A stretch of DNA of 64,000 nt, from positions 6,515,001 to 6,579,000 of the forward strand of contig OY727095.1 of assembly GCA_963402885.1 (NCBI GenBank), written 5' to 3'. Every line of letters starts with the position of its first letter. Position 1 is the stretch's first letter. The DNA is from Antedon bifida. Lineage: Eukaryota; Echinodermata; Crinoidea; Comatulida; Antedonidae. Shown here piece after piece: positions 1-64,000 of this stretch. The notes beneath the pieces are model-generated. The model saw only the letters and a program-made list of their open reading frames with translations. It was not told the DNA's origin and did no database searches. The translations under genes and the position numbers were made by a program.

Positions 1-1806
1 CGCGAAACTACTCTTAGAAGGTTGAATTATTTTAGCATCTAGCATCTCTTGGAGCATTCGTTTAACCTCTGGGATTACCGATGGATTAATTCGTCTATAA
101 GGCAATCGAATTGGTGGTCCTTCTGTAACTTTGATTTGGTGAGGAATCACAGTACATCTACCAACGTCGAAGATTCCCTTCGAGAAAACATCTTCATGCT
201 TTTGTAATAATTTCCGCAGTCCTGCCTCCTCTTGTTGTGAAAGGCCATTCAGTTTCACTCCTGTTGCCAACAATTTGTCACTGTCCGTCGACAACGTAGG
301 CGTTGCACATTCGTTATTAACATTACTACTCTCCTGCTCCTCCATCACTTCACACAGAGCCACTAAAAGGTTATTCTCCTCTACGTCAAGCATGACTTCA
401 TGCTTCCGCGTAGCTGGTACCGTATCCTTACTGCTCTGTATTGGCGAATTTACCAAATGTCTAAGAATGTTGCAGCCTATTAGAAGTGGATACCTGGTGT
501 TCTTCTGTGTACAAGACTGATCTGATACTACTAGAAAACTTCCCATCAAGTTCTCACCATTCACTTCAATCGGTACCTCGATGTAGCCTTCAATTGGAAT
601 TTCAATCCCGCCTACTCCAATAACATTTAGGAATATTCCAGATGCGGGCTGTAATTCACCAAGATTCTTTTTTAGTTTATCGTGATACAGTGACGATGGT
701 ATAATCGATGCTTCTGCACCCGTGTCGAAAATGCAACCCAGCATGATGCCTCCGATTTCCACATCACCACAAGGACTTTTTGCGACCAGTCGATCTACCA
801 ACTCTGTATTTTCCATTGGTGTGGTTGACATCCGCTTTGTTCCCGGTCCTTTAGCTTCCTTCTCTTTAAGTTTCTCCGGACAGTTTCTACTGTAATGCCC
901 TCTTCCTTTACAATTAAAACACAACGTCTCCTCTGTACAGTCTGTCTTTGCATGTCCCTTTTTGCCACAATTGTAACACTTTAACTCTTTAGCTCGTTCC
1001 ATGTCAGCACTCTGAATATTTATCAAGCTCTGGACACTCTTCGTTAGCATCGCTACGTCATTTTTTAATGCAGCAAGTTCTTCTTTTAGTGCTGGTTCTT
1101 CTACCCTTCTTGCTTCTACTGAATGTTCCATAGACACCTCACAAACTCTGGCCTGATGCCTTGGCTCTTCATCCTTAAAAAATTCTAACACTTCCTCCCG
1201 CATTTCCAAAAATGTCTTATCTTTACACTGCATTTCTATTCTCCTTAGTTCTCTCCTAACCCAACCTTCTTTGGCACCATGAACAAATCTTTCCTTCAAT
1301 GTATAATCCCTCAGCCTCTTCAAAGCATCCTTATCTTCTTCTACTGCAGCTGCCTTTACCATCTTTGTGTATAATCTCATTAGAACACGACTAAAATCTG
1401 CTAGCGACTCAACATCTTTTTGGTTCCGGTTGTGGAATTCTCGAGTTAGAGAAGGTACTGTTTCTATTGGTCCGAACAAAGACTTTAACACTGTCACTAT
1501 TTGGTCATAGTCTTCTCTCACGTTTCCTTCTCTGCAAAGAATCTCTTCTTTCGCTGAGCCTGCTAGATGATCCAATAATGACTGCGCCTTTGCTTTTCCT
1601 GTCAGGTTATAGTGGTTGGCATAACTCTGAAAGTCATCTAACCATTCTTTTAGTGACAAATCTCCATCTGCTTTTGTAGACCCTCTATACTTGGCTATTT
1701 TCACCGGAGGTGGAGCTTGCTGAACTCTTAACCCTTGTAGGACATCAGTCAAAGCCTGCATCATCCCCTGCATGGACGCTTGATCTTCAGCTGGTTCTTC
1801 TGCCAT
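1..1806 (-). CDS. Gag-Pol polyprotein (gag, zinc knuckles, aspartic protease, start of RT), partial
   Basis: The reading frame starts with ATG at 1806 and stays open to base 1 (602 codons), so it is incomplete at its C-terminus. The first 270 or so residues form a gag region of retrotransposon-gag type. Two CCHC zinc knuckles follow (about 1000-860), spaced C-x2-C-x4-H-x4-C, which would bind genomic RNA. A retropepsin-like protease has its D-T-G triad near 730-720. The frame then reaches the N-terminal part of a Ty3/gypsy reverse transcriptase (about 180-1), including the proline-rich stretch that precedes RT motif 1. Gag, protease and RT share a single frame. The family assignment rests on this order plus the LTR and primer site; the exact clade is unknown. 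Confidence 0.92.
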   Translation of the reverse strand, partial: MAEEPAEDQASMQGMMQALTDVLQGLRVQQAPPPVKIAKYRGSTKADGDLSLKEWLDDFQSYANHYNLTGKAKAQSLLDHLAGSAKEEILCREGNVREDYDQIVTVLKSLFGPIETVPSLTREFHNRNQKDVESLADFSRVLMRLYTKMVKAAAVEEDKDALKRLRDYTLKERFVHGAKEGWVRRELRRIEMQCKDKTFLEMREEVLEFFKDEEPRHQARVCEVSMEHSVEARRVEEPALKEELAALKNDVAMLTKSVQSLINIQSADMERAKELKCYNCGKKGHAKTDCTEETLCFNCKGRGHYSRNCPEKLKEKEAKGPGTKRMSTTPMENTELVDRLVAKSPCGDVEIGGIMLGCIFDTGAEASIIPSSLYHDKLKKNLGELQPASGIFLNVIGVGGIEIPIEGYIEVPIEVNGENLMGSFLVVSDQSCTQKNTRYPLLIGCNILRHLVNSPIQSSKDTVPATRKHEVMLDVEENNLLVALCEVMEEQESSNVNNECATPTLSTDSDKLLATGVKLNGLSQQEEAGLRKLLQKHEDVFSKGIFDVGRCTVIPHQIKVTEGPPIRLPYRRINPSVIPEVKRMLQEMLDAKIIQPSKSSFA

Positions 1807-2086
1807 AATTGCAGACTGAGCTCTTACAGTACAAATAAATTCTTATTACACAATATTATATACTACTGAGCTTATCTCTAACATGTACCTTAATGCACCA
1901 AAATCTTAAGAAACATCTATCGGGTAATGTATATAATTTTTGTTTTTTTCCCTTATTCTACCATAAATATTACACTTATACCATCAATCAATCAAAATAA
2001 TTCCAATCAATCAACAAATAAAAATGTTTCATAAATATAGTGCTTAAAAGTCAAAATAGTTCTAGCTTCAACAATACAGTATTACT

Positions 2087-2275
2087 AGTCCAAATCTTGA
2101 TAGGTGGCGTCCTTCACAATCAAAATATCTGCACAAAAGTATATCCACACGTAACTCGATCTCTTATTCCAAATTATAATACTATAGTCCAAATCTTGAT
2201 AGGTGGCGTCCTTCACAATCAAAATATCTGCACAAAAGTATATCCACACGTAACTCGATCTCTTATTCCAAATTA
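2087..2275 (-). repeat. 99-bp tandem duplication in the retrotransposon leader
   Basis: Two nearly identical copies start at 2087 and 2186. A diverged partial third copy, sharing the AGGTGGCG and TTCACAATC blocks, follows at about 2290-2325. The repeat lies between the primer site and gag, where retroelements carry packaging and translation signals. It makes a short open frame on the plus strand that I do not regard as a gene. Confidence 0.9.
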
Positions 2276-2560
2276 GAATTAATACTATAGTCCAATCGTA
2301 ACTAGGTGGCGCACTTCACAATCGCCGAACTGTCATTAAACAAAAACACTACAACGGTAAAACACTGCAACGGTAAAACACAACAATCTGTTTATATCAC
2401 ACGTACGCCACGTCGTACAATCCTTTCTTTTATAAATAAATCGCTAAACCGCTTCCTAGTTTACTTTCGGAAATGTCATTAACCGTAATCGGGATCTAGG
2501 CCTAGCCTATGCTAGAAGTTTACAAATATGGTAGTTGTACAGTACTTACAAACTGCTACA

Positions 2561-2577
2561 TCCCATCCTCGTCGCCA
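2561..2577 (-). other. Primer-binding site complementary to tRNA-Ser(GCU)
   Basis: On the minus strand the 17 bases begin TGGCGACGAGG and lie two bases after the LTR end. TGG pairs with the CCA tail, and the rest is complementary to the 3' acceptor and T-stem end of animal tRNA-Ser(GCU), recalled from memory. This fixes the LTR boundary and the direction of the element. Confidence 0.8.
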
Positions 2578-2579
2578 TT

Positions 2580-3069
2580 TGTCGTAATGTGGGGTGTGGG
2601 GTTATTAATATGTATATCCCCTTCAGATCGTAAAGAATCCAAATAAAGTGAATACGATAAGTATACAAGTTTACAACAGTTTAATAAGTAAGTACTCAAC
2701 AGTATCAACAATTCTTTGTCTTGAAACTAAAACAATCCCAATATCGGTAAAACTCCAACGATCTTGGTCTGTTATAACATTGAAAACATTGAAACTTTTC
2801 GTCCAATAATCTACTTCAAATCTATGAAATCTTTTACAACCGATGTATATTTCGAACTACAGTAAACATCTTCACACTCGAATTCTATTTCCAACGTCGT
2901 ATTATACCTCTTAAACATCAAATTAGTAACTAACAAGTAATATAAACATCAATTATTACTCGGAAACGTCCACTCAACTCCATTCGTCGTGTTCATCTCC
3001 CCTCTCGTGCGTTCTCCTCCTCCGCACAAAACATCTCAAATCCACGGGGGCGCCCTTCACCTCCCGTCA
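2580..3069 (-). repeat. Long terminal repeat (5' LTR), about 490 bp
   Basis: On the minus strand it begins TGACGGG (at 3069) and ends CGACA (at 2580), the TG...CA ends of LTRs. One side abuts the primer site. The other abuts a broken MITE at 3070. The second LTR is outside the window, so identity between LTRs and the target-site duplication cannot be checked here. Confidence 0.75.
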
Positions 3070-3130
3070 ATATCACTACCATATTTGGCCACATCACAGT
3101 CACACTAGTTTGATAGTGTAGACAGAGCTT
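3070..3130. mobile_element. MITE-A fragment, broken by the LTR
   Basis: This is the right part of the MITE-A palindrome, from its internal ATATCACTACCATATTTGG block to the terminal GATAGTGTAGACAGAGCTT. The left part is cut off by the LTR. See the full copy at 3951-4108 for a description of the family. Confidence 0.88.
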
Positions 3131-3438
3131 AAAACTTTAAAATGAGTTTAATTTGTCAAAAGTTGTACATTTGAATTTGAGATACATAGTAGTTAGTACG
3201 CACCAAAATGAATTGGTTATATCTGTTTTTACAATGTTTAAATATCTCTTAAATAGCTTTTGATGTTAAAATTCCAATTTTGGAATCATATGGCATTTGA
3301 TTCAGTTGCCGCCACTGCCAATTGTGATTTCAATAAAATTGAAATGAAACCATATAAGCTATTGGTTTAAATCATATATTAAATGATGTAAATCTTTTAA
3401 AAACTTTTAACAAATTTTGTATTTATATTTTTTTACAG

Positions 3439-6400
3439 AAAGCGTTTGCATTTTTGCTGAATGATTGCAAGTTAAAACACAACAACGTACACATTGGCTC
3501 TGTGTTTGTAAGCAAAGCTGGTGAATGGAAGCTAGGCGGAGTAGCGTACATATGCGCTGCGGAGGGAGAAGGAAGCACGCCCCCAAACAAGGGTATTCAA
3601 GGCCTACAAAAGTATGACCCACCGGAGATGTCTGAAAGTGGACGAATGAGGAAGAAAACACATATTTGGTGATTATAAGTTTATTTATTCGACTTTTCGC
3701 TACATACAAAAATACAAAAAAGTAAAAAACACAAAGACAGTGAAAAGAAAATGTTTTCCCCATACAAATAATGATTCAATTGAACCATCCTTTTTTTATT
3801 GCAGGTCAGCGGATATGTGGGGATTAGGATGTCTTTTGTGGGAGGTGTTTAATGGACCTCTTCCACGTACCTCCTCACTTAAGTCATTAGGCAAGGTAAT
3901 CTTGTTAACATTTTCATTTAAAAATAAATGACTAATCAAAAATCTAATCTAAAGCTCTGTCTACACTATCAAACTAGTTTGACAAAAAAAGGTGTGATGT
4001 GGCCAAATATGGTAGTGATATGCCCAAATATGGTAGTGATATGACATCATCATGTCCATATGGGCACATCACATTTTTTTGTCACATAAAGTTTGTAGAC
4101 AAGGCTTAATCTGTGTAATGATAGTTTTTTACAATTCTTTGTAAAATTCAAATTGCATAATCTCAACATGTTTGTTTTTATTTTCTAGATTCCTAAGTCA
4201 CTAATTAGTAATTACTGTGAATTGGTTGGTGCTAACCCAGTATCCAGACCTAACCCAGCAAGATTCTTACAATTCTGTCTAGAAACAAATGGATTTATGG
4301 ACAACAGCTTTGTTAAAACCAACTTATTCTTAGAGGAGATACAGGTATTCTGTTCAGGCTATCTAATCCAACAATATTCATAATGTGTGTTGAAGTTCCT
4401 ATAGAATTCATATCTTACTTTTTCTATTGATACAAAATTTATGTTTAATGATGTCATATCACCACTATATTTGGTTTGATTTTGTAAACAGAGCTTTAGT
4501 GTTTTGTTATATGTTTGTTATGTGTTTTATATATATTTGATGTGTATAAAATACACAATGAATGAATGAATGAATCTATTTATCTATTTGATCTTATTTT
4601 GTAATTGATGATAAACAAAATATATTATTGATTGATACAGATAAAAGATGCAATAGAGAAGAATAAGTTTCTAGCTGGTTTAAGTTCTAGTCTTGATGAT
4701 TTTCCAGAAGAGTTCTGTCGCTTCAAGATCCTTCCACTACTTCTGCAGGCATTTGAATTTGGCAATGCTGGCTCAGCGGTCCTTACACCTTTATTGAAGG
4801 TAAACAACATGCTTTATACATCTTAACTAATATTTTCATCTGGTTTTATATGAAATATCTGTATACAATTCTTTACGTTAAACTAGTATAGATACGTACG
4901 TGTGCGAACTAATCTTCATCTGACACATACCACAACTTTCTACTCGCCTATAAGTCCCTTTGTGTCGAGTGCTGCCACCAAATTGCGCCCGTTCGTTTGT
5001 CCAAATCAAATTTACTTAAGAATGTTATTGTGAATATTAATCGTAATTAAACTTGATTCCTCCAGCTTGGTAAACTCTTGGAAACAGCAGAATACCAAAC
5101 AAAAGTATTACCGTGTGTTGTCAAGATGTTCACATCGACCGATAGGGCAACTCGTATAAAGTTATTACAACAACTCGAAGATTTCATTGAGTATTTACAA
5201 TCGGCAGTTGTGAATGATCAGGTGTTCCCTCATATTTGTCATGGGTTCACAGACACAAACCCCGCAATCAGAGAGAGCACTGTCAAGGTAGGAGAAATAC
5301 TTCTTTACAGTATTTACTTAAAGCTCTGTCTACACTATCAAACTTTATGTGACAAAAAAATGTGATGTGCCCATATATGGACATGATGATGTCATATCAC
5401 TACCATATTTGGGCATATCACTAATATAGTTGAGCACATCACACTTTTTTTTGTCAAACTAGTTTGATAGTGTAGACAGAGCTTAAGGGTCTGTTATGTT
5501 GCAAACACAAAAACAATTAATAACTCTTAAAGATAAGTTTACTTGAGTATTTTAAATTCCCACTTTTTGGAAACAACTTGTCTTGTTAACTCCTGCCAAT
5601 TTAGATACGTTTTGGTATGCTACTTGCAAATTATTTTAAGAATTCTCAGATAATTTTGTTTTCTTTTTTTTTTCAGGCAATGATACTTCTTTCAGAAAAA
5701 TTGAATGATCATAATTTAAATGTTGAGGTGATGAAACATTTTGCCCGACTTCAATCTAAAGATCCTCAGGTTAGTACAGTCAAACTATCAGTTATTTAAT
5801 CAGTTACATTAATCAATCAGTTAATCAACCAATCTCAGTTAGTCAACCAATCTCAATTAATCAATAAATCTCAGTTAATCAATAAATCAGTTAATCAATA
5901 AATCTCAGTTAATCAATAAATCAGTTAATCAACCAATCTCAGTTAATCAATAAATCAGTTAATCAATAAATCTCAGTTAATCAATCAATCAGTTAATCAA
6001 CAAATCTCAGTTAATCAATAAATCAGTTAATCAACCAATCTCGGTTAATCAATAAATCAGTTAATCAATAAATCAGTTAATCAATAAATCAGTTAATCAA
6101 CCAATCTTGGTTAATCAATCAATCAGTTAATCAATAAATCTCAGTAATTCAATCAATCAATCAATCAATCCGTTAGTCAACCAATCTCAGTAATTCAATC
6201 AGTTAACCAATCTCATTAATTCAACCAATCTCAGTTAATCAGTTAATCAACCAATCTCAGTTAATCAATCAGTTAATCAACCAATCTCAGTTAATCAATC
6301 AGTTAATCAACCAATCTCAGTTAATCAATCAGTTAATCAACCAATCTCAGTTAATCAATCAATCAATCAGTTAATCAATAAATCTCAGTAATTTAATTAA

Positions 6401-9400
6401 TCAATCAGTTGAATATTAATTGACTGTCTGTTTTTTGTCTATTTAGGGTGGTATACGAACAAATACAACAGTTTGCCTTGGCAAAATAGCTGGTCATCTA
6501 AACCCAGCAGTAAGTATTCAAAACATAAACACTAATACATTCTATTGGGGGTTTTTCCCAGACATTTTTATTGCCATATTCTTTATGTGACAAAAATAAA
6601 TATGAATATAAATATATGGACATGATGCTGTCATATCACTACCGTATTTAGGCACATCACACTTTTTTTGTCAAACTAGTTTGATAGTGTAGACGGAGCT
6701 TAAGGCCTAAGCAATCCAATAAAATAGCAGCCTTTAATATTAGGCAAAAAACACTGATAAAATATTAGGCTTAAAGTAGGATCATGATCAGCGTATAAGG
6801 TGTTATAGGCTTCTTATGTACTAGTTGAATGTGTCTTAGAGTGGGACAGTCAGCTTAAAGTGTTTTGTTTTTTTTTACAGACAAGACAGAAAATACTTTT
6901 ATCAGCTTTCACAAGGGCAATGAAGGATCCGTTCCCGCCTTCGCGCATCGCAGGTGTCATGGCGTTGCACGCTACCCACAATTTCTTCTCATTAAAAGAC
7001 ACGTCACTTAGAATTCTACCGGCAATGTGCGCTCTCACCGTTGATCCTGATAAAAATGTTAGAGATCAAGTAAGTCATTTTAAATATTTTAAAATATTTT
7101 ACTTTTGTAAAATGTATGTTCATGTTTCTCCGACAATGAAATGTGTTCAAAAACATAATGAGCACTAAATGAATTATTTTTCTTTTTAGACATTTCGTGT
7201 AATAAAACATTTTGTCCAAAAATTAGAAGATGTTTCAGAAAATCCAGAAAAATTAGAAGAAATGGGTAAGGACTATAATATTACTATTGAGGAATTTGTT
7301 GTAAAAAAAAATCAAATTGTACAAAACAGACGGACAATTCTAAATACAAATTACATACAGTATATAGTTATACACTGCACTAATCTACTTTAAAAAATGT
7401 ACTTGGAAATCTGCCATTTTTTTATTTTACTGACTTCTTTCTTTCTTTAACAAGTAGACTAGGAATCCTGAAAAGTTTATGAAATTTAAATTTGTTTCAA
7501 TTGTCTTAAATTATAGTTAGATGATTGTTGTTTGATAAACTTTGTTTTAGAGGCAGATGTAAACTGTGCATCTAACACCCAGCAGAATGCAGCTGGATGG
7601 GCAGGATGGGCGGTCACGTCACTCACATCAAGGTTCTACAAAGGAGGCCCTCAACCTGCTCAAGCGGAACGTATACAAGACAAAGAAGGTATGTAGAAAG
7701 CCCTACTATGTATAGAATGAAAGTAGAATGCATGCTACAGTTAAAGCTCTGTCCACACTATCAAACTAGTTTGACAAAAAAGTGTGATTTGCCCAAATAT
7801 GGTAGTGATATGACGTCATCATGTCAATATATGGACACATACATTTTTTTGTAGACAGAGCTCAACACTCCAAACTTTGAGACCTTTTTACTGTGAAAAG
7901 AGCGATATCGGGTAAAGATCTGTCTACACTATCAAACTTGATGTGACAGAACAATGTGACATATATGAACATAATGAAGTCATATCAATACCACATTTGG
8001 GCATATCACTACCATATTTGGGCACGTCACACTTTTTTGTCAAAGTAGTTTGATAGTGCAGACAGAGTTCAAAAGATATCAGACTAGCATGTGAGCGGTA
8101 TGAATTGATACTGATCATTGACCCTGTCTCTTGGACTGAGGAGGTCAACTAAAGAAATCAACAAGTTAATACTCTCACTGTCATTTCCCTCATGATTAAA
8201 ATATACACCCTTGACAAACAATTATTCCAAGTGCCTCTTTAATATTATTTAAAAAAATTAACTTTTAAACAGTCAAGAAAAAAGAAACAGTTGATGGTGG
8301 TAAAGAACCAGTGAAATTAGAAAAGCACACTAAAGATGAAGAAAAATACGAAACAGCAGATTCCGCATCAGATTATGACGAGAGAGAGGATGCAGAACAA
8401 TCGGAAGATGGATGGAGTAATAAGGAGGTAATTTAACAAATTTTAATAAACATTACTAAAAGGTAGCTCTAGGTTTAAAATTGTTATTAATTATAAAATA
8501 TTAACCTTTGTAATAACATTCATTCATTCATCAGTGGAAAATAACTTCCATTTATTGTCATTTGCATATAAAATATACTATACATAGAAATTTTGTTTGA
8601 TATTTGACAATGACCCTACATATTTTTCATCAGAGGTAAATTAGAACGAATGAAATTAGTCTTTTTTTTTCCAAAGTGGTGGTGTACAGGATTTTTTTTT
8701 AAAATGTTATAAGATAATTAGGAAATTCACTAACATTTCAGGCATTTAAAAAAAAAAATATATAAGTTAAAAGTAATCTATTTTATTGGAAGTAGTTACC
8801 AATTTAGCATTTGTAAGTCATTGAAAATAATTAAAATTACAACACAAACTTTGTTTTCAGAAGACGTCAAGTAATAAAAACAAACCTGATCTATCAAATC
8901 AATGGGAAGATGACAATGACAATTGGAACAATGATGATGATGATGAAGAATGGGGTTCAATTGAAACTACACAATCAACTAAACCCATGAAACTTAACAG
9001 CAGCAAAAAACAACCTGATAACTTTTTTAGCGATTGGCAGGATGATGGATTATCATCATCAAAACAAAAACAAACAAACAGTAATAAACGAACTGAAAAA
9101 TCCCAAAATGTCGCCAAGAAAACGACGAGTCGGCCTTCAAGTTCGGAAACCACCGGTTGGGATAATGACGATGATGGATGGGGTGATGTTTTAAATAACT
9201 CAACAAAGACGACGAAATTAAAAGATAAAAAAACTGTACAGAAGAAGAAAGTTGAAGAGGATGATTTTGGATGGGGTGAGGATAATGATTGGGGAAGTAT
9301 GGAGACAAGTACTACAAAAGGAAAGTTTGATTTTGATGAAAGTGAAGGAGGAGGAGGAGGAGGAGGAGGAGGAGGAGGAGGATGGGGTAATGATGATGAC

Positions 9401-12400
9401 TGGGCACCGATTGAACCAAAACCTAAGGTTAGATTACCCATATTTTTTTTTATTTATTTATATATTGATTGATAGATTATTGATTGAGATATTGATAGTT
9501 TTTTAATTAATTTTCGGCCTTTATGTCGGACAGACGATGTTTTTAACATACATGAACTAACAGACTCATCTGATATAAATATATAAATTTACAGTGTTTG
9601 GGAAGTTTGTATGTATTATTACTTTAATTAATAATATTGATTGATAGGTTAATAGTTCATATGTTATTGATTGATAGGTATTGATTGATAGATTATTGAT
9701 TGATATATCAATTAAAATATAATTGATACTATAGCTTATTAATTCAAATATGGTTTTTATATTATTTATTGATAGATTATTGATACATTGTTTGAATATA
9801 TAATTGATAGATATTGATTGATTGAATATTAACTAATAATTGATGATTTTTTATTGCTTGACTAAAAATTTCTTATATTCTCTTTGGTGATCACTTTAGT
9901 AATATTATGCTTACTAATATATCTTTAAGATCTGTCTACGCTATCAAACTTTATGTGAAAAAAATATGATGTGCCCATACAGTATATGATGATATATATG
10001 ATGATGTTATATCACTACCATATTAAGGCACATCACACATCAAACTAGTTTGATAGTGTAGACAGAGCTTTAGTTCATTAACAACAAATGCATGAAATAA
10101 TTATTGCAATAACTTAGAATGAACTTTAACACTTCTTATAATATTAAACCTAATTGTTTGTTAACTGCCAATTTAGTTGCAGAAAAACACTTTTAAAAGA
10201 AAAAGATGCACAGGTGGTTCATACATATAAAGCCTTGTTCCCACTTAGACGCAACGCAATTAGATGACAACCACATGACGACAGTTTGGACAATCCATCA
10301 TGTCAGGATTATTGTCAAATTACTTGCAGTGTGCTTACTTCAAGTGGGAACCAAGCTTTAATGCATTCATATATTATATACTTCATAGAGCAAGCAACAT
10401 TTTAATGTATTTGTATCTGTGCACCATCTCAGTCACCTCCCACTCACCTACCACTTTTTCATAAACATACTAAACGTTTAGCATACATTATGCATGTTGT
10501 AGGATTTAAATTAAGACTTAACAAATAGGCGTATTCGCTTGGTTGTTTACGACCTCCTCAAACTGCTCGCTAAATATGTACTCGCAGTCGCACTGCTCAT
10601 ATAGAAACAGCAAGGAGTCTGAAGAGATACAGCTCCACAAAACAGACCAATTGTAAAAGCCTATTGACTAAAACCGATTAGATTATTAAAGCATGGTTTG
10701 AAATCCTAACATAAACAGCAATGTAACCAAGGTCAGATACCGCATGCATGGAAATTCTGTAATAATTCGCATGGAAAGAACCAAAACTATGTGCTAACAA
10801 AACAAACCTAATTGATCTGTCGCCCTCTAAGAATATCTTTTTAATGTTAGACTCCCCCACCAGGCTGGAATGAGGATTTGGACTTTAAGAAAGTGGATTC
10901 AGACTTAGCACCAGCCAGTGCGTATGACTGGGGTCAATCAGAGGTCAATGAGGATTTCTTGTCCATTGGAGGGGCAAATTCAGATGAAGTAAGGATATCA
11001 ACATTTCTCTGAAATCAAGAAGAATGAATAATATTAATGTCAGAGTTTAAAACAAATTTAATATTACCAATGTTTTTCGTTTCTTTTTTAAAAAAAATTA
11101 TTATTTTTACTTCACAATGATCTTAGGCACAATTTTCAAAGTTTTTATTTATGTCATATTTTACATCCATACACTTTTTTCATTCATTTTAAAAGTTTAA
11201 AATATTTTCTCTCTTACTTTTCGGGCCATTTATATCAACAATGCATTTTTTCATATTTATCTTCTGCTTTTGAATCAAATCACTTACACTTTATGGGGTT
11301 AGAGAAAACTAATAAAATATGTGCATCTTTTATTAATTATAATTTATTTCAATCATATTTATTATTCATATATTATTACTGTAAACATTTATACTCTACC
11401 TTTGTGGAATTAGGTAGGTTATTGGTTATGGTTAACAAAGTGTATACAGGCTTAGTAAATTACCTGGTTAAAGGGTCTTTCACACCTGTTCCGGAACCGT
11501 GCTGGAACAGGTGTGAAAGACCCTTAAGTTGGTTACATAGCCACCAAAGTTTGTTCATGATACCAACTAAGCTTTTACTAAGCTTGACAGAACTTAACAG
11601 TGGCCACTCTCTCCAAATAAGACTTCAGAAGACCTGAGTTCAATACATTTAAATTGTGACTCAGTCAGTGTTGTTGTAGCTTTTCTTCTCTCTGTTTTCA
11701 TTACCATACATGGAATATAAAACACAATTATTAGAAAGTAATGAGGTATATTGAAATTTTAGAACAACATGCAAACAAGTCTAACACCCATTTTCCAGAA
11801 ATCAATAGGCCCCTACAACAATTAGACATTTGTTGTGTTATTGTTCATGTGGTGTTTGGCTGCCATGGGAATTGTTAAGTACCATTGAATGTCTTTACAC
11901 CAACCGTACCGATTGTTATTTGTTTCATTTCTATTTTTTTTTTTATTATTATTATTATGGTACACTGTATAAACCCCACAGAATGTATATGAACAATAAA
12001 AGGGGAATCCCCTTAAATTTCCAGTGAGAGCATTACTGTTGAAAATCAATAGTTTGACAATAATAAGCTTGAATTTCAATAACAGCAGGCCATTGTTGAT
12101 GTCATGTCGTATTAGCTATACATTTATTTTGCTCTAATATACGACGACTACTAGATTATTTTTTGCTATTTTTAAATACATTGTATACAATTAAACAGTC
12201 TGGTAGCCATGGCTATGGGATCAACAGAACATAACAAACTGCATCTGCATAATTTTTACAATCCAAGCTTGTAGTTGATTTGCAGCATCATTATCATGAA
12301 CATAAAGATGAATATTATAATGTAACCAGTATTATTCCAAATAAAAAATCTCAATAATAATATAGTTCTATGCAGAATTATTAGCAACTACACTTCAATT

Positions 12401-14680
12401 AAAGACCGTTCTTAATCTTAATATCCCTCCAAATTAAAACCATTAAAACAAAGATATTAACAATTTATTTCCAAATATAATATCATAAATATATAATCAT
12501 TTGCAACCAAATTATATTATAACGAGTATCCAATTCCAAATATTCCTGTTTATATAATGAAGGTTTATGAATAATTGAGCTTTTTGTAGTATTTTATTAT
12601 AGAAAACAAAAGATGTATAAAATATAATTTTCCTTGCAGTTAGGGAAAAAAGTGGCAAAAGGTTTCTCGATAAAAACAGAGAGTTGACACACAGAAATAC
12701 TGTAGCACAATTTTATATCATGGAATATGAATAATTATTATGTGCAGTAATGTCATTATCATTACTTTCAGAATAAAGCGAGCTCTCTTGGAGTAAAAAA
12801 ACAGTCAAAGCCAGCAGGGCCAAAGACCAAAACCACCAAACCAGCTCCCAAGGCCTCATCGTATTCAAAGCCTACCAGTAAAGTGTCCAAGGTAGCAGCA
12901 GATGAGTGGGGGAGTGACAGTGGGTGGGGTGAGGAAACTGAAGCCTGGGGAGAAATTGATGCAGGAATATCAAATGAAACAGGTAAACATCAATGTTGTA
13001 ATATATATCAATATATTATTACAATGGATAGTATATAAATAATTATAAATCATTATAATAAATAATTTGCAATGCAATGAGTGGTGAGTGGCCAAGGGGT
13101 TAAGACAGTGGAACCGTAATACCTTGTCAGATTAACATTGGCAAGGGTTTAAACCTCACTCACTCCATTGTTCTGAACGAGTCTTCTCAGATAAGGATAT
13201 AAACTGAGGTCCAGTGTACACATCTGGCTCATGTGCACTTTAAAGAACCTAGTACATCTTTCGAGACGAGTAGGAGGTTACCCCAGTGTACTAGTATACA
13301 CACAGCCACTGTCACTCATCAAGAGGGCTCCTTGATTGTCAGCATACACTGTTTAGGATCACCCTCTATAAATAAGGTGTAATAAAAAAAAATGGTACAA
13401 ATAATTTCATGAAGTGAAAGATGATGATACACAATCCTCCAATCAAAAGTATCTGTTCAGGTGTGTTATAACATAGATTAACAGAATGCTAAAAATGATG
13501 TGTTTGCATAATGTGATCATTGTGCTTATTTTTGTTTAGTTTAGCTACCCATTGCATTTTTGTTTGTTAAAAATGGAAAAAGTGTGCTTGTTTGTTTTGC
13601 ACTTTAGTTCATGTGATTTCCTTTGATATTCAGGAAATGGAAACAATTATACTTAAACTTTCAACTACAATTAACTACAAAAATAAATAACAGGATAGAT
13701 AAGATCTTTATTGCCAATTGATTGTCAGTTGAGAAAGATAAAACATAACAGAAAAACAAAAATGTGTAAAAGTGAAACTTGGTTAAGAAGAAAAACAATT
13801 AATTTATTCGTTATTTAATGATTGTGAAAGTTCTATGAGAATATTAAAAACAATTTAAAATAGCTGGCCCATGCTATAGTATATTGACCCAGTTATGTGG
13901 GTGATAATTATTTCGAAACCTGAGCTGCAAACTAATGAGATCTAATGAGATTGAAACAGAAAATCTGTCTGCAGCTTAAACATAATTACTGTATATTCAA
14001 TTTATCAATTTGATTTCTGGGGCGTGTGCGTACAATTCCATTCTGCCGTACCACGCCGAGAGTGTTAAAGAGACGCCAATCAAATTTGGACAATACCATG
14101 AAAGCCCTAGTTGTCTAATGGTTAGGACATCTGCATATTAAGCAGAAGATTTCGGGTTCGAATCTTGGTTGAAGCGACTTTTTCTCATTCTCGCAGATTT
14201 CCTCATTTTTATCGTTTCAAATTAATTAATTAATTAAATTTCAGTATATTACCGGGCGGTTTAGAATTTATTCTGTGCCTGTGATGTTTATATTCAATTT
14301 GTAATATACACACACATTATAATAGAATATTATTAGGAGCAGTACCATTCTGTTTAACTAGTATTTTCATACAATAGCCTTTTATTATATCCTCAGACAG
14401 AGATTTTATTATTTTCATTACTGTGTAAACACTTATTAAAACACAAATAAAACAGGAGACTATAAAGACTTTATATTGAAACTACCAATTTGCTTTCTTT
14501 CATGTTTTTTATTTAAAAATGTTGAATATTTAATTTTATATTTCAGAAACAAATAAAGCAGATGAAGCAAAACGAAAAAGGGAGGAGCGACGGCAACAAC
14601 GAGAAAAGGAAATAAAAGAAAAACGTGCTGCGAAGAAAGGAATGGGTGCAATGAAACTAGGAGGAGCAAAGAAGGATTGA
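3439..14680 (+). CDS. SCYL1: SCYL1, N-terminal kinase-like protein, 5' exons missing
   Basis: Fifteen exons: 3439-3668, 3805-3895, 4189-4344, 4641-4799, 5066-5287, 5677-5769, 6447-6509, 6881-7069, 7190-7265, 7551-7688, 8273-8427, 8861-9427, 10851-10988, 12772-12982, 14547-14680. All junctions keep frame (873 codons plus TGA). SCYL1 is a pseudokinase that binds COPI and acts in Golgi-ER traffic. The first residues (about 1-160 here) are the C-lobe of the kinase-like domain. The DFG position reads LGG, so catalysis is not expected. HEAT repeats follow (about 160-450). The tail is much longer and more acidic than in human SCYL1, with many tryptophans in D/E-W-G settings, a poly-Gly tract, and a basic coiled end. 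The last residues are GGAKKD, not the vertebrate RKLD. The acceptor at 10851 was chosen over the AG at 10863 because only it keeps frame. The first part of the kinase domain must be encoded left of the window. Confidence 0.96.
3951..4108. mobile_element. MITE-A, full copy in SCYL1 intron
   Basis: The family is about 120-165 bp and nearly palindromic. It has terminal inverted repeats AAGCTCTGTCTACACTATC, next to them a TTTGACAAAA or TTTATGTGACAAAA block, and inside repeats of CATATCACTACCATATTTGG and its complement. Copies are flanked by TA or TTA/TAA, compatible with a Tc1/mariner (TA) or PIF/Harbinger (TWA) target. It has no coding capacity, so it would need a transposase from elsewhere. Confidence 0.93.
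4449..4498. mobile_element. MITE-A remnant
   Basis: A decayed right end: a GTCATATCACCACTATATTTGG block close to a degenerate AACAGAGCTTTAG terminus. Confidence 0.65.
5321..5484. mobile_element. MITE-A, full copy in SCYL1 intron
   Basis: Both terminal repeats are intact (AAGCTCTG and CAGAGCTT), with TTAA overlapping each end. It carries two copies of the internal CACTACCATATTTGGGCA type block. Confidence 0.93.
5788..6412. repeat. Imperfect (TCAGTTAATCAATAAA)-type tandem repeat
   Basis: About 600 bp of irregular 12-20-bp units built from TCAGTTAATCAA(C/T)(C/A)AA and TCAATCAATC. It fills most of the SCYL1 intron between 5769 and 6447 and ends about 35 bp before the acceptor. No coding signal. 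Confidence 0.9.
6581..6702. mobile_element. MITE-A, 5'-truncated copy
   Basis: It begins at the CTTTATGTGACAAAA block and keeps the right terminus GTGTAGACGGAGCTT. The left terminal repeat is missing. Confidence 0.85.
7744..7862. mobile_element. MITE-A copy with shortened right end
   Basis: The left terminus is intact. The right terminus is reduced to GTAGACAGAGCTC, joined directly to the poly-T block, so the last arm has an internal deletion. Confidence 0.88.
7915..8069. mobile_element. MITE-A copy in SCYL1 intron
   Basis: A second copy in the same intron, about 50 bp after the previous one. The termini are mutated (AAGATCTGTCTACAC and GACAGAGTTC). Confidence 0.88.
9345..9381 (+). repeat. 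SCYL1: In-frame GGA microsatellite in SCYL1 coding exon
   Basis: A run of GGA codons encodes about a dozen glycines between an acidic stretch and the next tryptophan-acidic motif. It is likely to vary in length between alleles without changing frame. The complementary strand gives a proline-rich open frame that is only a shadow. Confidence 0.9.
9445..9860. repeat. ATTGATTGATAGATT-rich low-complexity tract
   Basis: Irregular tetranucleotide-like ATTG/ATAG repeats in the SCYL1 intron just after the poly-Gly exon. No gene signal seen. Confidence 0.7.
9927..10070. mobile_element. MITE-A copy in SCYL1 intron
   Basis: Left end AAGATCTGTCTACGC, right end GATAGTGTAGACAGAGCTT, both next to TTA. The centre carries a small ATATATGATGATG expansion. 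Confidence 0.88.
10227..10362. mobile_element. MITE-C, TIR element ending in AAGC(C/T)TNGTTCCCACTT
   Basis: The ends are inverted: AAAGCCTTGTTCCCACTT on the left, and AAGTGGGAACCAAGCTTT on the right, each followed inwards by a GACGCAACGCAA-like block or its remnant. The same family recurs at 48376-48546, and a fragment at 14898-14990. Non-coding. Confidence 0.8.
11471..11525. repeat. Perfect inverted repeat, 22-bp arms, 11-base loop
   Basis: The arm at 11471-11492 (starting AAGGGTCTTTCACACC) is exactly complementary to 11504-11525. It lies in the SCYL1 intron 10989-12771. It could be a minimal MITE or a hairpin-RNA locus; the sequence alone does not decide. Confidence 0.85.
13081..13392 (+). 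mobile_element. SINE-B, tRNA-derived, full length
   Basis: The head has an A-box-like TGGCCAAGGGGTTAAGAC and a degenerate B box (AAGGGTTTAAACC). The body carries the family landmarks AGACTCGTTCT-like, GTCCAGTGTACACAT and AAAGAACCTAGTACATCTTT, and the 3' end is AATAAGGTGTAATAAAA. Pol III transcription is inferred from the boxes. Other copies: 25112-25445, 26630-26840, 29938-30188, 35127-35333, 36656-36895. Confidence 0.85.
14100..14176 (+). pseudogene. tRNA-like sequence, probably a tRNA pseudogene or SINE head
   Basis: It has an A-box-like TAGTTGTCTAATGGTTAGGA, a perfect 5-bp anticodon stem (TCTGC/GCAGA) around ATATTAA, and a B box GGTTCGAATC. The acceptor arms (GCCCTAG against TTGAAGC) do not pair well and the T stem is weak, so a working tRNA is unlikely. 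Confidence 0.6.
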
Positions 14681-14760
14681 AATAATTGTAGAATTATCAA
14701 CATTATCATTCCTGAATAGAAAGCTAATTTACTATTACAGTAAATTGTTCAACTTGATCC

Positions 14761-14881
14761 AAAGCTCTGTCTACACTACAAGTGTGATGTACCCAAATAT
14801 GGTAGTGATATGACATCATCATGTCCATATATGGGCACATCACATTTTTTGTCACATAAAGTTTGATAGTGTAGACAGGGA
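14761..14881. mobile_element. MITE-A copy just downstream of SCYL1
   Basis: It lies 80 bp after the SCYL1 stop, so probably inside its 3' UTR. The second block of the left arm is deleted (ACACTACAAGTGTGATG). The right arm is complete except for a final GGGATT. Confidence 0.88.
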
Positions 14882-14897
14882 TTTACAACTTTATCTC

Positions 14898-14990
14898 AAG
14901 CTTTCTTTCCTCTTGGATGCAACGCAACGATGCAGAATAAACATAAGTGAGTTGACCAATCACAAACCGCAGTTCAAGTGATCCATCGAG
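14898..14990. mobile_element. MITE-C fragment
   Basis: It shares GGATGCAACGCAA, GTTGACCAATCACAAACC and CAAGTGATCCATCGA-type blocks with the copy at 48376-48546. The ends are eroded. Confidence 0.6.
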
Positions 14991-17658
14991 CCATATACTT
15001 ATGATAAAACCATCATAAATTAATTATTCAGTGTCACTTTATAACCTCCTTGTAGTATATCAATTAAATATGTTCATTTCCACTGAAATGAATACAAGAG
15101 TAGAGTGTATATAATACATACATAAACAAATGAATGTAAAACCAATACATAAATAATAATAATAAATGAATAGGACAATTTAATGTTTGTATCAGGAAGA
15201 GTTATGTGGGGCGGAGTCCAGGAAGGATTTTTTAAATGTCGTAGTGCTAATATATAATAATAGTCTGTGAAAAATAGACATCAAATTAGTAACTAGCTAT
15301 CCTCTGGATCCGGCCCTGAGAGTGAGATTGTCCTAAATTAAGGTTAGCAATAATGTGTTATGTGCTAATGGCAATACACTTTAAAAGTATAATGAATGCT
15401 GTTATCACCTTATCTCATAAAGCGTCTCCAAAGAGTTGGGGGTGGGAGATGGTGAACTTAGATTTCACACCAGTTGTAGGGCATATCCAAAAAATGGTGT
15501 ATGGTACCAATTAATACTAATCTAAGATCTACTAAATTTTAAATACATTTTTATGGTTATTTTTTTTCTTTGTTGATGTAGAATGTTGATGTATTAAATT
15601 GTAGCTTGGTTTATGTATGTATTTCTACAAAACAATATTAGATTAATATATTATTGTCTAACTTTTAAAAGTTATTTTTCTACTTCTAAAGCAAACGGTA
15701 AATAATTATTTAACCAATTAATAAAGTATCACAATTAAAGTAATTTTATTATTAAATTTATTATGAGATAAATTAAATAGTTGTATTTAATTTGTGTGTT
15801 ATGTGGTTGCAACATTCATGTCAAAAAATTTAATATCTGGTTAATTGTACATAAATCAAATATGTGTAACAGAAAACATGAAGAAAAAACACAAATTTTC
15901 CTTAAAATGGTCAAATACAAAATTTGACAAAATTCTGCTATGAAAACTTTTTTCAGTAGTTAAGTAGTTTAACATATCTGATGGCTCCCTAGAAAGTGAA
16001 AAAAGATGGTGGGAGTGGATAATTTTTGCTATAGCATGAAAATAAAATTATGAAGTTGAATAAAAACACCAGAAACGTAAACTTCAATTCAATATTACCT
16101 ATATTTAGTCATCTGATAACATATTTTACCAAATCATTATTTTTTATTGTTTTTAAAAAATGCCTCTATTTACAACATTTGTGTACAAAAGAGATTTTTC
16201 CGTGTAATTTAACTATCCCCACTGATAAGAAAATGCTTATTTTCAAAAAGATCGTGTAACACAAATAAAATTCCAAGAATGATGAAACATAGGTGGAAAC
16301 TTTAGATCGATAATGATTGGAATGTATGATCAATTAGAAACTGTTTGTCCGCACCTGGCATTTTAAAACTTTCAGTTTAATATATTTTTTTTCATTTACG
16401 TTTTTGTCCAGGTAAATGATTGTTTTTTTCGATAAATTTCAGTCAAAGATAACTATTAGTCATATGTGAAACTAAAATTTCCTTTTAAAACATTTCTGAA
16501 CAATTGTTGTTTTCAGGGCGGAAATAATAGATATAATATGTTTTATTGTATCCTTGCATTATGCCTATTTATGGCATTCGCTCCCAGACAAAATTACCTT
16601 ACAATGACAGGTCAACTCACCGTTCGGAAATTCCAAAGAACCATTTTTAACTTTAAAATACTTCGAGTTGTGCTGTTTCCTTATTATTACCAGGTGTGCG
16701 TCATTCTTCTTCCTTTACAGTTGCTATAGTAACGTATATAAATAATTTTCAATTTCAGATAAATGTTTACGTGATACGTGTAAACCTAGCCTACTGCTGT
16801 ATTTGTATCTGAAAGCTAAACGTGGACATTTATATATAATCATCAATCCCTTTTGATTATTATAGACCTATTCAGAAAATCACTACTACGAAGCCCACAT
16901 TCTAGTATGCCTATTAAAATAATTGAAGATGACTTCAATTTGATCACTGATTTCATATCTCTCTTTTTATTTACCATTTCATTCTTAGTTTTTCAAACAA
17001 ATTCAAGCTATTAAATAAAAATCATCACTCCAAACAACTTAAGATGAGTGTTATTATATTAACACTCCTGTGTTGTTTGGAAAAATGATTTTAAGTTGTT
17101 TTTCAGATTCGTGAAGAAGGGACTTCCCCGTGTCCCTAATCAATACGCATTTTATAAATGCGGTGAACCATGATAAACTAATAAACTTTACAAGCGAGCG
17201 TAGGCAATTTTTTTGGTTTACAGTAGCAGCTCAGGGAAGAAAGAGTGATACTACTAGCTCTCACCTCACCAGCTTGTAATGTGAACTTCCTCCTGCTGAC
17301 ATCATTGCCTACCTATGCGCAGTGTGGAGCAGTGTGTTACCACATTTGAGAGTATTTTGACGTATCTCAAATTTCATGATAAATTCACTAGACTAGGATC
17401 GGATCGTACGTAGAGACAGCAGTTCAATCAGCATTGAACAGCAAACAATGCTTTCGTAGTGTTTCCATCAATATTTGGATTACATAGTCTGTGCATACTA
17501 ATGTATATGACAATCACGATGTTCTATTTAAACGTTTATACGTTTTTCGAGCGCTAAACAGACGTTCATGATAAGCAATTCGTTTTGAATATTCAGTGGC
17601 TAATATTTCGAATTGAACGAATTACGTACACCGCCGACGAACAGAAAAAATCCGTATC

Positions 17659-20600
17659 ATGGGTGCTTTTCGGGTTGTCTTCGGTGGCATCTGTTTTCTT
17701 TTATCATCTTATTTCACAGATATCGTCAATGGTAAGAAACATTCCGTTATTATCATTTTATGTTACGTTATTACGTTACGTTTAATCCATCAGTGCTCCC
17801 GTCGTCAATTTTATCACTCTTATATTTTTTATCATTGAGAGTTTATCGGGATATATTAGGCCCCTGGGAATATATAGGCCTGTATATATCTTACGTATTA
17901 CATCATGCTTTATCTTTATACGAATCCCCGTTATAGACGTGGAGCTGTGCTTGGTAGTTATTGTGCTTGCCTCTCAATCTCAAGGTCCGGGTTCAATCCT
18001 GACCTAGTGACAGGGTTGTAACTCATGACTCTTTGGTCAACTCCACTCCCTAAGCCTCAAATGAGACTTAGTTTATAAGCACGATAATTATGAAATAGTT
18101 TATGTATCCATCCTGTATTGGCGAGTTTGTACTCTCTGTTGATAAACCAACTTTAGCAGAAAATAGAATATTGTAGGCCTACTCAGAAGCAATAAATATC
18201 TCTTTGTGCTCTTGTAGTAAAAAAAACACGTCACATCTGACAGTAATTGCCTGTTATATTTTATTTATCATTGATTATTTATGAATGAAATCAGCATTTA
18301 CCAAAGATCGTCAAATAGGCCTAGACCTAATATGGTTTAAAATTTAGTATTTCGGAAAATTAAACTTGCGACACATTTTCTTCAAAATCATTTCCGCGTT
18401 CCACAAAAAAGTCTTTATTGCACCGAAGGCCAAAACAAAAAAATCTTGTTTCAGGCTACGGGATATGATTTTTTTTTTTATTAAGAACTTTTTTACTTAT
18501 ATTTGCTTTGCTATTCATTTTCGACAATAATCATACATTTATGCCCAATCATAAATTGGGCCTTTACCGTGGATTCTTTTGTTCTTTCGTCCGTTGATTT
18601 ATGTCTTACGGCTCGTGACTGCAATGATCGTCTTCATTTTTCAACCATGGCGGAGATTTTACCTATCATGCTATTGTTATGATAAAGATAAAATGGGGTT
18701 TAATTTTTTGAACAGAGTTCCCCTGTCCTAAGGGAACGTCGTGAATAATTCTTTTTTTTTTATTCTGGGCATAAATCTCGCCCAGGACCACGTGAAGCTG
18801 CTGAGATTGTTTTACGACGAAAATATTGGTTAAAATACTTTCAGTAATGTAATGGAGTTAACAATATACGAACGTAATTTTTTAACACAGATTTTTGTCG
18901 TAAAACAATTTTCTTTTAAATAGTTGTCGTAGCAACAATGTTGACGTCATCGTAATGAACTACTAACCAATCAGAATTAACTGGAAAGGCGTGTGTGCGC
19001 AAACTATCTTTGGTGGTTGGTTGTTAATGTTGTGGTGGTTTGTGCGCGTGGTGTAGGCTACTTGACTAGCTCGTTCCGTGTGTTATTTTCTGTGTTGAAA
19101 TAAAGTGCATGAATTAATAATTTATACTTAGTACATGGTTATGCAATTTGTAAGTCCGAAATTGTGCAAGTGGATGAATTAGCTAGGCCCTCCTGCATGC
19201 TGGGTGGGTATATGTCTACCTAGCCTTAGGCCGACCTAGGCCTACCTTTTACTAAGCTAGGCCCTAGGCTAGTTTAAGTTAGGCTAGGCTAGGTGGTGGC
19301 TGTCTGTATGTTTACAGTGTGAATACAACACATTTACTATACTATTACTATGTCTAGCTAAAAATTAAGGGTATTTATGTAGTAAAGTAAGCCTAGGCCT
19401 AGTAACTTAGCATACAAATGAACAAATGTAGGCTAGGCCTCTAGGACCACCTACAGTTACGGTAGGTACAGACTGGCACTGTCACATAGTATAGGTGATC
19501 ATGTTCTCTGAAAGAGACTCTGGAGGACCACTGAGTAAAAACAATACGAGACATTAAGTTGACTATATGATATTTTTTAAAATCCTGACCCATTGCACTA
19601 TCTTTCTGAAGTTTTAGCAATATAAATGCACTTTTTTCAGGAACTGGCAAACCACTGACCTGCAATTTTGAAAGTGCAGACAGTCGATTATGTCAATGGC
19701 AACAAATGTCTGCAGATGATTTTAATTGGACACCGTTGAGTGGACAGACTGGCTCAGTAAACACTGGTCCTCAATATGGAGACCACACTTATGGTTCATC
19801 ATCTGGCTACTATCTGTACATTGAGGCATCTGGGCCCGATACTAATGCCAATGCCCGTATAATTAGTCCTGTTATAGATCCTCTGGATTCTACATGTGCC
19901 GTAAGAGAAATTTCACAACAATTTCATTTCGTACAAAGATTGCCCAACACACTTGTTTGACTTTTTATAAGTGAAATAATTATTTTTTTGGGTTTTTTTT
20001 TACAGAAGTGAATAACTTTAGTAAACTGATTTGATTAATCTTCATTTTTCATGTTTTTGGGGGAAAATACATCTTTAAGAGTTGTCAAAACAATATAGAC
20101 TATCTGATATTCTTAACTGCATAAAACTCCTAGAAAGTAGGAAGCCTTTTTTTCCCCTCCTGACTTTTGTGTCATTTTCTAGATGCTTTGTTTCGTTTGT
20201 AGGCCTACTAATGCTAGAAAGTATATTCTGTTATAGATGACGTTCTACTACAACATGTATGGAGCAAGCATAGGGTCTTTACACGTTTACGTAGTCGTTG
20301 CTAGTGATCAAAGTGAAAGTGAAATCTGGAGCAAAGCCGGAAATCAAGGATCATCCTGGAAAGGACAAACCATAACATTTAATGTGGCTTATAAATTCCA
20401 GGTAAAGCAATTACACTAATAAATTTGATTGCTAATAATAATAATAATATCCTGGATTTTATAGCACCTAATGTTGTGAAACCTCTAAGTGCTGAACATT
20501 ATTACCCCAGTCAATTTGTTTGGATCAAACACGTATGTAAACATACTCCCATAATGCAGCTAGTAATCAGCTCAAAGTTGTTTCTTGATCTAACCGGGTT

Positions 20601-23600
20601 CCCATTTAAACACCTGGGTGGAGAGAGGCAAACGTAAGTAAAGTATCTTGCCCAAGGATACAAGCAATGCGGCGAGAGTTGGATTCGAACTTCACTTTCA
20701 CGATCAGTAGTCGAACGTCTAACACACTGCACCACATGCCCTTACTAATAGCAATGAAAAGCTTGCACGTTTCATGATGGGGTAATGATGATAAACCAAC
20801 ATGTCAATTCCAAATTATTGATCTTTGTATTAGTGCATGTCTACGTATCTCCCACAATACATCATACTATATCAACTATTTAACGGGTCAACTCAGACAA
20901 AACGTCTTGACTCGTTGGTGCTAATTGAATTCTGATAGCGCCGGGTGTTGTTTTTAGGTCGTCGGAAGAACTTTAAACTGGTTTAATCCTCTCCTCCCGA
21001 TGAGACGACTGGTCGGGCCTTGTCGTACGACGCTGTCTGGGTTGGCCTTTAGATGCCAAAATGTATAATATCTCTTCCCTCGTCCAATATTGCATAAAAA
21101 GACTAAGGTTCCATAAATTAGATAATGCAAAAAGAGTTTAATAACTTGTTTAAAATGGTTGGCTGGACTCTTTATCATCATGTTGGACGTTCAAAAGTCT
21201 TCATGAAAATAATTTTATGACTAAACCATCATAATTTTTTTTTAAAGGTTATTATCGAGGCTGTGCGTGGCTCAGGCATTGCAGGCGACGTAGCAATTGA
21301 TGACATTTCATTTTCAAATACATGTGAAAAGTTTGGTGCGTATAATATTAATATAGAGATAGATATTTTAATGACGACGTAGGTCAAGTTAGGTCATGTC
21401 AATTCATTGAAGTTAAGACATACTTTTGTTTATACTTTATCATCGTATCATATACTTATATTTTTCTCCAGAATAGCCTTAATGAAAATACCTAAAGTTG
21501 TGTTCTTGTAAACATCGATTATTATCATTATAAATGTTTAATTTGTACAGTGAATGGAAGCCTGCGGATTGTCAAACATCAACAATCTTCATACACCAAC
21601 CAAGGTCGTATTGACGTCTACATTAATGGTAACTGGCGCTCCATTTGCAATCGTAATTTCGACCTTGAAACGGATGGAATTGTAGCCTGTATTCAACTGG
21701 GGTACCGAAAGGCTGATTCAAGTCCAACTGAGTACCTAGTTTTTGATGATCAAGACCCAATAATTGATAACATTCAGTGTTTTGGAAATGAAACTAGTCT
21801 GTTGGATTGTGGGAATGATGGGGTGGGAATGATCAACCCTACTTGTGGTATGACTACTGTTGTCAACTTAAAGTGTAGTGGTAGGTTATATTCTGTTCTT
21901 TTTCTCTCTGTTCTCTATTTTTGAACATAAATTTAGTTATTTTGAAGACAGTACCTGTAATTTAATCTGTTTTCCTTTTTTGTATTGACCCCAGTGGAAA
22001 TTAAGAATGTTGCAGGGTTTAAAAATGGTGAACTGAAGTGCTGAACTAAAAATGCCAGGAGGCTTGAGGTTGCCAGGCCGACTGCCTCTAACATTACTGT
22101 TGTTCCATTTATTTAAAGCATTTGCCCATTTTTATTACATGTACAGTTAATTAAAAAAATGTTAATTTTCTGATGATTGTAATACATTTGTAGATATCAT
22201 TGACCGGTGTGAGGATATCGGTTATGATTCCTTTCCCTGTGACAACATCCATTGCGTCCCCTCTGGCGAAAAATGTGACTTTGCAAATAATTGTGGTGAC
22301 AATTCAGATGAAGAACGGTCAATTTGTGGTAAGTCTGTTTTTTTTTTTTTTCGAGGCTTTGTAATCATTTATTATTGTCATAATTGTCATTTAAAAAAAT
22401 GTCATCATCATTATTGTCAACATCATCATCATTGTTGTCAACATCATCATCATTGTTGTCAACATCATCATCATAGTTGTCAACAGACATCATCATTGTT
22501 GTCAACATCATCATCATAGTTGTCAACAGACATCATCATAGTTGTCAACATCATCATCATAGTTGTCAACATCATCATCATTGTTGTCAACATCATCATT
22601 ATTGTTGTCAACATCATCATCATTGTTGTCAACATCATCATTATTGTTGTCAACATCATCATCATTGTTGTCAACATCATCATAGTTGTCAACATCATCA
22701 TTTTTGTTGTCAACATCATCATCATCATTGTTGTCAAAATCATCATCATTGTTGTCAACATCATCATCATTGTTGTCAACATCATCATCATTGTTGTCAT
22801 CATCATCATCATTGTTGTCATCATCATCATTGTTGTCAACATCATCATCATCATCATAGTTGTCAACATCATCATTATTGTTGTCAACATCATCATCATT
22901 GTTGTCAACATCATCATCATTGTTGTCAACATCATCATCATTGTTGTCAACATCATCATCATTGTTGTCAACATCATCATCATTGTTGTCAACATCATCA
23001 TCAACTGATGCTATGAAATTTAATTTAATTAATTAAATTTTAATTTGATATTTTTCCAGAAATGTATCCTGGTAGAAACAGCTTCCAAACGGATTTTGGT
23101 GAATGGGCAAATGTGGTTACAAATGGAATTGATTGGTCAAGAACATATGGTCAATCATCCATGGTTGGACCATCTGTAGATCACAATGACCAGACAAGTA
23201 TGAGTATTTTATTGTTTCTTAATATTTATTCAACCAATCGGAAATTTGGACAGTCCCTCTCTAACTTTTTCTTGTTGATTTATATCCTCATGTAACTTCC
23301 TTGAAATTGATGGTCTAACTTAAGCCGATTTTCCACTTCCACTTTCCAAACAAAATAATCTATTCAAAGTCTGATTTAATTAATCTTCATTTTTCTTGAA
23401 AACAATACAGTTTTAATATTTTATGTGACATTACTTTTTTACAGCTGGTTACTTCCTTTTACTTGACGCTTCTTCGAATGGTGGGGAGAAAGCTCAACTT
23501 TGTTACGAAAGAAAGTTTGAAGCAACCTCTACAAATTGCTCTGTAAGTCGTTTTTTACGAATTTTAACCATCACTAATTGAGGGCTAAAAGTTTTATACA

Positions 23601-26600
23601 TTACTATTTTATGTTCAATTTGAAATTCTATCCAGGCTTTGATTTTTCATCCTAGAAAATATTAAATTTTTTTCATTTGCAATTATGATATTGTTCACAC
23701 ATTTCAAACTTAAAACAACAGGCACTACTTTGATTGTTAAGAACTAGAATTTATATAATAAGAAAGAAAAGGGTTTATACATTTGTTTGTTATACACATT
23801 TTTGATACTCCACAAACAGGGTGGGTATTTTTTCTAGTACTGTTCTATAAATATTTCTTTCAATAAAAGTTCAGTAAAAGGATTTACATTATGTATCACC
23901 ATCCAATATTAGTTATTTTGTGTCAATATTTTAAAAATACTTGTTTTTAAGGTCCGATTTTATTATTACCGAAACATTGCGACTGCAGGAGAAATTAGTT
24001 TAATACTACGAACAACATCACCATCGGATTTATGGACAATCTCGTCTACGTTTGCGTCTTACAGCCAATGGGGCTATGAAGACATTAGTATCACTGCGTC
24101 TGAATCTTTCCATGTGTGTTTTGAGGCTGTTATCCCTCCTACAGGAAATGGTTATTTAGGATTGGACGATTTATCTCTGACTCCAGGATGCATCATCGGT
24201 AAGCATGGTTTTCAATCAATCAATCAAAATCAATTTATTCCATAAAACTAAGGATATGTACAAATATGTCATCAAAAAGCTATGGAAAAGGGAACTAAAA
24301 ATAATCAAAGCTTTTAAGCCGAGACCCTTAAAAACAATAAGGTAATAAGAAGTTATTTATATCAATAACAATAAAAAAAAAAAAAAATTACTTTAAAAGA
24401 AGATGATAGTGAAATATGTTTGAAATTGAGATAAGTTGACCAATTTACTAATGTAACTATAGTTACACAACTCACAGGCACAAAACTTAAACAGTAATAG
24501 GACTTTAGAAAGCATCCCACAATACAATGTAAACAATTGACTTCTGCAGTGGACATACCATATTTATTTGAATAGATCAGGGGATAACCACCTATTTGAT
24601 AGGGCAGATCATTACTATTTGTAATTGTTGGGTACATGCAGTGCCTAAAGAAAAAAAAATTGACAGTACAGGGCCGTTACCATTACAACCTGGGGGTGTC
24701 GGGTGGCGTTTATTCATAGCTGGGTGTTTACTCAAATTACGGTAACTGAGTGAAATGCTATAACTATCATTAATTGTATCATTCAAAGTTTAAAACAGTA
24801 CTATATTGTATGTTCATTAGCTTCGGATGAATGTGAATTGACAGGCCCAATATTTACATGTGATGATGGTCTTTGTATTCATTATGATTACATATGTGAT
24901 CATATTCATCATTGTTTTGATGCATCGGATGAGAATGCCACACTATGCGAAGACCGTAAGTTACATTTTAGATGTTTCTCAACATCGCATACACTATACA
25001 AACAATATACAGTAGTATACTTTCGTAAAAGGTCACAATATAACTGCAAGCGCACAATTCAATGAATGAAAATGACATATTTTTTTCGTTGGTCGTTCGA
25101 AGCTCCATGAAGTGAGTGAGTGGGCAAACGGTTAAGACAGTGGAACAATTATTACGTATTCATAACATCGACAAGGGTTCGAGGCTTACTCGCTCCATGG
25201 TTTTGGTAGTAGAACGAGTCTTCTCGGATATGAAGTATAAACTGTAGGTCCAGTGTACACATCTAGCTCAGGTGCACTTTAAAGAACCTAGTACATCTTT
25301 CTAGATGAGTGGGGTACACACAGCCACTGTCACTCACAGCCACTGTCACACTGATCATAACTGGGCTCACTGTGCAATTGGGACTGGACCGTTTTAGAGG
25401 TGTTTACCATATCCCATCCTTCACTAATGTACATCTTAGATAGAAGTTATAAATATAAATATATATTCTTCTTCGTTAAGATGTTGGCTATTGCACATTT
25501 GAAAACGGTTTTTGTGATTGGAAACAAAGTGTAGAAGACAACTTGCAATGGATTATGCATTCTGGTGATACACCGTCACAGGCCACAGGACCATCAGTAG
25601 ACCATACACTTGAAAACCAGTTTGGTGAGATTTCACATTTTACTGTGTATTGCATCACACACAGATCAAATGTTGTATAAGTCTTAAACTCTGTCTACAC
25701 TATCAAGCTTTATGTGACAAAAAAATATGATATGGGCATATCACTACCATATTTGGGCACATCACACTTTTTTTGTCAAACTAGTTTGATAGTGTAGACA
25801 GAGCTATATAGGTTAAAGATGATGATTGAGGATTTGAACCATGAACTGCTGAACCCACTCTATAACAACATTTAAGAACTTAATTATTAATTTAATTTTA
25901 ACTAAATTTAGCTTCTCCATCTTCTTACTTTGTTCATTTGCCTTATACCAATATTTTAATTGTGAATTTTATACTATGGCCAATGTTAATAATGTCTCTA
26001 CAGTAATTATCCATTTTATTTTTACTTTTCTTTTTGTTATATTTTACTTGTATTGTTTTTACTTTTGTACATTTGATTTTGTTAAGTGATCCACCAGTGA
26101 TATCAGTACTACAATACTGAAGGTGTCTTATAATAATAATAATAATTTATATAGCGTGCATATCCACTAAAAGTGCTCAAGGCGCTTCACAATAAAGACA
26201 GAAATTGATAAATAAAAAAAACATGTAACCATTTTGTTGTTGCTTTTACAGACTTGATCTTTTTGTTGTCAGTGTTTAGAGTCGACCTCATTAAAAATAT
26301 TCAATAATAATTTATATTTTTTTTAAGGTTCATATGCCTATCTTGAGACTTCTAACACAAATGATGGAGACTATGCAGACCTTGTGAGTCCGTGGTTGTT
26401 CTATAGTGACTCATGTGATGTAAGTATTTCACCCATTTTATTTAGCGTATTAAAGTAATTTTTATTTTAAAGGAAGGAGAAACAAATCATCCAGCAATAT
26501 GAGCAAAATCCAATTCAGATACTGTATTTTTAGAAACTTGTTTTTTTAGGGATATATTCTAGTATTCTAAATGTGTTTTTGAATTTGTTATTTATTTATA

Positions 26601-29600
26601 CTGGGTAATCTTTTCAATCAAAGACTGGTCTCCCGGAGGTCACAGTTATGATCAGTGGCTATGATGTACTAGTACAGTGGGGTAACCCCCTACTTGTCTC
26701 GAAAGATGTACTAGGTTCTTTAAAGTGCACATGAGCTAGATGTGTACACTGGACCTACGGTATATATTCCTTATCTGAGAAGACTTGTTCTACCACCAGA
26801 ACAATGGAGCGAGTGAGCCACGAAACCCTTGCTGATTGATTGATTTTTAAAAATGAAGAAAGGAAAATAGGGAGAGTTGAGTTACTGCAGTTGATCTAAT
26901 TTTATTTAAAATATCAGAAAAAAGTATGCAAATTAAAAAGTTACTTTTCCTTCACAGCTTCGCTTATATTTTCATATGGACGGAAACGATGTAGAACATC
27001 TAGAAATTGGAACATCCACAAGAAGTTCTGCATCTCCTACATTTAAAACAGAGAGATTCTCCAGAAATTTCTGGAGGTATACTTCGTTATCTGCTGCAGA
27101 TAATAATGTACCTATAAATACAGAGTTCCAGGTATGATTTCAAAGGTTGCGAATGGCTGCAGTTTTAAAAGCTTGGAAAAAATATGTGCAAATTGTCTTT
27201 TTATTGATTTTCTGACAACTACCCAAATATCCACCACCTCCCACCCCCTGTTTGCAGACGCTGATTTAAGCGGGGTCTAAACAGGCTTTAGAGTTGAGTC
27301 AACTGTACATGTACATTACTATAAAGCTCTATCTACACTATCAAACTAGTTTTGGCAAAAAAAGTGTGATGGCCTCAAATATGGTAGTGATATGAGATAA
27401 TCGTGTCCATATATAGACACATTTTTTTGTCACATAAAGTTTGATAGTGTAGACAGAGCTTAAGACTTTGTTGTTTTTATAGTTTATTATCAGGGCGACA
27501 GCAGATGGACCTATGGGGGACATTGCAATTGATGACATCTCCCTGTCAGCAGGCTGCATTTTAGCCCCAGGTATGTTGATATACGAGTGATGTGAGTAGG
27601 CTAGCTCCTTTGACAGCAAAATGTTCTTCAAACTGTTTATAGTACATATTTCATAATTATAAACTTGAAAAGAAAAATGTTTTTATCAATTTATTTCTAT
27701 CATACACATGAATGCCGTGGTAGTGTAGTCATACCATAGGCAACTATACTGCTACCACCATATACAAACTTTTAAACAATCAGCGCTCCCTCACAATTTA
27801 TAAAATCAATGATGCATAAAAAACAAATTCTGTATGTATTAGATAGTGATAATCACGACAAGCAATGCACTGCTTGTGATAATGTTGATGTTACCAATAA
27901 AATAGCACACACATTGGGGGTACATACCTGGCACCAAAATGTGATCTTATACCTAGTCAGTAGCATAATGAAAACAGATTGAAATTTGTTCTTGTTATTT
28001 CACTACTGTATAGATCTGGGGATAATTTTAGGTTTTGGCAATTTATTTCAGATTTAACAACTACCAACATACCAACAACTACCAACATACCAACAACAAC
28101 CAAAATACCAACAACTACCAAAATACCAACAACAACCAACGAACCAACAACAACCAACAACATACCAACAACGACCAAAATACCAACAACAACCAAAATA
28201 CTAACAACTACCAACATACCAACAACTACCAACATACCAACAACTACCAACATACCAACAACTACCAACATACCAACAACTACGAAAATACCAACAACTA
28301 CCAAATTGACAACAACTACCAACATACCAACAAACCCACAACATTCTACAATGTTTACAGTTCCATTAATGTCAACTGCAGGTCAGTCAACTTCAACTGC
28401 AAGCCCGTCAACCTCAACTGCGAGTCGGTCAACTGCGAGTCGGTCAACCACAACTGTGAGTCCCCCAACCTCAACTGTGAGTCGGTCAACTTTAACTGCG
28501 AGTCCCTCAATCTCAACTGCGAGTCAGTCAACTTCAACTGTGAGTCGGTCAACTTCAACTGCGAGTCAGTCAACCTCAACTGTAAGGCCAACCAAACCTA
28601 CAGAAAAGCAACACTTTACTAGTGTGTCAAAAACCGACAAAACAACACTAACAAAAACAATATGCAAGTTCAACATCAAGACCGTGGAATCTTTTTGTAA
28701 GAGAGCAATGTTTCTTAATTTTTGCAGAATAGCTTTCTGTATCAATTTTACTATACAATTTTCTCCAGATGTTTCAGACGCAGAACAACAGAACCAAGTG
28801 CTGCACTTATTATTAAGATCCTACTTAAGCTTAATATTTTATCAGTGTTTTTTACAGTATAGTAAAGGCTGCATATACATTAGGTGAATTATTGGATTGC
28901 TTTGGACTTAAGCTCTGTCTACACTATCAAACTAGTTTGACAAAAAAATGTGCCCAAATATGATAGTGATATGCTAAAATATGGTAGTTATATGACATCA
29001 TCATGTCCATGTAGGGCACATCACATTTGATTGTCACATAAAGTTTGATAGTGTAGACAGAGCTTTATGTTTTACCCATTTGACCTTACATGACCTTTAT
29101 TGTATGATTGTGGATATTTTTTCAGCCTCCTGTATAGATGGTTATGTCACAAGTTGCAATAAGGATGGCATCATGAGTATTACAGTTACACTAGGTGATA
29201 AGACCTGTTCCTGGACGATTAGTACAGAAAGTGAAAATATCAAAATAAATCTAAACGGTATTGTACTTATTTTATCCTTTTATATTATTTAAAGATGTAT
29301 TTGTCCCCCAAAACATGGAGACTAATAAAATCAGACCATTTTGCAGTTGTTCACTTCTGTAATAAAAACACCCCAAAATATAATTATTTCACTTATAAAA
29401 AGACAAAATAAACAGTTAATTTTAACCAAAAACCATTGTCCGACAATTTAAGTATTTTTTGGTTTAAATTATTTCTTTTTTCAGGTAAATAATTGTTTTT
29501 TTCGATCCAGTTTTTGGTCAAAGTAAATAACTATTAGGTGAAATTAAAATGACATATATATAAGGGCTAATAATAACTCACTAGACATTAAATTAAGTGA

Positions 29601-32600
29601 TACCAACAGGGTTGGGGTTCCTCAAAATGGCAATCACATATCTATTTGATGGTTGTACATGTCTTTAAAATGATTTGCTTAAATTATATTTTTGATGGTT
29701 AACTTTGTCTTTGAACAGTTCGTTCGTTGTCCTGGGTGGTTGTAGGGGCGTAGCAGATGAGATACAGTAGTACTCATCATGATACAACACTCAGGCATAT
29801 ACCATATCTCCCAGCGGTACCTATCTCCACTCTGGGCTGTCGTTGGTTCTCCTGAACCGACGCCCTTGTGGGTGTCCAACCACCCTCCACACCATGCTCC
29901 CAAAGGAGTTGATATGGTTACCGGTTTTGTCGCAGGTATGTGACAGTGGCTGTCTGTGTGACCTAGTACACCGTGGTAACTCCCTACTCTTCCGAAAGAT
30001 GTACTAGGTTCTTTAAAGTGCACATGAGCTATGTGTGTACATTGGACCTAAGGTTTATAGTCCTTATCTGAGAAGACTCGTTCTACCACCAGAACCATGG
30101 AGCGAGTGAGCCTCGAACCCTTGCTGATGTTATGGCTATGGAATTACGGTTCAACTGTCGTAACTGCTCGGCCACTCACTCACTCTCTAATTTGAACAGT
30201 TAGGTTTCAATTATCTTTTTTCTTAATTAATTGGGGTGACAGTGTTCGATTGTTGTCTAAACCTCTGCCTAAGGTTCACTTGAGAGCATACATGAAAATA
30301 GCCAACAAGAACAGAACGAAAGTCTTTAAGCCTCCACCAGTAAACAAGTGGATTAGCGAGGGTGTTGATCGTAGCAAACACCAATGTACTGTACGCAAAG
30401 CTTATGTTTTCACTGTTCAAATCAGTATAAAACTTCACTCCAAATAAAACGCTAATCACAAAAGCAGGGGAATAAAAAATGGCAAAGACTCCAATTAGAA
30501 TCAAAAATGTTTTTAGAAGTTTTTTAGAACGTTCTAATTCTTGTGAGTTTTGCTGAACTATTACATTGTGTTGATACTTTATACTTTTGTAGATGTTGTA
30601 GTACAGATAACTTACTATGCAGAAAGTTAAAAAATAGCTAGTCATAAACACTAAAGACATTCTTTGTAGTCCTGCATATAAGTACAAGAAAAATGGTAAA
30701 ATCCAGAGGAAAGTGCACACAGCGATGCACCGTTTAATAGTCACAATGATATCGTATCGTAACGGCGCGTAGACTAAAGCGATATACCTATCCGCAGCAA
30801 CCGCAGTCAAGGTTAATAGAGAGGTAGTCCCAGAAGAGAAAAATGTCAAAGCTGGATCAAACATTTCTAATGAAAATGGCTCAACTTCTTCTTCAAATCT
30901 TAAAGTAATATCAACAGCTAAAAAACCACTTGAAATGACATCAGTCAATGCTAGTGATATTATAAACACATTCTGTTTCTTCCAAAGTGTTTTAGTAGAT
31001 AAAAAAGTGATTACAACAATTATGTTTGTAATCATTGCATATAATCCGAAACAGAATATTATTACAAGGATCTCTGTTGGAGCTCTAAACGTTGATGTTG
31101 AACTTGTTGTATTCATACTTGGTATCTTTACTCAATCTTACCCGTATCTTTACTTAGTATTTCACCATACGGATGCTCTCTTGGCGTTTTACTGGTAACT
31201 TTATATGGGTATTTCACGTCATGTTCTCTTTATAGAGTTCTACGGGTATCTTTACCTCAATAACAGCATTAGTGGAGTTTTATCTGTACAGGGTTTTGCA
31301 ACTGGAGTACAGTAGTTTGTCTGGAAATCACATTTGTTAATAAGATGTGAAACTTCAAAGAAACGAGGAAAGAGTGAATTCCCTTAAAGAAATTATCAAG
31401 TTGTTGTTCACACAAATCATTAGCACAGTACCCTGAGCTGTATTACAATTTCGAGGAGTTGACTTGTTTGAAAGAAGTGGTAACAGGCTATGTTGTGCTG
31501 TTGCGACTGAATTCTACCAGGACTGACACAACAATTCAGAGTCAAGGAATATAGAAACCAGCTACAATAGAAATTTCCTAAATTAATTAGTCTTTATTTA
31601 AAACTGAATGCATTTATTTACGTTATAATATTTAATTATGAAAATCAATTTAAATGAGTTGATTACAAATTAGACTACAACACTATAAATACTGTATGTA
31701 ACATGAGATGTATACTTTTTCATCTAGCATTGCAATTTTGTCTAACAAATTTTCTTAGTTCTATATAAGATGGCACTGTTACTATAGCTACTAAAATGGG
31801 GTCACCCCAATCAACTTTGGTTTCAATGTCTATAACCTAATTTTGTGATATAATTGTTAACCTTTTATCAAAATGTGCTGTATTTATATGAAACACTCAA
31901 TTTCTACAGTTGACTGTATATTTCTATATAATACATACTACTTTATGAAACCATTTATTCATTATTTCTGTTATAGTAGAATCCCTATTAAGTGGACACC
32001 TTCAGACCAAACAAAATGCAATAGGAGTGTCCCTTAAATAAGGGTTGGCGATAGTGTTAAAACATATATTCCCTTTTTCAGTTCAACCATCCCTTAGTAG
32101 GGGTGTCTCCTGAATAGAGGTGTCTCCTGAATAGGGGTGTCTCCTGTATAGAGGTGTCTCCTGAATAGGGTTGTCTCCTGTATAGATGTGTCTCCTGAAT
32201 AAGTGTCTCCTGTATAGAGGTGTCTCCTGAATAAAGGTGTCTCCTGTATAGAGGTGTCTCCTGAATAGGGGTGTCTCATGTATAGAGGTGTCTCCTGAAT
32301 AAGGGTGTCTCCTGTATAGAGGTGTCTCCTGAATAAGGGTGTCTCCTGTATAGAGGTGTCTCCTGAATAGGGGTTTCTCCTGTATAGAGGTGTCTCCTGA
32401 ATAGGGGTGTCTCCTGTATAGAGGTGTCTCCTGAATAGAGGTGTCTCCTGTATAGAGGTGTCTCCTGAATAGAGGTGTCTCCTGTATATAGGTGTCTCCT
32501 GAATAGGGGTGTCTCCTGTATAGAGGTGATAGAGGTGTCTCCTGAATAAGGGTGTCTCCTGTATAGAGGTGTCTCCTGAATAAGGGTGTCTCCTGTATAG

Positions 32601-35600
32601 AGGTGTCTCCTGAATAGGGGTGTCTCCTGTATAGAGGTGATAGAGGTGTCTCCTGAATAAGGGTGTCTCCTGTATAGAGGTGTCTCCTGAATAAGGGTGT
32701 CTCCTGTATAGAGGTGTCTCCTGAATAGGGGTGTCTCCTGTATAGAGGTGTCTCCTGAATAGGGGTGTCTCCTGTATAGAGGTGTCTCCTGAATAAAGAT
32801 GTCTCCTCAATAGTGCCCCTCAATAGGTGTGTCTCCTGAATAGGGGTGTCCCCTCAATAGGGTTGTCTCCTGAATAGGGGTGTCCCCTCAATAGGGGTGT
32901 CTTCTAAGTAGGGGACCGGTAGACCTATTACTGTATATTTGCATGATGCATGTTTTGGGGTTTTTGTTGTTTATGCACTGGGATTTTGTATTCAATAAGC
33001 TCTAAATAATTATCATCAATTATTAAGTATCCCTAATTATATTATAATTTTGTCTTTGTTAGGCATGAATCTTGCAGGTGATGACCAGCTAACAGTTAAA
33101 GATGAAAGCATGAACAATGCTTTTAAATGGAGTAAAGACGATAAAGCATGGTCATCAGAAACGAATGTCGTCAACGTTACTTTCATTCTTACAAGTGACC
33201 GGTTGAAAAGAAATACAGAGGTTGACATGCCTGTGTATCAGTTGGACATTGAAAGTAATTTATTTAAATTTTGTTGGTGCTTTTTCCTTTTTTAGCGGTC
33301 AAATACATTATAAATTAGGTGAACATTTATGATTTACTGTCATCTATATTATTGGAAATAAATACACACATACACTTTGCTTCTACATGTTCTACAGAAA
33401 TTGTAATTGAACTTCAACCACCCCCATGGTTCATACCTATGTTAGTTTTTTTCGGTGAGAGGGGGCTAGAGGTTCCCTACATGGTTCATATCTTGTCAGT
33501 TTTTGTGGGTGAAATGGGGTTAGAGGTTCCCTCCATGTTTTTTGGCCTTTTAGTTTTGTTTTGGAGTCTAAAAAAATTCTAGCCTTCATTGTAAATAATA
33601 CCATTACCATTCTTCATTTTGTATAGGACTTCAAGATGATCCACACAATTTCTCTGTACCTGTAATTGCTATAATTGTAATTGTACTCCTTGTTGTAGCA
33701 CTCACTGTTTTAGTGCTCATTGTAAAATTTAAGGGAAATAATAGAAAACGGTAAGTTTTTTAAAAAAGTGTCTGACTAGATGCCCTTCTTTGCTCCTTGA
33801 CATAGCATGCACATTTTAAAGCACCTGATCCAATGGTGCAGGTATTTTTGTAGAGGGTCAGTCCTATTGCCAATGGTGAGTTTTGAGAAGAGGTAAGGGG
33901 TAGGGGTAGGTGTAGGGGGTTACTATTGCTGGCCTATTTACACTATTTACTCATTTTAACACTGCACTGTATTATATATGGAAAAGGGGAAACAACAACA
34001 TTGCGTATTTAAAATAATAACAATTTTCTAGAAATAAGTTTGTATGGACATTTTAATATGTTCTTATTCCTGATTTATTTGATATAATGGTATTTTTTAC
34101 AGACAACCTGGATTGACTGTGCACTACAGTTGTTCCCGTAAGTCTGTTTTAATTTAATCCATAAATAGTATACCTCAATACATCTTGATTTAACTCAAGA
34201 CTTAATTTGATTGAAAATCCTAAAATCAATGATTAAAAGTTGGTACTTTCTGGTACTAAAACTCTGTCATATCACTCCCATATTTGGGCATATCACTACA
34301 ATGTTTGAGTACATCACATTTTTTTTTTCAAACTAGTTTGATAGTGTAGACTTAAAATAGATTTGATGCCCACCCAAACTAGACAAAATATTTTGAGAAA
34401 ATAATGGACGAATGATCAAAGTTAAAAGGTGGAAATGTTCTATCTACACTATAAAATTTTTGTGACAAAAAATGTGATGTGCCCATATATAGACATGATG
34501 ATGTCATATCACTACCATATTTAGGCATATCACTACCATATTTTGGCACATCACACTTTTTTGTTTGATACTGTAATGAAATTATGAACTGCTTTTTGAT
34601 ATCTATTTTTGACAGCCTATTAATATTCATGTGGCAGATTCTCCAAATTAGTAATAGCCAAGAGCCTACTTTACCAGGCATAGATAGATGAGCTAGGGAG
34701 GATATCTCCCTGGATAAGCTACTGTATAAAACATTTTTAAACTTAAATTTTGTTTGAACATCCAGATCATATGACTCTAATCTTAAATTATCTGTGTAGG
34801 AAAACATAATTAATCTCATTTATAAATTCATTTTATAATTTTTGTTTTTTTAAATTTTACAGAAAATGGCAATAATGTGCATGTACAAAATAATGAAATA
34901 TATAATGTAGTAGGTCCAGCGGAACACCTAGTTGATGATGACTGTATCAAACACCCGTATGATGTGGAATTGCCAAATGTAAACAAAGATGATAATAAGA
35001 ACTCAAAGAGGATATCAGGTACAACGCTTTTCTACCAAAATAGGCTTATCAACATTTAAAAAGAGAAATAGAGACACCATGTTCAATAGAACATGAACCC
35101 AGTCAGCCATTTTGTATATAAACCAGTGTTATCTAGCTCACATGTACTTTAAAGAACCTAGTACATCTTTGGAGACGGGTAGGGTTACCCCGGTGCACTA
35201 GTATACACAGCCACTGTCACACACAGACACTTATCATAACTCATCATAAGGGCCCTTGATTGTCAGATGCTGTTTAGGGTTACCCTCTATCAATAAGGTT
35301 GAATAAATAAGGTTGAATAAAATAAATAAAAACAAAAGATAAGATTTAAGCTGCTAAATTCTAACTAATTTTGCGTTGTTTTTATCTAGCTAATGAATAT
35401 GTAAAGATGGATGGCCAGAGGGAGTATGCACAAATGTTGCCCTCTATCGATCGACAAAAACTGCCGACTATTTCTGGACCAAATGTTGCTAGCCTTCACA
35501 GACCAATACTACCACCCATTCATGCAGAACCAGAATACTTAGTTCCCAGCACACCACCTCCTAAGTATGAAGAGATTCAAATAAGGGGATTTGATAATTT

Positions 35601-37244
35601 TGCATATCATGGACATGAGGCTTTAGCAGCAAAGAACTATGGTGGTAGGTACAACGCCCCTTGAACAATCATTAAACTGACACTATCTTTGCACACCTGC
35701 AAAAAGTAACAAGTTGTAATTGTAACCAGGTTTGCATAGTGTGAATTTCTCCTGAGATTTCGCAGGGGTCCATACACCGATGAGTTGATGTCCCGAGTTG
35801 TTACTGCGCGCACATGTATTGCCTTGGTTTTAAACTTAACAATCATAGTAATCAAATACTGCAGTGCGCAAACTATGCTTTCTCCGAAGATTTCTCGCGG
35901 TTCTCGTATTTGTGTGTGAAAACATGTAATAAGTTTGGAGATCAAACCATGTTACAACTTGTAACAATTTATGCATATGTTATATTGCATTCATGATCTT
36001 TTTTTTCTTCTCTACAGATAAAAAAGTTTTCGAGTTTTTGAAGAACATCGACCTCGACCGTCACGCCAAATCATTTAAGGATTCATTTGTAGTTTTTGAT
36101 GACATTCCATATATAGAATCGGAGGAATTACAAGATATGGGATTGAACAAAACAGAGATTAAACGTTTTCTTCGAAAATCAAAAGAAGTTAAAAAACAAA
36201 AAGTGGTATGTTTATTTATATATATATTGGTATAAATGACCTGAATCGAGGGGACTTTTAGTGAACGTGCATGACGTTTACGTCCACATGAGTCGTAGTC
36301 AGTTTCAAACCTGTGTACAGTACATTCTAATATGTTATTAATTATATCTTTTAACCGTCAACAGCATACATTTACTGGTAGGATTGTACATTATTGATAT
36401 TTTGTCACAATTTTTCAGAGGGGTGCTTTTGACGATGTCACGGTGCCATCAGACTTCCTGTGTCCAATAAGCAGAAGCATTATGACCCAACCAGTAACAG
36501 CTGCCGACGGAGTTACTTATGAATTTAAAAATATTGATGGTAAGAACCAAACTGAAGGGCAAGACTAAACCCTGAAATCGTTTTCCCAAACACTTTAACA
36601 AAAAAACCAGAGAGTGCACCCAATTGGAAGCACTTTATGAATATTCATCATATAAGCGAGTCAAATGGCCGAGCGTTTAAGGCAGGGGCGCCATTAATTA
36701 CCGTACCTAAACAATATCGGCATGGGTTCGAGACCGCTCTTAGTTCTGGTGGTGGAACAAGTCTTCTCGGATAAGGACTATAAACTGTAGGTCCAGTGTA
36801 CACAGTTATAACCCATGTGCACATTAAAAAACCAAGTTCATCATTCAAGACGAACAGGGGGTTACCCTGGTGAACTGGTTCACAAAATAGCCCCTGTATC
36901 CAGCGATTTATTTAGTATTGGTAATCCTTGGCCACATGTGCCTAAAGACATAAAATTTAGGACTATTTACCAGATAAACAGATTACTTGATACAAATTGG
37001 AATGGTTATTCAATTTTGTTTTACATTGACAGCTCATCTTCAATCTCAAATTACGTCGCCGATAACGAAGAAGCCTTTGGCAAACAAGACATTGAGCCCA
37101 AACATTGAGATTACTGACAAAATTCAGAAGTTTAAAATGAAAATTGAGAATGAACGAAGACGTAAACAACGTCAGATGAGACGAGAGGCATCGGATCTTG
37201 GGAATTCCAGACCACAGACACCTATGACTGATGTAGATTGCTAA
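17659..37244 (+). CDS. Predicted transmembrane receptor: MAM-SRCR-LDLa-MAM-LDLa-MAM-stalk-CUB-like-TM-SAM-U-box
   Basis: Twenty-four exons: 17659-17731, 19641-19900, 20237-20401, 21248-21335, 21551-21880, 22194-22328, 23060-23197, 23445-23542, 23952-24198, 24821-24955, 25481-25624, 26328-26419, 26958-27131, 27483-27570, 28052-28696, 29126-29257, 33063-33254, 33627-33750, 34103-34137, 34863-35018, 35390-35644, 36018-36205, 36419-36539, 37033-37244. All phases agree, giving 1408 residues plus TAA. The first exon is a signal peptide (hydrophobic core FGGICFLLSSYF) chosen for its ATG, phase and position. The ectodomain resembles scavenger/adhesion receptors. The tail carries tyrosine motifs, PPxY, a SAM domain and a U-box, a fold that recruits E2 enzymes. 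Most domain-border introns are phase 1, as expected for exon shuffling. The ligand is unknown. The main doubt is whether one transcript really links the 3.8-kb intron 29258-33062. Confidence 0.83.
17732..19640 (+). other. First intron of the receptor gene
   Basis: It separates the signal-peptide exon from MAM1. It holds a tRNA-like SINE (17938-18130) and several GGCCTAGGCCTA-rich stretches near 19190-19440. No further exon was recognised. Confidence 0.7.
17938..18130 (+). mobile_element. SINE-D, tRNA-like head
   Basis: A box-like TAGTTATTGTGCTTGCCTC and B box GGGTTCAATCC, about 50 bases apart, are followed by a non-tRNA body (CTCATGACTCTTTGGTC). It differs from the other SINE families in the window. 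The 3' end is not sharp. Confidence 0.6.
19985..20076. mobile_element. MITE-B fragment (right end)
   Basis: It carries the family end TTCATGTTTTTGGGGG followed by ACATCTTTAA, and the upstream block GAAGTGAATAACTTTA. Compare full copies at 38456-38797 and 43166-43713. Confidence 0.75.
20077..20170. repeat. Interspersed repeat shared with 45061-45125
   Basis: GAGTTGTCAAAACAATATAG, then CTATCTGAT, AAAACTCCT and CCCCTCCTGACTTT, recur in the same order in a PSMB1 intron. The family is unknown to me. Confidence 0.6.
20415..20752 (-). mobile_element. SINE-C, tRNA-derived, with (ATT)n tail
   Basis: On the minus strand it starts with a tRNA-like head (GGGCATGTGGTGCAGTGTG ... B box AAGTTCGAATCC). It continues with CTTGGGCAAGATACTTTAC and ends in a GCTATAAAATCC segment plus an ATTATTATT tail. 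The head-body-tail layout is that of a Pol III SINE. Confidence 0.8.
21551..21880 (+). other. SRCR domain of the receptor (exon 5)
   Basis: Residues about 195-305 lie in a single phase 1-1 exon. It has the GRIDVYINGNWRSIC opening, the CIQLGY segment and six cysteines in group-A order, ending LKC. SRCR domains bind polyanionic ligands and microbes in scavenger receptors; the ligand here is unknown. Confidence 0.95.
22194..22328 (+). other. LDL-receptor class A module 1 (exon 6)
   Basis: One phase 1-1 exon of 45 codons. Six cysteines and the calcium-binding signature CDFANNCGDNSDE are complete. Confidence 0.95.
22401..23004. repeat. 21-bp minisatellite (GTTGTCAACATCATCATCATT)n
   Basis: About 600 bp of 18-24-bp units varying in the number of ATC triplets, in the intron between LDLa1 and MAM2, starting 70 bp after the donor and ending 55 bp before the acceptor. 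Because most units are multiples of three, it is open in several frames on both strands. These frames are not genes. Confidence 0.95.
23060..24198 (+). other. MAM domain 2 of the receptor (exons 7-9)
   Basis: Residues about 351-511. It keeps the central GYFLLLDAS strand and the end GNGYLGLDDLSLTPGC. The beginning lacks the usual first cysteine of MAM domains (FQTDFGEWAN instead of C-x-FE), so it is divergent. Confidence 0.85.
24821..24955 (+). other. LDL-receptor class A module 2 (exon 10)
   Basis: A phase 1-1 exon of 45 codons with six cysteines and the calcium signature CFDASDE. It has the same length and phase as the first LDLa exon, so the two probably arose by exon duplication. Confidence 0.94.
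25112..25445 (+). mobile_element. SINE-B copy
   Basis: The head has GTGGGCAAACGGTTAAGAC and the B box GGGTTCGAGGC. The body landmarks AAAGAACCTAGTACATCTTT and GTCCAGTGTACACATC are present. It lies in the intron before MAM3. Confidence 0.85.
25686..25805. mobile_element. MITE-A copy in receptor intron
   Basis: Left end AAACTCTGTCTACAC, right end GTGTAGACAGAGCTA. The middle is shortened. Confidence 0.88.
26135..26215. repeat. Interspersed repeat with ATAGCGTGCATATCC core
   Basis: An (AAT)n start followed by TTTATATAGCGTGCATATCC and GTGCTCAAGGCGCTTCAC. This resembles the 3' end of SINE/LINE families common in marine invertebrates; the family is not identified. Confidence 0.5.
26630..26840 (-). 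mobile_element. SINE-B copy, reverse orientation
   Basis: The complement carries the SINE-B landmarks: AAAGATGTACTAGGTTCTTT, ATGTGTACACTGGACC and the CATTGTTCTGG end of the head. The tRNA-like head is cut at about 26840. Confidence 0.82.
27323..27461. mobile_element. MITE-A copy in MAM3 intron
   Basis: Both termini are present. The right terminus ends only about 20 bp before the acceptor of the last MAM3 exon (27483). Confidence 0.92.
28052..28696 (+). repeat. Thr/Ser-rich stalk exon with two coding tandem repeats
   Basis: Exon 15 of the receptor, residues about 723-937. The first part (28052-28340) is an 18-bp repeat encoding IPTTTN/IPTTTK units. The second (28378-28590) is a 15-18-bp repeat encoding STSTASP/SRSTSTV units. 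The composition is that of a mucin-like, O-glycosylated spacer holding the ligand-binding modules away from the membrane. Copy number is likely polymorphic. The exon is used in phase 1 at both ends. The frame stays open beyond the donor at 28697, but the GT is chosen because the next exon then joins in phase. Confidence 0.85.
28910..29065. mobile_element. MITE-A, full copy
   Basis: Complete palindrome with intact ends and TTA on both sides, in the intron between the stalk and the CUB-like exons. Confidence 0.93.
29290..29550. mobile_element. MITE-B related copy
   Basis: The left end is TTTAAAGATGTATTTGTCCCCCAAAACATG and so matches the MITE-B terminus. The right part (GTAAATAATTGTTTTTTTCGAT, AAATAACTATTAGGTGAAA) is shared with 16370-16480. 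No matching right terminus was found. Confidence 0.6.
29938..30188 (-). mobile_element. SINE-B copy, reverse orientation, with complete head
   Basis: The complement starts GAGTGAGTGGCCGAGCAGTTACGAC and has a B box GGGTTCGAGGC and the landmarks AAAGAACCTAGTACATCTTT and GTCCAATGTACACA. It ends 35 bp before the stop of the GPCR gene, so it could act in that gene's 3' UTR. Confidence 0.88.
30223..31116 (-). CDS. Class A GPCR, adenosine/MECA-like orphan receptor, single exon
   Basis: An intact 297-residue frame (ATG at 31116, TAA at 30223) with seven hydrophobic segments. It has N in TM1 (ITNIIVV), LALTDV in TM2, ADRYIAL at the end of TM3 (DRY), PLRY in loop 2, and NPLVYWWRLKDFR in TM7/helix 8, which resembles adenosine receptors. 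The conserved cysteine at the top of TM3 is missing, as in melanocortin, cannabinoid, S1P and other MECA-group receptors. The N-terminus (NTTSSTST) has a glycosylation site. Loop 3 is short. The gene lies on the opposite strand inside an intron of the receptor gene. Intronless orphan class A receptors of this sort are common in echinoderms, and the open frame argues against a pseudogene. The ligand is unknown. Confidence 0.9.
   Translation of the reverse strand: MNTTSSTSTFRAPTEILVIIFCFGLYAMITNIIVVITFLSTKTLWKKQNVFIISLALTDVISSGFLAVDITLRFEEEVEPFSLEMFDPALTFFSSGTTSLLTLTAVAADRYIALVYAPLRYDIIVTIKRCIAVCTFLWILPFFLYLYAGLQRMSLVFMTSYFLTFCIVSYLYYNIYKSIKYQHNVIVQQNSQELERSKKLLKTFLILIGVFAIFYSPAFVISVLFGVKFYTDLNSENISFAYSTLVFATINTLANPLVYWWRLKDFRSVLVGYFHVCSQVNLRQRFRQQSNTVTPIN
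31975..32945. mobile_element. Degraded DNA-transposon-like repeat carrying the minisatellite
   Basis: The left side reads TAGTAGAATCCCTATTAAG then TGGACACC, and the right side GTGTCTTCTAAGTAGGGG. The same GTAGAA-CCC/GGACACC theme occurs at 46150-46290 and 62835-62875 (GGGGGTTCTACTGTA). This looks like inverted ends of a Tc1/pogo-like non-autonomous family, but the borders are unclear. Confidence 0.5.
32099..32912. repeat. 17/34-bp minisatellite (GGTGTCTCCTGAATAGA)n
   Basis: About 800 bp of alternating GGTGTCTCCTGTATAGA and GGTGTCTCCTGAATAGG units. Two internal GTGATAGAGGTG breaks mark a larger, roughly 117-bp duplication (near 32528 and 32639). It is open in two minus-strand frames that are not genes. 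Confidence 0.95.
33627..34137 (+). other. Membrane helix and juxtamembrane part of the receptor (exons 18-19)
   Basis: Residues about 1056-1078 form one long hydrophobic helix (PVIAIIVIVLLVVALTVLVL), followed by a basic stop-transfer stretch KFKGNNRKR. This fixes the topology: MAM/SRCR/LDLa outside, SAM/U-box inside. Confidence 0.93.
34261..34352. mobile_element. MITE-A, truncated copy
   Basis: It begins within the left arm (ACTCTGTCATATCAC) and keeps the right end GATAGTGTAGACTTA. Confidence 0.8.
34437..34575. mobile_element. MITE-A copy with eroded ends
   Basis: GTTCTATCTACACTATAAAA on the left, GTTTGATACTGTAATG on the right, with the inner blocks intact. It is 85 bp from the previous copy. 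Confidence 0.83.
34863..35644 (+). other. Tyrosine-motif and PPxY segment of the receptor tail (exons 20-21)
   Basis: It has two YxxM motifs (EYVKM near residue 1154, EYAQM near 1163; YxxM binds the PI3-kinase p85 SH2 domain when phosphorylated), a KYEEI motif near 1210 (the preferred Src-family SH2 ligand), and a PPKY motif (PPxY, bound by WW domains such as those of NEDD4) that overlaps KYEEI. IYNVV in exon 20 is a further possible SH2 site. Function is inferred from motifs only. Confidence 0.75.
35127..35333 (+). mobile_element. SINE-B copy, 5'-truncated
   Basis: The head is missing. It starts in the body before AAAGAACCTAGTACATCTTT and ends in AATAAGGTTGAATAAATAAGG, showing the family's 3' tail. 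Confidence 0.83.
36018..36205 (+). other. SAM domain of the receptor (exon 22)
   Basis: Residues about 1236-1298. It follows the SAM pattern: VFEFLKNIDLDRHAKSF, then DIPYIESEELQDMGL, then EIKRFLRKSKEV. SAM domains form homo- or hetero-polymers, so the module could cluster the tail. Confidence 0.9.
36419..37244 (+). other. U-box and C-terminus of the receptor (exons 23-24)
   Basis: Residues about 1305-1370. It has VPSDFLCPIS...QPV..ADGVTYEF and, across the intron, ITSPITKKPLANKTLSPN, the typical two halves of a U-box. The CPI and DG-TYE positions used for folding and E2 contact are present. The usual I-x-x-W-L helix reads IDAHLQ, so the tryptophan is missing. A basic helical tail (KIENERRRKQRQMRRE) and a TPMTDVDC end follow. 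SAM followed by U-box is known from the cytosolic WDSUB1. Confidence 0.88.
36656..36895 (+). mobile_element. SINE-B copy inside the U-box intron
   Basis: The head has CAAATGGCCGAGCGTTTAAGG and the B box GGGTTCGAGACC. The landmark GTCCAGTGTACACA is present. The later part is diverged. Confidence 0.83.
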
Positions 37245-38455
37245 GCTTAAAATCCATTGTGAACTATTGTATTGGTGCAGACGAGACACAATTGTATATT
37301 TTAAATGTATTTTTTGTTTGAAATATTTATATATATATCTACTTATAATCATTCACAAACATAAATTTTGCTATTAATTATGAAATTTCTTGTATCATTG
37401 TATACAGTATAATTAAGGTGCACATTCAATATAAAATGTATCGTACTTAATTGAGCCTACGATTTTCAGGACAGGTGCAGGACATTCAAACAATTTCGAT
37501 TTAAAATCACGTCATACGAGCACGTCGAATTGGACAATTTGCGCGCGTTGTTGATAAAAAAGTTAAAAAAATCGTCAAAATTAAGCCTTTTTTTAAACAG
37601 TCAGATTCTAAACTACGTGGTGAACTTTTTTTTAATTACTTATTCTGGAAGTTGATGAGTTGTAGATATCGGATCATGCATCAATATGGCTAACTGGACA
37701 TTGTGACAATGGACATCGTATGGCCACTCGAATATAAAATATTGGATTTTTGTCTTTTTCGTCATAGCTCATCATATTTAAAATAGGGCATCTCTACTTA
37801 TCCGTATTCCATTTCCCTCCATTTTTTTTTATTGTCTAGGTCAATCAATTATCTTTCGCATGATTTACCATTTTTAAATTTGTGATGACGTCATCATGTT
37901 CAAAAGCGTCAATAACTTTGGTCATTTATTTTCACCTATTCTGCACTGTATGTAGTGCATATACAATATAGTGTGTATACTGTATATACTTAGACGTGAC
38001 ACAAAATAGAGAGCACACTAACATTTTTTCAATGGCATAATCGTTTTTCTGTACGCAATATTCTAACGTATGACATGCACGTGGCGTTTGTGCTGCGGAT
38101 AACCTAACTCGTACATAGTGACGAGTTCAAATCTAGTTGTAATTAATATTATGTTTACTAATAATTTTATCTAAATTAACTATTTTGTATACATAAATTT
38201 ATTATATAAAATCTTGATAGTATATTTAGAGTATGGTAAGATGATGTTCCTTACTTTGTATTATTCGAAACGTTGATCGTTTTTTTAAATATTATCATTA
38301 CATCTAAATTTGTTCATTTATTGTGTAAATTATATCAATTGTCAGTTTAATTTTAGTGGCGGAATGAATTTACTAGGGTTTTAAAATAATGCATGGCTTT
38401 TGTACTTCATCTTTTGTACATATATTTGTATATTTTATTACCGTTAATGAGCAGT

Positions 38456-38797
38456 TTAAGATGTATTGTCCCCCTAAAAAATAATTCCTAACAAAATTTT
38501 TGTTGAATATGCCATTTTAATGTAGCATAATAGTTATCCACTTTGACCAAAATTGGATCGGAAAAAAAATGTATTTACCTGAAAAAACTGTAATTTAAAG
38601 CAAAAAATGACCAAATTGGCTGCTAGTTTTTGGTTGAATTTAACCATTTATTTTGTCAATAAGGTGAAAACATTATTTTTTTTCTTTTTTTTTTTCTATG
38701 GAAGTGATTAACTTTAATAAAACTACAAAATAACAAATTCAAAGTCTAATTTAATTAATCTTCATTTGTCATGTTTTTGGGGGACAATACATCTTTA
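38456..38797. mobile_element. MITE-B, full copy
   Basis: The left terminus is TTTAAGATGTATTGTCCCCC and the right one GGGGGACAATACATCTTTAA, so it is a clear inverted-repeat element of about 340 bp. The interior is AT-rich and non-coding. Related copies: 43166-43713 (about 550 bp), a right end at 60625-60690 and fragments elsewhere. Confidence 0.88.
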
Positions 38798-38944
38798 ATA
38801 ATTAAGACTTGTGTATTATGTGCTTCTGTGTACATATCTAAACTTGCTGAATAGATATTATTTTTATAGTATATTTATATATTTCACAACTTGTAGTGAG
38901 TTTAATTTTAAGCTCAGATTGTTTGTTTTTTTTAAATTCTTATT

Positions 38945-39232
38945 TAAATACTTAATAAAACAATTGTACTAAAATACTTAATAAAACAATTGTAATTAAA
39001 TACTTAATGAAACAATTGTAATTAAATACTTAATGAAACAATTGTAATTAAATACTTAATAAAACAATTGTAATTAAATACTTAATAAAACAATTGTAAT
39101 TAAATACTTAATAAAACAATTGTAATTAAATACTTCATAAAACAATTGGATTTAAATACTTAATAAAACAATTGTAATTAAATACTTAATAAAACAATTG
39201 TACTTAAATACTTAATAAAACAATTGGACTTC
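38945..39232. repeat. 26-bp minisatellite (AAATACTTAATAAAACAATTGTAATT)n
   Basis: About eleven units, very similar to each other, in the receptor/LSM2 tail-to-tail region. Each unit contains an AATAAA hexamer, which could be read as a poly(A) signal on the plus strand. Confidence 0.93.
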
Positions 39233-39768
39233 AATTTTTAAAATCGAGTTTAAAGTTTATTTACATAACATTAAGAAACACTTATTTCTTTATAAATAAA
39301 GATTTCAAATACTTTTGTAACAAATTTATTTCTGTATCACTTTCGATATTTAAAAAAGAATTAAAGATAGTTGTCCAAAAAAAACAAAAAGGAATGTTGA
39401 TTTAATGCCTAACATACTTTATGTACATAATAGTACTTCAATTTGTTAAACATTTGTAGATAAAATATTTATGTTTTTAAATAAATTTGTTTTATAAGTT
39501 ATTTTTCTTAATTCAGTATGACTTCCCGCCCTCCCTACATAATAACATTTTGTTTTGAAAATGTGTTGGACTATTACCACGCCCATTTCAACACAAATTG
39601 TGCAGCAGCCTAGGATTCAATTCAGCCATGCTTATGGAGTTTAGTTCCAGTTCTGACCTTTGACCCATCTTGGCCTTTCTTGCTTTTCCATCTGGGCGAA
39701 GCGAGTAGTGTAATTTTTAAGGCTCGCGCCTTCTTTTTATCATTCTTTTTGATCATGTTTAGTTACAA

Positions 39769-40968
39769 TCACTGCTTGCTTTGTGTGGATTCCTTTCTTG
39801 CTGCGTCTTGCAGTAACTGCGTGTCGCACTCGTCCGCAGGGAGCTGCACGTATCTCACAACAGAACCACGAATAAAACAGTTTTTTACAGAAAGCTGTCA
39901 ATACAAATAAACCCAGTTAAATCACTATCACTAAATAAAGGTTTAACAAAATGTACATAACTATTGTGTGTAATTGAGGAAACTATAGCGACATACATGG
40001 GGAGAATATTTCTTTATGATCATTATAACTGAGTCTGTATACAAATTTAGAAGCAAGTTGCTAGGGTAGAATTTGTAGTTACTTGTTAGTATACAACAAT
40101 ATCACAATTTTAATATACACCTGTATGTAATTAAGTTGCTTACCATATGTGGGTACTTTTCTGGGTCGGTAACGCTTATATCCGTCAATTTAATATTTAG
40201 AAATTGATCCACTGAATGCAGAGTACCACAAATGCTACAAAAGGAAATTAAACCATAAAGAACTTTGCAGGGTAAAATATTATTTATTATTTATTGTCTC
40301 ATATATATTTATATATTATATAATATTCAAATTCAATATAAATATATTTATCATCTAAATAATAAACAAATAAAATTATAAATTTCAGGTTTATTACAAA
40401 TACAGTACATGGCATGGTTGGATTTTATTAAAATTAAAGCGAGCAAGATTACAGATTTTTCAATCATTGATTACCTCAAATCATTTTTCAGCTCGACTAC
40501 AACATCCTTGCCAATCAGTGACTTGAAGAAAGAGTAAAACAGCTGGAGGGTGAAAACATAATATGGTATTTAAAAAAAGCTTAATTATTAATAATCATAA
40601 ACATCAGAATCCATTAATATTTAAAACTTTATTTATTAATATTACTAATTAGCATTATTCATTATGGAGAAAATGTATTTTATTTCATCACGGCAAAATA
40701 AAATCAACAAAAAAGACAGAGCTGTTGCAACGGCACTCTGCTATCTCTTCGAGTCGAATCGACTCTACGATTGCTATGGGTCTGACCTAGAAGACTATCC
40801 CCCTCTTACCGCCATACGTCTGGGCTAAGACAAGGACTTATGGCCTAGCCTAGCTAGGAAGCCTATCTTAAACTCCGATTTACATGACTCGGATACAAAG
40901 TATTCTAATTTCTTGGATGAGTAGACTTACATTACTATATATAATAACTGAAAATGAGTATTTACCAT
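39769..40968 (-). CDS. LSM2: LSM2, U6 snRNA-associated Sm-like protein
   Basis: Four coding exons on the minus strand: ATG alone at 40968-40966, then 40542-40475, 40234-40144 and 39894-39769. The total is 95 residues plus TGA, exactly the human length. Sequence landmarks are FYSFFKSLIGKDVVVELKND, TLHSVDQFLNIKLTD, YPHM and CFIRGSVVRYVQLP; these cover the Sm1 and Sm2 motifs. The protein is part of the LSM2-8 ring that binds the U6 3' end in the nucleus and of the LSM1-7 decapping ring in the cytoplasm. The first exon is inferred from the start codon standing directly on a good donor (ATG|GTAAAT), as in other LSM2 genes. It is too fragmented to appear as a single long open frame. Confidence 0.95.
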
Positions 40969-41161
40969 TTCAAACGATTGACTTTAATGTAATAAAATGT
41001 AAAACATGTGCGACCACTAAATCAAAAACTTTTTTCTCTTCATAAAATTAAATTGTATTGTGTTGTTATCAATAGAGGGCGTTTTTTGGAGAGTGACTTT
41101 GCTGACTTTTTTTCGCACACATTTTTTTCTCAGATAAATTTAGATTAATAATTGTATAACA
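40969..41161. promoter_or_regulatory. Shared promoter region of LSM2 and PSMB1
   Basis: The start codons of two divergent housekeeping genes are only 193 bp apart, so the 5' UTRs and both promoters must fit here. No TATA box is evident. Bidirectional promoters are common for such gene pairs. Confidence 0.75.
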
Positions 41162-44100
41162 ATGATGAATGTTTGTAATCCAATAAAAGAATATGCTGCA
41201 GGAGGAAAACAGAATAGATTTTCTCCTTATGCAATGAATGGAGGGTAAGCAAATATTTTGTTTTTGTAACCTAAATAACGGTGAGCTTAGGCCCTAGAGC
41301 TAAGCTAGTCTGGTAAGACCTGTGTGTGATTCGTAGCCTTGATTGTTGGCTGTGATGTGGACGGTGTGGTGTGTAGTGGTGAGAATCTAACATAGGTCGG
41401 CGCTACTGCAGTTTCGCACCACACTGTTATATCTTCGATTTCTCACCCAAACTTTCCTTTTTCACACTCACAACATAATATTATGTAACATGTTTATACG
41501 ATTCGACCACTTACGAAGTAATTTTTTTTTAATAACAATACTTTTCAAAACATTTTAAACGATACTGAACTCGCTGTCAACACACTGCAAAAATGTTCGC
41601 CATCTTATATTTATCACTTAACTGCCAGAATGTATGCTTCATTTTCCCCAAAATATGTAGAAACTATAGAGGGCAGTGTTATAAAATCCGATTACACATA
41701 TATAATAATAGGCCTATTTAGTTTTGAAAGGCAAGAAATGTTTTCGGCTGTCGAAATAGAGGTTAAATTAATATTTCATTATTCAAATAATATTTAAATA
41801 TGGTTTATGATTTTAAAAAAACTGAATTGTTTTTTAAAAAATAAAATATTATATGTATGGACTCATATCGTCGCCGTTTTGATATGTACAGCTGGTTCTT
41901 TATAAAAACCACACTCTGCAGTTTAAAAATAAAAACAGAAAATAAAACATACATTGATTTCTGGCAATTTTCTGATTCTAAAATGGCCACAGTTCGATCG
42001 AAGTATTCGAGGAAAAGGAGCTGTTTTGAAAGGCATTTTTTATTGTGATAAAGGTAATATAACGGTGGCTAAATCATGGGAACATGTTACATAATGGCAA
42101 AATTGTATGATGTGGGTGTGAGAAAAAAAATTAGGTGAGAAATCGAAGATATAACAGTGTGGTGCGAAACTGCAGTAGCGCCCATAGGTCCATGGGCTGT
42201 GTGGATATTTGTATATAGGCCAAGTTCCAGCTCGTCTGCTGTGGATGGTAGAGAAAGAAGTAGGTGTCCGACAGAGTTGTTTTATTATTATCATTTCCAA
42301 ACAATGAATGAATAAACAAACTCAATATTAAAAATGTTGAAGAAGAATGTCTGAGCTGAGTGAGGGAAGGAAGGAAAAAAAAAAACTTGTTGGTTTCAAA
42401 GAACTAATTAATGCAACTGATTCGATCGTACTCTCTGTGCTATTTAATATTATTTATTAATTTTGATTACATTTACAGAACCGTACTGGCCATAGCTGGT
42501 GAGAATTTTGCAGTAGTAGCATCAGACACAAGACTAAGTGAAGGATTCTCCATACACAGTAGAGATCAACCAAAAACATACAAACTGTACGTAGGCCTGG
42601 TTTTTAATTCTTAATGTCCTCCTCTTCTCTCTTGTTGAAATGTTTTCCATCTGTCATTCAGACACGCTTTCCACGATTTGTTTCCATATTTTACTGTTTT
42701 TGGCAGGATGGCTTGTTGTTGTGGTAATGTATTATAATATTAAATATATTAAAGTTAAAATTTTCTTATTAAAAAAAATGCATATTCATACCTTAAATGT
42801 CACTCACTAACCTCCCCTTCCCTTCTTGAAACGTTTTCCGTCATTCCGACATTATGCTTTCCACGATTTGTTTCAATATTTTTCTGTTTTGGACAGTTAT
42901 TGTACTAAAGTCTTTTTTATTTGGTTTATCCAGTTTTCCCTTGGTCTTTCTGGTGGTCTTTTTCCTTTCTTTTCAGTTTCCTTCATTGCTTGTTTAATTG
43001 GCGTATCGTTCAGTCAGTAGTCTAATTATGTGTCCATACCATTTCAGTTTTCTTCGTTTAATTCTTTTTTAATTCTAGATAATTATGTCAACTACTTAAT
43101 TTGATTATTCCATTTAATGAACAGTACTCTATTATATTAGCTAAAAAATAATACTTCAAATAAAAGTTAAAGATGTATTGTCCCTTTGACTAATTCCAAC
43201 AAAAATTTTTTTTTTAAATTTCGAAAAAAAGTGGGTCATTTTGAAGTATCGTAATAGTTATTAACTTTTACCAAAAACTAGTCAAAAAAAAAAAATTTTT
43301 ACTGAAATACAGACGTTTTTTTGTTTCCAGTCAAAGTTTTCAATCAAAACATATCTCATAATGCAACGCGCTTGTTTGGCTACTCTGTATGCATAATCAA
43401 AAAAAATTTCCTCAAGATTTGTGTGAAAACACCTTCTCAATTGTGACGAGTTGTAAACAATCCTAATTAGCATCATGCATAATGCACACTCGTGGTTTGA
43501 ATTGAAATCTTTGTTTACTTTCGCTCGCGACGATTTTCCAGAAGAAATGTAATTAAATTAATTTACCTGTTAATTATGTAAACTTGTTGTTTTTGGCTCG
43601 AATCTTCGACTTAAAGTGAATAACTTTAATATTACTTTGATATGGCCAATTTAAATTTAGAATATTTTGACATTCATTTTTTTTTGTTTCAAGGGACAAT
43701 ACATCTTTAAATGAAAAAAATATTAATGTAAAATTCATTTTATTTACTTGTACAGTACTTATTTTATTCTTACAGAACTGATAGCACTGTTCTTGGATGT
43801 GCTGGTTTCCATGGTGATTGCCTTACGTTAAACAAAGTATTATCATCAAGGTTAAAGGTATCAAAATGAACACCAAACATATTCACTGTCGTCCACTAGT
43901 ACAGTAGTACTCTGTAGTAAAAGCCCAATAAGCTCTGTCCACACTATCAAACTTTATGTGACAAAAAAATAGGATGTGCCCATATGGACATGATGACATC
44001 ATATCACTACCATATTTTGACACATCACACTTTTTTTGTCAAACTAGTTTGATAGTGTACACAGAGCTTTAGGCCACTAGAAATCCTCAATACACCACTG

Positions 44101-45660
44101 TGATATGAATCACCAGTTTCTAGTAAGACAAAATAAACTGAAAATATATTAATATTATACTGTTTTGATAACCAAAAAGTGCTCTCTATTTAAATATCGC
44201 AAAATACAACATCTAAGTTTAATAATCCACCAAATACTGTAGATAGGCATTCTATAGTGACATTGAATTTCATGTTATTTTCTTTAAACCAGTCGTATGA
44301 ATACACACATCATGCCAAGATGAGTTGCAGTGCTGTAGCTGCTATGCTTTCCACCATTTTGTACTACCGACGATTTTTTCCGTATTATGTGTATAATATC
44401 CTGGCAGGAATTGATGATGAAGGTATACATTCTACATTTTAATTTTATCCATGTTTTTTTTCACACAATACAGCAGTATATTCTTTCATCACTTAAAAAT
44501 AAAATTAATTATTATTAATTTGTTAATATTTTAGTAGTAAATTTTATTATATCTGTTCTTTGTTGGTGGGTACTGGTTTTATGTATTGGAAAAAAAATTT
44601 CCATTTTTTTATAGTGTTGGTTGAATTATTAAAATCTAATACATACCGAAGGATAAGTGTTCTTCTTCACAAACTTTATTCAAACAACGCTTTTGGATCA
44701 GCGGCACAAGCCTATAAAACGGTGCATTCTAACATTAACAGTTACAAAAATACATTACATCAAACTACACAAAAAAATTAAACTTAATGAAAACGGTAAA
44801 TAAAACAGTATTATAATTATACAAAATACAACCCAAAAATTAAGAACAAATTTGTTCCATGATAGCTTTGTACCAATACATCTGTTGTTTTATTTACAGG
44901 CAAAGGTTGTGTGTACAGCTTTGATCCAATTGGCTCCTATGAACGAGAATCGTACAGAGCGGGTGGCTCAGCCAGTTCAATGCTCCAACCTCTATTAGAT
45001 AATCAGGTAGATTGCATGACAGTACAAAAGATACTTAAAATTGTTACTTTGGTCATGTTACAGGAGTTGTCAAAACAATATAGATTATCTGATAAAAACT
45101 CCTTTGCCATTTTTCCCCTGACTTTATTCAATGTTGTACTCCTCTCTAGGAATGGACTGTCGTTCAGTAGTAGTACTGTAGTAAAAGCCCAATAAGCTTT
45201 GTGTACACTATCAAACCATATGTGACAAAAAAAATGTGATGTGCCCATATATTATGATGTCATATCACTACCATATTTAGGCATATCACACTTTTTTGTC
45301 AATGTTGTACTCCTCTCTCGAGAATGTGCACATAATATACTGTAGCTATAGCATCATACTTACCCCCAAAAATGCCCCAAGGGGTTTTCTGATTAAAATT
45401 TCAGCATAAGATTTTGATTCATTTCTCTTCCACCGTTCTCACCATGTTTGTTGTTTTTTTCTTTCAAAATTTAGATTGGTTTCAAGAATCAAGAAGGTGT
45501 TGAACATGTACCACTGAGTGAAGAAAAAGCGATTGCTCTCGTCAAGGACGTCTTCATTTCAGCAGCGGAAAGAGACATCTACACTGGAGATGGAATCGTT
45601 ATTAATGTAATCACGAAAGATGGAGTGAAAGAAGAAAGGTTTCCACTCAGACGAGACTGA
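41162..45660 (+). CDS. PSMB1: PSMB1, 20S proteasome subunit beta-6 (beta type-1)
   Basis: Six exons: 41162-41244, 42479-42586, 43776-43857, 44293-44422, 44900-45006, 45475-45660, giving 231 residues plus TGA (human 241). Landmarks are [90 protein letters not shown] and [17 protein letters not shown]. It is a non-catalytic beta subunit of the core proteasome, so no active-site threonine is expected. A poly(A) signal AATAAA stands at 45770. Introns 1, 3 and 5 are loaded with transposons. Confidence 0.98.
41399..42182. mobile_element. hAT-like non-autonomous element, 784 bp, with 8-bp target duplication
   Basis: The ends are perfect inverted repeats of about 49 bp (GGCGCTACTGCAGTTTCGCA on the left and its complement at 42182). 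They are flanked on both sides by CATAGGTC (41391-41398 and 42183-42190). An 8-bp duplication is the hallmark of hAT insertion. There is no transposase frame inside. It lies in intron 1 of PSMB1. Confidence 0.92.
43166..43713. mobile_element. MITE-B, longer copy
   Basis: The termini are TTAAAGATGTATTGTCCC and GGGACAATACATCTTTAA. The interior (about 510 bp) includes segments unlike the 340-bp copy, possibly a nested insertion. PSMB1 intron 2. Confidence 0.85.
43930..44069. mobile_element. MITE-A copy in PSMB1 intron 3
   Basis: Left AAGCTCTGTCCACAC, right GTGTACACAGAGCTT. Its left flank (GTAAAAGCCCAATAAGCT) recurs at the next copy (45194), so the two are related by duplication. Confidence 0.92.
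45061..45135. repeat. Interspersed repeat shared with 20077-20170
   Basis: GGAGTTGTCAAAACAATATAG and AAAACTCC...CCCCTGACTTTATT occur in the same order as in the receptor intron. Confidence 0.6.
45194..45300. mobile_element. MITE-A copy, right arm cut
   Basis: AAGCTTTGTGTACACTATC on the left. The right side stops at the CTTTTTTGTC block and is followed by a second copy of the upstream flank TGTTGTACTCCTCTCT. Confidence 0.85.
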
Positions 45661-45860
45661 GTACTACTCGTTCAATTTCACTTTCTTTTGCATTGTGTTC
45701 TCTTGCGCATTATACATCATAAATTCCACATTTGAAAACATCTCGAAAAGAGAAATTGTAAATTTCATTAATAAAAATAATGTTTGGTGTTTCTATTATT
45801 TCCGATAACAAAATGTGTAAACCAAGTACCTTATTATTTTGTATGTACACTATGCTTGGT

Positions 45861-45998
45861 AAAGCTTTGTCTACACTATGAAACTAACAAAAAAGGTGTG
45901 ATGTGCCCAAATATGGTAGTGATATGACATCATCATGTCTATATATGGGCACATCACATTTTTTTGTCACATAAAGTTTGATAGTGTAGACAGAGCTT
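45861..45998. mobile_element. MITE-A copy
   Basis: AAAGCTTTGTCTACACTATG on the left and GATAGTGTAGACAGAGCTT on the right. It lies about 200 bp after the PSMB1 stop. Confidence 0.9.
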
Positions 45999-46439
45999 CA
46001 GGATGCAGACCAATGTTTTGTCAATAAATTAACTATAGTGACAGATAAAGTATGTTTCATTTTTGTTGTAGTTGACACAATAGAGTTGCTTTACAAGAAT
46101 TCTCCAGGATTAGTCTTCATTCCATGGTGTCTTGTAATAACAGTAGTACCTTCTTTTTGGGACACCATATTAAAAAAAAAGGGTGTCCTAGAGGAAGGGG
46201 GTTCTACTCTGGTGATATTGTAGAAAATGTTGTTCACACATATCTGTTATACATCCCTATTGAGAGGACACTTTTCTGAGAGACAAACATGTTTTAATAC
46301 TACGGCCAATCCCTATTACTACTTTTAATGGGTCCCGAAAGTGTCCCCTTGCCAAAATAGCACAAAAACAATGTATTAGAGGGCGGTGTATGTTTATGTT
46401 TTATGTACCATAAAGGTGTGAAGCCAAAAAAAAGGGTCT

Positions 46440-46625
46440 TCAGGTTTTTGGCCAAATTATGCCAGATTGTTTACAAATTATGCCAGATTTTTTTGCCAAT
46501 ATACCAGATAATATGCTAATAAATCGTGGTGAATATGCTGTAGAATTGCGTTTTTGAAATTATGCCAGATTTTCTAAAATTATGCCAAGCATAACAAATT
46601 ATGCCAGATAGCATAATTATGCCAG
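46440..46625. repeat. Irregular ATTATGCCAGATT word cluster
   Basis: TTATGCCAGA appears five times with variable spacing, and variants (ATGCCAAGC, ATACCAGAT) also occur. It is not a regular tandem array. Origin unknown. Confidence 0.6.
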
Positions 46626-46920
46626 ATTTGGCCACTATGTTGATAGGGGCTTTACTTAATCAGTAGTGACACAGCTTTTTTGTTGTCTTGCTTCAAATTC
46701 CAATTAATTCTATATTCATATTAAGAATAATTGTAATTTTGTATGCAAAAAAAACACAACAGACTTTTGTAAAAATACAACTGGAGGTCAAAATGTTTTT
46801 ATTTACAAAATCATGTCATATCGTATTTAAAAGTAAACTTTATTTTCCCAACAAGAATAAATTATTGTAGCGTTGAAAACAATACAATAGAAAACCCATA
46901 TAAAGATACATGTATACATA

Positions 46921-47070
46921 AAGGTCTGTCTACACTCACAAACTAGTTTGACAAAAAATTTGCTCAAATGTGGTAGAGATATGCCCAAATATGGTAGTGA
47001 TATGACATCATGTCCATATATGGGCACATCACATTTTTCTGTCACATCAAGTTTGAGCTTTAGACAGAAC
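46921..47070. mobile_element. MITE-A copy with rearranged right end
   Basis: AAGGTCTGTCTACACTCACA on the left. The right end reads GTTTGAGCTTTAGACAGAAC, where GAGCTT has moved inward. Confidence 0.82.
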
Positions 47071-47363
47071 CATAACAAGTTAAAGAGGGGAGGAAAACTG
47101 CCATTGCAAGAAGGTTGAAAAGTGGCATCTAGGGGCCAATCCAGGGGTACATGTGGTCCCCTTTTGACAGCTAAAATTAATGTTTTTGTTTTTAACTAGT
47201 TTTCATAGACTTTCATAGACTAATATATTATGCTGGTCTCCCCAAACAAACCACAAATGATTGTTAATCTGAAATAGATTCATTACTGTTGCCAACATAT
47301 TGCTCCATTGTGTATAAAAAATTACCTATCTACATAATCAGAAAAAGAAAAACTTTTGGAAAC

Positions 47364-50300
47364 TTAATCTGATAGAACAATACATTCTTCATCATCGGAT
47401 GAAAGAGGTGGGGGCAGTATATTCTTTACGAATCCGACCATATGGTTTATCCGCTTAACAACTGGTGGTGAATCGTCCAGACTTTCGTCGGAGCTGGACA
47501 GGATGATAATATCGGGGAAGCTGTTAGATTTAGTTGAACTGGTAGAAGGTGGAATAATACTGTCCTGTTCCACACCGTTGAGATAATCACCTGTAAATGA
47601 ATATTAATTACCATATTATAAATTAATCAAAGTGCAGAACTTAATGAAGGAGCTTAACCTCTGTCTACATTATCAAGTGATATGATATTGATATGACATC
47701 ATCGTGTCCATATATGGGCAGTAAAGTTTGATAATGTAGACAGAACTTTATACAGGAAATATGCAATTGAATATACAATAATTCAGGATTAAATGTTATT
47801 AGGAGTTAGTATGAAAACAAAAATTACAATGTGTGCTTCTTAGAAGAGACCTACTGTAGAATTTTAACTTATAAACCAATTTGCTAACTTTGTTTATAAA
47901 TTATTGTTCTATTGGAGCAAGAGCAGTTAATTCTGTTCAGCTCTATGCCTATTGCTTGCTCCTGGCAAGATTGTGCTGACTGATAACATGCTGAATAAAT
48001 ATTATTATTGTTAGTTGAATATTATGATAAAATAAATCACCAAAGACAGTGGTTGTGAATGCTGTAGTACAGTAATAGAAAAAAAAAAATATTAATCACT
48101 GTTTAACATGTTCAATTTTATACCTTCTACAAAAATGTCTCTCCTGCCAAGAAAAAAGTAATGAGTAATTTAGTACATTGACCAATGATTATGGACTTGG
48201 GTGTACTATACAACCAATATCTGTGCATTTATTCAAACTAATCAGTGTCACCTGAACCTTCTGTGACCTGATTGAGTTATTGTTGAAGGTGTGGAAGCCA
48301 ACTCGCTCTGATTGGTTAAGTATTTATTATCGGGTCCCTAATGACAATTATATGGCTTGTCAGCTACACAATAGTTTGTTTAACCTTGGATCCCACTTGG
48401 GCGTAACGCAAAGATGTAAGAGCAACGCAAGTAATTTGACCAATCACACACGATGGTTTATTCGCACTGTCGCATATCATTGGTCAGCTTGCTTGCGTTG
48501 TGCTTACATCCTTGCACTATGTATTGTACTAGTGGGAACCAAGCTTTACATACAATGTACACAGTATATCATTCTATGGCATTGAACATGACAGTGAAAG
48601 ATTGTTAGTATGTGCAAGAAATAAGCCACCACCTGCCTTATACTTGCCTGTAGAGGTAGTACTTTGCTTGGAACCCTGTTTAGCACTTTCTATATCAATA
48701 GAATTCTCCTCTGCAGCAAAAGCATTATTCGAATTGGTCGTCTTGGAATTTTGTTCTACCGTATGTGGTTCATGCTTAGTCAAGATTTCATTCTGGTGAT
48801 GGTCATCTTCTATATCAAGACTAACACATTCCATTTCAATGGACTTGGCATCATCCTTACTGCAATGAGCTATCTGGTGGCAATCTCCTTCTACTATTTC
48901 AGGTTCATGCTCGGTCTCAGATTCACCTTCAAAAATTGTGAAATCTTCTGGTAAAAATTGGTCATCTTCTGTATCAAGACTTGACGCCACTGACCTCGCA
49001 ACATCAAGATCATCATCATCGTCATCATCTTCACCAGTTGAAATCTCCAAATTGTCGTCATTTTCACTATCACTTTGTTTAAGTTCATCAATTACATCTT
49101 GTAAGTCATTTTCTTCCTCAATTTCATCATTCTCTTCCTCATTTTCATTATCTTCATCCTCGTCGTCCCCATTTTCAGATTCTTCATCACTTTTGTTTTC
49201 AACTTTTTTTCGTTTCATTGGAGGGCTATCTTCGTTCGAGTCTTCTGCATTCTCTTCTTGTTTTTTTGAGAAATTATTTATAACCGTTCCTAGTTTTTCT
49301 TGCCCGAGTTTGCGATTTTCACGAAGTTTTCGATTCAGTTCTTGATCTATTTTAGAAGGATCATTAGCTACTTTGAAATCTTCTGTTAAATGCGATCCAA
49401 AGTTATAAGCAAGATCGACTTCTCGTCGATGTTGTAATCGATTACCAATTGTTTTAAAAGATTTTTCAGCAATGTCATCTACTTCTCTTTCAGACAAATG
49501 CAGTTCTTTTTTGGTATTTACTTTTCTTACAACCATCAAAACATCACTAAAATTAGGAAATTCTGGTTTGTTCATTAACTTCTCTAGCTTTACATTGATT
49601 TCCTGAAACCGAGTTTCCTCAAATATTAAATACTGTTCCGTAACTCTACCCGTGCTGGTTGAAACGTCTTTAAGTTTACATAATTTTTCCCAAACACGAT
49701 TAAAGCGTAACTTAAGTTTGCTTTCCATAACATAATCTGAATCGTCATTGTCCATATCATCTAGCGTCAACTCCTTTTCTCCTAATCTCTTAATCTCCTT
49801 CGATAAATCTTTTAAATGCAGTTCAAGTTTTTTAATCCTACGTTTTCTCTTCTTCTCTTTTTTTCTTTGAGATTTGGTTTTTACTTCATCTGTGGCTGAC
49901 GACGTTTCTTCCATATTTTCTATTGACGCTTCATTTCCGTTCTCCAAATTTGAACTTTCAACTTCACCTCCATTTCTAAGTCTTGCAGCACTAAGCATAC
50001 GTAAAACCTCGTTAATGTGTTGGTAGATAGAACCTCTTCTTTTTCTAATATCTGATAAATGCTCAAACATCATCTTTCGAAAGTCTTTTGAACTTGTATA
50101 TTTCACATCTGCATTTTTATACTTTTTACGTAGCAATGCTACGATTGAAGGTTTTTGATCGACTTTAGTGATGCGATTTTGAACATCATCAATAAACTGT
50201 AACAAAAAAATTATTCATTTTAATTTACACATCACATCATCATCAAAACTAGTTAGGCCTATATAAATGGATTTGCATTTTTTTACGTGTGTGTGTGTGT

Positions 50301-50749
50301 TTTATGTGCAATTTCAAATTATGTTGTGTGGACTGTGCAGAAAGGAGAAGGCCTCTACTACTACTAGGCTAGTCTAGTACCCTCTCTAATTTAATACTAG
50401 CCTCAGTCAAATGCTAGGAAGCTAGCTACTAGCACTAGGCCTAGACTACTTAGTAACTAATATAGTTAGGCTTATTACTATTTTTAGTCCACATGGATGG
50501 ATGGAGCATGTGTAGGCCTACCTCCATCATGGATGGATAGGCTAGGCCTAGGCTAGCCTAGCTAGGCTCTCTAGGCCTACTACTAGACGGCATAGCTAAA
50601 GTTAAGTTACAGGACCTCCTACATAAACTATACCTAGTAGTACTAGAGGTTAAGAGTAGGCCGGGAATATTTTCAAAATTCACCTTATTGAATATTTTTG
50701 TAGACATATCGCCTTCTTGGCCGCCTTCTACATTTTCATTTCCCGACAT
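47364..50749 (-). CDS. DAXX: DAXX, histone H3.3 chaperone / death-domain-associated protein
   Basis: Three exons on the minus strand: 50749-50684, 50196-48633, 47590-47364, in frame, 618 residues plus stop (human 740). The part after exon 1 matches the DAXX helical-bundle region (FIDDVQNRITK...YQHINEVLRML). Next is a basic K/R stretch, then the histone-binding domain at about residues 155-340 with FPNFSDVLMVV, RREVDLAYNFGSHLTED and RKLRENRKLGQEKL. A long Asp/Glu-rich stretch follows. The last exon carries two SUMO-interacting motifs, DIIILSSSDE and the terminal CIVLSD; human DAXX also ends in such a motif. DAXX deposits H3.3 with ATRX at PML bodies and heterochromatin. The donor at 48633/48632 (CAG|GTGGTG) was chosen because its phase matches the last exon; reading through it would end at 48574 without the SUMO motifs. 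Confidence 0.92.
47651..47748. mobile_element. MITE-A, short copy in DAXX intron
   Basis: CTCTGTCTACATTATCAAG on the left, GATAATGTAGACAGAAC on the right. The middle has lost one of the TTTGGGCA blocks. It lies 60 bp from the acceptor of the last DAXX exon. Confidence 0.85.
48376..48546. mobile_element. MITE-C, full copy in DAXX intron
   Basis: The ends are AACCTTGGATCCCACTTGGG and TAGTGGGAACCAAGCTTT. Inside, GTAACGCAAAGATGTAAGAG on the left is answered by GCTTACATCCTTGCAC on the right. Non-coding. Confidence 0.82.
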
Positions 50750-51839
50750 CTTTTTCTCTCTCGACGATCGAATGTTTGTCCCCACACACATAGCCTGCAC
50801 AGCGCACAGCACAGCAGGAGCAGCTGCCAGTTGTAAAAAATCACTCCTATATTTTCGCATTGGAAAAATTGGTTCCGGAAGTACGTCATACCATGGAGCT
50901 TTAGCCCTCTCACGTTTGGAATCACCCGGAGTGGTTTTATGAATATTTTAATGATTTTCATTTGACTTTCAAAATAGAGATGCATTATTATAATATATTT
51001 AAGTAGCATATGTGGTGGTGTTTAAAAATTTATTTACATCAGCTTATTATATTCTTTTTTGCAATAATTCTCATAAACATCTACCCACTTCCGTACGGCG
51101 GCGCTCTTCTTTATACCGCCCACAATGCATTTCGGGAAGGTAACAATATTTTCGATTTTGTTTTTTATGTGTATCAAAATTTAGGCGCGCTCTCTACTAC
51201 TTTTTCAACGGAGTGTGTTAAGTTCGTTAAACGTTGGGGACGCGCACGGAATAAATATCAAAAATCAAAAAATTTAAAATGTTAATACAGTTTTCAAAAT
51301 AATGCCTTTATTTAATATTATTTTCTTTCATATAGTTAGGTCTATAAAACAGTCACTCATCAGAAATTACAAACAAATCATAAAGACATTCTTTTTAAAC
51401 AGAAATTAGTATTGGTACAATTAATGTAGTATCAGCAATTAAATTTTAAAACACTGATTATATTAAAATAACTTTTATTTTTGGTCCTAAAAATCCCATG
51501 TAGGCTAATAAAAGATTGTTTCAATTAGAATAGGCTATAAGGGGCTAATAATTGATATATTCATTTGATGTAATTTAGCTCCATGATTTAATTAAATTCG
51601 TTAAACACAGTATTTTAATAACCTCCTATATAAAAAGCTAGTATATATTTATATTTTTGGCACAATTAATATGTTAGTTAGTTATAATATGTTTGTTATA
51701 CTAGGTGCGCCTGTCCACAAAAATAACAACCTTTGAATTAACATAGTTAATTACTTATGGCAATTAATTATACAGCACCTGTTTTCTATTATATGCAAAT
51801 TATTATAATAATCTAGCAATGTTACACATGTCATACAAA
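50750..51839. other. DAXX promoter side and spacer before the FMO 3' end
   Basis: It holds the DAXX 5' UTR/promoter and AT-rich spacer sequence. I see no exon, repeat family or RNA gene between about 50950 and 51839. Confidence 0.6.
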
Positions 51840-53599
51840 TTAGAAATATTTCATAAAAACAGCAGCGACGACTGCTAAAACTGCAACTATTTTCAATATT
51901 TTGGTGAAACTACCTGGTTTGGCCTTTGACTTTAAAACTCTAGATTTTGTAGGATATAAAATTCTATCCATTGCTGTATTTATAGCGTTCTTGGCCCCAT
52001 CCCACTTTCCAGGGCCATTTAATCGGTACTGGTAGGGATAACATGGCCCGAAAAAACACCTCAAAGCGAACGCAGGATTTCGTAGAAAGATTTTGTACAG
52101 ATTCGGTTTAACTCCAAACTCTGAAGCAATATCATCCATATAAGTAATCCAATCGACTTGTATAGTATGGCGTTGTGATGTCACGTATCGTGCTGCCATC
52201 AACTCTTTTTTTGCAGAGATTTCCTTCGTCATAGTGGCTTGTGATGGGGCTTTTACTGCTCCTGAGATCAAGCGTGTCACCCAACGGCTTTGTATCTCTG
52301 ATATTGGCATAATAGCACCCCAGGGCTGTGCTAATCCAATAACTGCTAGGGTTGATGGGGTCACCCCAACAGGTAGAACATACTTATATAAAGACGCTTG
52401 GTTTTTATCCACTTTCACTATCGACTCGTCGATGAATGGGAAACTGAATGTATACCCAGTAGCCAGGATAATCACATCGATATTATCCTCAAAAGTGCCG
52501 TCATCAAATTCTACAGACTTCTTGTTAATGCGCTTAATATTACTCCTTATTTTCAAAAAGCCGGACATAATCCTGTTTGGAAGGTCGTCATTTACTGTTG
52601 GATGCTGAGAGAAGAATCGGTGTTCCGGTTGAACACCATAATTAGCATGGTTAAACCTTGAATTTAGCTCTGATTCTGCAACGCTATTGACGATTGAGAT
52701 GGGTACCATATTATGAAATCTGGTAGTGTTGATTATGTCACCAGGCAGACCATCATCTGAAATACGATTTATTACCCATGCACCCCTTCTGGTACTAAGG
52801 AATACCTGAAATAAAACATTTGATAAATAAATTAAAAGGTAGACTGCTAAGTGTTGTTGTATGTGAATGTCCTTTTACATTTGTATGTTTGTAAAATAAA
52901 TATTGCATGTGATTTGCTTATTGTAATTCATGTATTGTTTCTGAACATTATATTTTGTAATTTGCATATTGTCACCTGTTCTGAATGTCGACTCAACTCA
53001 ACAGCCGCATCACCACCAGAATTCCCAATGCCAACAACCACAATTCGTTTACCCTCAAACCCATGATGATCTATGTATTCATGGGTGTGTAGAATTCTAC
53101 CAGTAAACTTGTCTTGACCGGGAAACACAGCAACATGCGGGTCGCAGTGATGACCGTTGCATACCATAACACCATCAAATATTTCTGTTGAAACTGTCTT
53201 TGTTTTCAAGTTTGTAATGGTGACTTTCCACTGTGCCGTCTTCTTGAAGTCTTCACACTGAGTAACATGCTCAACTTTAGTCTGGAACTGAATATATTTA
53301 GTCAGGTTAAATTGCTTTGCATAAAGCTCAAAATACTTCTGTACGTATGTGTTGTGCATGAAGTTAGGGTAGTCTTTTGGAATAGGAAAATCACTGTAAC
53401 ACATCATCTCTTTGCTTGTGTTGATAATTGTTGACTTGAAGACACCAGCTTGTTCATCTCGATTTTCTCTAAAATTCCATAAACCGCCAATTTCATCGGT
53501 TTTCTCAAAGCAGACAGGTACTAACCCTTCATCAAGGCAGCATTTGATAGCTGTGAGTCCGCTGGCTCCAGCCCCAATCACGGCTACACGCTTAGACAT
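51840..53599 (-). CDS. Flavin-containing monooxygenase (FMO5-like)
   Basis: Two coding exons on the minus strand, 53599-52976 and 52805-51840, giving 529 residues plus stop (vertebrate FMOs about 530). Motifs: FAD-binding GAGASG at residues 9-14, the FMO signature FTGRILHTHEY at 165-175, NADPH-binding GIGNSG at 190-195, and ATGYTFSFP in the C-terminal half. The last 20 residues are hydrophobic (ILKIVAVLAVVAAVFMKYF), as in ER-anchored vertebrate FMOs. The enzyme oxidises nitrogen- or sulphur-containing substrates, or acts as a Baeyer-Villiger enzyme in the case of FMO5. The ATG follows an AG by only three bases, so an untranslated 5' exon is likely (candidate donor near 54049). Orthology to one vertebrate FMO cannot be decided here. 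Confidence 0.96.
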
Positions 53600-55344
53600 G
53601 ATCTGTGGATTAAAAATAAAGTCACAAAATATATACCGACATATGCATTTTTGTTTATTTTCTCTTGTCAACCAATAATACAGAAAAAACCTAGTAGCAG
53701 ATAAGGAGGAATAAAATAAAATAAAACATTTCATGTGCCTATAATTTATAAATGAAACAAAGATGCAACAAATCTTCTTAGTCAGATTGAATGAAGTGAA
53801 AGTGTGGTGCTAGCATAATTTAGTTTAATCTAGGCCTACTTAATATGCCTAGCTATCCTAGAACTTGTGTATTTTACTAGCCCTTCTAGACTCAAGAGTA
53901 ACTGGGGATGGAGTCTTAATTATCTTTAGACTTTCCTCCATTATAGGTCTTTAGTGTGCCACTACCAGACTAGCCTTCTTAATCTTAATCTTGCTTAGTT
54001 TATGAACAAAATAACACTTTTATATGTTGAAAATACTTACAATAGCGTTCCAGACTGATTAAAACTTGCAAAGAGATGAACACAATTTCATAATATACTG
54101 ATAAAACTTAATCGTCTGATTAAAGTCCGCATCAAACCCTGGATTTATGTAAACACATCGAGAATCAACATACACGTAGTGTGGTGAGGTCAAAGACCAC
54201 CACCATCCAGGTACGTATAAAAGTTTGAGTTTGTGCACGTGGTCGCCTGGAGGCGTAGCTCTTTTCTCTGAAAAAAAATAATTGTTGTAATTTTTGTTGT
54301 TGTTTGTTGTCCACACATAAATAGTGATTGAGATTCACTTTGACCAAAAATTCCGGATCAAAAAAAACCATCTGAAAATAAACTGTCAAAAATAGTCAAA
54401 GAAAGCCTGACGTGTGTCTGGCTTTCATAGATAGATAGTGTCAGGCAATGGGTTTTTTGTACGGATAACTTTTATAAAAAGCAAAATGATGTTGAGTAAT
54501 GTCATTTCTGTCTGGTCACCGATAGATCGTCCTGAATTCATATTATTTTATTTGTAAAAAGATAGCAAAAACTCAGACTAAAGCATCCACTCTTCTTTTT
54601 TAGCTTTTGTTGTAAAATAATAGTATTACCCCCTCTATAAATCACATGAGTCAAAATGGCAGCCTACACGTATTTGTAATTTTTTGCGTGACAATTTGTG
54701 AGACAATATTTTTTCAAAGATAAAATGTTTCTTAGGACTAAGAACTAAATAAGTTTCAATGTTACTAGCTTTTGTATAGTCTTACTTAAAAATTAGGAAT
54801 GAAAAGTAATCATTTTTCCAGCTTTAGGCAGTAGATAGAAGGAGGCCTAGCCTAGCTATAGTTTTGAGAATCGTGTGGGTAGATGTTGAGAGGCAATGAC
54901 CGATTGAGTCTAGTTTGGTCGTTTCGACCTTTGATGGCATTGCGTACAGTATAGGCCCTATATTTAGAGTAAATAAAGGCCTGGTTTTTGTTGTTCAGTC
55001 TATAGTTATTGTTAGTTATGTAGGCTCTACTATTGGTAAATAAATAAAATTAAACTAAAAACTAACTTTTGAAATAAAACTAGTAAAAAATATAATTAAG
55101 TAAAAAAATAAATTAAGTGCAATTGTAATTATTTTAAAATGGATTTAAAAAAAATTAAAAGTGAGTAGGACAGAGGGTCATTTAAACTAATCAAAAATAT
55201 CACGATGCTATATTTTTATTTAAATACTGTATAATATTTTAATAAATCTTCATTTTTTATATATTCATAATAATAGATTACATGACCGCTGCCAGTCAGA
55301 ACAGAAATTTGCAACATGCTTGAAAAATTATAAACAGCTGAATA
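53600..55344. other. Head-to-head region between FMO and TSC1
   Basis: Both genes start outward from here. It must hold two promoters and at least one untranslated FMO exon. The ATG at 55345 follows AACAG by six bases, so a TSC1 untranslated exon probably also lies here. No coding exon was recognised. Confidence 0.6.
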
Positions 55345-58300
55345 ATGCAGCACCATCCTGCAAGCTATGATATTGCCGACTGTTTCCATCTGCTGGAATC
55401 GGAGAGTATTCTGGTTGTCAAGGACATCAAAGAGGAGATCCAGGGGGTCCTTAATTCTGGTAGGTATGAAATGGGTATGACACCATGGAGGTATCTGGGG
55501 AAAATACACATTACCGGTATAGGATGGTTCTAATCATCTAAGGTTTAAGAAACAAACTGCTGCATGCAAAAATAGGTGTTTAGGTTATTTAACTGACTAA
55601 GCAAAATCATTGATGATTTTTTTGACTTAAGCAAGTTTGAATAATCTGATCCAAATTTTACTAGTCCATATTTCATCGTCAGATATTAGTCGCATACTTA
55701 ATGTCTAAAGTTGGCATAGGTTGTAGGTATATGACAACAAATTGTTATATATGTAATAGAGATGAGTTGTAGCTGACCTGATATGATTTTGTTAATGTTA
55801 TGATTTGTTAATTTTTAAATTATATTATATACAGAATTATATATTATTTAAAATGTTCGGGTGGCTTCCATGCATGCGACTTTTGGCCTTAATGGAAGTC
55901 TCCTTGGTCCTTTTGTATATTTTTTGCTTTGTATTTTTTTTTCTTTTGGATCAAATAAACTGATTTGTGACTTGTGTGACTTGTGACTAATATATTTTAA
56001 CAAATATTATGTATGTTTCTTTAGGATCAGACCCCAAATTTGTGAACTCCCTCCTTGACTACTTTGTGCGGACCAACTCACGAGAAGCACTTGATCTCAT
56101 ATCTGGATTTAGAGAGCCTCATGATAAGGTAAGTTAATAAAAACGTTTTCTGTAGCCCAGACCAGACGGCGCTGTAGTTAGCCCAGACCTCCATTCAACA
56201 GCCACTGCTTTCAGTTAGTAGGAAGCTTTCAAATTGCGACAACTAATGACCTAGAAACAAATTAGGTCATGTTAATTTATTATGTGTAGCGGGAATTTGG
56301 AAAATGCTTCCTCATTCTATTTCTTGGCACAGTTTTGTCGGATTCAAACTCCAGACCACACATCAATACATGCCTAAATGTAGTAATAGCAATCCTTAAT
56401 ATGGTAATTGTAGTCCTAAATATGGTAATGGTAGTCCTAAATTTGGAAATGTTTTAGTCCTAAATATGATAATGGTTGTCCTAAATATGGTAATGGTAGT
56501 CCTAAATATGGTAATGGTAGTCCTAAATATGGAAATGTTTTAGTCCTAAATATGATAATGGTTGTCCTAAATATGGTAATGGTAGTCCTAAATATGGTAA
56601 TGGTAGTCCTAAATATGGAAATGTTTTAGTCCTAAATATGATAATGGTTGTCCTAAATATGGTAATGGTAGTCCTAAATATGGTAATAGTAGTCCTATAT
56701 ATGGTAATGGTTGTCCTAAATAAATGTATATTATTACAATTTTGCATTCTCTGTACTAAAATCATATAATACTATATTATCAATTTTATTGTATAATAAA
56801 TCACTTAAACTCATTGAATATTAAATGATTGACCTTTTATCTTATTGATATGTTCTCAGCATTTGTTGGATAGATTGAATGAATACTTAAAACAACCATC
56901 AGGAGTGTTACAATGTTTGACTGTACTAGGGAGTCTTATTCAACGCCAGCCTTCCTGGTTGTACACAATCTTTAAGGCTCCAGTTTTCCCGTCATTTATT
57001 AAACTACTTAAGGTAATGATAATTATTAGAAATAAATGTCACATACTTTATACTCTTTAATACAGTATTAAGAAACTAAAGATTAATAAGTGAAAATGTT
57101 ATGTAACATTGCAAAATAATTCATTCAGAAATTCAAGTTCAGTTTAAATTTATTCAGCAAAAATCTTTAATATTGGTAATAGTGAGGCTGTTGGCATTGT
57201 AACATTGAATGGAGTTCTAGTGTATATAGTAGATAGTGTTCTATGTCATATATTGTATATACTAATTTAGAATTTGTTTACCGAAGCCTTAGAATTTTAT
57301 TTAAAATTGCATGTTTTAATTTTAGTTGGTTATTTCAGCTTTTTAGTTGCATGTTTTTTTGGTGATAAATTTGAATAAATGAAAAAAAAATAATGACTAT
57401 ATATAATCTAGCTATATAAAACAATTCATCATCTTAAAAGATGTGTCTAGCTGGTGTCAGAAGAAGCTAGTAATTTTCTGTTGACCCTTGACCTATTGAA
57501 ATTTTTTATTATTTTTAAGGTTGAAACCAGTGTACCAGTATTAATGTCAGGAGTGCTAAGCATTACAACATTGCTTCCCATCTACCCATCACTTGTCAGC
57601 CCGTATCTTAATGACATCTTTCTCCTGTTTTCAAGATTAGCAGCCTGGAACATCAGAAAACCTGGTAAGAACATCAGGACTGGTATTTATCAATCTCTTT
57701 TATTTATAGTTAGGAAGGGTGGGGCAGCAGTGAGGACACTCACAAAAGCACTTGAACAAAACATAGACACATTTAAAAAATAATGTCAAAAAATTTTCAC
57801 AAAAAAAATATAAAATGGACGGACAAATTAAAAAAATAGACATATATCACACCACAAATAAAAAAAAAAGAGGTGCGACACTTTTGTATTAGTTTTTCAT
57901 TTATCTGTTTTTGTATATCTCAGAGCAAACATAATTTCTATGTATATTTTATATGCAAATGACAATAAATGGAAGTAATTTTCCACGGATGAATGAATGC
58001 ACTAAAACAAATTTGCTTGATTTTTGTTAAAAGATATATATTTTTATATTATGACAAAACATTAGAATTACTCAATATATACTGCAAGTTAAGCATTTCT
58101 TTGTTTATTCCACAGGAAATGTACCAGAGATCTACATGTTGCATTTGAACGTAGCTGTGTATGGCTTGTTCCATAGGTTGTATGGCATGTATCCATGCAA
58201 CTTTGTTGACTATCTGAAATATTCTTACAAAGACAAAACAAAAGAATTTAATAAAGTTATTCTGGTGAGTTTCTGGTCTAATGTTCAATTTAAAATAATA

Positions 58301-61300
58301 ATAATAATTGACAAGACCTTTTTTCTAATTTTACTTTACAGTAATAATTTAAAGTAAAATGATAATCATTTAAATTTGTTACTCTCAGATGTCTTAAAGC
58401 TCTGTCTACACTATCAAACTTTATGTGACAAAAAACATGATGATGTCATATCACTACCATATTTGGGCACATCACACTGACTTTTTTTTTCAAAATAGTT
58501 CAGACAGAGCTTTATTTATCTTTAGTCCCCTTATCTGGCTATTCTTAATACTGTACATCTATATTTCATAAGCTACAATTATTAAGTAGATTTTCTTGAG
58601 CTCTATGAGCTGCACATTATGAATGATTACGTTATAATGTTTTTATATATTTCAGCCGCTGCTTGAGAGAATGCGAATTCACCCAAGGTTAATCACCGAT
58701 ACATATAGTAAGGAAATCGACCCATCACGGTAAGTACTGTACAAATAGTTTATCATACTTAAGTACTAAATAGTAAATAAGTGGTGTTTTGTATTTGTCC
58801 ATGTCCATTTTGTACATGTCTCCCAATAAATTTAGCTACTAATTCCCCCTTTCTTTCTTTTCCCCATTTTGCCCAATCAATTCACAATATCCAGCAATCA
58901 CTTTTCTAAGGGATTGTCTCAAAAGTGGAGATAAATAAGCATATTCACAGTGTTAAAGCATAGGTATTTTTATACCTCTATGATGATCGCTGAAGATGAT
59001 TCCTAAATTCTCTCAGATTTGCTTTGCTGTATAGTGGTCCTAAGTATTACATTTATACATTCTGTATTTTGAAAAGTCTATAGCCAAAGATTTTACATTC
59101 ACATTTTGTCCTTTCTTCTTGGTAACAGATGGAGGAAGATGGAGGCACATGATGTTTTGATGGAATGTGCGAAGGTATCCCTTGATTATTCACTGGAGCA
59201 TACAGGTAGTGAATCCCTGAATAGTTCATCAGTGGGAGAGAACCGCAGCATATCGTCACGCCTTAAACAGTACCTAGAGAGAAGCCAGCGACAAACATCC
59301 TCACCTATCATTTCAGCAGGTAAATCTGATTGCTGTAAACCCACTCTATATTGTTACATAATATCCTAAAATTGGGTAGGTTTGAGGGGGTTTATAATCA
59401 AAGTACAGAAATGTAGTGGAGAGTTTAGTCTCTAAAGCTCTGTTGACACTATCAAACTTTTTGTGACAAAAAAATGTGATGTGCCCATATATGGATATTA
59501 TGATGTCATATCACTACCATACTTGGGCATATCACTACCATATTTGGGCACATCACACTTTTTTTTTGTCAAACTAGTTTGATAGTGTACACAGAGACTA
59601 AGCATAGAGATTATCTCTATGGAGTAAGGTTTGGGATACTGTGTTTGTATGTATCAGTTTTTTAATTGTCTTGTGAGGTAGTCTTAGAAAATTTGTGAGC
59701 AAAACCTTTTAGTTTGACAAAAAAAGTGTGATGTGTCCAAATATGGTAGTGATATTCCCATACATCACAATTATTTATGATTATTATGTTGCCCTTAAAA
59801 TGAAGTGTGTATAAATAAGATTTTGTTTATTTATTCGTATAGTTCCCACAGTTGAAAACACAAAGGATCTTCCAGATTTGAACAACATTATACAATTAGG
59901 AGCTGAAGCTATCAAAGATAGAGTGTTACAACCCGAGAATCCTGACCAATCATGGTTCAGTCCATCCCAAATGTGCCCTCTGTCGACCCCTCCACTATCA
60001 AGACCGGCATCTCCAAGCACGAGTCATGCTGACATCAGCTTGACAGGTTCCTCTTTCATTGGAGGCATGATACCATCCGCCGGTAACACTCCTACTCCGC
60101 AAATCACGCCAGGTGGATCCCCACGACCTTTTGTCGCAGACGACCTCCGAAGCAGGCTAACGCACATCTCCAGCAGAAGAGGATCTGGCAAATTCAAACC
60201 ACCATTACTGAAACAAATCTCAATAACATCATTAAACACTTCTGCAGTGAATCTAAATAAATCCAGTGAGGGTAGTAAATCTGTTCCTGTGACTCCCTAC
60301 AAAAAGACGGATCCTTTTGAATTTCCAGCTATTAATGTTAGCACGCCCTCTAGCGCTAGTAAGCTTAAAATCACAGTTCATGAACTTGCACAAAAAAATA
60401 AACAGAATAACACTTCACAAAAAGACGATTCTTTTGAAGAAATTAAACTACCTGGACAACAGTCCAACGAGAGGGTAAAACATCTTTCAGCAGAACCAGT
60501 GACAATCAAGAGACTACATGGTGTTATCAAACAGCTCTCACCAGATAATGATTCTAACTTAGATGGTAAGACACATTTGTTTTTATTGTTTTTCTGCACA
60601 CACACAACATTTACAATGAAAGAACAAAATTACACCAGTCTGATTTTATTAATCTCTATTTTTCATGTTTTTGGAGGACAATACATCTTTAATAATAATT
60701 AAGTGATAACTTTACTTTTCAGAGGATGGCATAAACAAGGAATTGTCTCTGATTGTTAGCAATGAAGGGGGAGGAGAATCATTTGATGAATGTTTGCTAC
60801 CAGATCACATGTCCTTTCCAATGGCTTTCTCGTTTGATAGACTAGAACGCACTGCTAGAATGCACTATAACAGTGAGAGCCAAGCGTATCGGCAAACTCC
60901 TCGTAGAGCACGGCATGAAACGTATCCACCGCTCTGGAGAGTTTACGATTCGGAAATATCTACCATTCACGAAAAGTTGTTGCGTGCTGACGATGATGAC
61001 AAAGGTGCAATTAAAAGTTTCAGTCCTTCCAAAGACTTGGATGATGATATTGAGATAGATGGAAGTGATAAAACTACTGATAATAACCAAGCTACAATCG
61101 ATCAGACTGTTGATTGCAGTAGTGGTAACAAAAATATTTCTGACGCAGAAGTGACGAATATATCTGAAGATTGTAAGGAAAGTAATAAACCCAATAACAT
61201 TGACTGCACAGCTAAATCCATTGGAGTTAAACAAATTCTTGAAGGAAATCCACCATCTGTACCACTATCACAACGTTTCACTCCCATAAAAGATCGTTCA

Positions 61301-63825
61301 GTCGATAGTTTAGAGTCACCTTTGAATACGCAAAGCGCTCGTAGTTCAACCTCTGATTACCCAGATCGCGTATCTGGTTATCATAGCGGCACAACAACTG
61401 CTGATCTACGTTCACCGAATCCCTATGCGCAAATATTTCCAAATATGGTGAGTCCAATGGTGAACCCGTGTCGTAAGCAGACTTCATCGGCCAACTCGAC
61501 GCCAGCATGTGAGTCGAGAGATAGCACTGATTGCTTCCACACGCCGAATGACATGTCGGGAAGGCTGTCTTGGCAGTCCCCATTGTCGCCGCCTGAATTA
61601 CTTGATCGCTACATTGAACTGGGTGAGAATGTTCATTCTAAAGAGCTGAGTCGGTAAGTTTATTAGTAAATTAATTTGATTATTTAGTAAATGATAATTA
61701 GTAATAAATAATATGAAGCATTATAGTTGAGCATAGCTCAAGTTGATTAGATATATCTAAAACAGCGCCTTCCCAGTAAAACATTCAGGCGCAGATTTAA
61801 GCAGGGGGATAAACAGGCTTTAGTTACCACACCCCCACCCCCACTAGAATTTAACAGCCATGTCTTTTTTAAATAAAATAATGAATATTTTTATTTTTCT
61901 GCAACCCAACGGATCATTTATGAAATTTTTAGCACCTGCTATAATGCTGGATCTGTCCCTGACGTATAGCAAATACAAACTGAGCTTAAGATTTATTTAT
62001 TATTTTAGTAAATATTGATAGCCTCCCCCTCCCCTCCCCCACTATTGATTGTAATTTGTTTATTTCATAAAATGAATTCATTTCTTGTCAGAATTCCTTT
62101 AGCAAGTCAAAACCATATTAGCTGGACTCATTTTGGAGGTAAGGTATTTTCTTGTTTTGTAGATCAATAAAAAACATTTTAGAAATAAATATATTTACTT
62201 GAGGAACCCTTGTAGTTTTTGACAATTGTTTGCATAACCTCATTTTTACAGGTGTTGAATAGTATTTTAAATAATTATTTCTCTGTATATTATTTTCAGG
62301 TCATCCGCCTGCAGATGAAATTGAACTGTTAAAAGGTCAAGTGTTCTTGTTGCATACTCAGCTACAATTTGAAAGAAACCAACGAGAACAACACGAGCAA
62401 AGAAACCGAAGACTACTAAGGAAAACGCACAAAGTTCGTTCACTATTTAGTTTTTACCAATATATGCAATAATAGTAACTTTTTAAACCATTAGATGTAA
62501 TTAAAAACTGTTTTCACTCCACTCCCTAAAGCTCTGTCTACACTATCAAACTTTATGTGACAAAAAAATGTGATGTGCCCATGTATGGACATGATGATGT
62601 CATATCACTACCATATTTGGCCATATCACTACAATATTTGGACACACTTTTTTTTATGAAACTAGTTTGATAGTGTAGATAGAGCTTTAGCCTGAAATGA
62701 AAAATTGCCAACACATATTTTGTAATTGGCAAGTTATTTCCTGCTGAATGTTTATGAAATTAAAAATATATATATTATTTTTAAATGTCTCATTGTGAAA
62801 TATATATTTCCCCTAGTATCGTTTCATGGTACTTTAATAGGGTCGTCCCAAAGGAGGGGGTTCTACTGTAGATGAGATGAGAAGCACACTGTCTTTTATC
62901 TTTGTAGTTGTAGTACATTATTTTCAAGATTACTGTCATTTTTTTTGGCTACATGTTTGGAAAAAATTGTAGAAAATGATTAAAATAAATGAATTTTGTC
63001 TTGAAGGCTAAAGCATATGAAGAGGGTAACAACGCCTTACAGATGCAATTAAAACACTATCATCGAGAGAAGCTTGAGTTGATAAATGGATGTACTCAAA
63101 TAAGAAAAGAAAGAGATGAATTGAGTGCTATGTGTGAAGCAATGAGGAAGGACCTAGGCCTAGAAAGAGGGTGAGTAATATGACCATTTGAGGGTGAGCA
63201 TTTTGATCATTTGAGGGTGAGCAATATGACCATTTGAGGGTGAGCAATATATCCATTTGAGGGTGAGCAATATGACAATTTGAGGGTGAGCAATATGACC
63301 ATTTGAGGGTGAGCAATATATCCATTTAAGGGTGAGCAATATGACCATTTGAGTGATGAAATAGGTGACCTGAATTTAAGTCTAAAGCAATGAAAAGAGG
63401 TGTATGTATGTAAATGTAAATGAAACATTTGTTGTATTCGATTGGTAACTTTTGTACTCATAGATATTCGTTTTTGTATTTGAATTGTAAATTGTAAACG
63501 GATTGTGCTCAACAGAAAATCATTCGAATAGAAAATGTTGACAATGCAAGCTTTTTCATTAAGAACAATCTCAATGCTCAAAATACTCTGTTAAATAAGT
63601 ACTCAACTGAAAACTCAACAGTAAAAGTCTCAATCAAATGCGACAATTAACAAAGGCTTGATTTATAGGGTCAAATCAGAGTAAAATGATGGCATCTCTT
63701 GCATTGTATTGTTTTTTTCTCCCAATAGGAAAAATACATTGGTTATTAGAGAGCTGCAAGAAGCCAAAAAAGAACTCCAAAAACTACTGGTAGAACACAA
63801 GCAAGAGGTTGAAAGAATTAAAAAG
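55345..63825 (+). CDS. TSC1: TSC1 (hamartin), 3' end outside the window
   Basis: Thirteen exons, in frame, about 1009 codons so far: 55345-55459, 56025-56128, 56860-57012, 57520-57664, 58116-58264, 58656-58729, 59129-59319, 59843-60565, 60723-61653, 62092-62138, 62300-62433, 63007-63170, 63729-63825. Hamartin forms a complex with TSC2 and TBC1D7 that turns off Rheb and mTORC1 at the lysosome. The N-terminal alpha-solenoid core is recognisable by LQ-x-PHDKHLLDR-like, RLYGMYPCNF, RIHPRLIT and RWRKMEAHDVLMECAKVSLD blocks. Next is a long Ser/Pro/Thr-rich disordered region with PPLSRP and GNTPTPQITP stretches. The conserved WTHFGG motif and the beginning of the C-terminal coiled coil (LLHTQLQFERNQR, RNRRLLRK) follow. 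The TSC2-binding coiled coil continues beyond the right edge. Confidence 0.96.
56372..56722. repeat. 21-bp minisatellite (TAATGGTAGTCCTAAATATGG)n in TSC1 intron 2
   Basis: About sixteen units with variants. A higher-order 108-bp repeat, marked by GGAAATGTTTTAGTCC, recurs at about 56446, 56530 and 56619. No coding signal. Confidence 0.92.
58396..58512. mobile_element. MITE-A copy, right arm partly deleted
   Basis: Left terminus intact. On the right, AAATAGTT is joined to CAGACAGAGCTTT, so the GATAGTGT block is missing. Confidence 0.87.
59434..59599. mobile_element. MITE-A, full copy in TSC1 intron
   Basis: AAAGCTCTGTTGACAC on the left, GATAGTGTACACAGAG on the right, with three internal CACTACCAT-type blocks. 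Confidence 0.92.
59710..59762. mobile_element. MITE-A, left-arm fragment
   Basis: TTTAGTTTGACAAAAAAAG followed by GTGATGTGTCCAAATATGG. Both termini are missing. Confidence 0.75.
60625..60696. mobile_element. MITE-B right-end fragment
   Basis: TCATGTTTTTGGAGGACAAT then ACATCTTTAA, 25 bp before the acceptor of TSC1 exon 9. The polypyrimidine tract is just outside it. Confidence 0.75.
62528..62687. mobile_element. MITE-A, full copy in TSC1 intron
   Basis: AAAGCTCTGTCTACAC on the left, GATAGTGTAGATAGAGCTTT on the right, with TA on both outer sides. Confidence 0.93.
63165..63352. repeat. TSC1: 23-bp minisatellite that includes the TSC1 exon 12 splice donor
   Basis: About eight units of GAGGGTGAGCAATATGACCATTT type. 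The first unit contains the donor GG|GTGAGT at 63171; the others contain GG|GTGAGC, also a good donor. On the minus strand it is open in several frames, none of them genes. Confidence 0.93.
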
Positions 63826-63844
63826 GTTTCTCTTCAATATCCTA

Positions 63845-64000
63845 AGAACTGTCTACACTATCAAACTTTATGTGACAAAAAAATGTGATGTGCCCATATA
63901 TGGACATGATGATATATCACTACCATATTTGGGCATATCACTACCACATTTGGGCACATCACACATTTTTGTCAAATTAGTTTGATAGTGTAGACAGAGC
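63845..64000. mobile_element. MITE-A copy, ends at the window edge
   Basis: AAGAACTGTCTACACTATC on the left. The right terminus GATAGTGTAGACAGAGC reaches base 64000. It starts only 20 bp after the donor of TSC1 exon 13. Confidence 0.92.

Follow-up and report, generated by a model that had tools for sequence, protein, structure and literature searches.

The window, a 64,000-nucleotide stretch of Antedon bifida DNA (C8:6515001-6579000) on contig C8 of a 315.6 Mb genome in 27 contigs, carries on its plus strand a gene for a predicted single-pass, receptor-like protein with a SAM domain and a U-box at its C-terminal end. The gene extends from an ATG at 17659 to a TAA that ends at 37244, limits that match those of the first-pass annotation. 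Exon-by-exon reading yielded 24 exons encoding 1,408 amino acids, with all introns bounded by GT-AG and no internal stop, as follows:

17659-17731 (+): exon 1, start codon and likely signal peptide, called by eye; 29/30 identical over aa 1-30 in Antedon mediterranea, under the hydropathy threshold
19641-19900, 20237-20401 and 21248-21335 (+): exons 2-4, MAM 1; model and Pfam
21551-21880 (+): exon 5, SRCR; 58.2 bits
22194-22328 (+): exon 6, LDLa 1; model and Pfam
23060-23197, 23445-23542 and 23952-24198 (+): exons 7-9, MAM 2; model and Pfam
24821-24955 (+): exon 10, LDLa 2; model and Pfam
25481-25624, 26328-26419, 26958-27131 and 27483-27570 (+): exons 11-14, MAM 3; model and Pfam
28052-28696 (+): exon 15, Thr/Ser/Pro-rich stalk; its donor (28696) is the model's least certain
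29126-29257 and 33063-33254 (+): exons 16-17, CUB-like module; CUB 16.7 bits against a cut-off of 21.4, 81/103 identical in A. mediterranea
33627-33750 (+): exon 18, predicted transmembrane helix and basic stop-transfer stretch; model and hydropathy
34103-34137, 34863-35018 and 35390-35644 (+): exons 19-21, predicted cytoplasmic tail with YVKM, YAQM, YLVP and PPPKYEEI; 140/151 identical in A. mediterranea
36018-36205 (+): exon 22, SAM; SAM_2 27.1 bits, genome scan
36419-36539 (+): exon 23, first half of the U-box; model, Pfam and genome scan
37033-37244 (+): exon 24, second half of the U-box, basic C terminus and stop codon; model and Pfam, last 35 residues 35/35 identical in A. mediterranea

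A doubtful 57-base exon at 33398-33454, which would have made 25, was dropped from the model because the A. mediterranea protein lacks matching residues. Because domain continuity steered the choice of splice sites, agreement of the phases does not by itself amount to a statistical test; the profile matches and the second species provide one. As judged from the sequence, the gene, its predicted domains and its exon matches are more than chance. The intron before exon 17 contains a minisatellite-like array (window 32094-32890) with units such as ATAGGGGTGTCCCCTCA.

Outside the gene, 10 chosen frames of 416, some of them trimmed, were compared with Pfam, and seven gave a match. An open frame cut off by the left edge (1-1842, minus strand) matches zinc-knuckle and PNMA (gag-like) profiles and is a retroelement fragment. 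A HEAT-repeat gene, presumably SCYL1-like, precedes the receptor gene on its left. Elsewhere in the window are a DAXX gene with matches to the histone-binding and N-terminal domains (48577-50214, minus strand), a flavin-containing monooxygenase gene with two long open frames (51843-53809, minus strand), and hamartin (TSC1) exons (56833-57780, plus strand), a gene that the long frames at 59815-61654 may extend. A short, MITE- or SINE-like repeat that resembles TCTACACTATCAAACTAGTTTGACAAAAAAATGTG is present at 28900-29065, 34260-34570 and 46891-47115 and, by eye, at other loci of the genome. A tRNA match of 39.2 bits (14104-14176, plus strand) is possibly a tRNA-derived repeat. Nothing with bearing on the receptor was seen in the neighboring frames scanned.

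The domain order of the predicted protein is a likely signal peptide, MAM-SRCR-LDLa-MAM-LDLa-MAM, a Thr/Ser stalk, a CUB-like module, a transmembrane (TM) span, a tail, SAM and U-box. Pfam was run on four pieces (ectodomain, CUB-like, tail and SAM-U-box), leaving out the stalk, the TM exon and the 35-base exon. MAM (301.1 bits, three stretches), SRCR (58.2 bits) and LDLa (34.8 bits, two stretches) scored above their curated cut-offs; CUB reached 16.7 bits against 21.4, under its cut-off, which makes the wording "CUB-like" apt. Three SAM profiles exceeded their cut-offs, SAM_TNK (29.2 versus 25), SAM_2 (27.1 versus 20.5) and SAM_1 (25.1 versus 23), and the U-box scored 67.4 bits against 21.4 over profile positions 1-70 of 73. 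The 137-residue tail piece had no Pfam match. Kyte-Doolittle analysis identified a single hydrophobic span (3.66 over 19 residues from aa 1059), directly followed by the basic KFKGNNRKR. No other hydropathy window in the whole protein exceeds 1.6; the signal peptide MGAFRVVFGGICFLLSSYFTDIVNG fails this threshold and is therefore a by-eye call. With MAM, SRCR and LDLa modules and a TM in one chain, the sequence has the make-up of a scavenger/adhesion receptor, and we predict a type I single-pass surface protein with its ectodomain raised on the Thr/Ser stalk. The 24 exons and this domain order had been put forward in the first-pass annotation, and both are borne out by the open GT-AG model, Pfam and hydropathy, with CUB at a sub-threshold score.

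An NCBI automatic prediction from A. mediterranea, "MAM and LDL-receptor class A domain-containing protein 1-like isoform X2" (P0001; 1,286 aa), has the same joined architecture from N terminus to U-box and is 91% identical overall. It was the sole match at E <= 0.001 among 2,101 candidates (~785-2,497 aa) for a query of residues 1130-1427, numbered with exon 33398-33454 still included. Over its whole length, Pfam detected MAM, U-box (58.0 bits), SRCR, LDLa and SAM_2 (23.7 bits, above cut-off); SAM_TNK and SAM_1 fell under their cut-offs and no CUB was listed. The protein is concordant with our model across junctions, bar two gaps. One is the TTTNIP part (first half) of the stalk, an absence that would be consistent with an acceptor at 28382; the other comprises three residues that follow the TM. 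Identities at the start of the ectodomain are 29/30 over aa 1-30, 141/162 in MAM1, 104/109 in SRCR and 43/45 in LDLa1, and over its remainder 151/161 in MAM2, 45/45 in LDLa2, 155/166 in MAM3, 78/98 in the stalk and 81/103 in the CUB-like module. From the TM onward they are 31/36 (TM), 140/151 (tail), 57/63 (SAM), 70/75 (U-box) and 35/35 (last 35 residues), so that, set against MAM1 and the CUB-like module, conservation of the cytosolic end is about equal to that of the ectodomain.

The proposal first made from the A. bifida letters, one gene for a receptor-like protein that crosses the membrane once and has SAM and U-box at its end, is thus supported by the same joined model in a second species. 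Alternatively, two neighboring genes, one for a receptor and one for a SAM-U-box protein, might have been wrongly joined in both the present model and that of A. mediterranea. AATAAA signals lie in an intron at 35302-35325, the model from Anneissia japonica (below) ends earlier, and the models compared are automatic only. Against a misjoining stand the concordant model of the second species, a SAM exon without a start codon upstream of its domain, and the tail exons, which link TM and SAM in matching phase, contain no domain of their own and are conserved to about the same degree as the domains. Although an automatic model falls short of a transcript, the two-gene reading needs the same error twice; because the A. 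mediterranea model shares the joined architecture, we regard two separate genes as very improbable.

In the searches made, no species beyond the Antedon pair was found to have the SAM-U-box end together with the receptor; these searches pick up proteins that have five-residue words in common with the query, and a lack of matches in distant relatives therefore says little. None of 478 candidates among proteins of ~281-894 aa matched the SAM-U-box query at E <= 10. The ectodomain recovered 400 proteins at E <= 1e-10 among 7,204 candidates, and among the 120 of these 400 that were listed, PF04564 (U-box) occurs only in the A. mediterranea protein. An ectodomain orthologue with the whole module order in common is the MAM/LDLa protein of Anneissia japonica (P0007; 998 aa, "isoform X2"), which is 53-59% identical, depending on the alignment. 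Its model diverges inside the CUB-like region and continues into an unrelated short C terminus, with no TM, SAM or U-box by Pfam and hydropathy; this end may represent a secreted isoform, one of several, or a truncated model.

Within the A. bifida genome, the SAM-U-box part is single-copy: the five matches at E <= 1 comprise the three exons of the receptor gene itself and a further two U-box exons. A 293-residue ectodomain query gave at least 64 matches (134 of 192 candidates scored), of which 7 fall in the receptor gene, 42 in a cluster on contig C12 and 15 elsewhere. Among the candidates scored, the best match outside the gene is 33% identical (E 4.2e-13), and none is a close paralogue. The C12 cluster (C12:2690548-2783984) holds its 42 MAM/LDLa-like exon matches within ~93 kb.

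Between the TM and SAM, the tail contains EYVKM and EYAQM (two YxxM motifs), EYLVP and PPPKYEEI. All four are kept in A. mediterranea, where the second YxxM reads VYAQM; these conserved tyrosine motifs are new relative to the first-pass annotation. By consensus rules, YxxM is recognized by the SH2 domains of p85, YEEI by Src-type SH2 domains, YxxP by Crk-type SH2 domains and PPxY by WW domains, and the tail motifs are candidates for docking proteins with SH2 and WW domains. The motifs were picked after the tail had been read. Two YxxM, against 0.11 expected, arose in shuffled tails with P 0.0027 (window) and 0.0024 (A. mediterranea). The YEEI-like motif (P 0.046 and 0.043) and PPxY (P 0.076 and 0.069) are marginal, YxxP is at chance level (P 0.60 and 0.56), and the tail has no NPxY. 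Of 50,000 shuffled A. mediterranea tails, one had two YxxM, the YEEI-like motif and YxxP together; the post hoc choice of motifs makes this figure look better than it is.

Six-frame scans of the whole 315.6 Mb genome recovered both the SAM exon (30.4 bits, E 1.4e-4) and the first U-box exon (29.9 bits, E 1.7e-4). Among PDB sequences, the SAM-U-box query matched 27 distinct chains; 26 are named U-box ubiquitin ligases, including LubX, PUB12, CHIP, UFD2, UBE4A and UBE4B, the 27th is named ubiquitin (E 9.7e-4), and none of the 27 is named as a SAM protein. Structure prediction for the A. mediterranea SAM-U-box piece (173 aa, single sequence) gave a mean pLDDT of 51.2 and a pTM of 0.24, too low for the model to serve as evidence. 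Aligned with the CHIP and WDSUB1-like U-boxes of its own genome, the receptor U-box keeps the CPI, SPIT and L.PN stretches. Lys stands opposite CHIP's Arg (ITR); opposite the WDSUB1 Trp is His in A. bifida and Tyr in A. mediterranea, and the A. bifida CHIP shares this His. The Ile after CP, the SPIT and L.PN stretches and the CHIP Arg are places of E2 contact in U-boxes, and the residues found are compatible with a predicted ligase activity, without being proof of it.

A genome-wide U-box scan returned 10 exon matches, one of them the first half of the receptor's U-box. The others we take to belong to CHIP on C9 (two), a UBE4-like gene on C13 (two) and another on C7 (one), a UBOX5-like gene on C8 (one), a WDSUB1-like gene on C1 (two) and a RING protein on C1 (one). 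The nearest U-box among those compared is the WDSUB1-like one (44% over 66 aa, 60.5 bits), with CHIP at 40% and 48.1 bits; the WDSUB1-like U-box is also nearest in a weak tree of 7 rows and 70 residues. On the same strand, ~46 kb upstream of that U-box on C1, is a candidate SAM_2 exon that aligns weakly with the receptor SAM (22% identical, E 0.44). A crude pattern detected no WD40 repeats in ~29 kb upstream of the C1 U-box, which says little. U-box intron positions, compared by eye, are phase 1 after KNID in the receptor, phase 0 after HLQ in CHIP, phase 1 before DGYTYE in the WDSUB1-like gene and after HVMR in the UBE4-like one. The SAM-U-box end might have come from WDSUB1 by exon shuffling, but the SAMs align poorly and the U-box introns are at different places.

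On balance, we lean toward a clustering receptor that would have its own Cbl-like ubiquitin arm, formed by the tyrosine-motif tail, SAM and U-box. From sequence we infer its membrane topology, phosphorylation, partners, E2 binding, substrates and purpose. Ligand or cell contact would cluster the receptor, with SAM contacts helping, and the tail tyrosines (YVKM, YAQM, YLVP and YEEI) would be phosphorylated. Ligand-driven clustering that could switch on ubiquitination had been proposed in the first-pass annotation, together with a putative immune role. The phosphorylated tail could, by consensus, recruit SH2 proteins (PI3-kinase p85, Crk-type and Src-family), and PPPKY could bind WW proteins. 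The U-box would take a charged E2 and ubiquitinate the receptor itself, docked partners or both; activation would thus bring its own down-regulation or uptake signal. If true, this is a natural one-chain version of the vertebrate receptor plus Cbl. That it is also the first receptor-type U-box ligase, uniting clustering, SH2 recruitment and partner ubiquitination on one animal chain, we suggest only tentatively and with more doubt than confidence.

A different arrangement would follow RNF43/ZNRF3 or GRAIL: the ectodomain would select other membrane proteins and the U-box would ubiquitinate those, with no phosphotyrosine step. The layout of ectodomain, one TM and an E3 module inside is the same, the GRAIL ectodomain binds GRAIL's substrates (PMC4021871), and ZNRF3/RNF43 act on Wnt receptors (PMC3905715). 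However, such a mode leaves the conserved tyrosine motifs and the SAM unexplained, and we think it unlikely. There is a still smaller chance that the U-box lost, or never had, ligase function and that SAM and U-box act instead as a scaffold or a platform for binding. The replacement of the usual U-box helix Trp by His or Tyr and of the CHIP Arg by Lys would fit such a role, but the A. bifida CHIP carries His at the Trp position too, and the U-box match is full length at 67.4 bits, with 70/75 residues identical between the two species. A large scavenger/adhesion ectodomain joined to SAM and U-box would place clustering, phosphotyrosine docking and ubiquitination in one separable protein in which they can be tested jointly.

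Among known proteins, the A. mediterranea counterpart shares the architecture described here and differs by its shorter stalk; its automatic name is silent on the U-box, and no dedicated study of it appeared among the literature matches listed. The first-pass annotation rightly likened the cytosolic end to WDSUB1, which comprises WD40, SAM_2 and U-box (PMC3087547). SAM followed by U-box is common to both; WDSUB1 has WD40 repeats (same source), whereas the receptor has a TM and a MAM/SRCR/LDLa ectodomain, and Pfam found no match to the WD40 repeats, seven of which characterize WDSUB1, in the four model pieces or the whole A. mediterranea protein. WDSUB1 binds WHRN and through it promotes USH2A ubiquitination (PMC10238197), and so offers a known precedent for a SAM-U-box ligase that acts at a receptor tail.

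The first-pass annotation also knew of no metazoan receptor ending in a U-box. Apart from PMC5119243, no receptor-type U-box protein emerged from the literature (titles and abstract beginnings among the matches listed, with few subscription papers and bioRxiv preprints covered), and to that extent the statement stands. It is qualified on two counts: the protein already exists, its U-box unnamed, in the NCBI annotation of A. mediterranea, and Neubauer 2016 (PMC5119243) describes predicted cnidarian DMBT-like proteins combining CUB, MAM, fibronectin, UBOX and SRCR. These overlap the receptor in domain set, including the U-box, but the set is given as a range over several proteins, and the comparison is by description only; they form the nearest, partial precedent, and because of them the claim falls from unheard-of to unstudied. 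Marin 2010 (PMC3087547) counts seven principal U-box genes in humans and reports additional, lineage-specific ones in Nematostella and Monosiga; it also has a few SAM-U-box sequences that lack WD40, two of them of sponge origin. The words "transmembrane" and "membrane" are absent from its text. The receptor would join the few animal U-box genes known outside the principal seven. Text searches of two further papers found "U-box", "ubiquitin" and "crinoid" absent from an SRCR survey (PMC10855680) and U-box and SRCR only in unrelated places in PMC4810158.

The layout resembles that of the PA-TM-RING ligases (GRAIL/RNF128, RNF13 and others) and ZNRF3/RNF43, which have in common with the receptor an ectodomain, a membrane span and an inner E3 module (PMC4021871, PMC3905715); they pair a PA-type ectodomain with a RING, whereas the receptor pairs MAM/SRCR/LDLa with a U-box. 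Neither a PA domain nor a RING finger was detected by Pfam in the whole A. mediterranea protein or the four model pieces. To our knowledge, PA-TM-RING proteins and ZNRF3/RNF43 have no SAM. An ectodomain, one TM and a cytosolic E3 module, the layout of receptor-type transmembrane E3 ligases, are all present in our sequence-based model as far as its predicted topology goes, and we file the receptor as a putative variant of these ligases, with a U-box in place of the RING. The receptor-type transmembrane ubiquitin ligases that we know of are RING proteins with small PA-type ectodomains; if our reading is true, animals have in addition coupled the recognition of ligands directly to a ligase of the U-box type.
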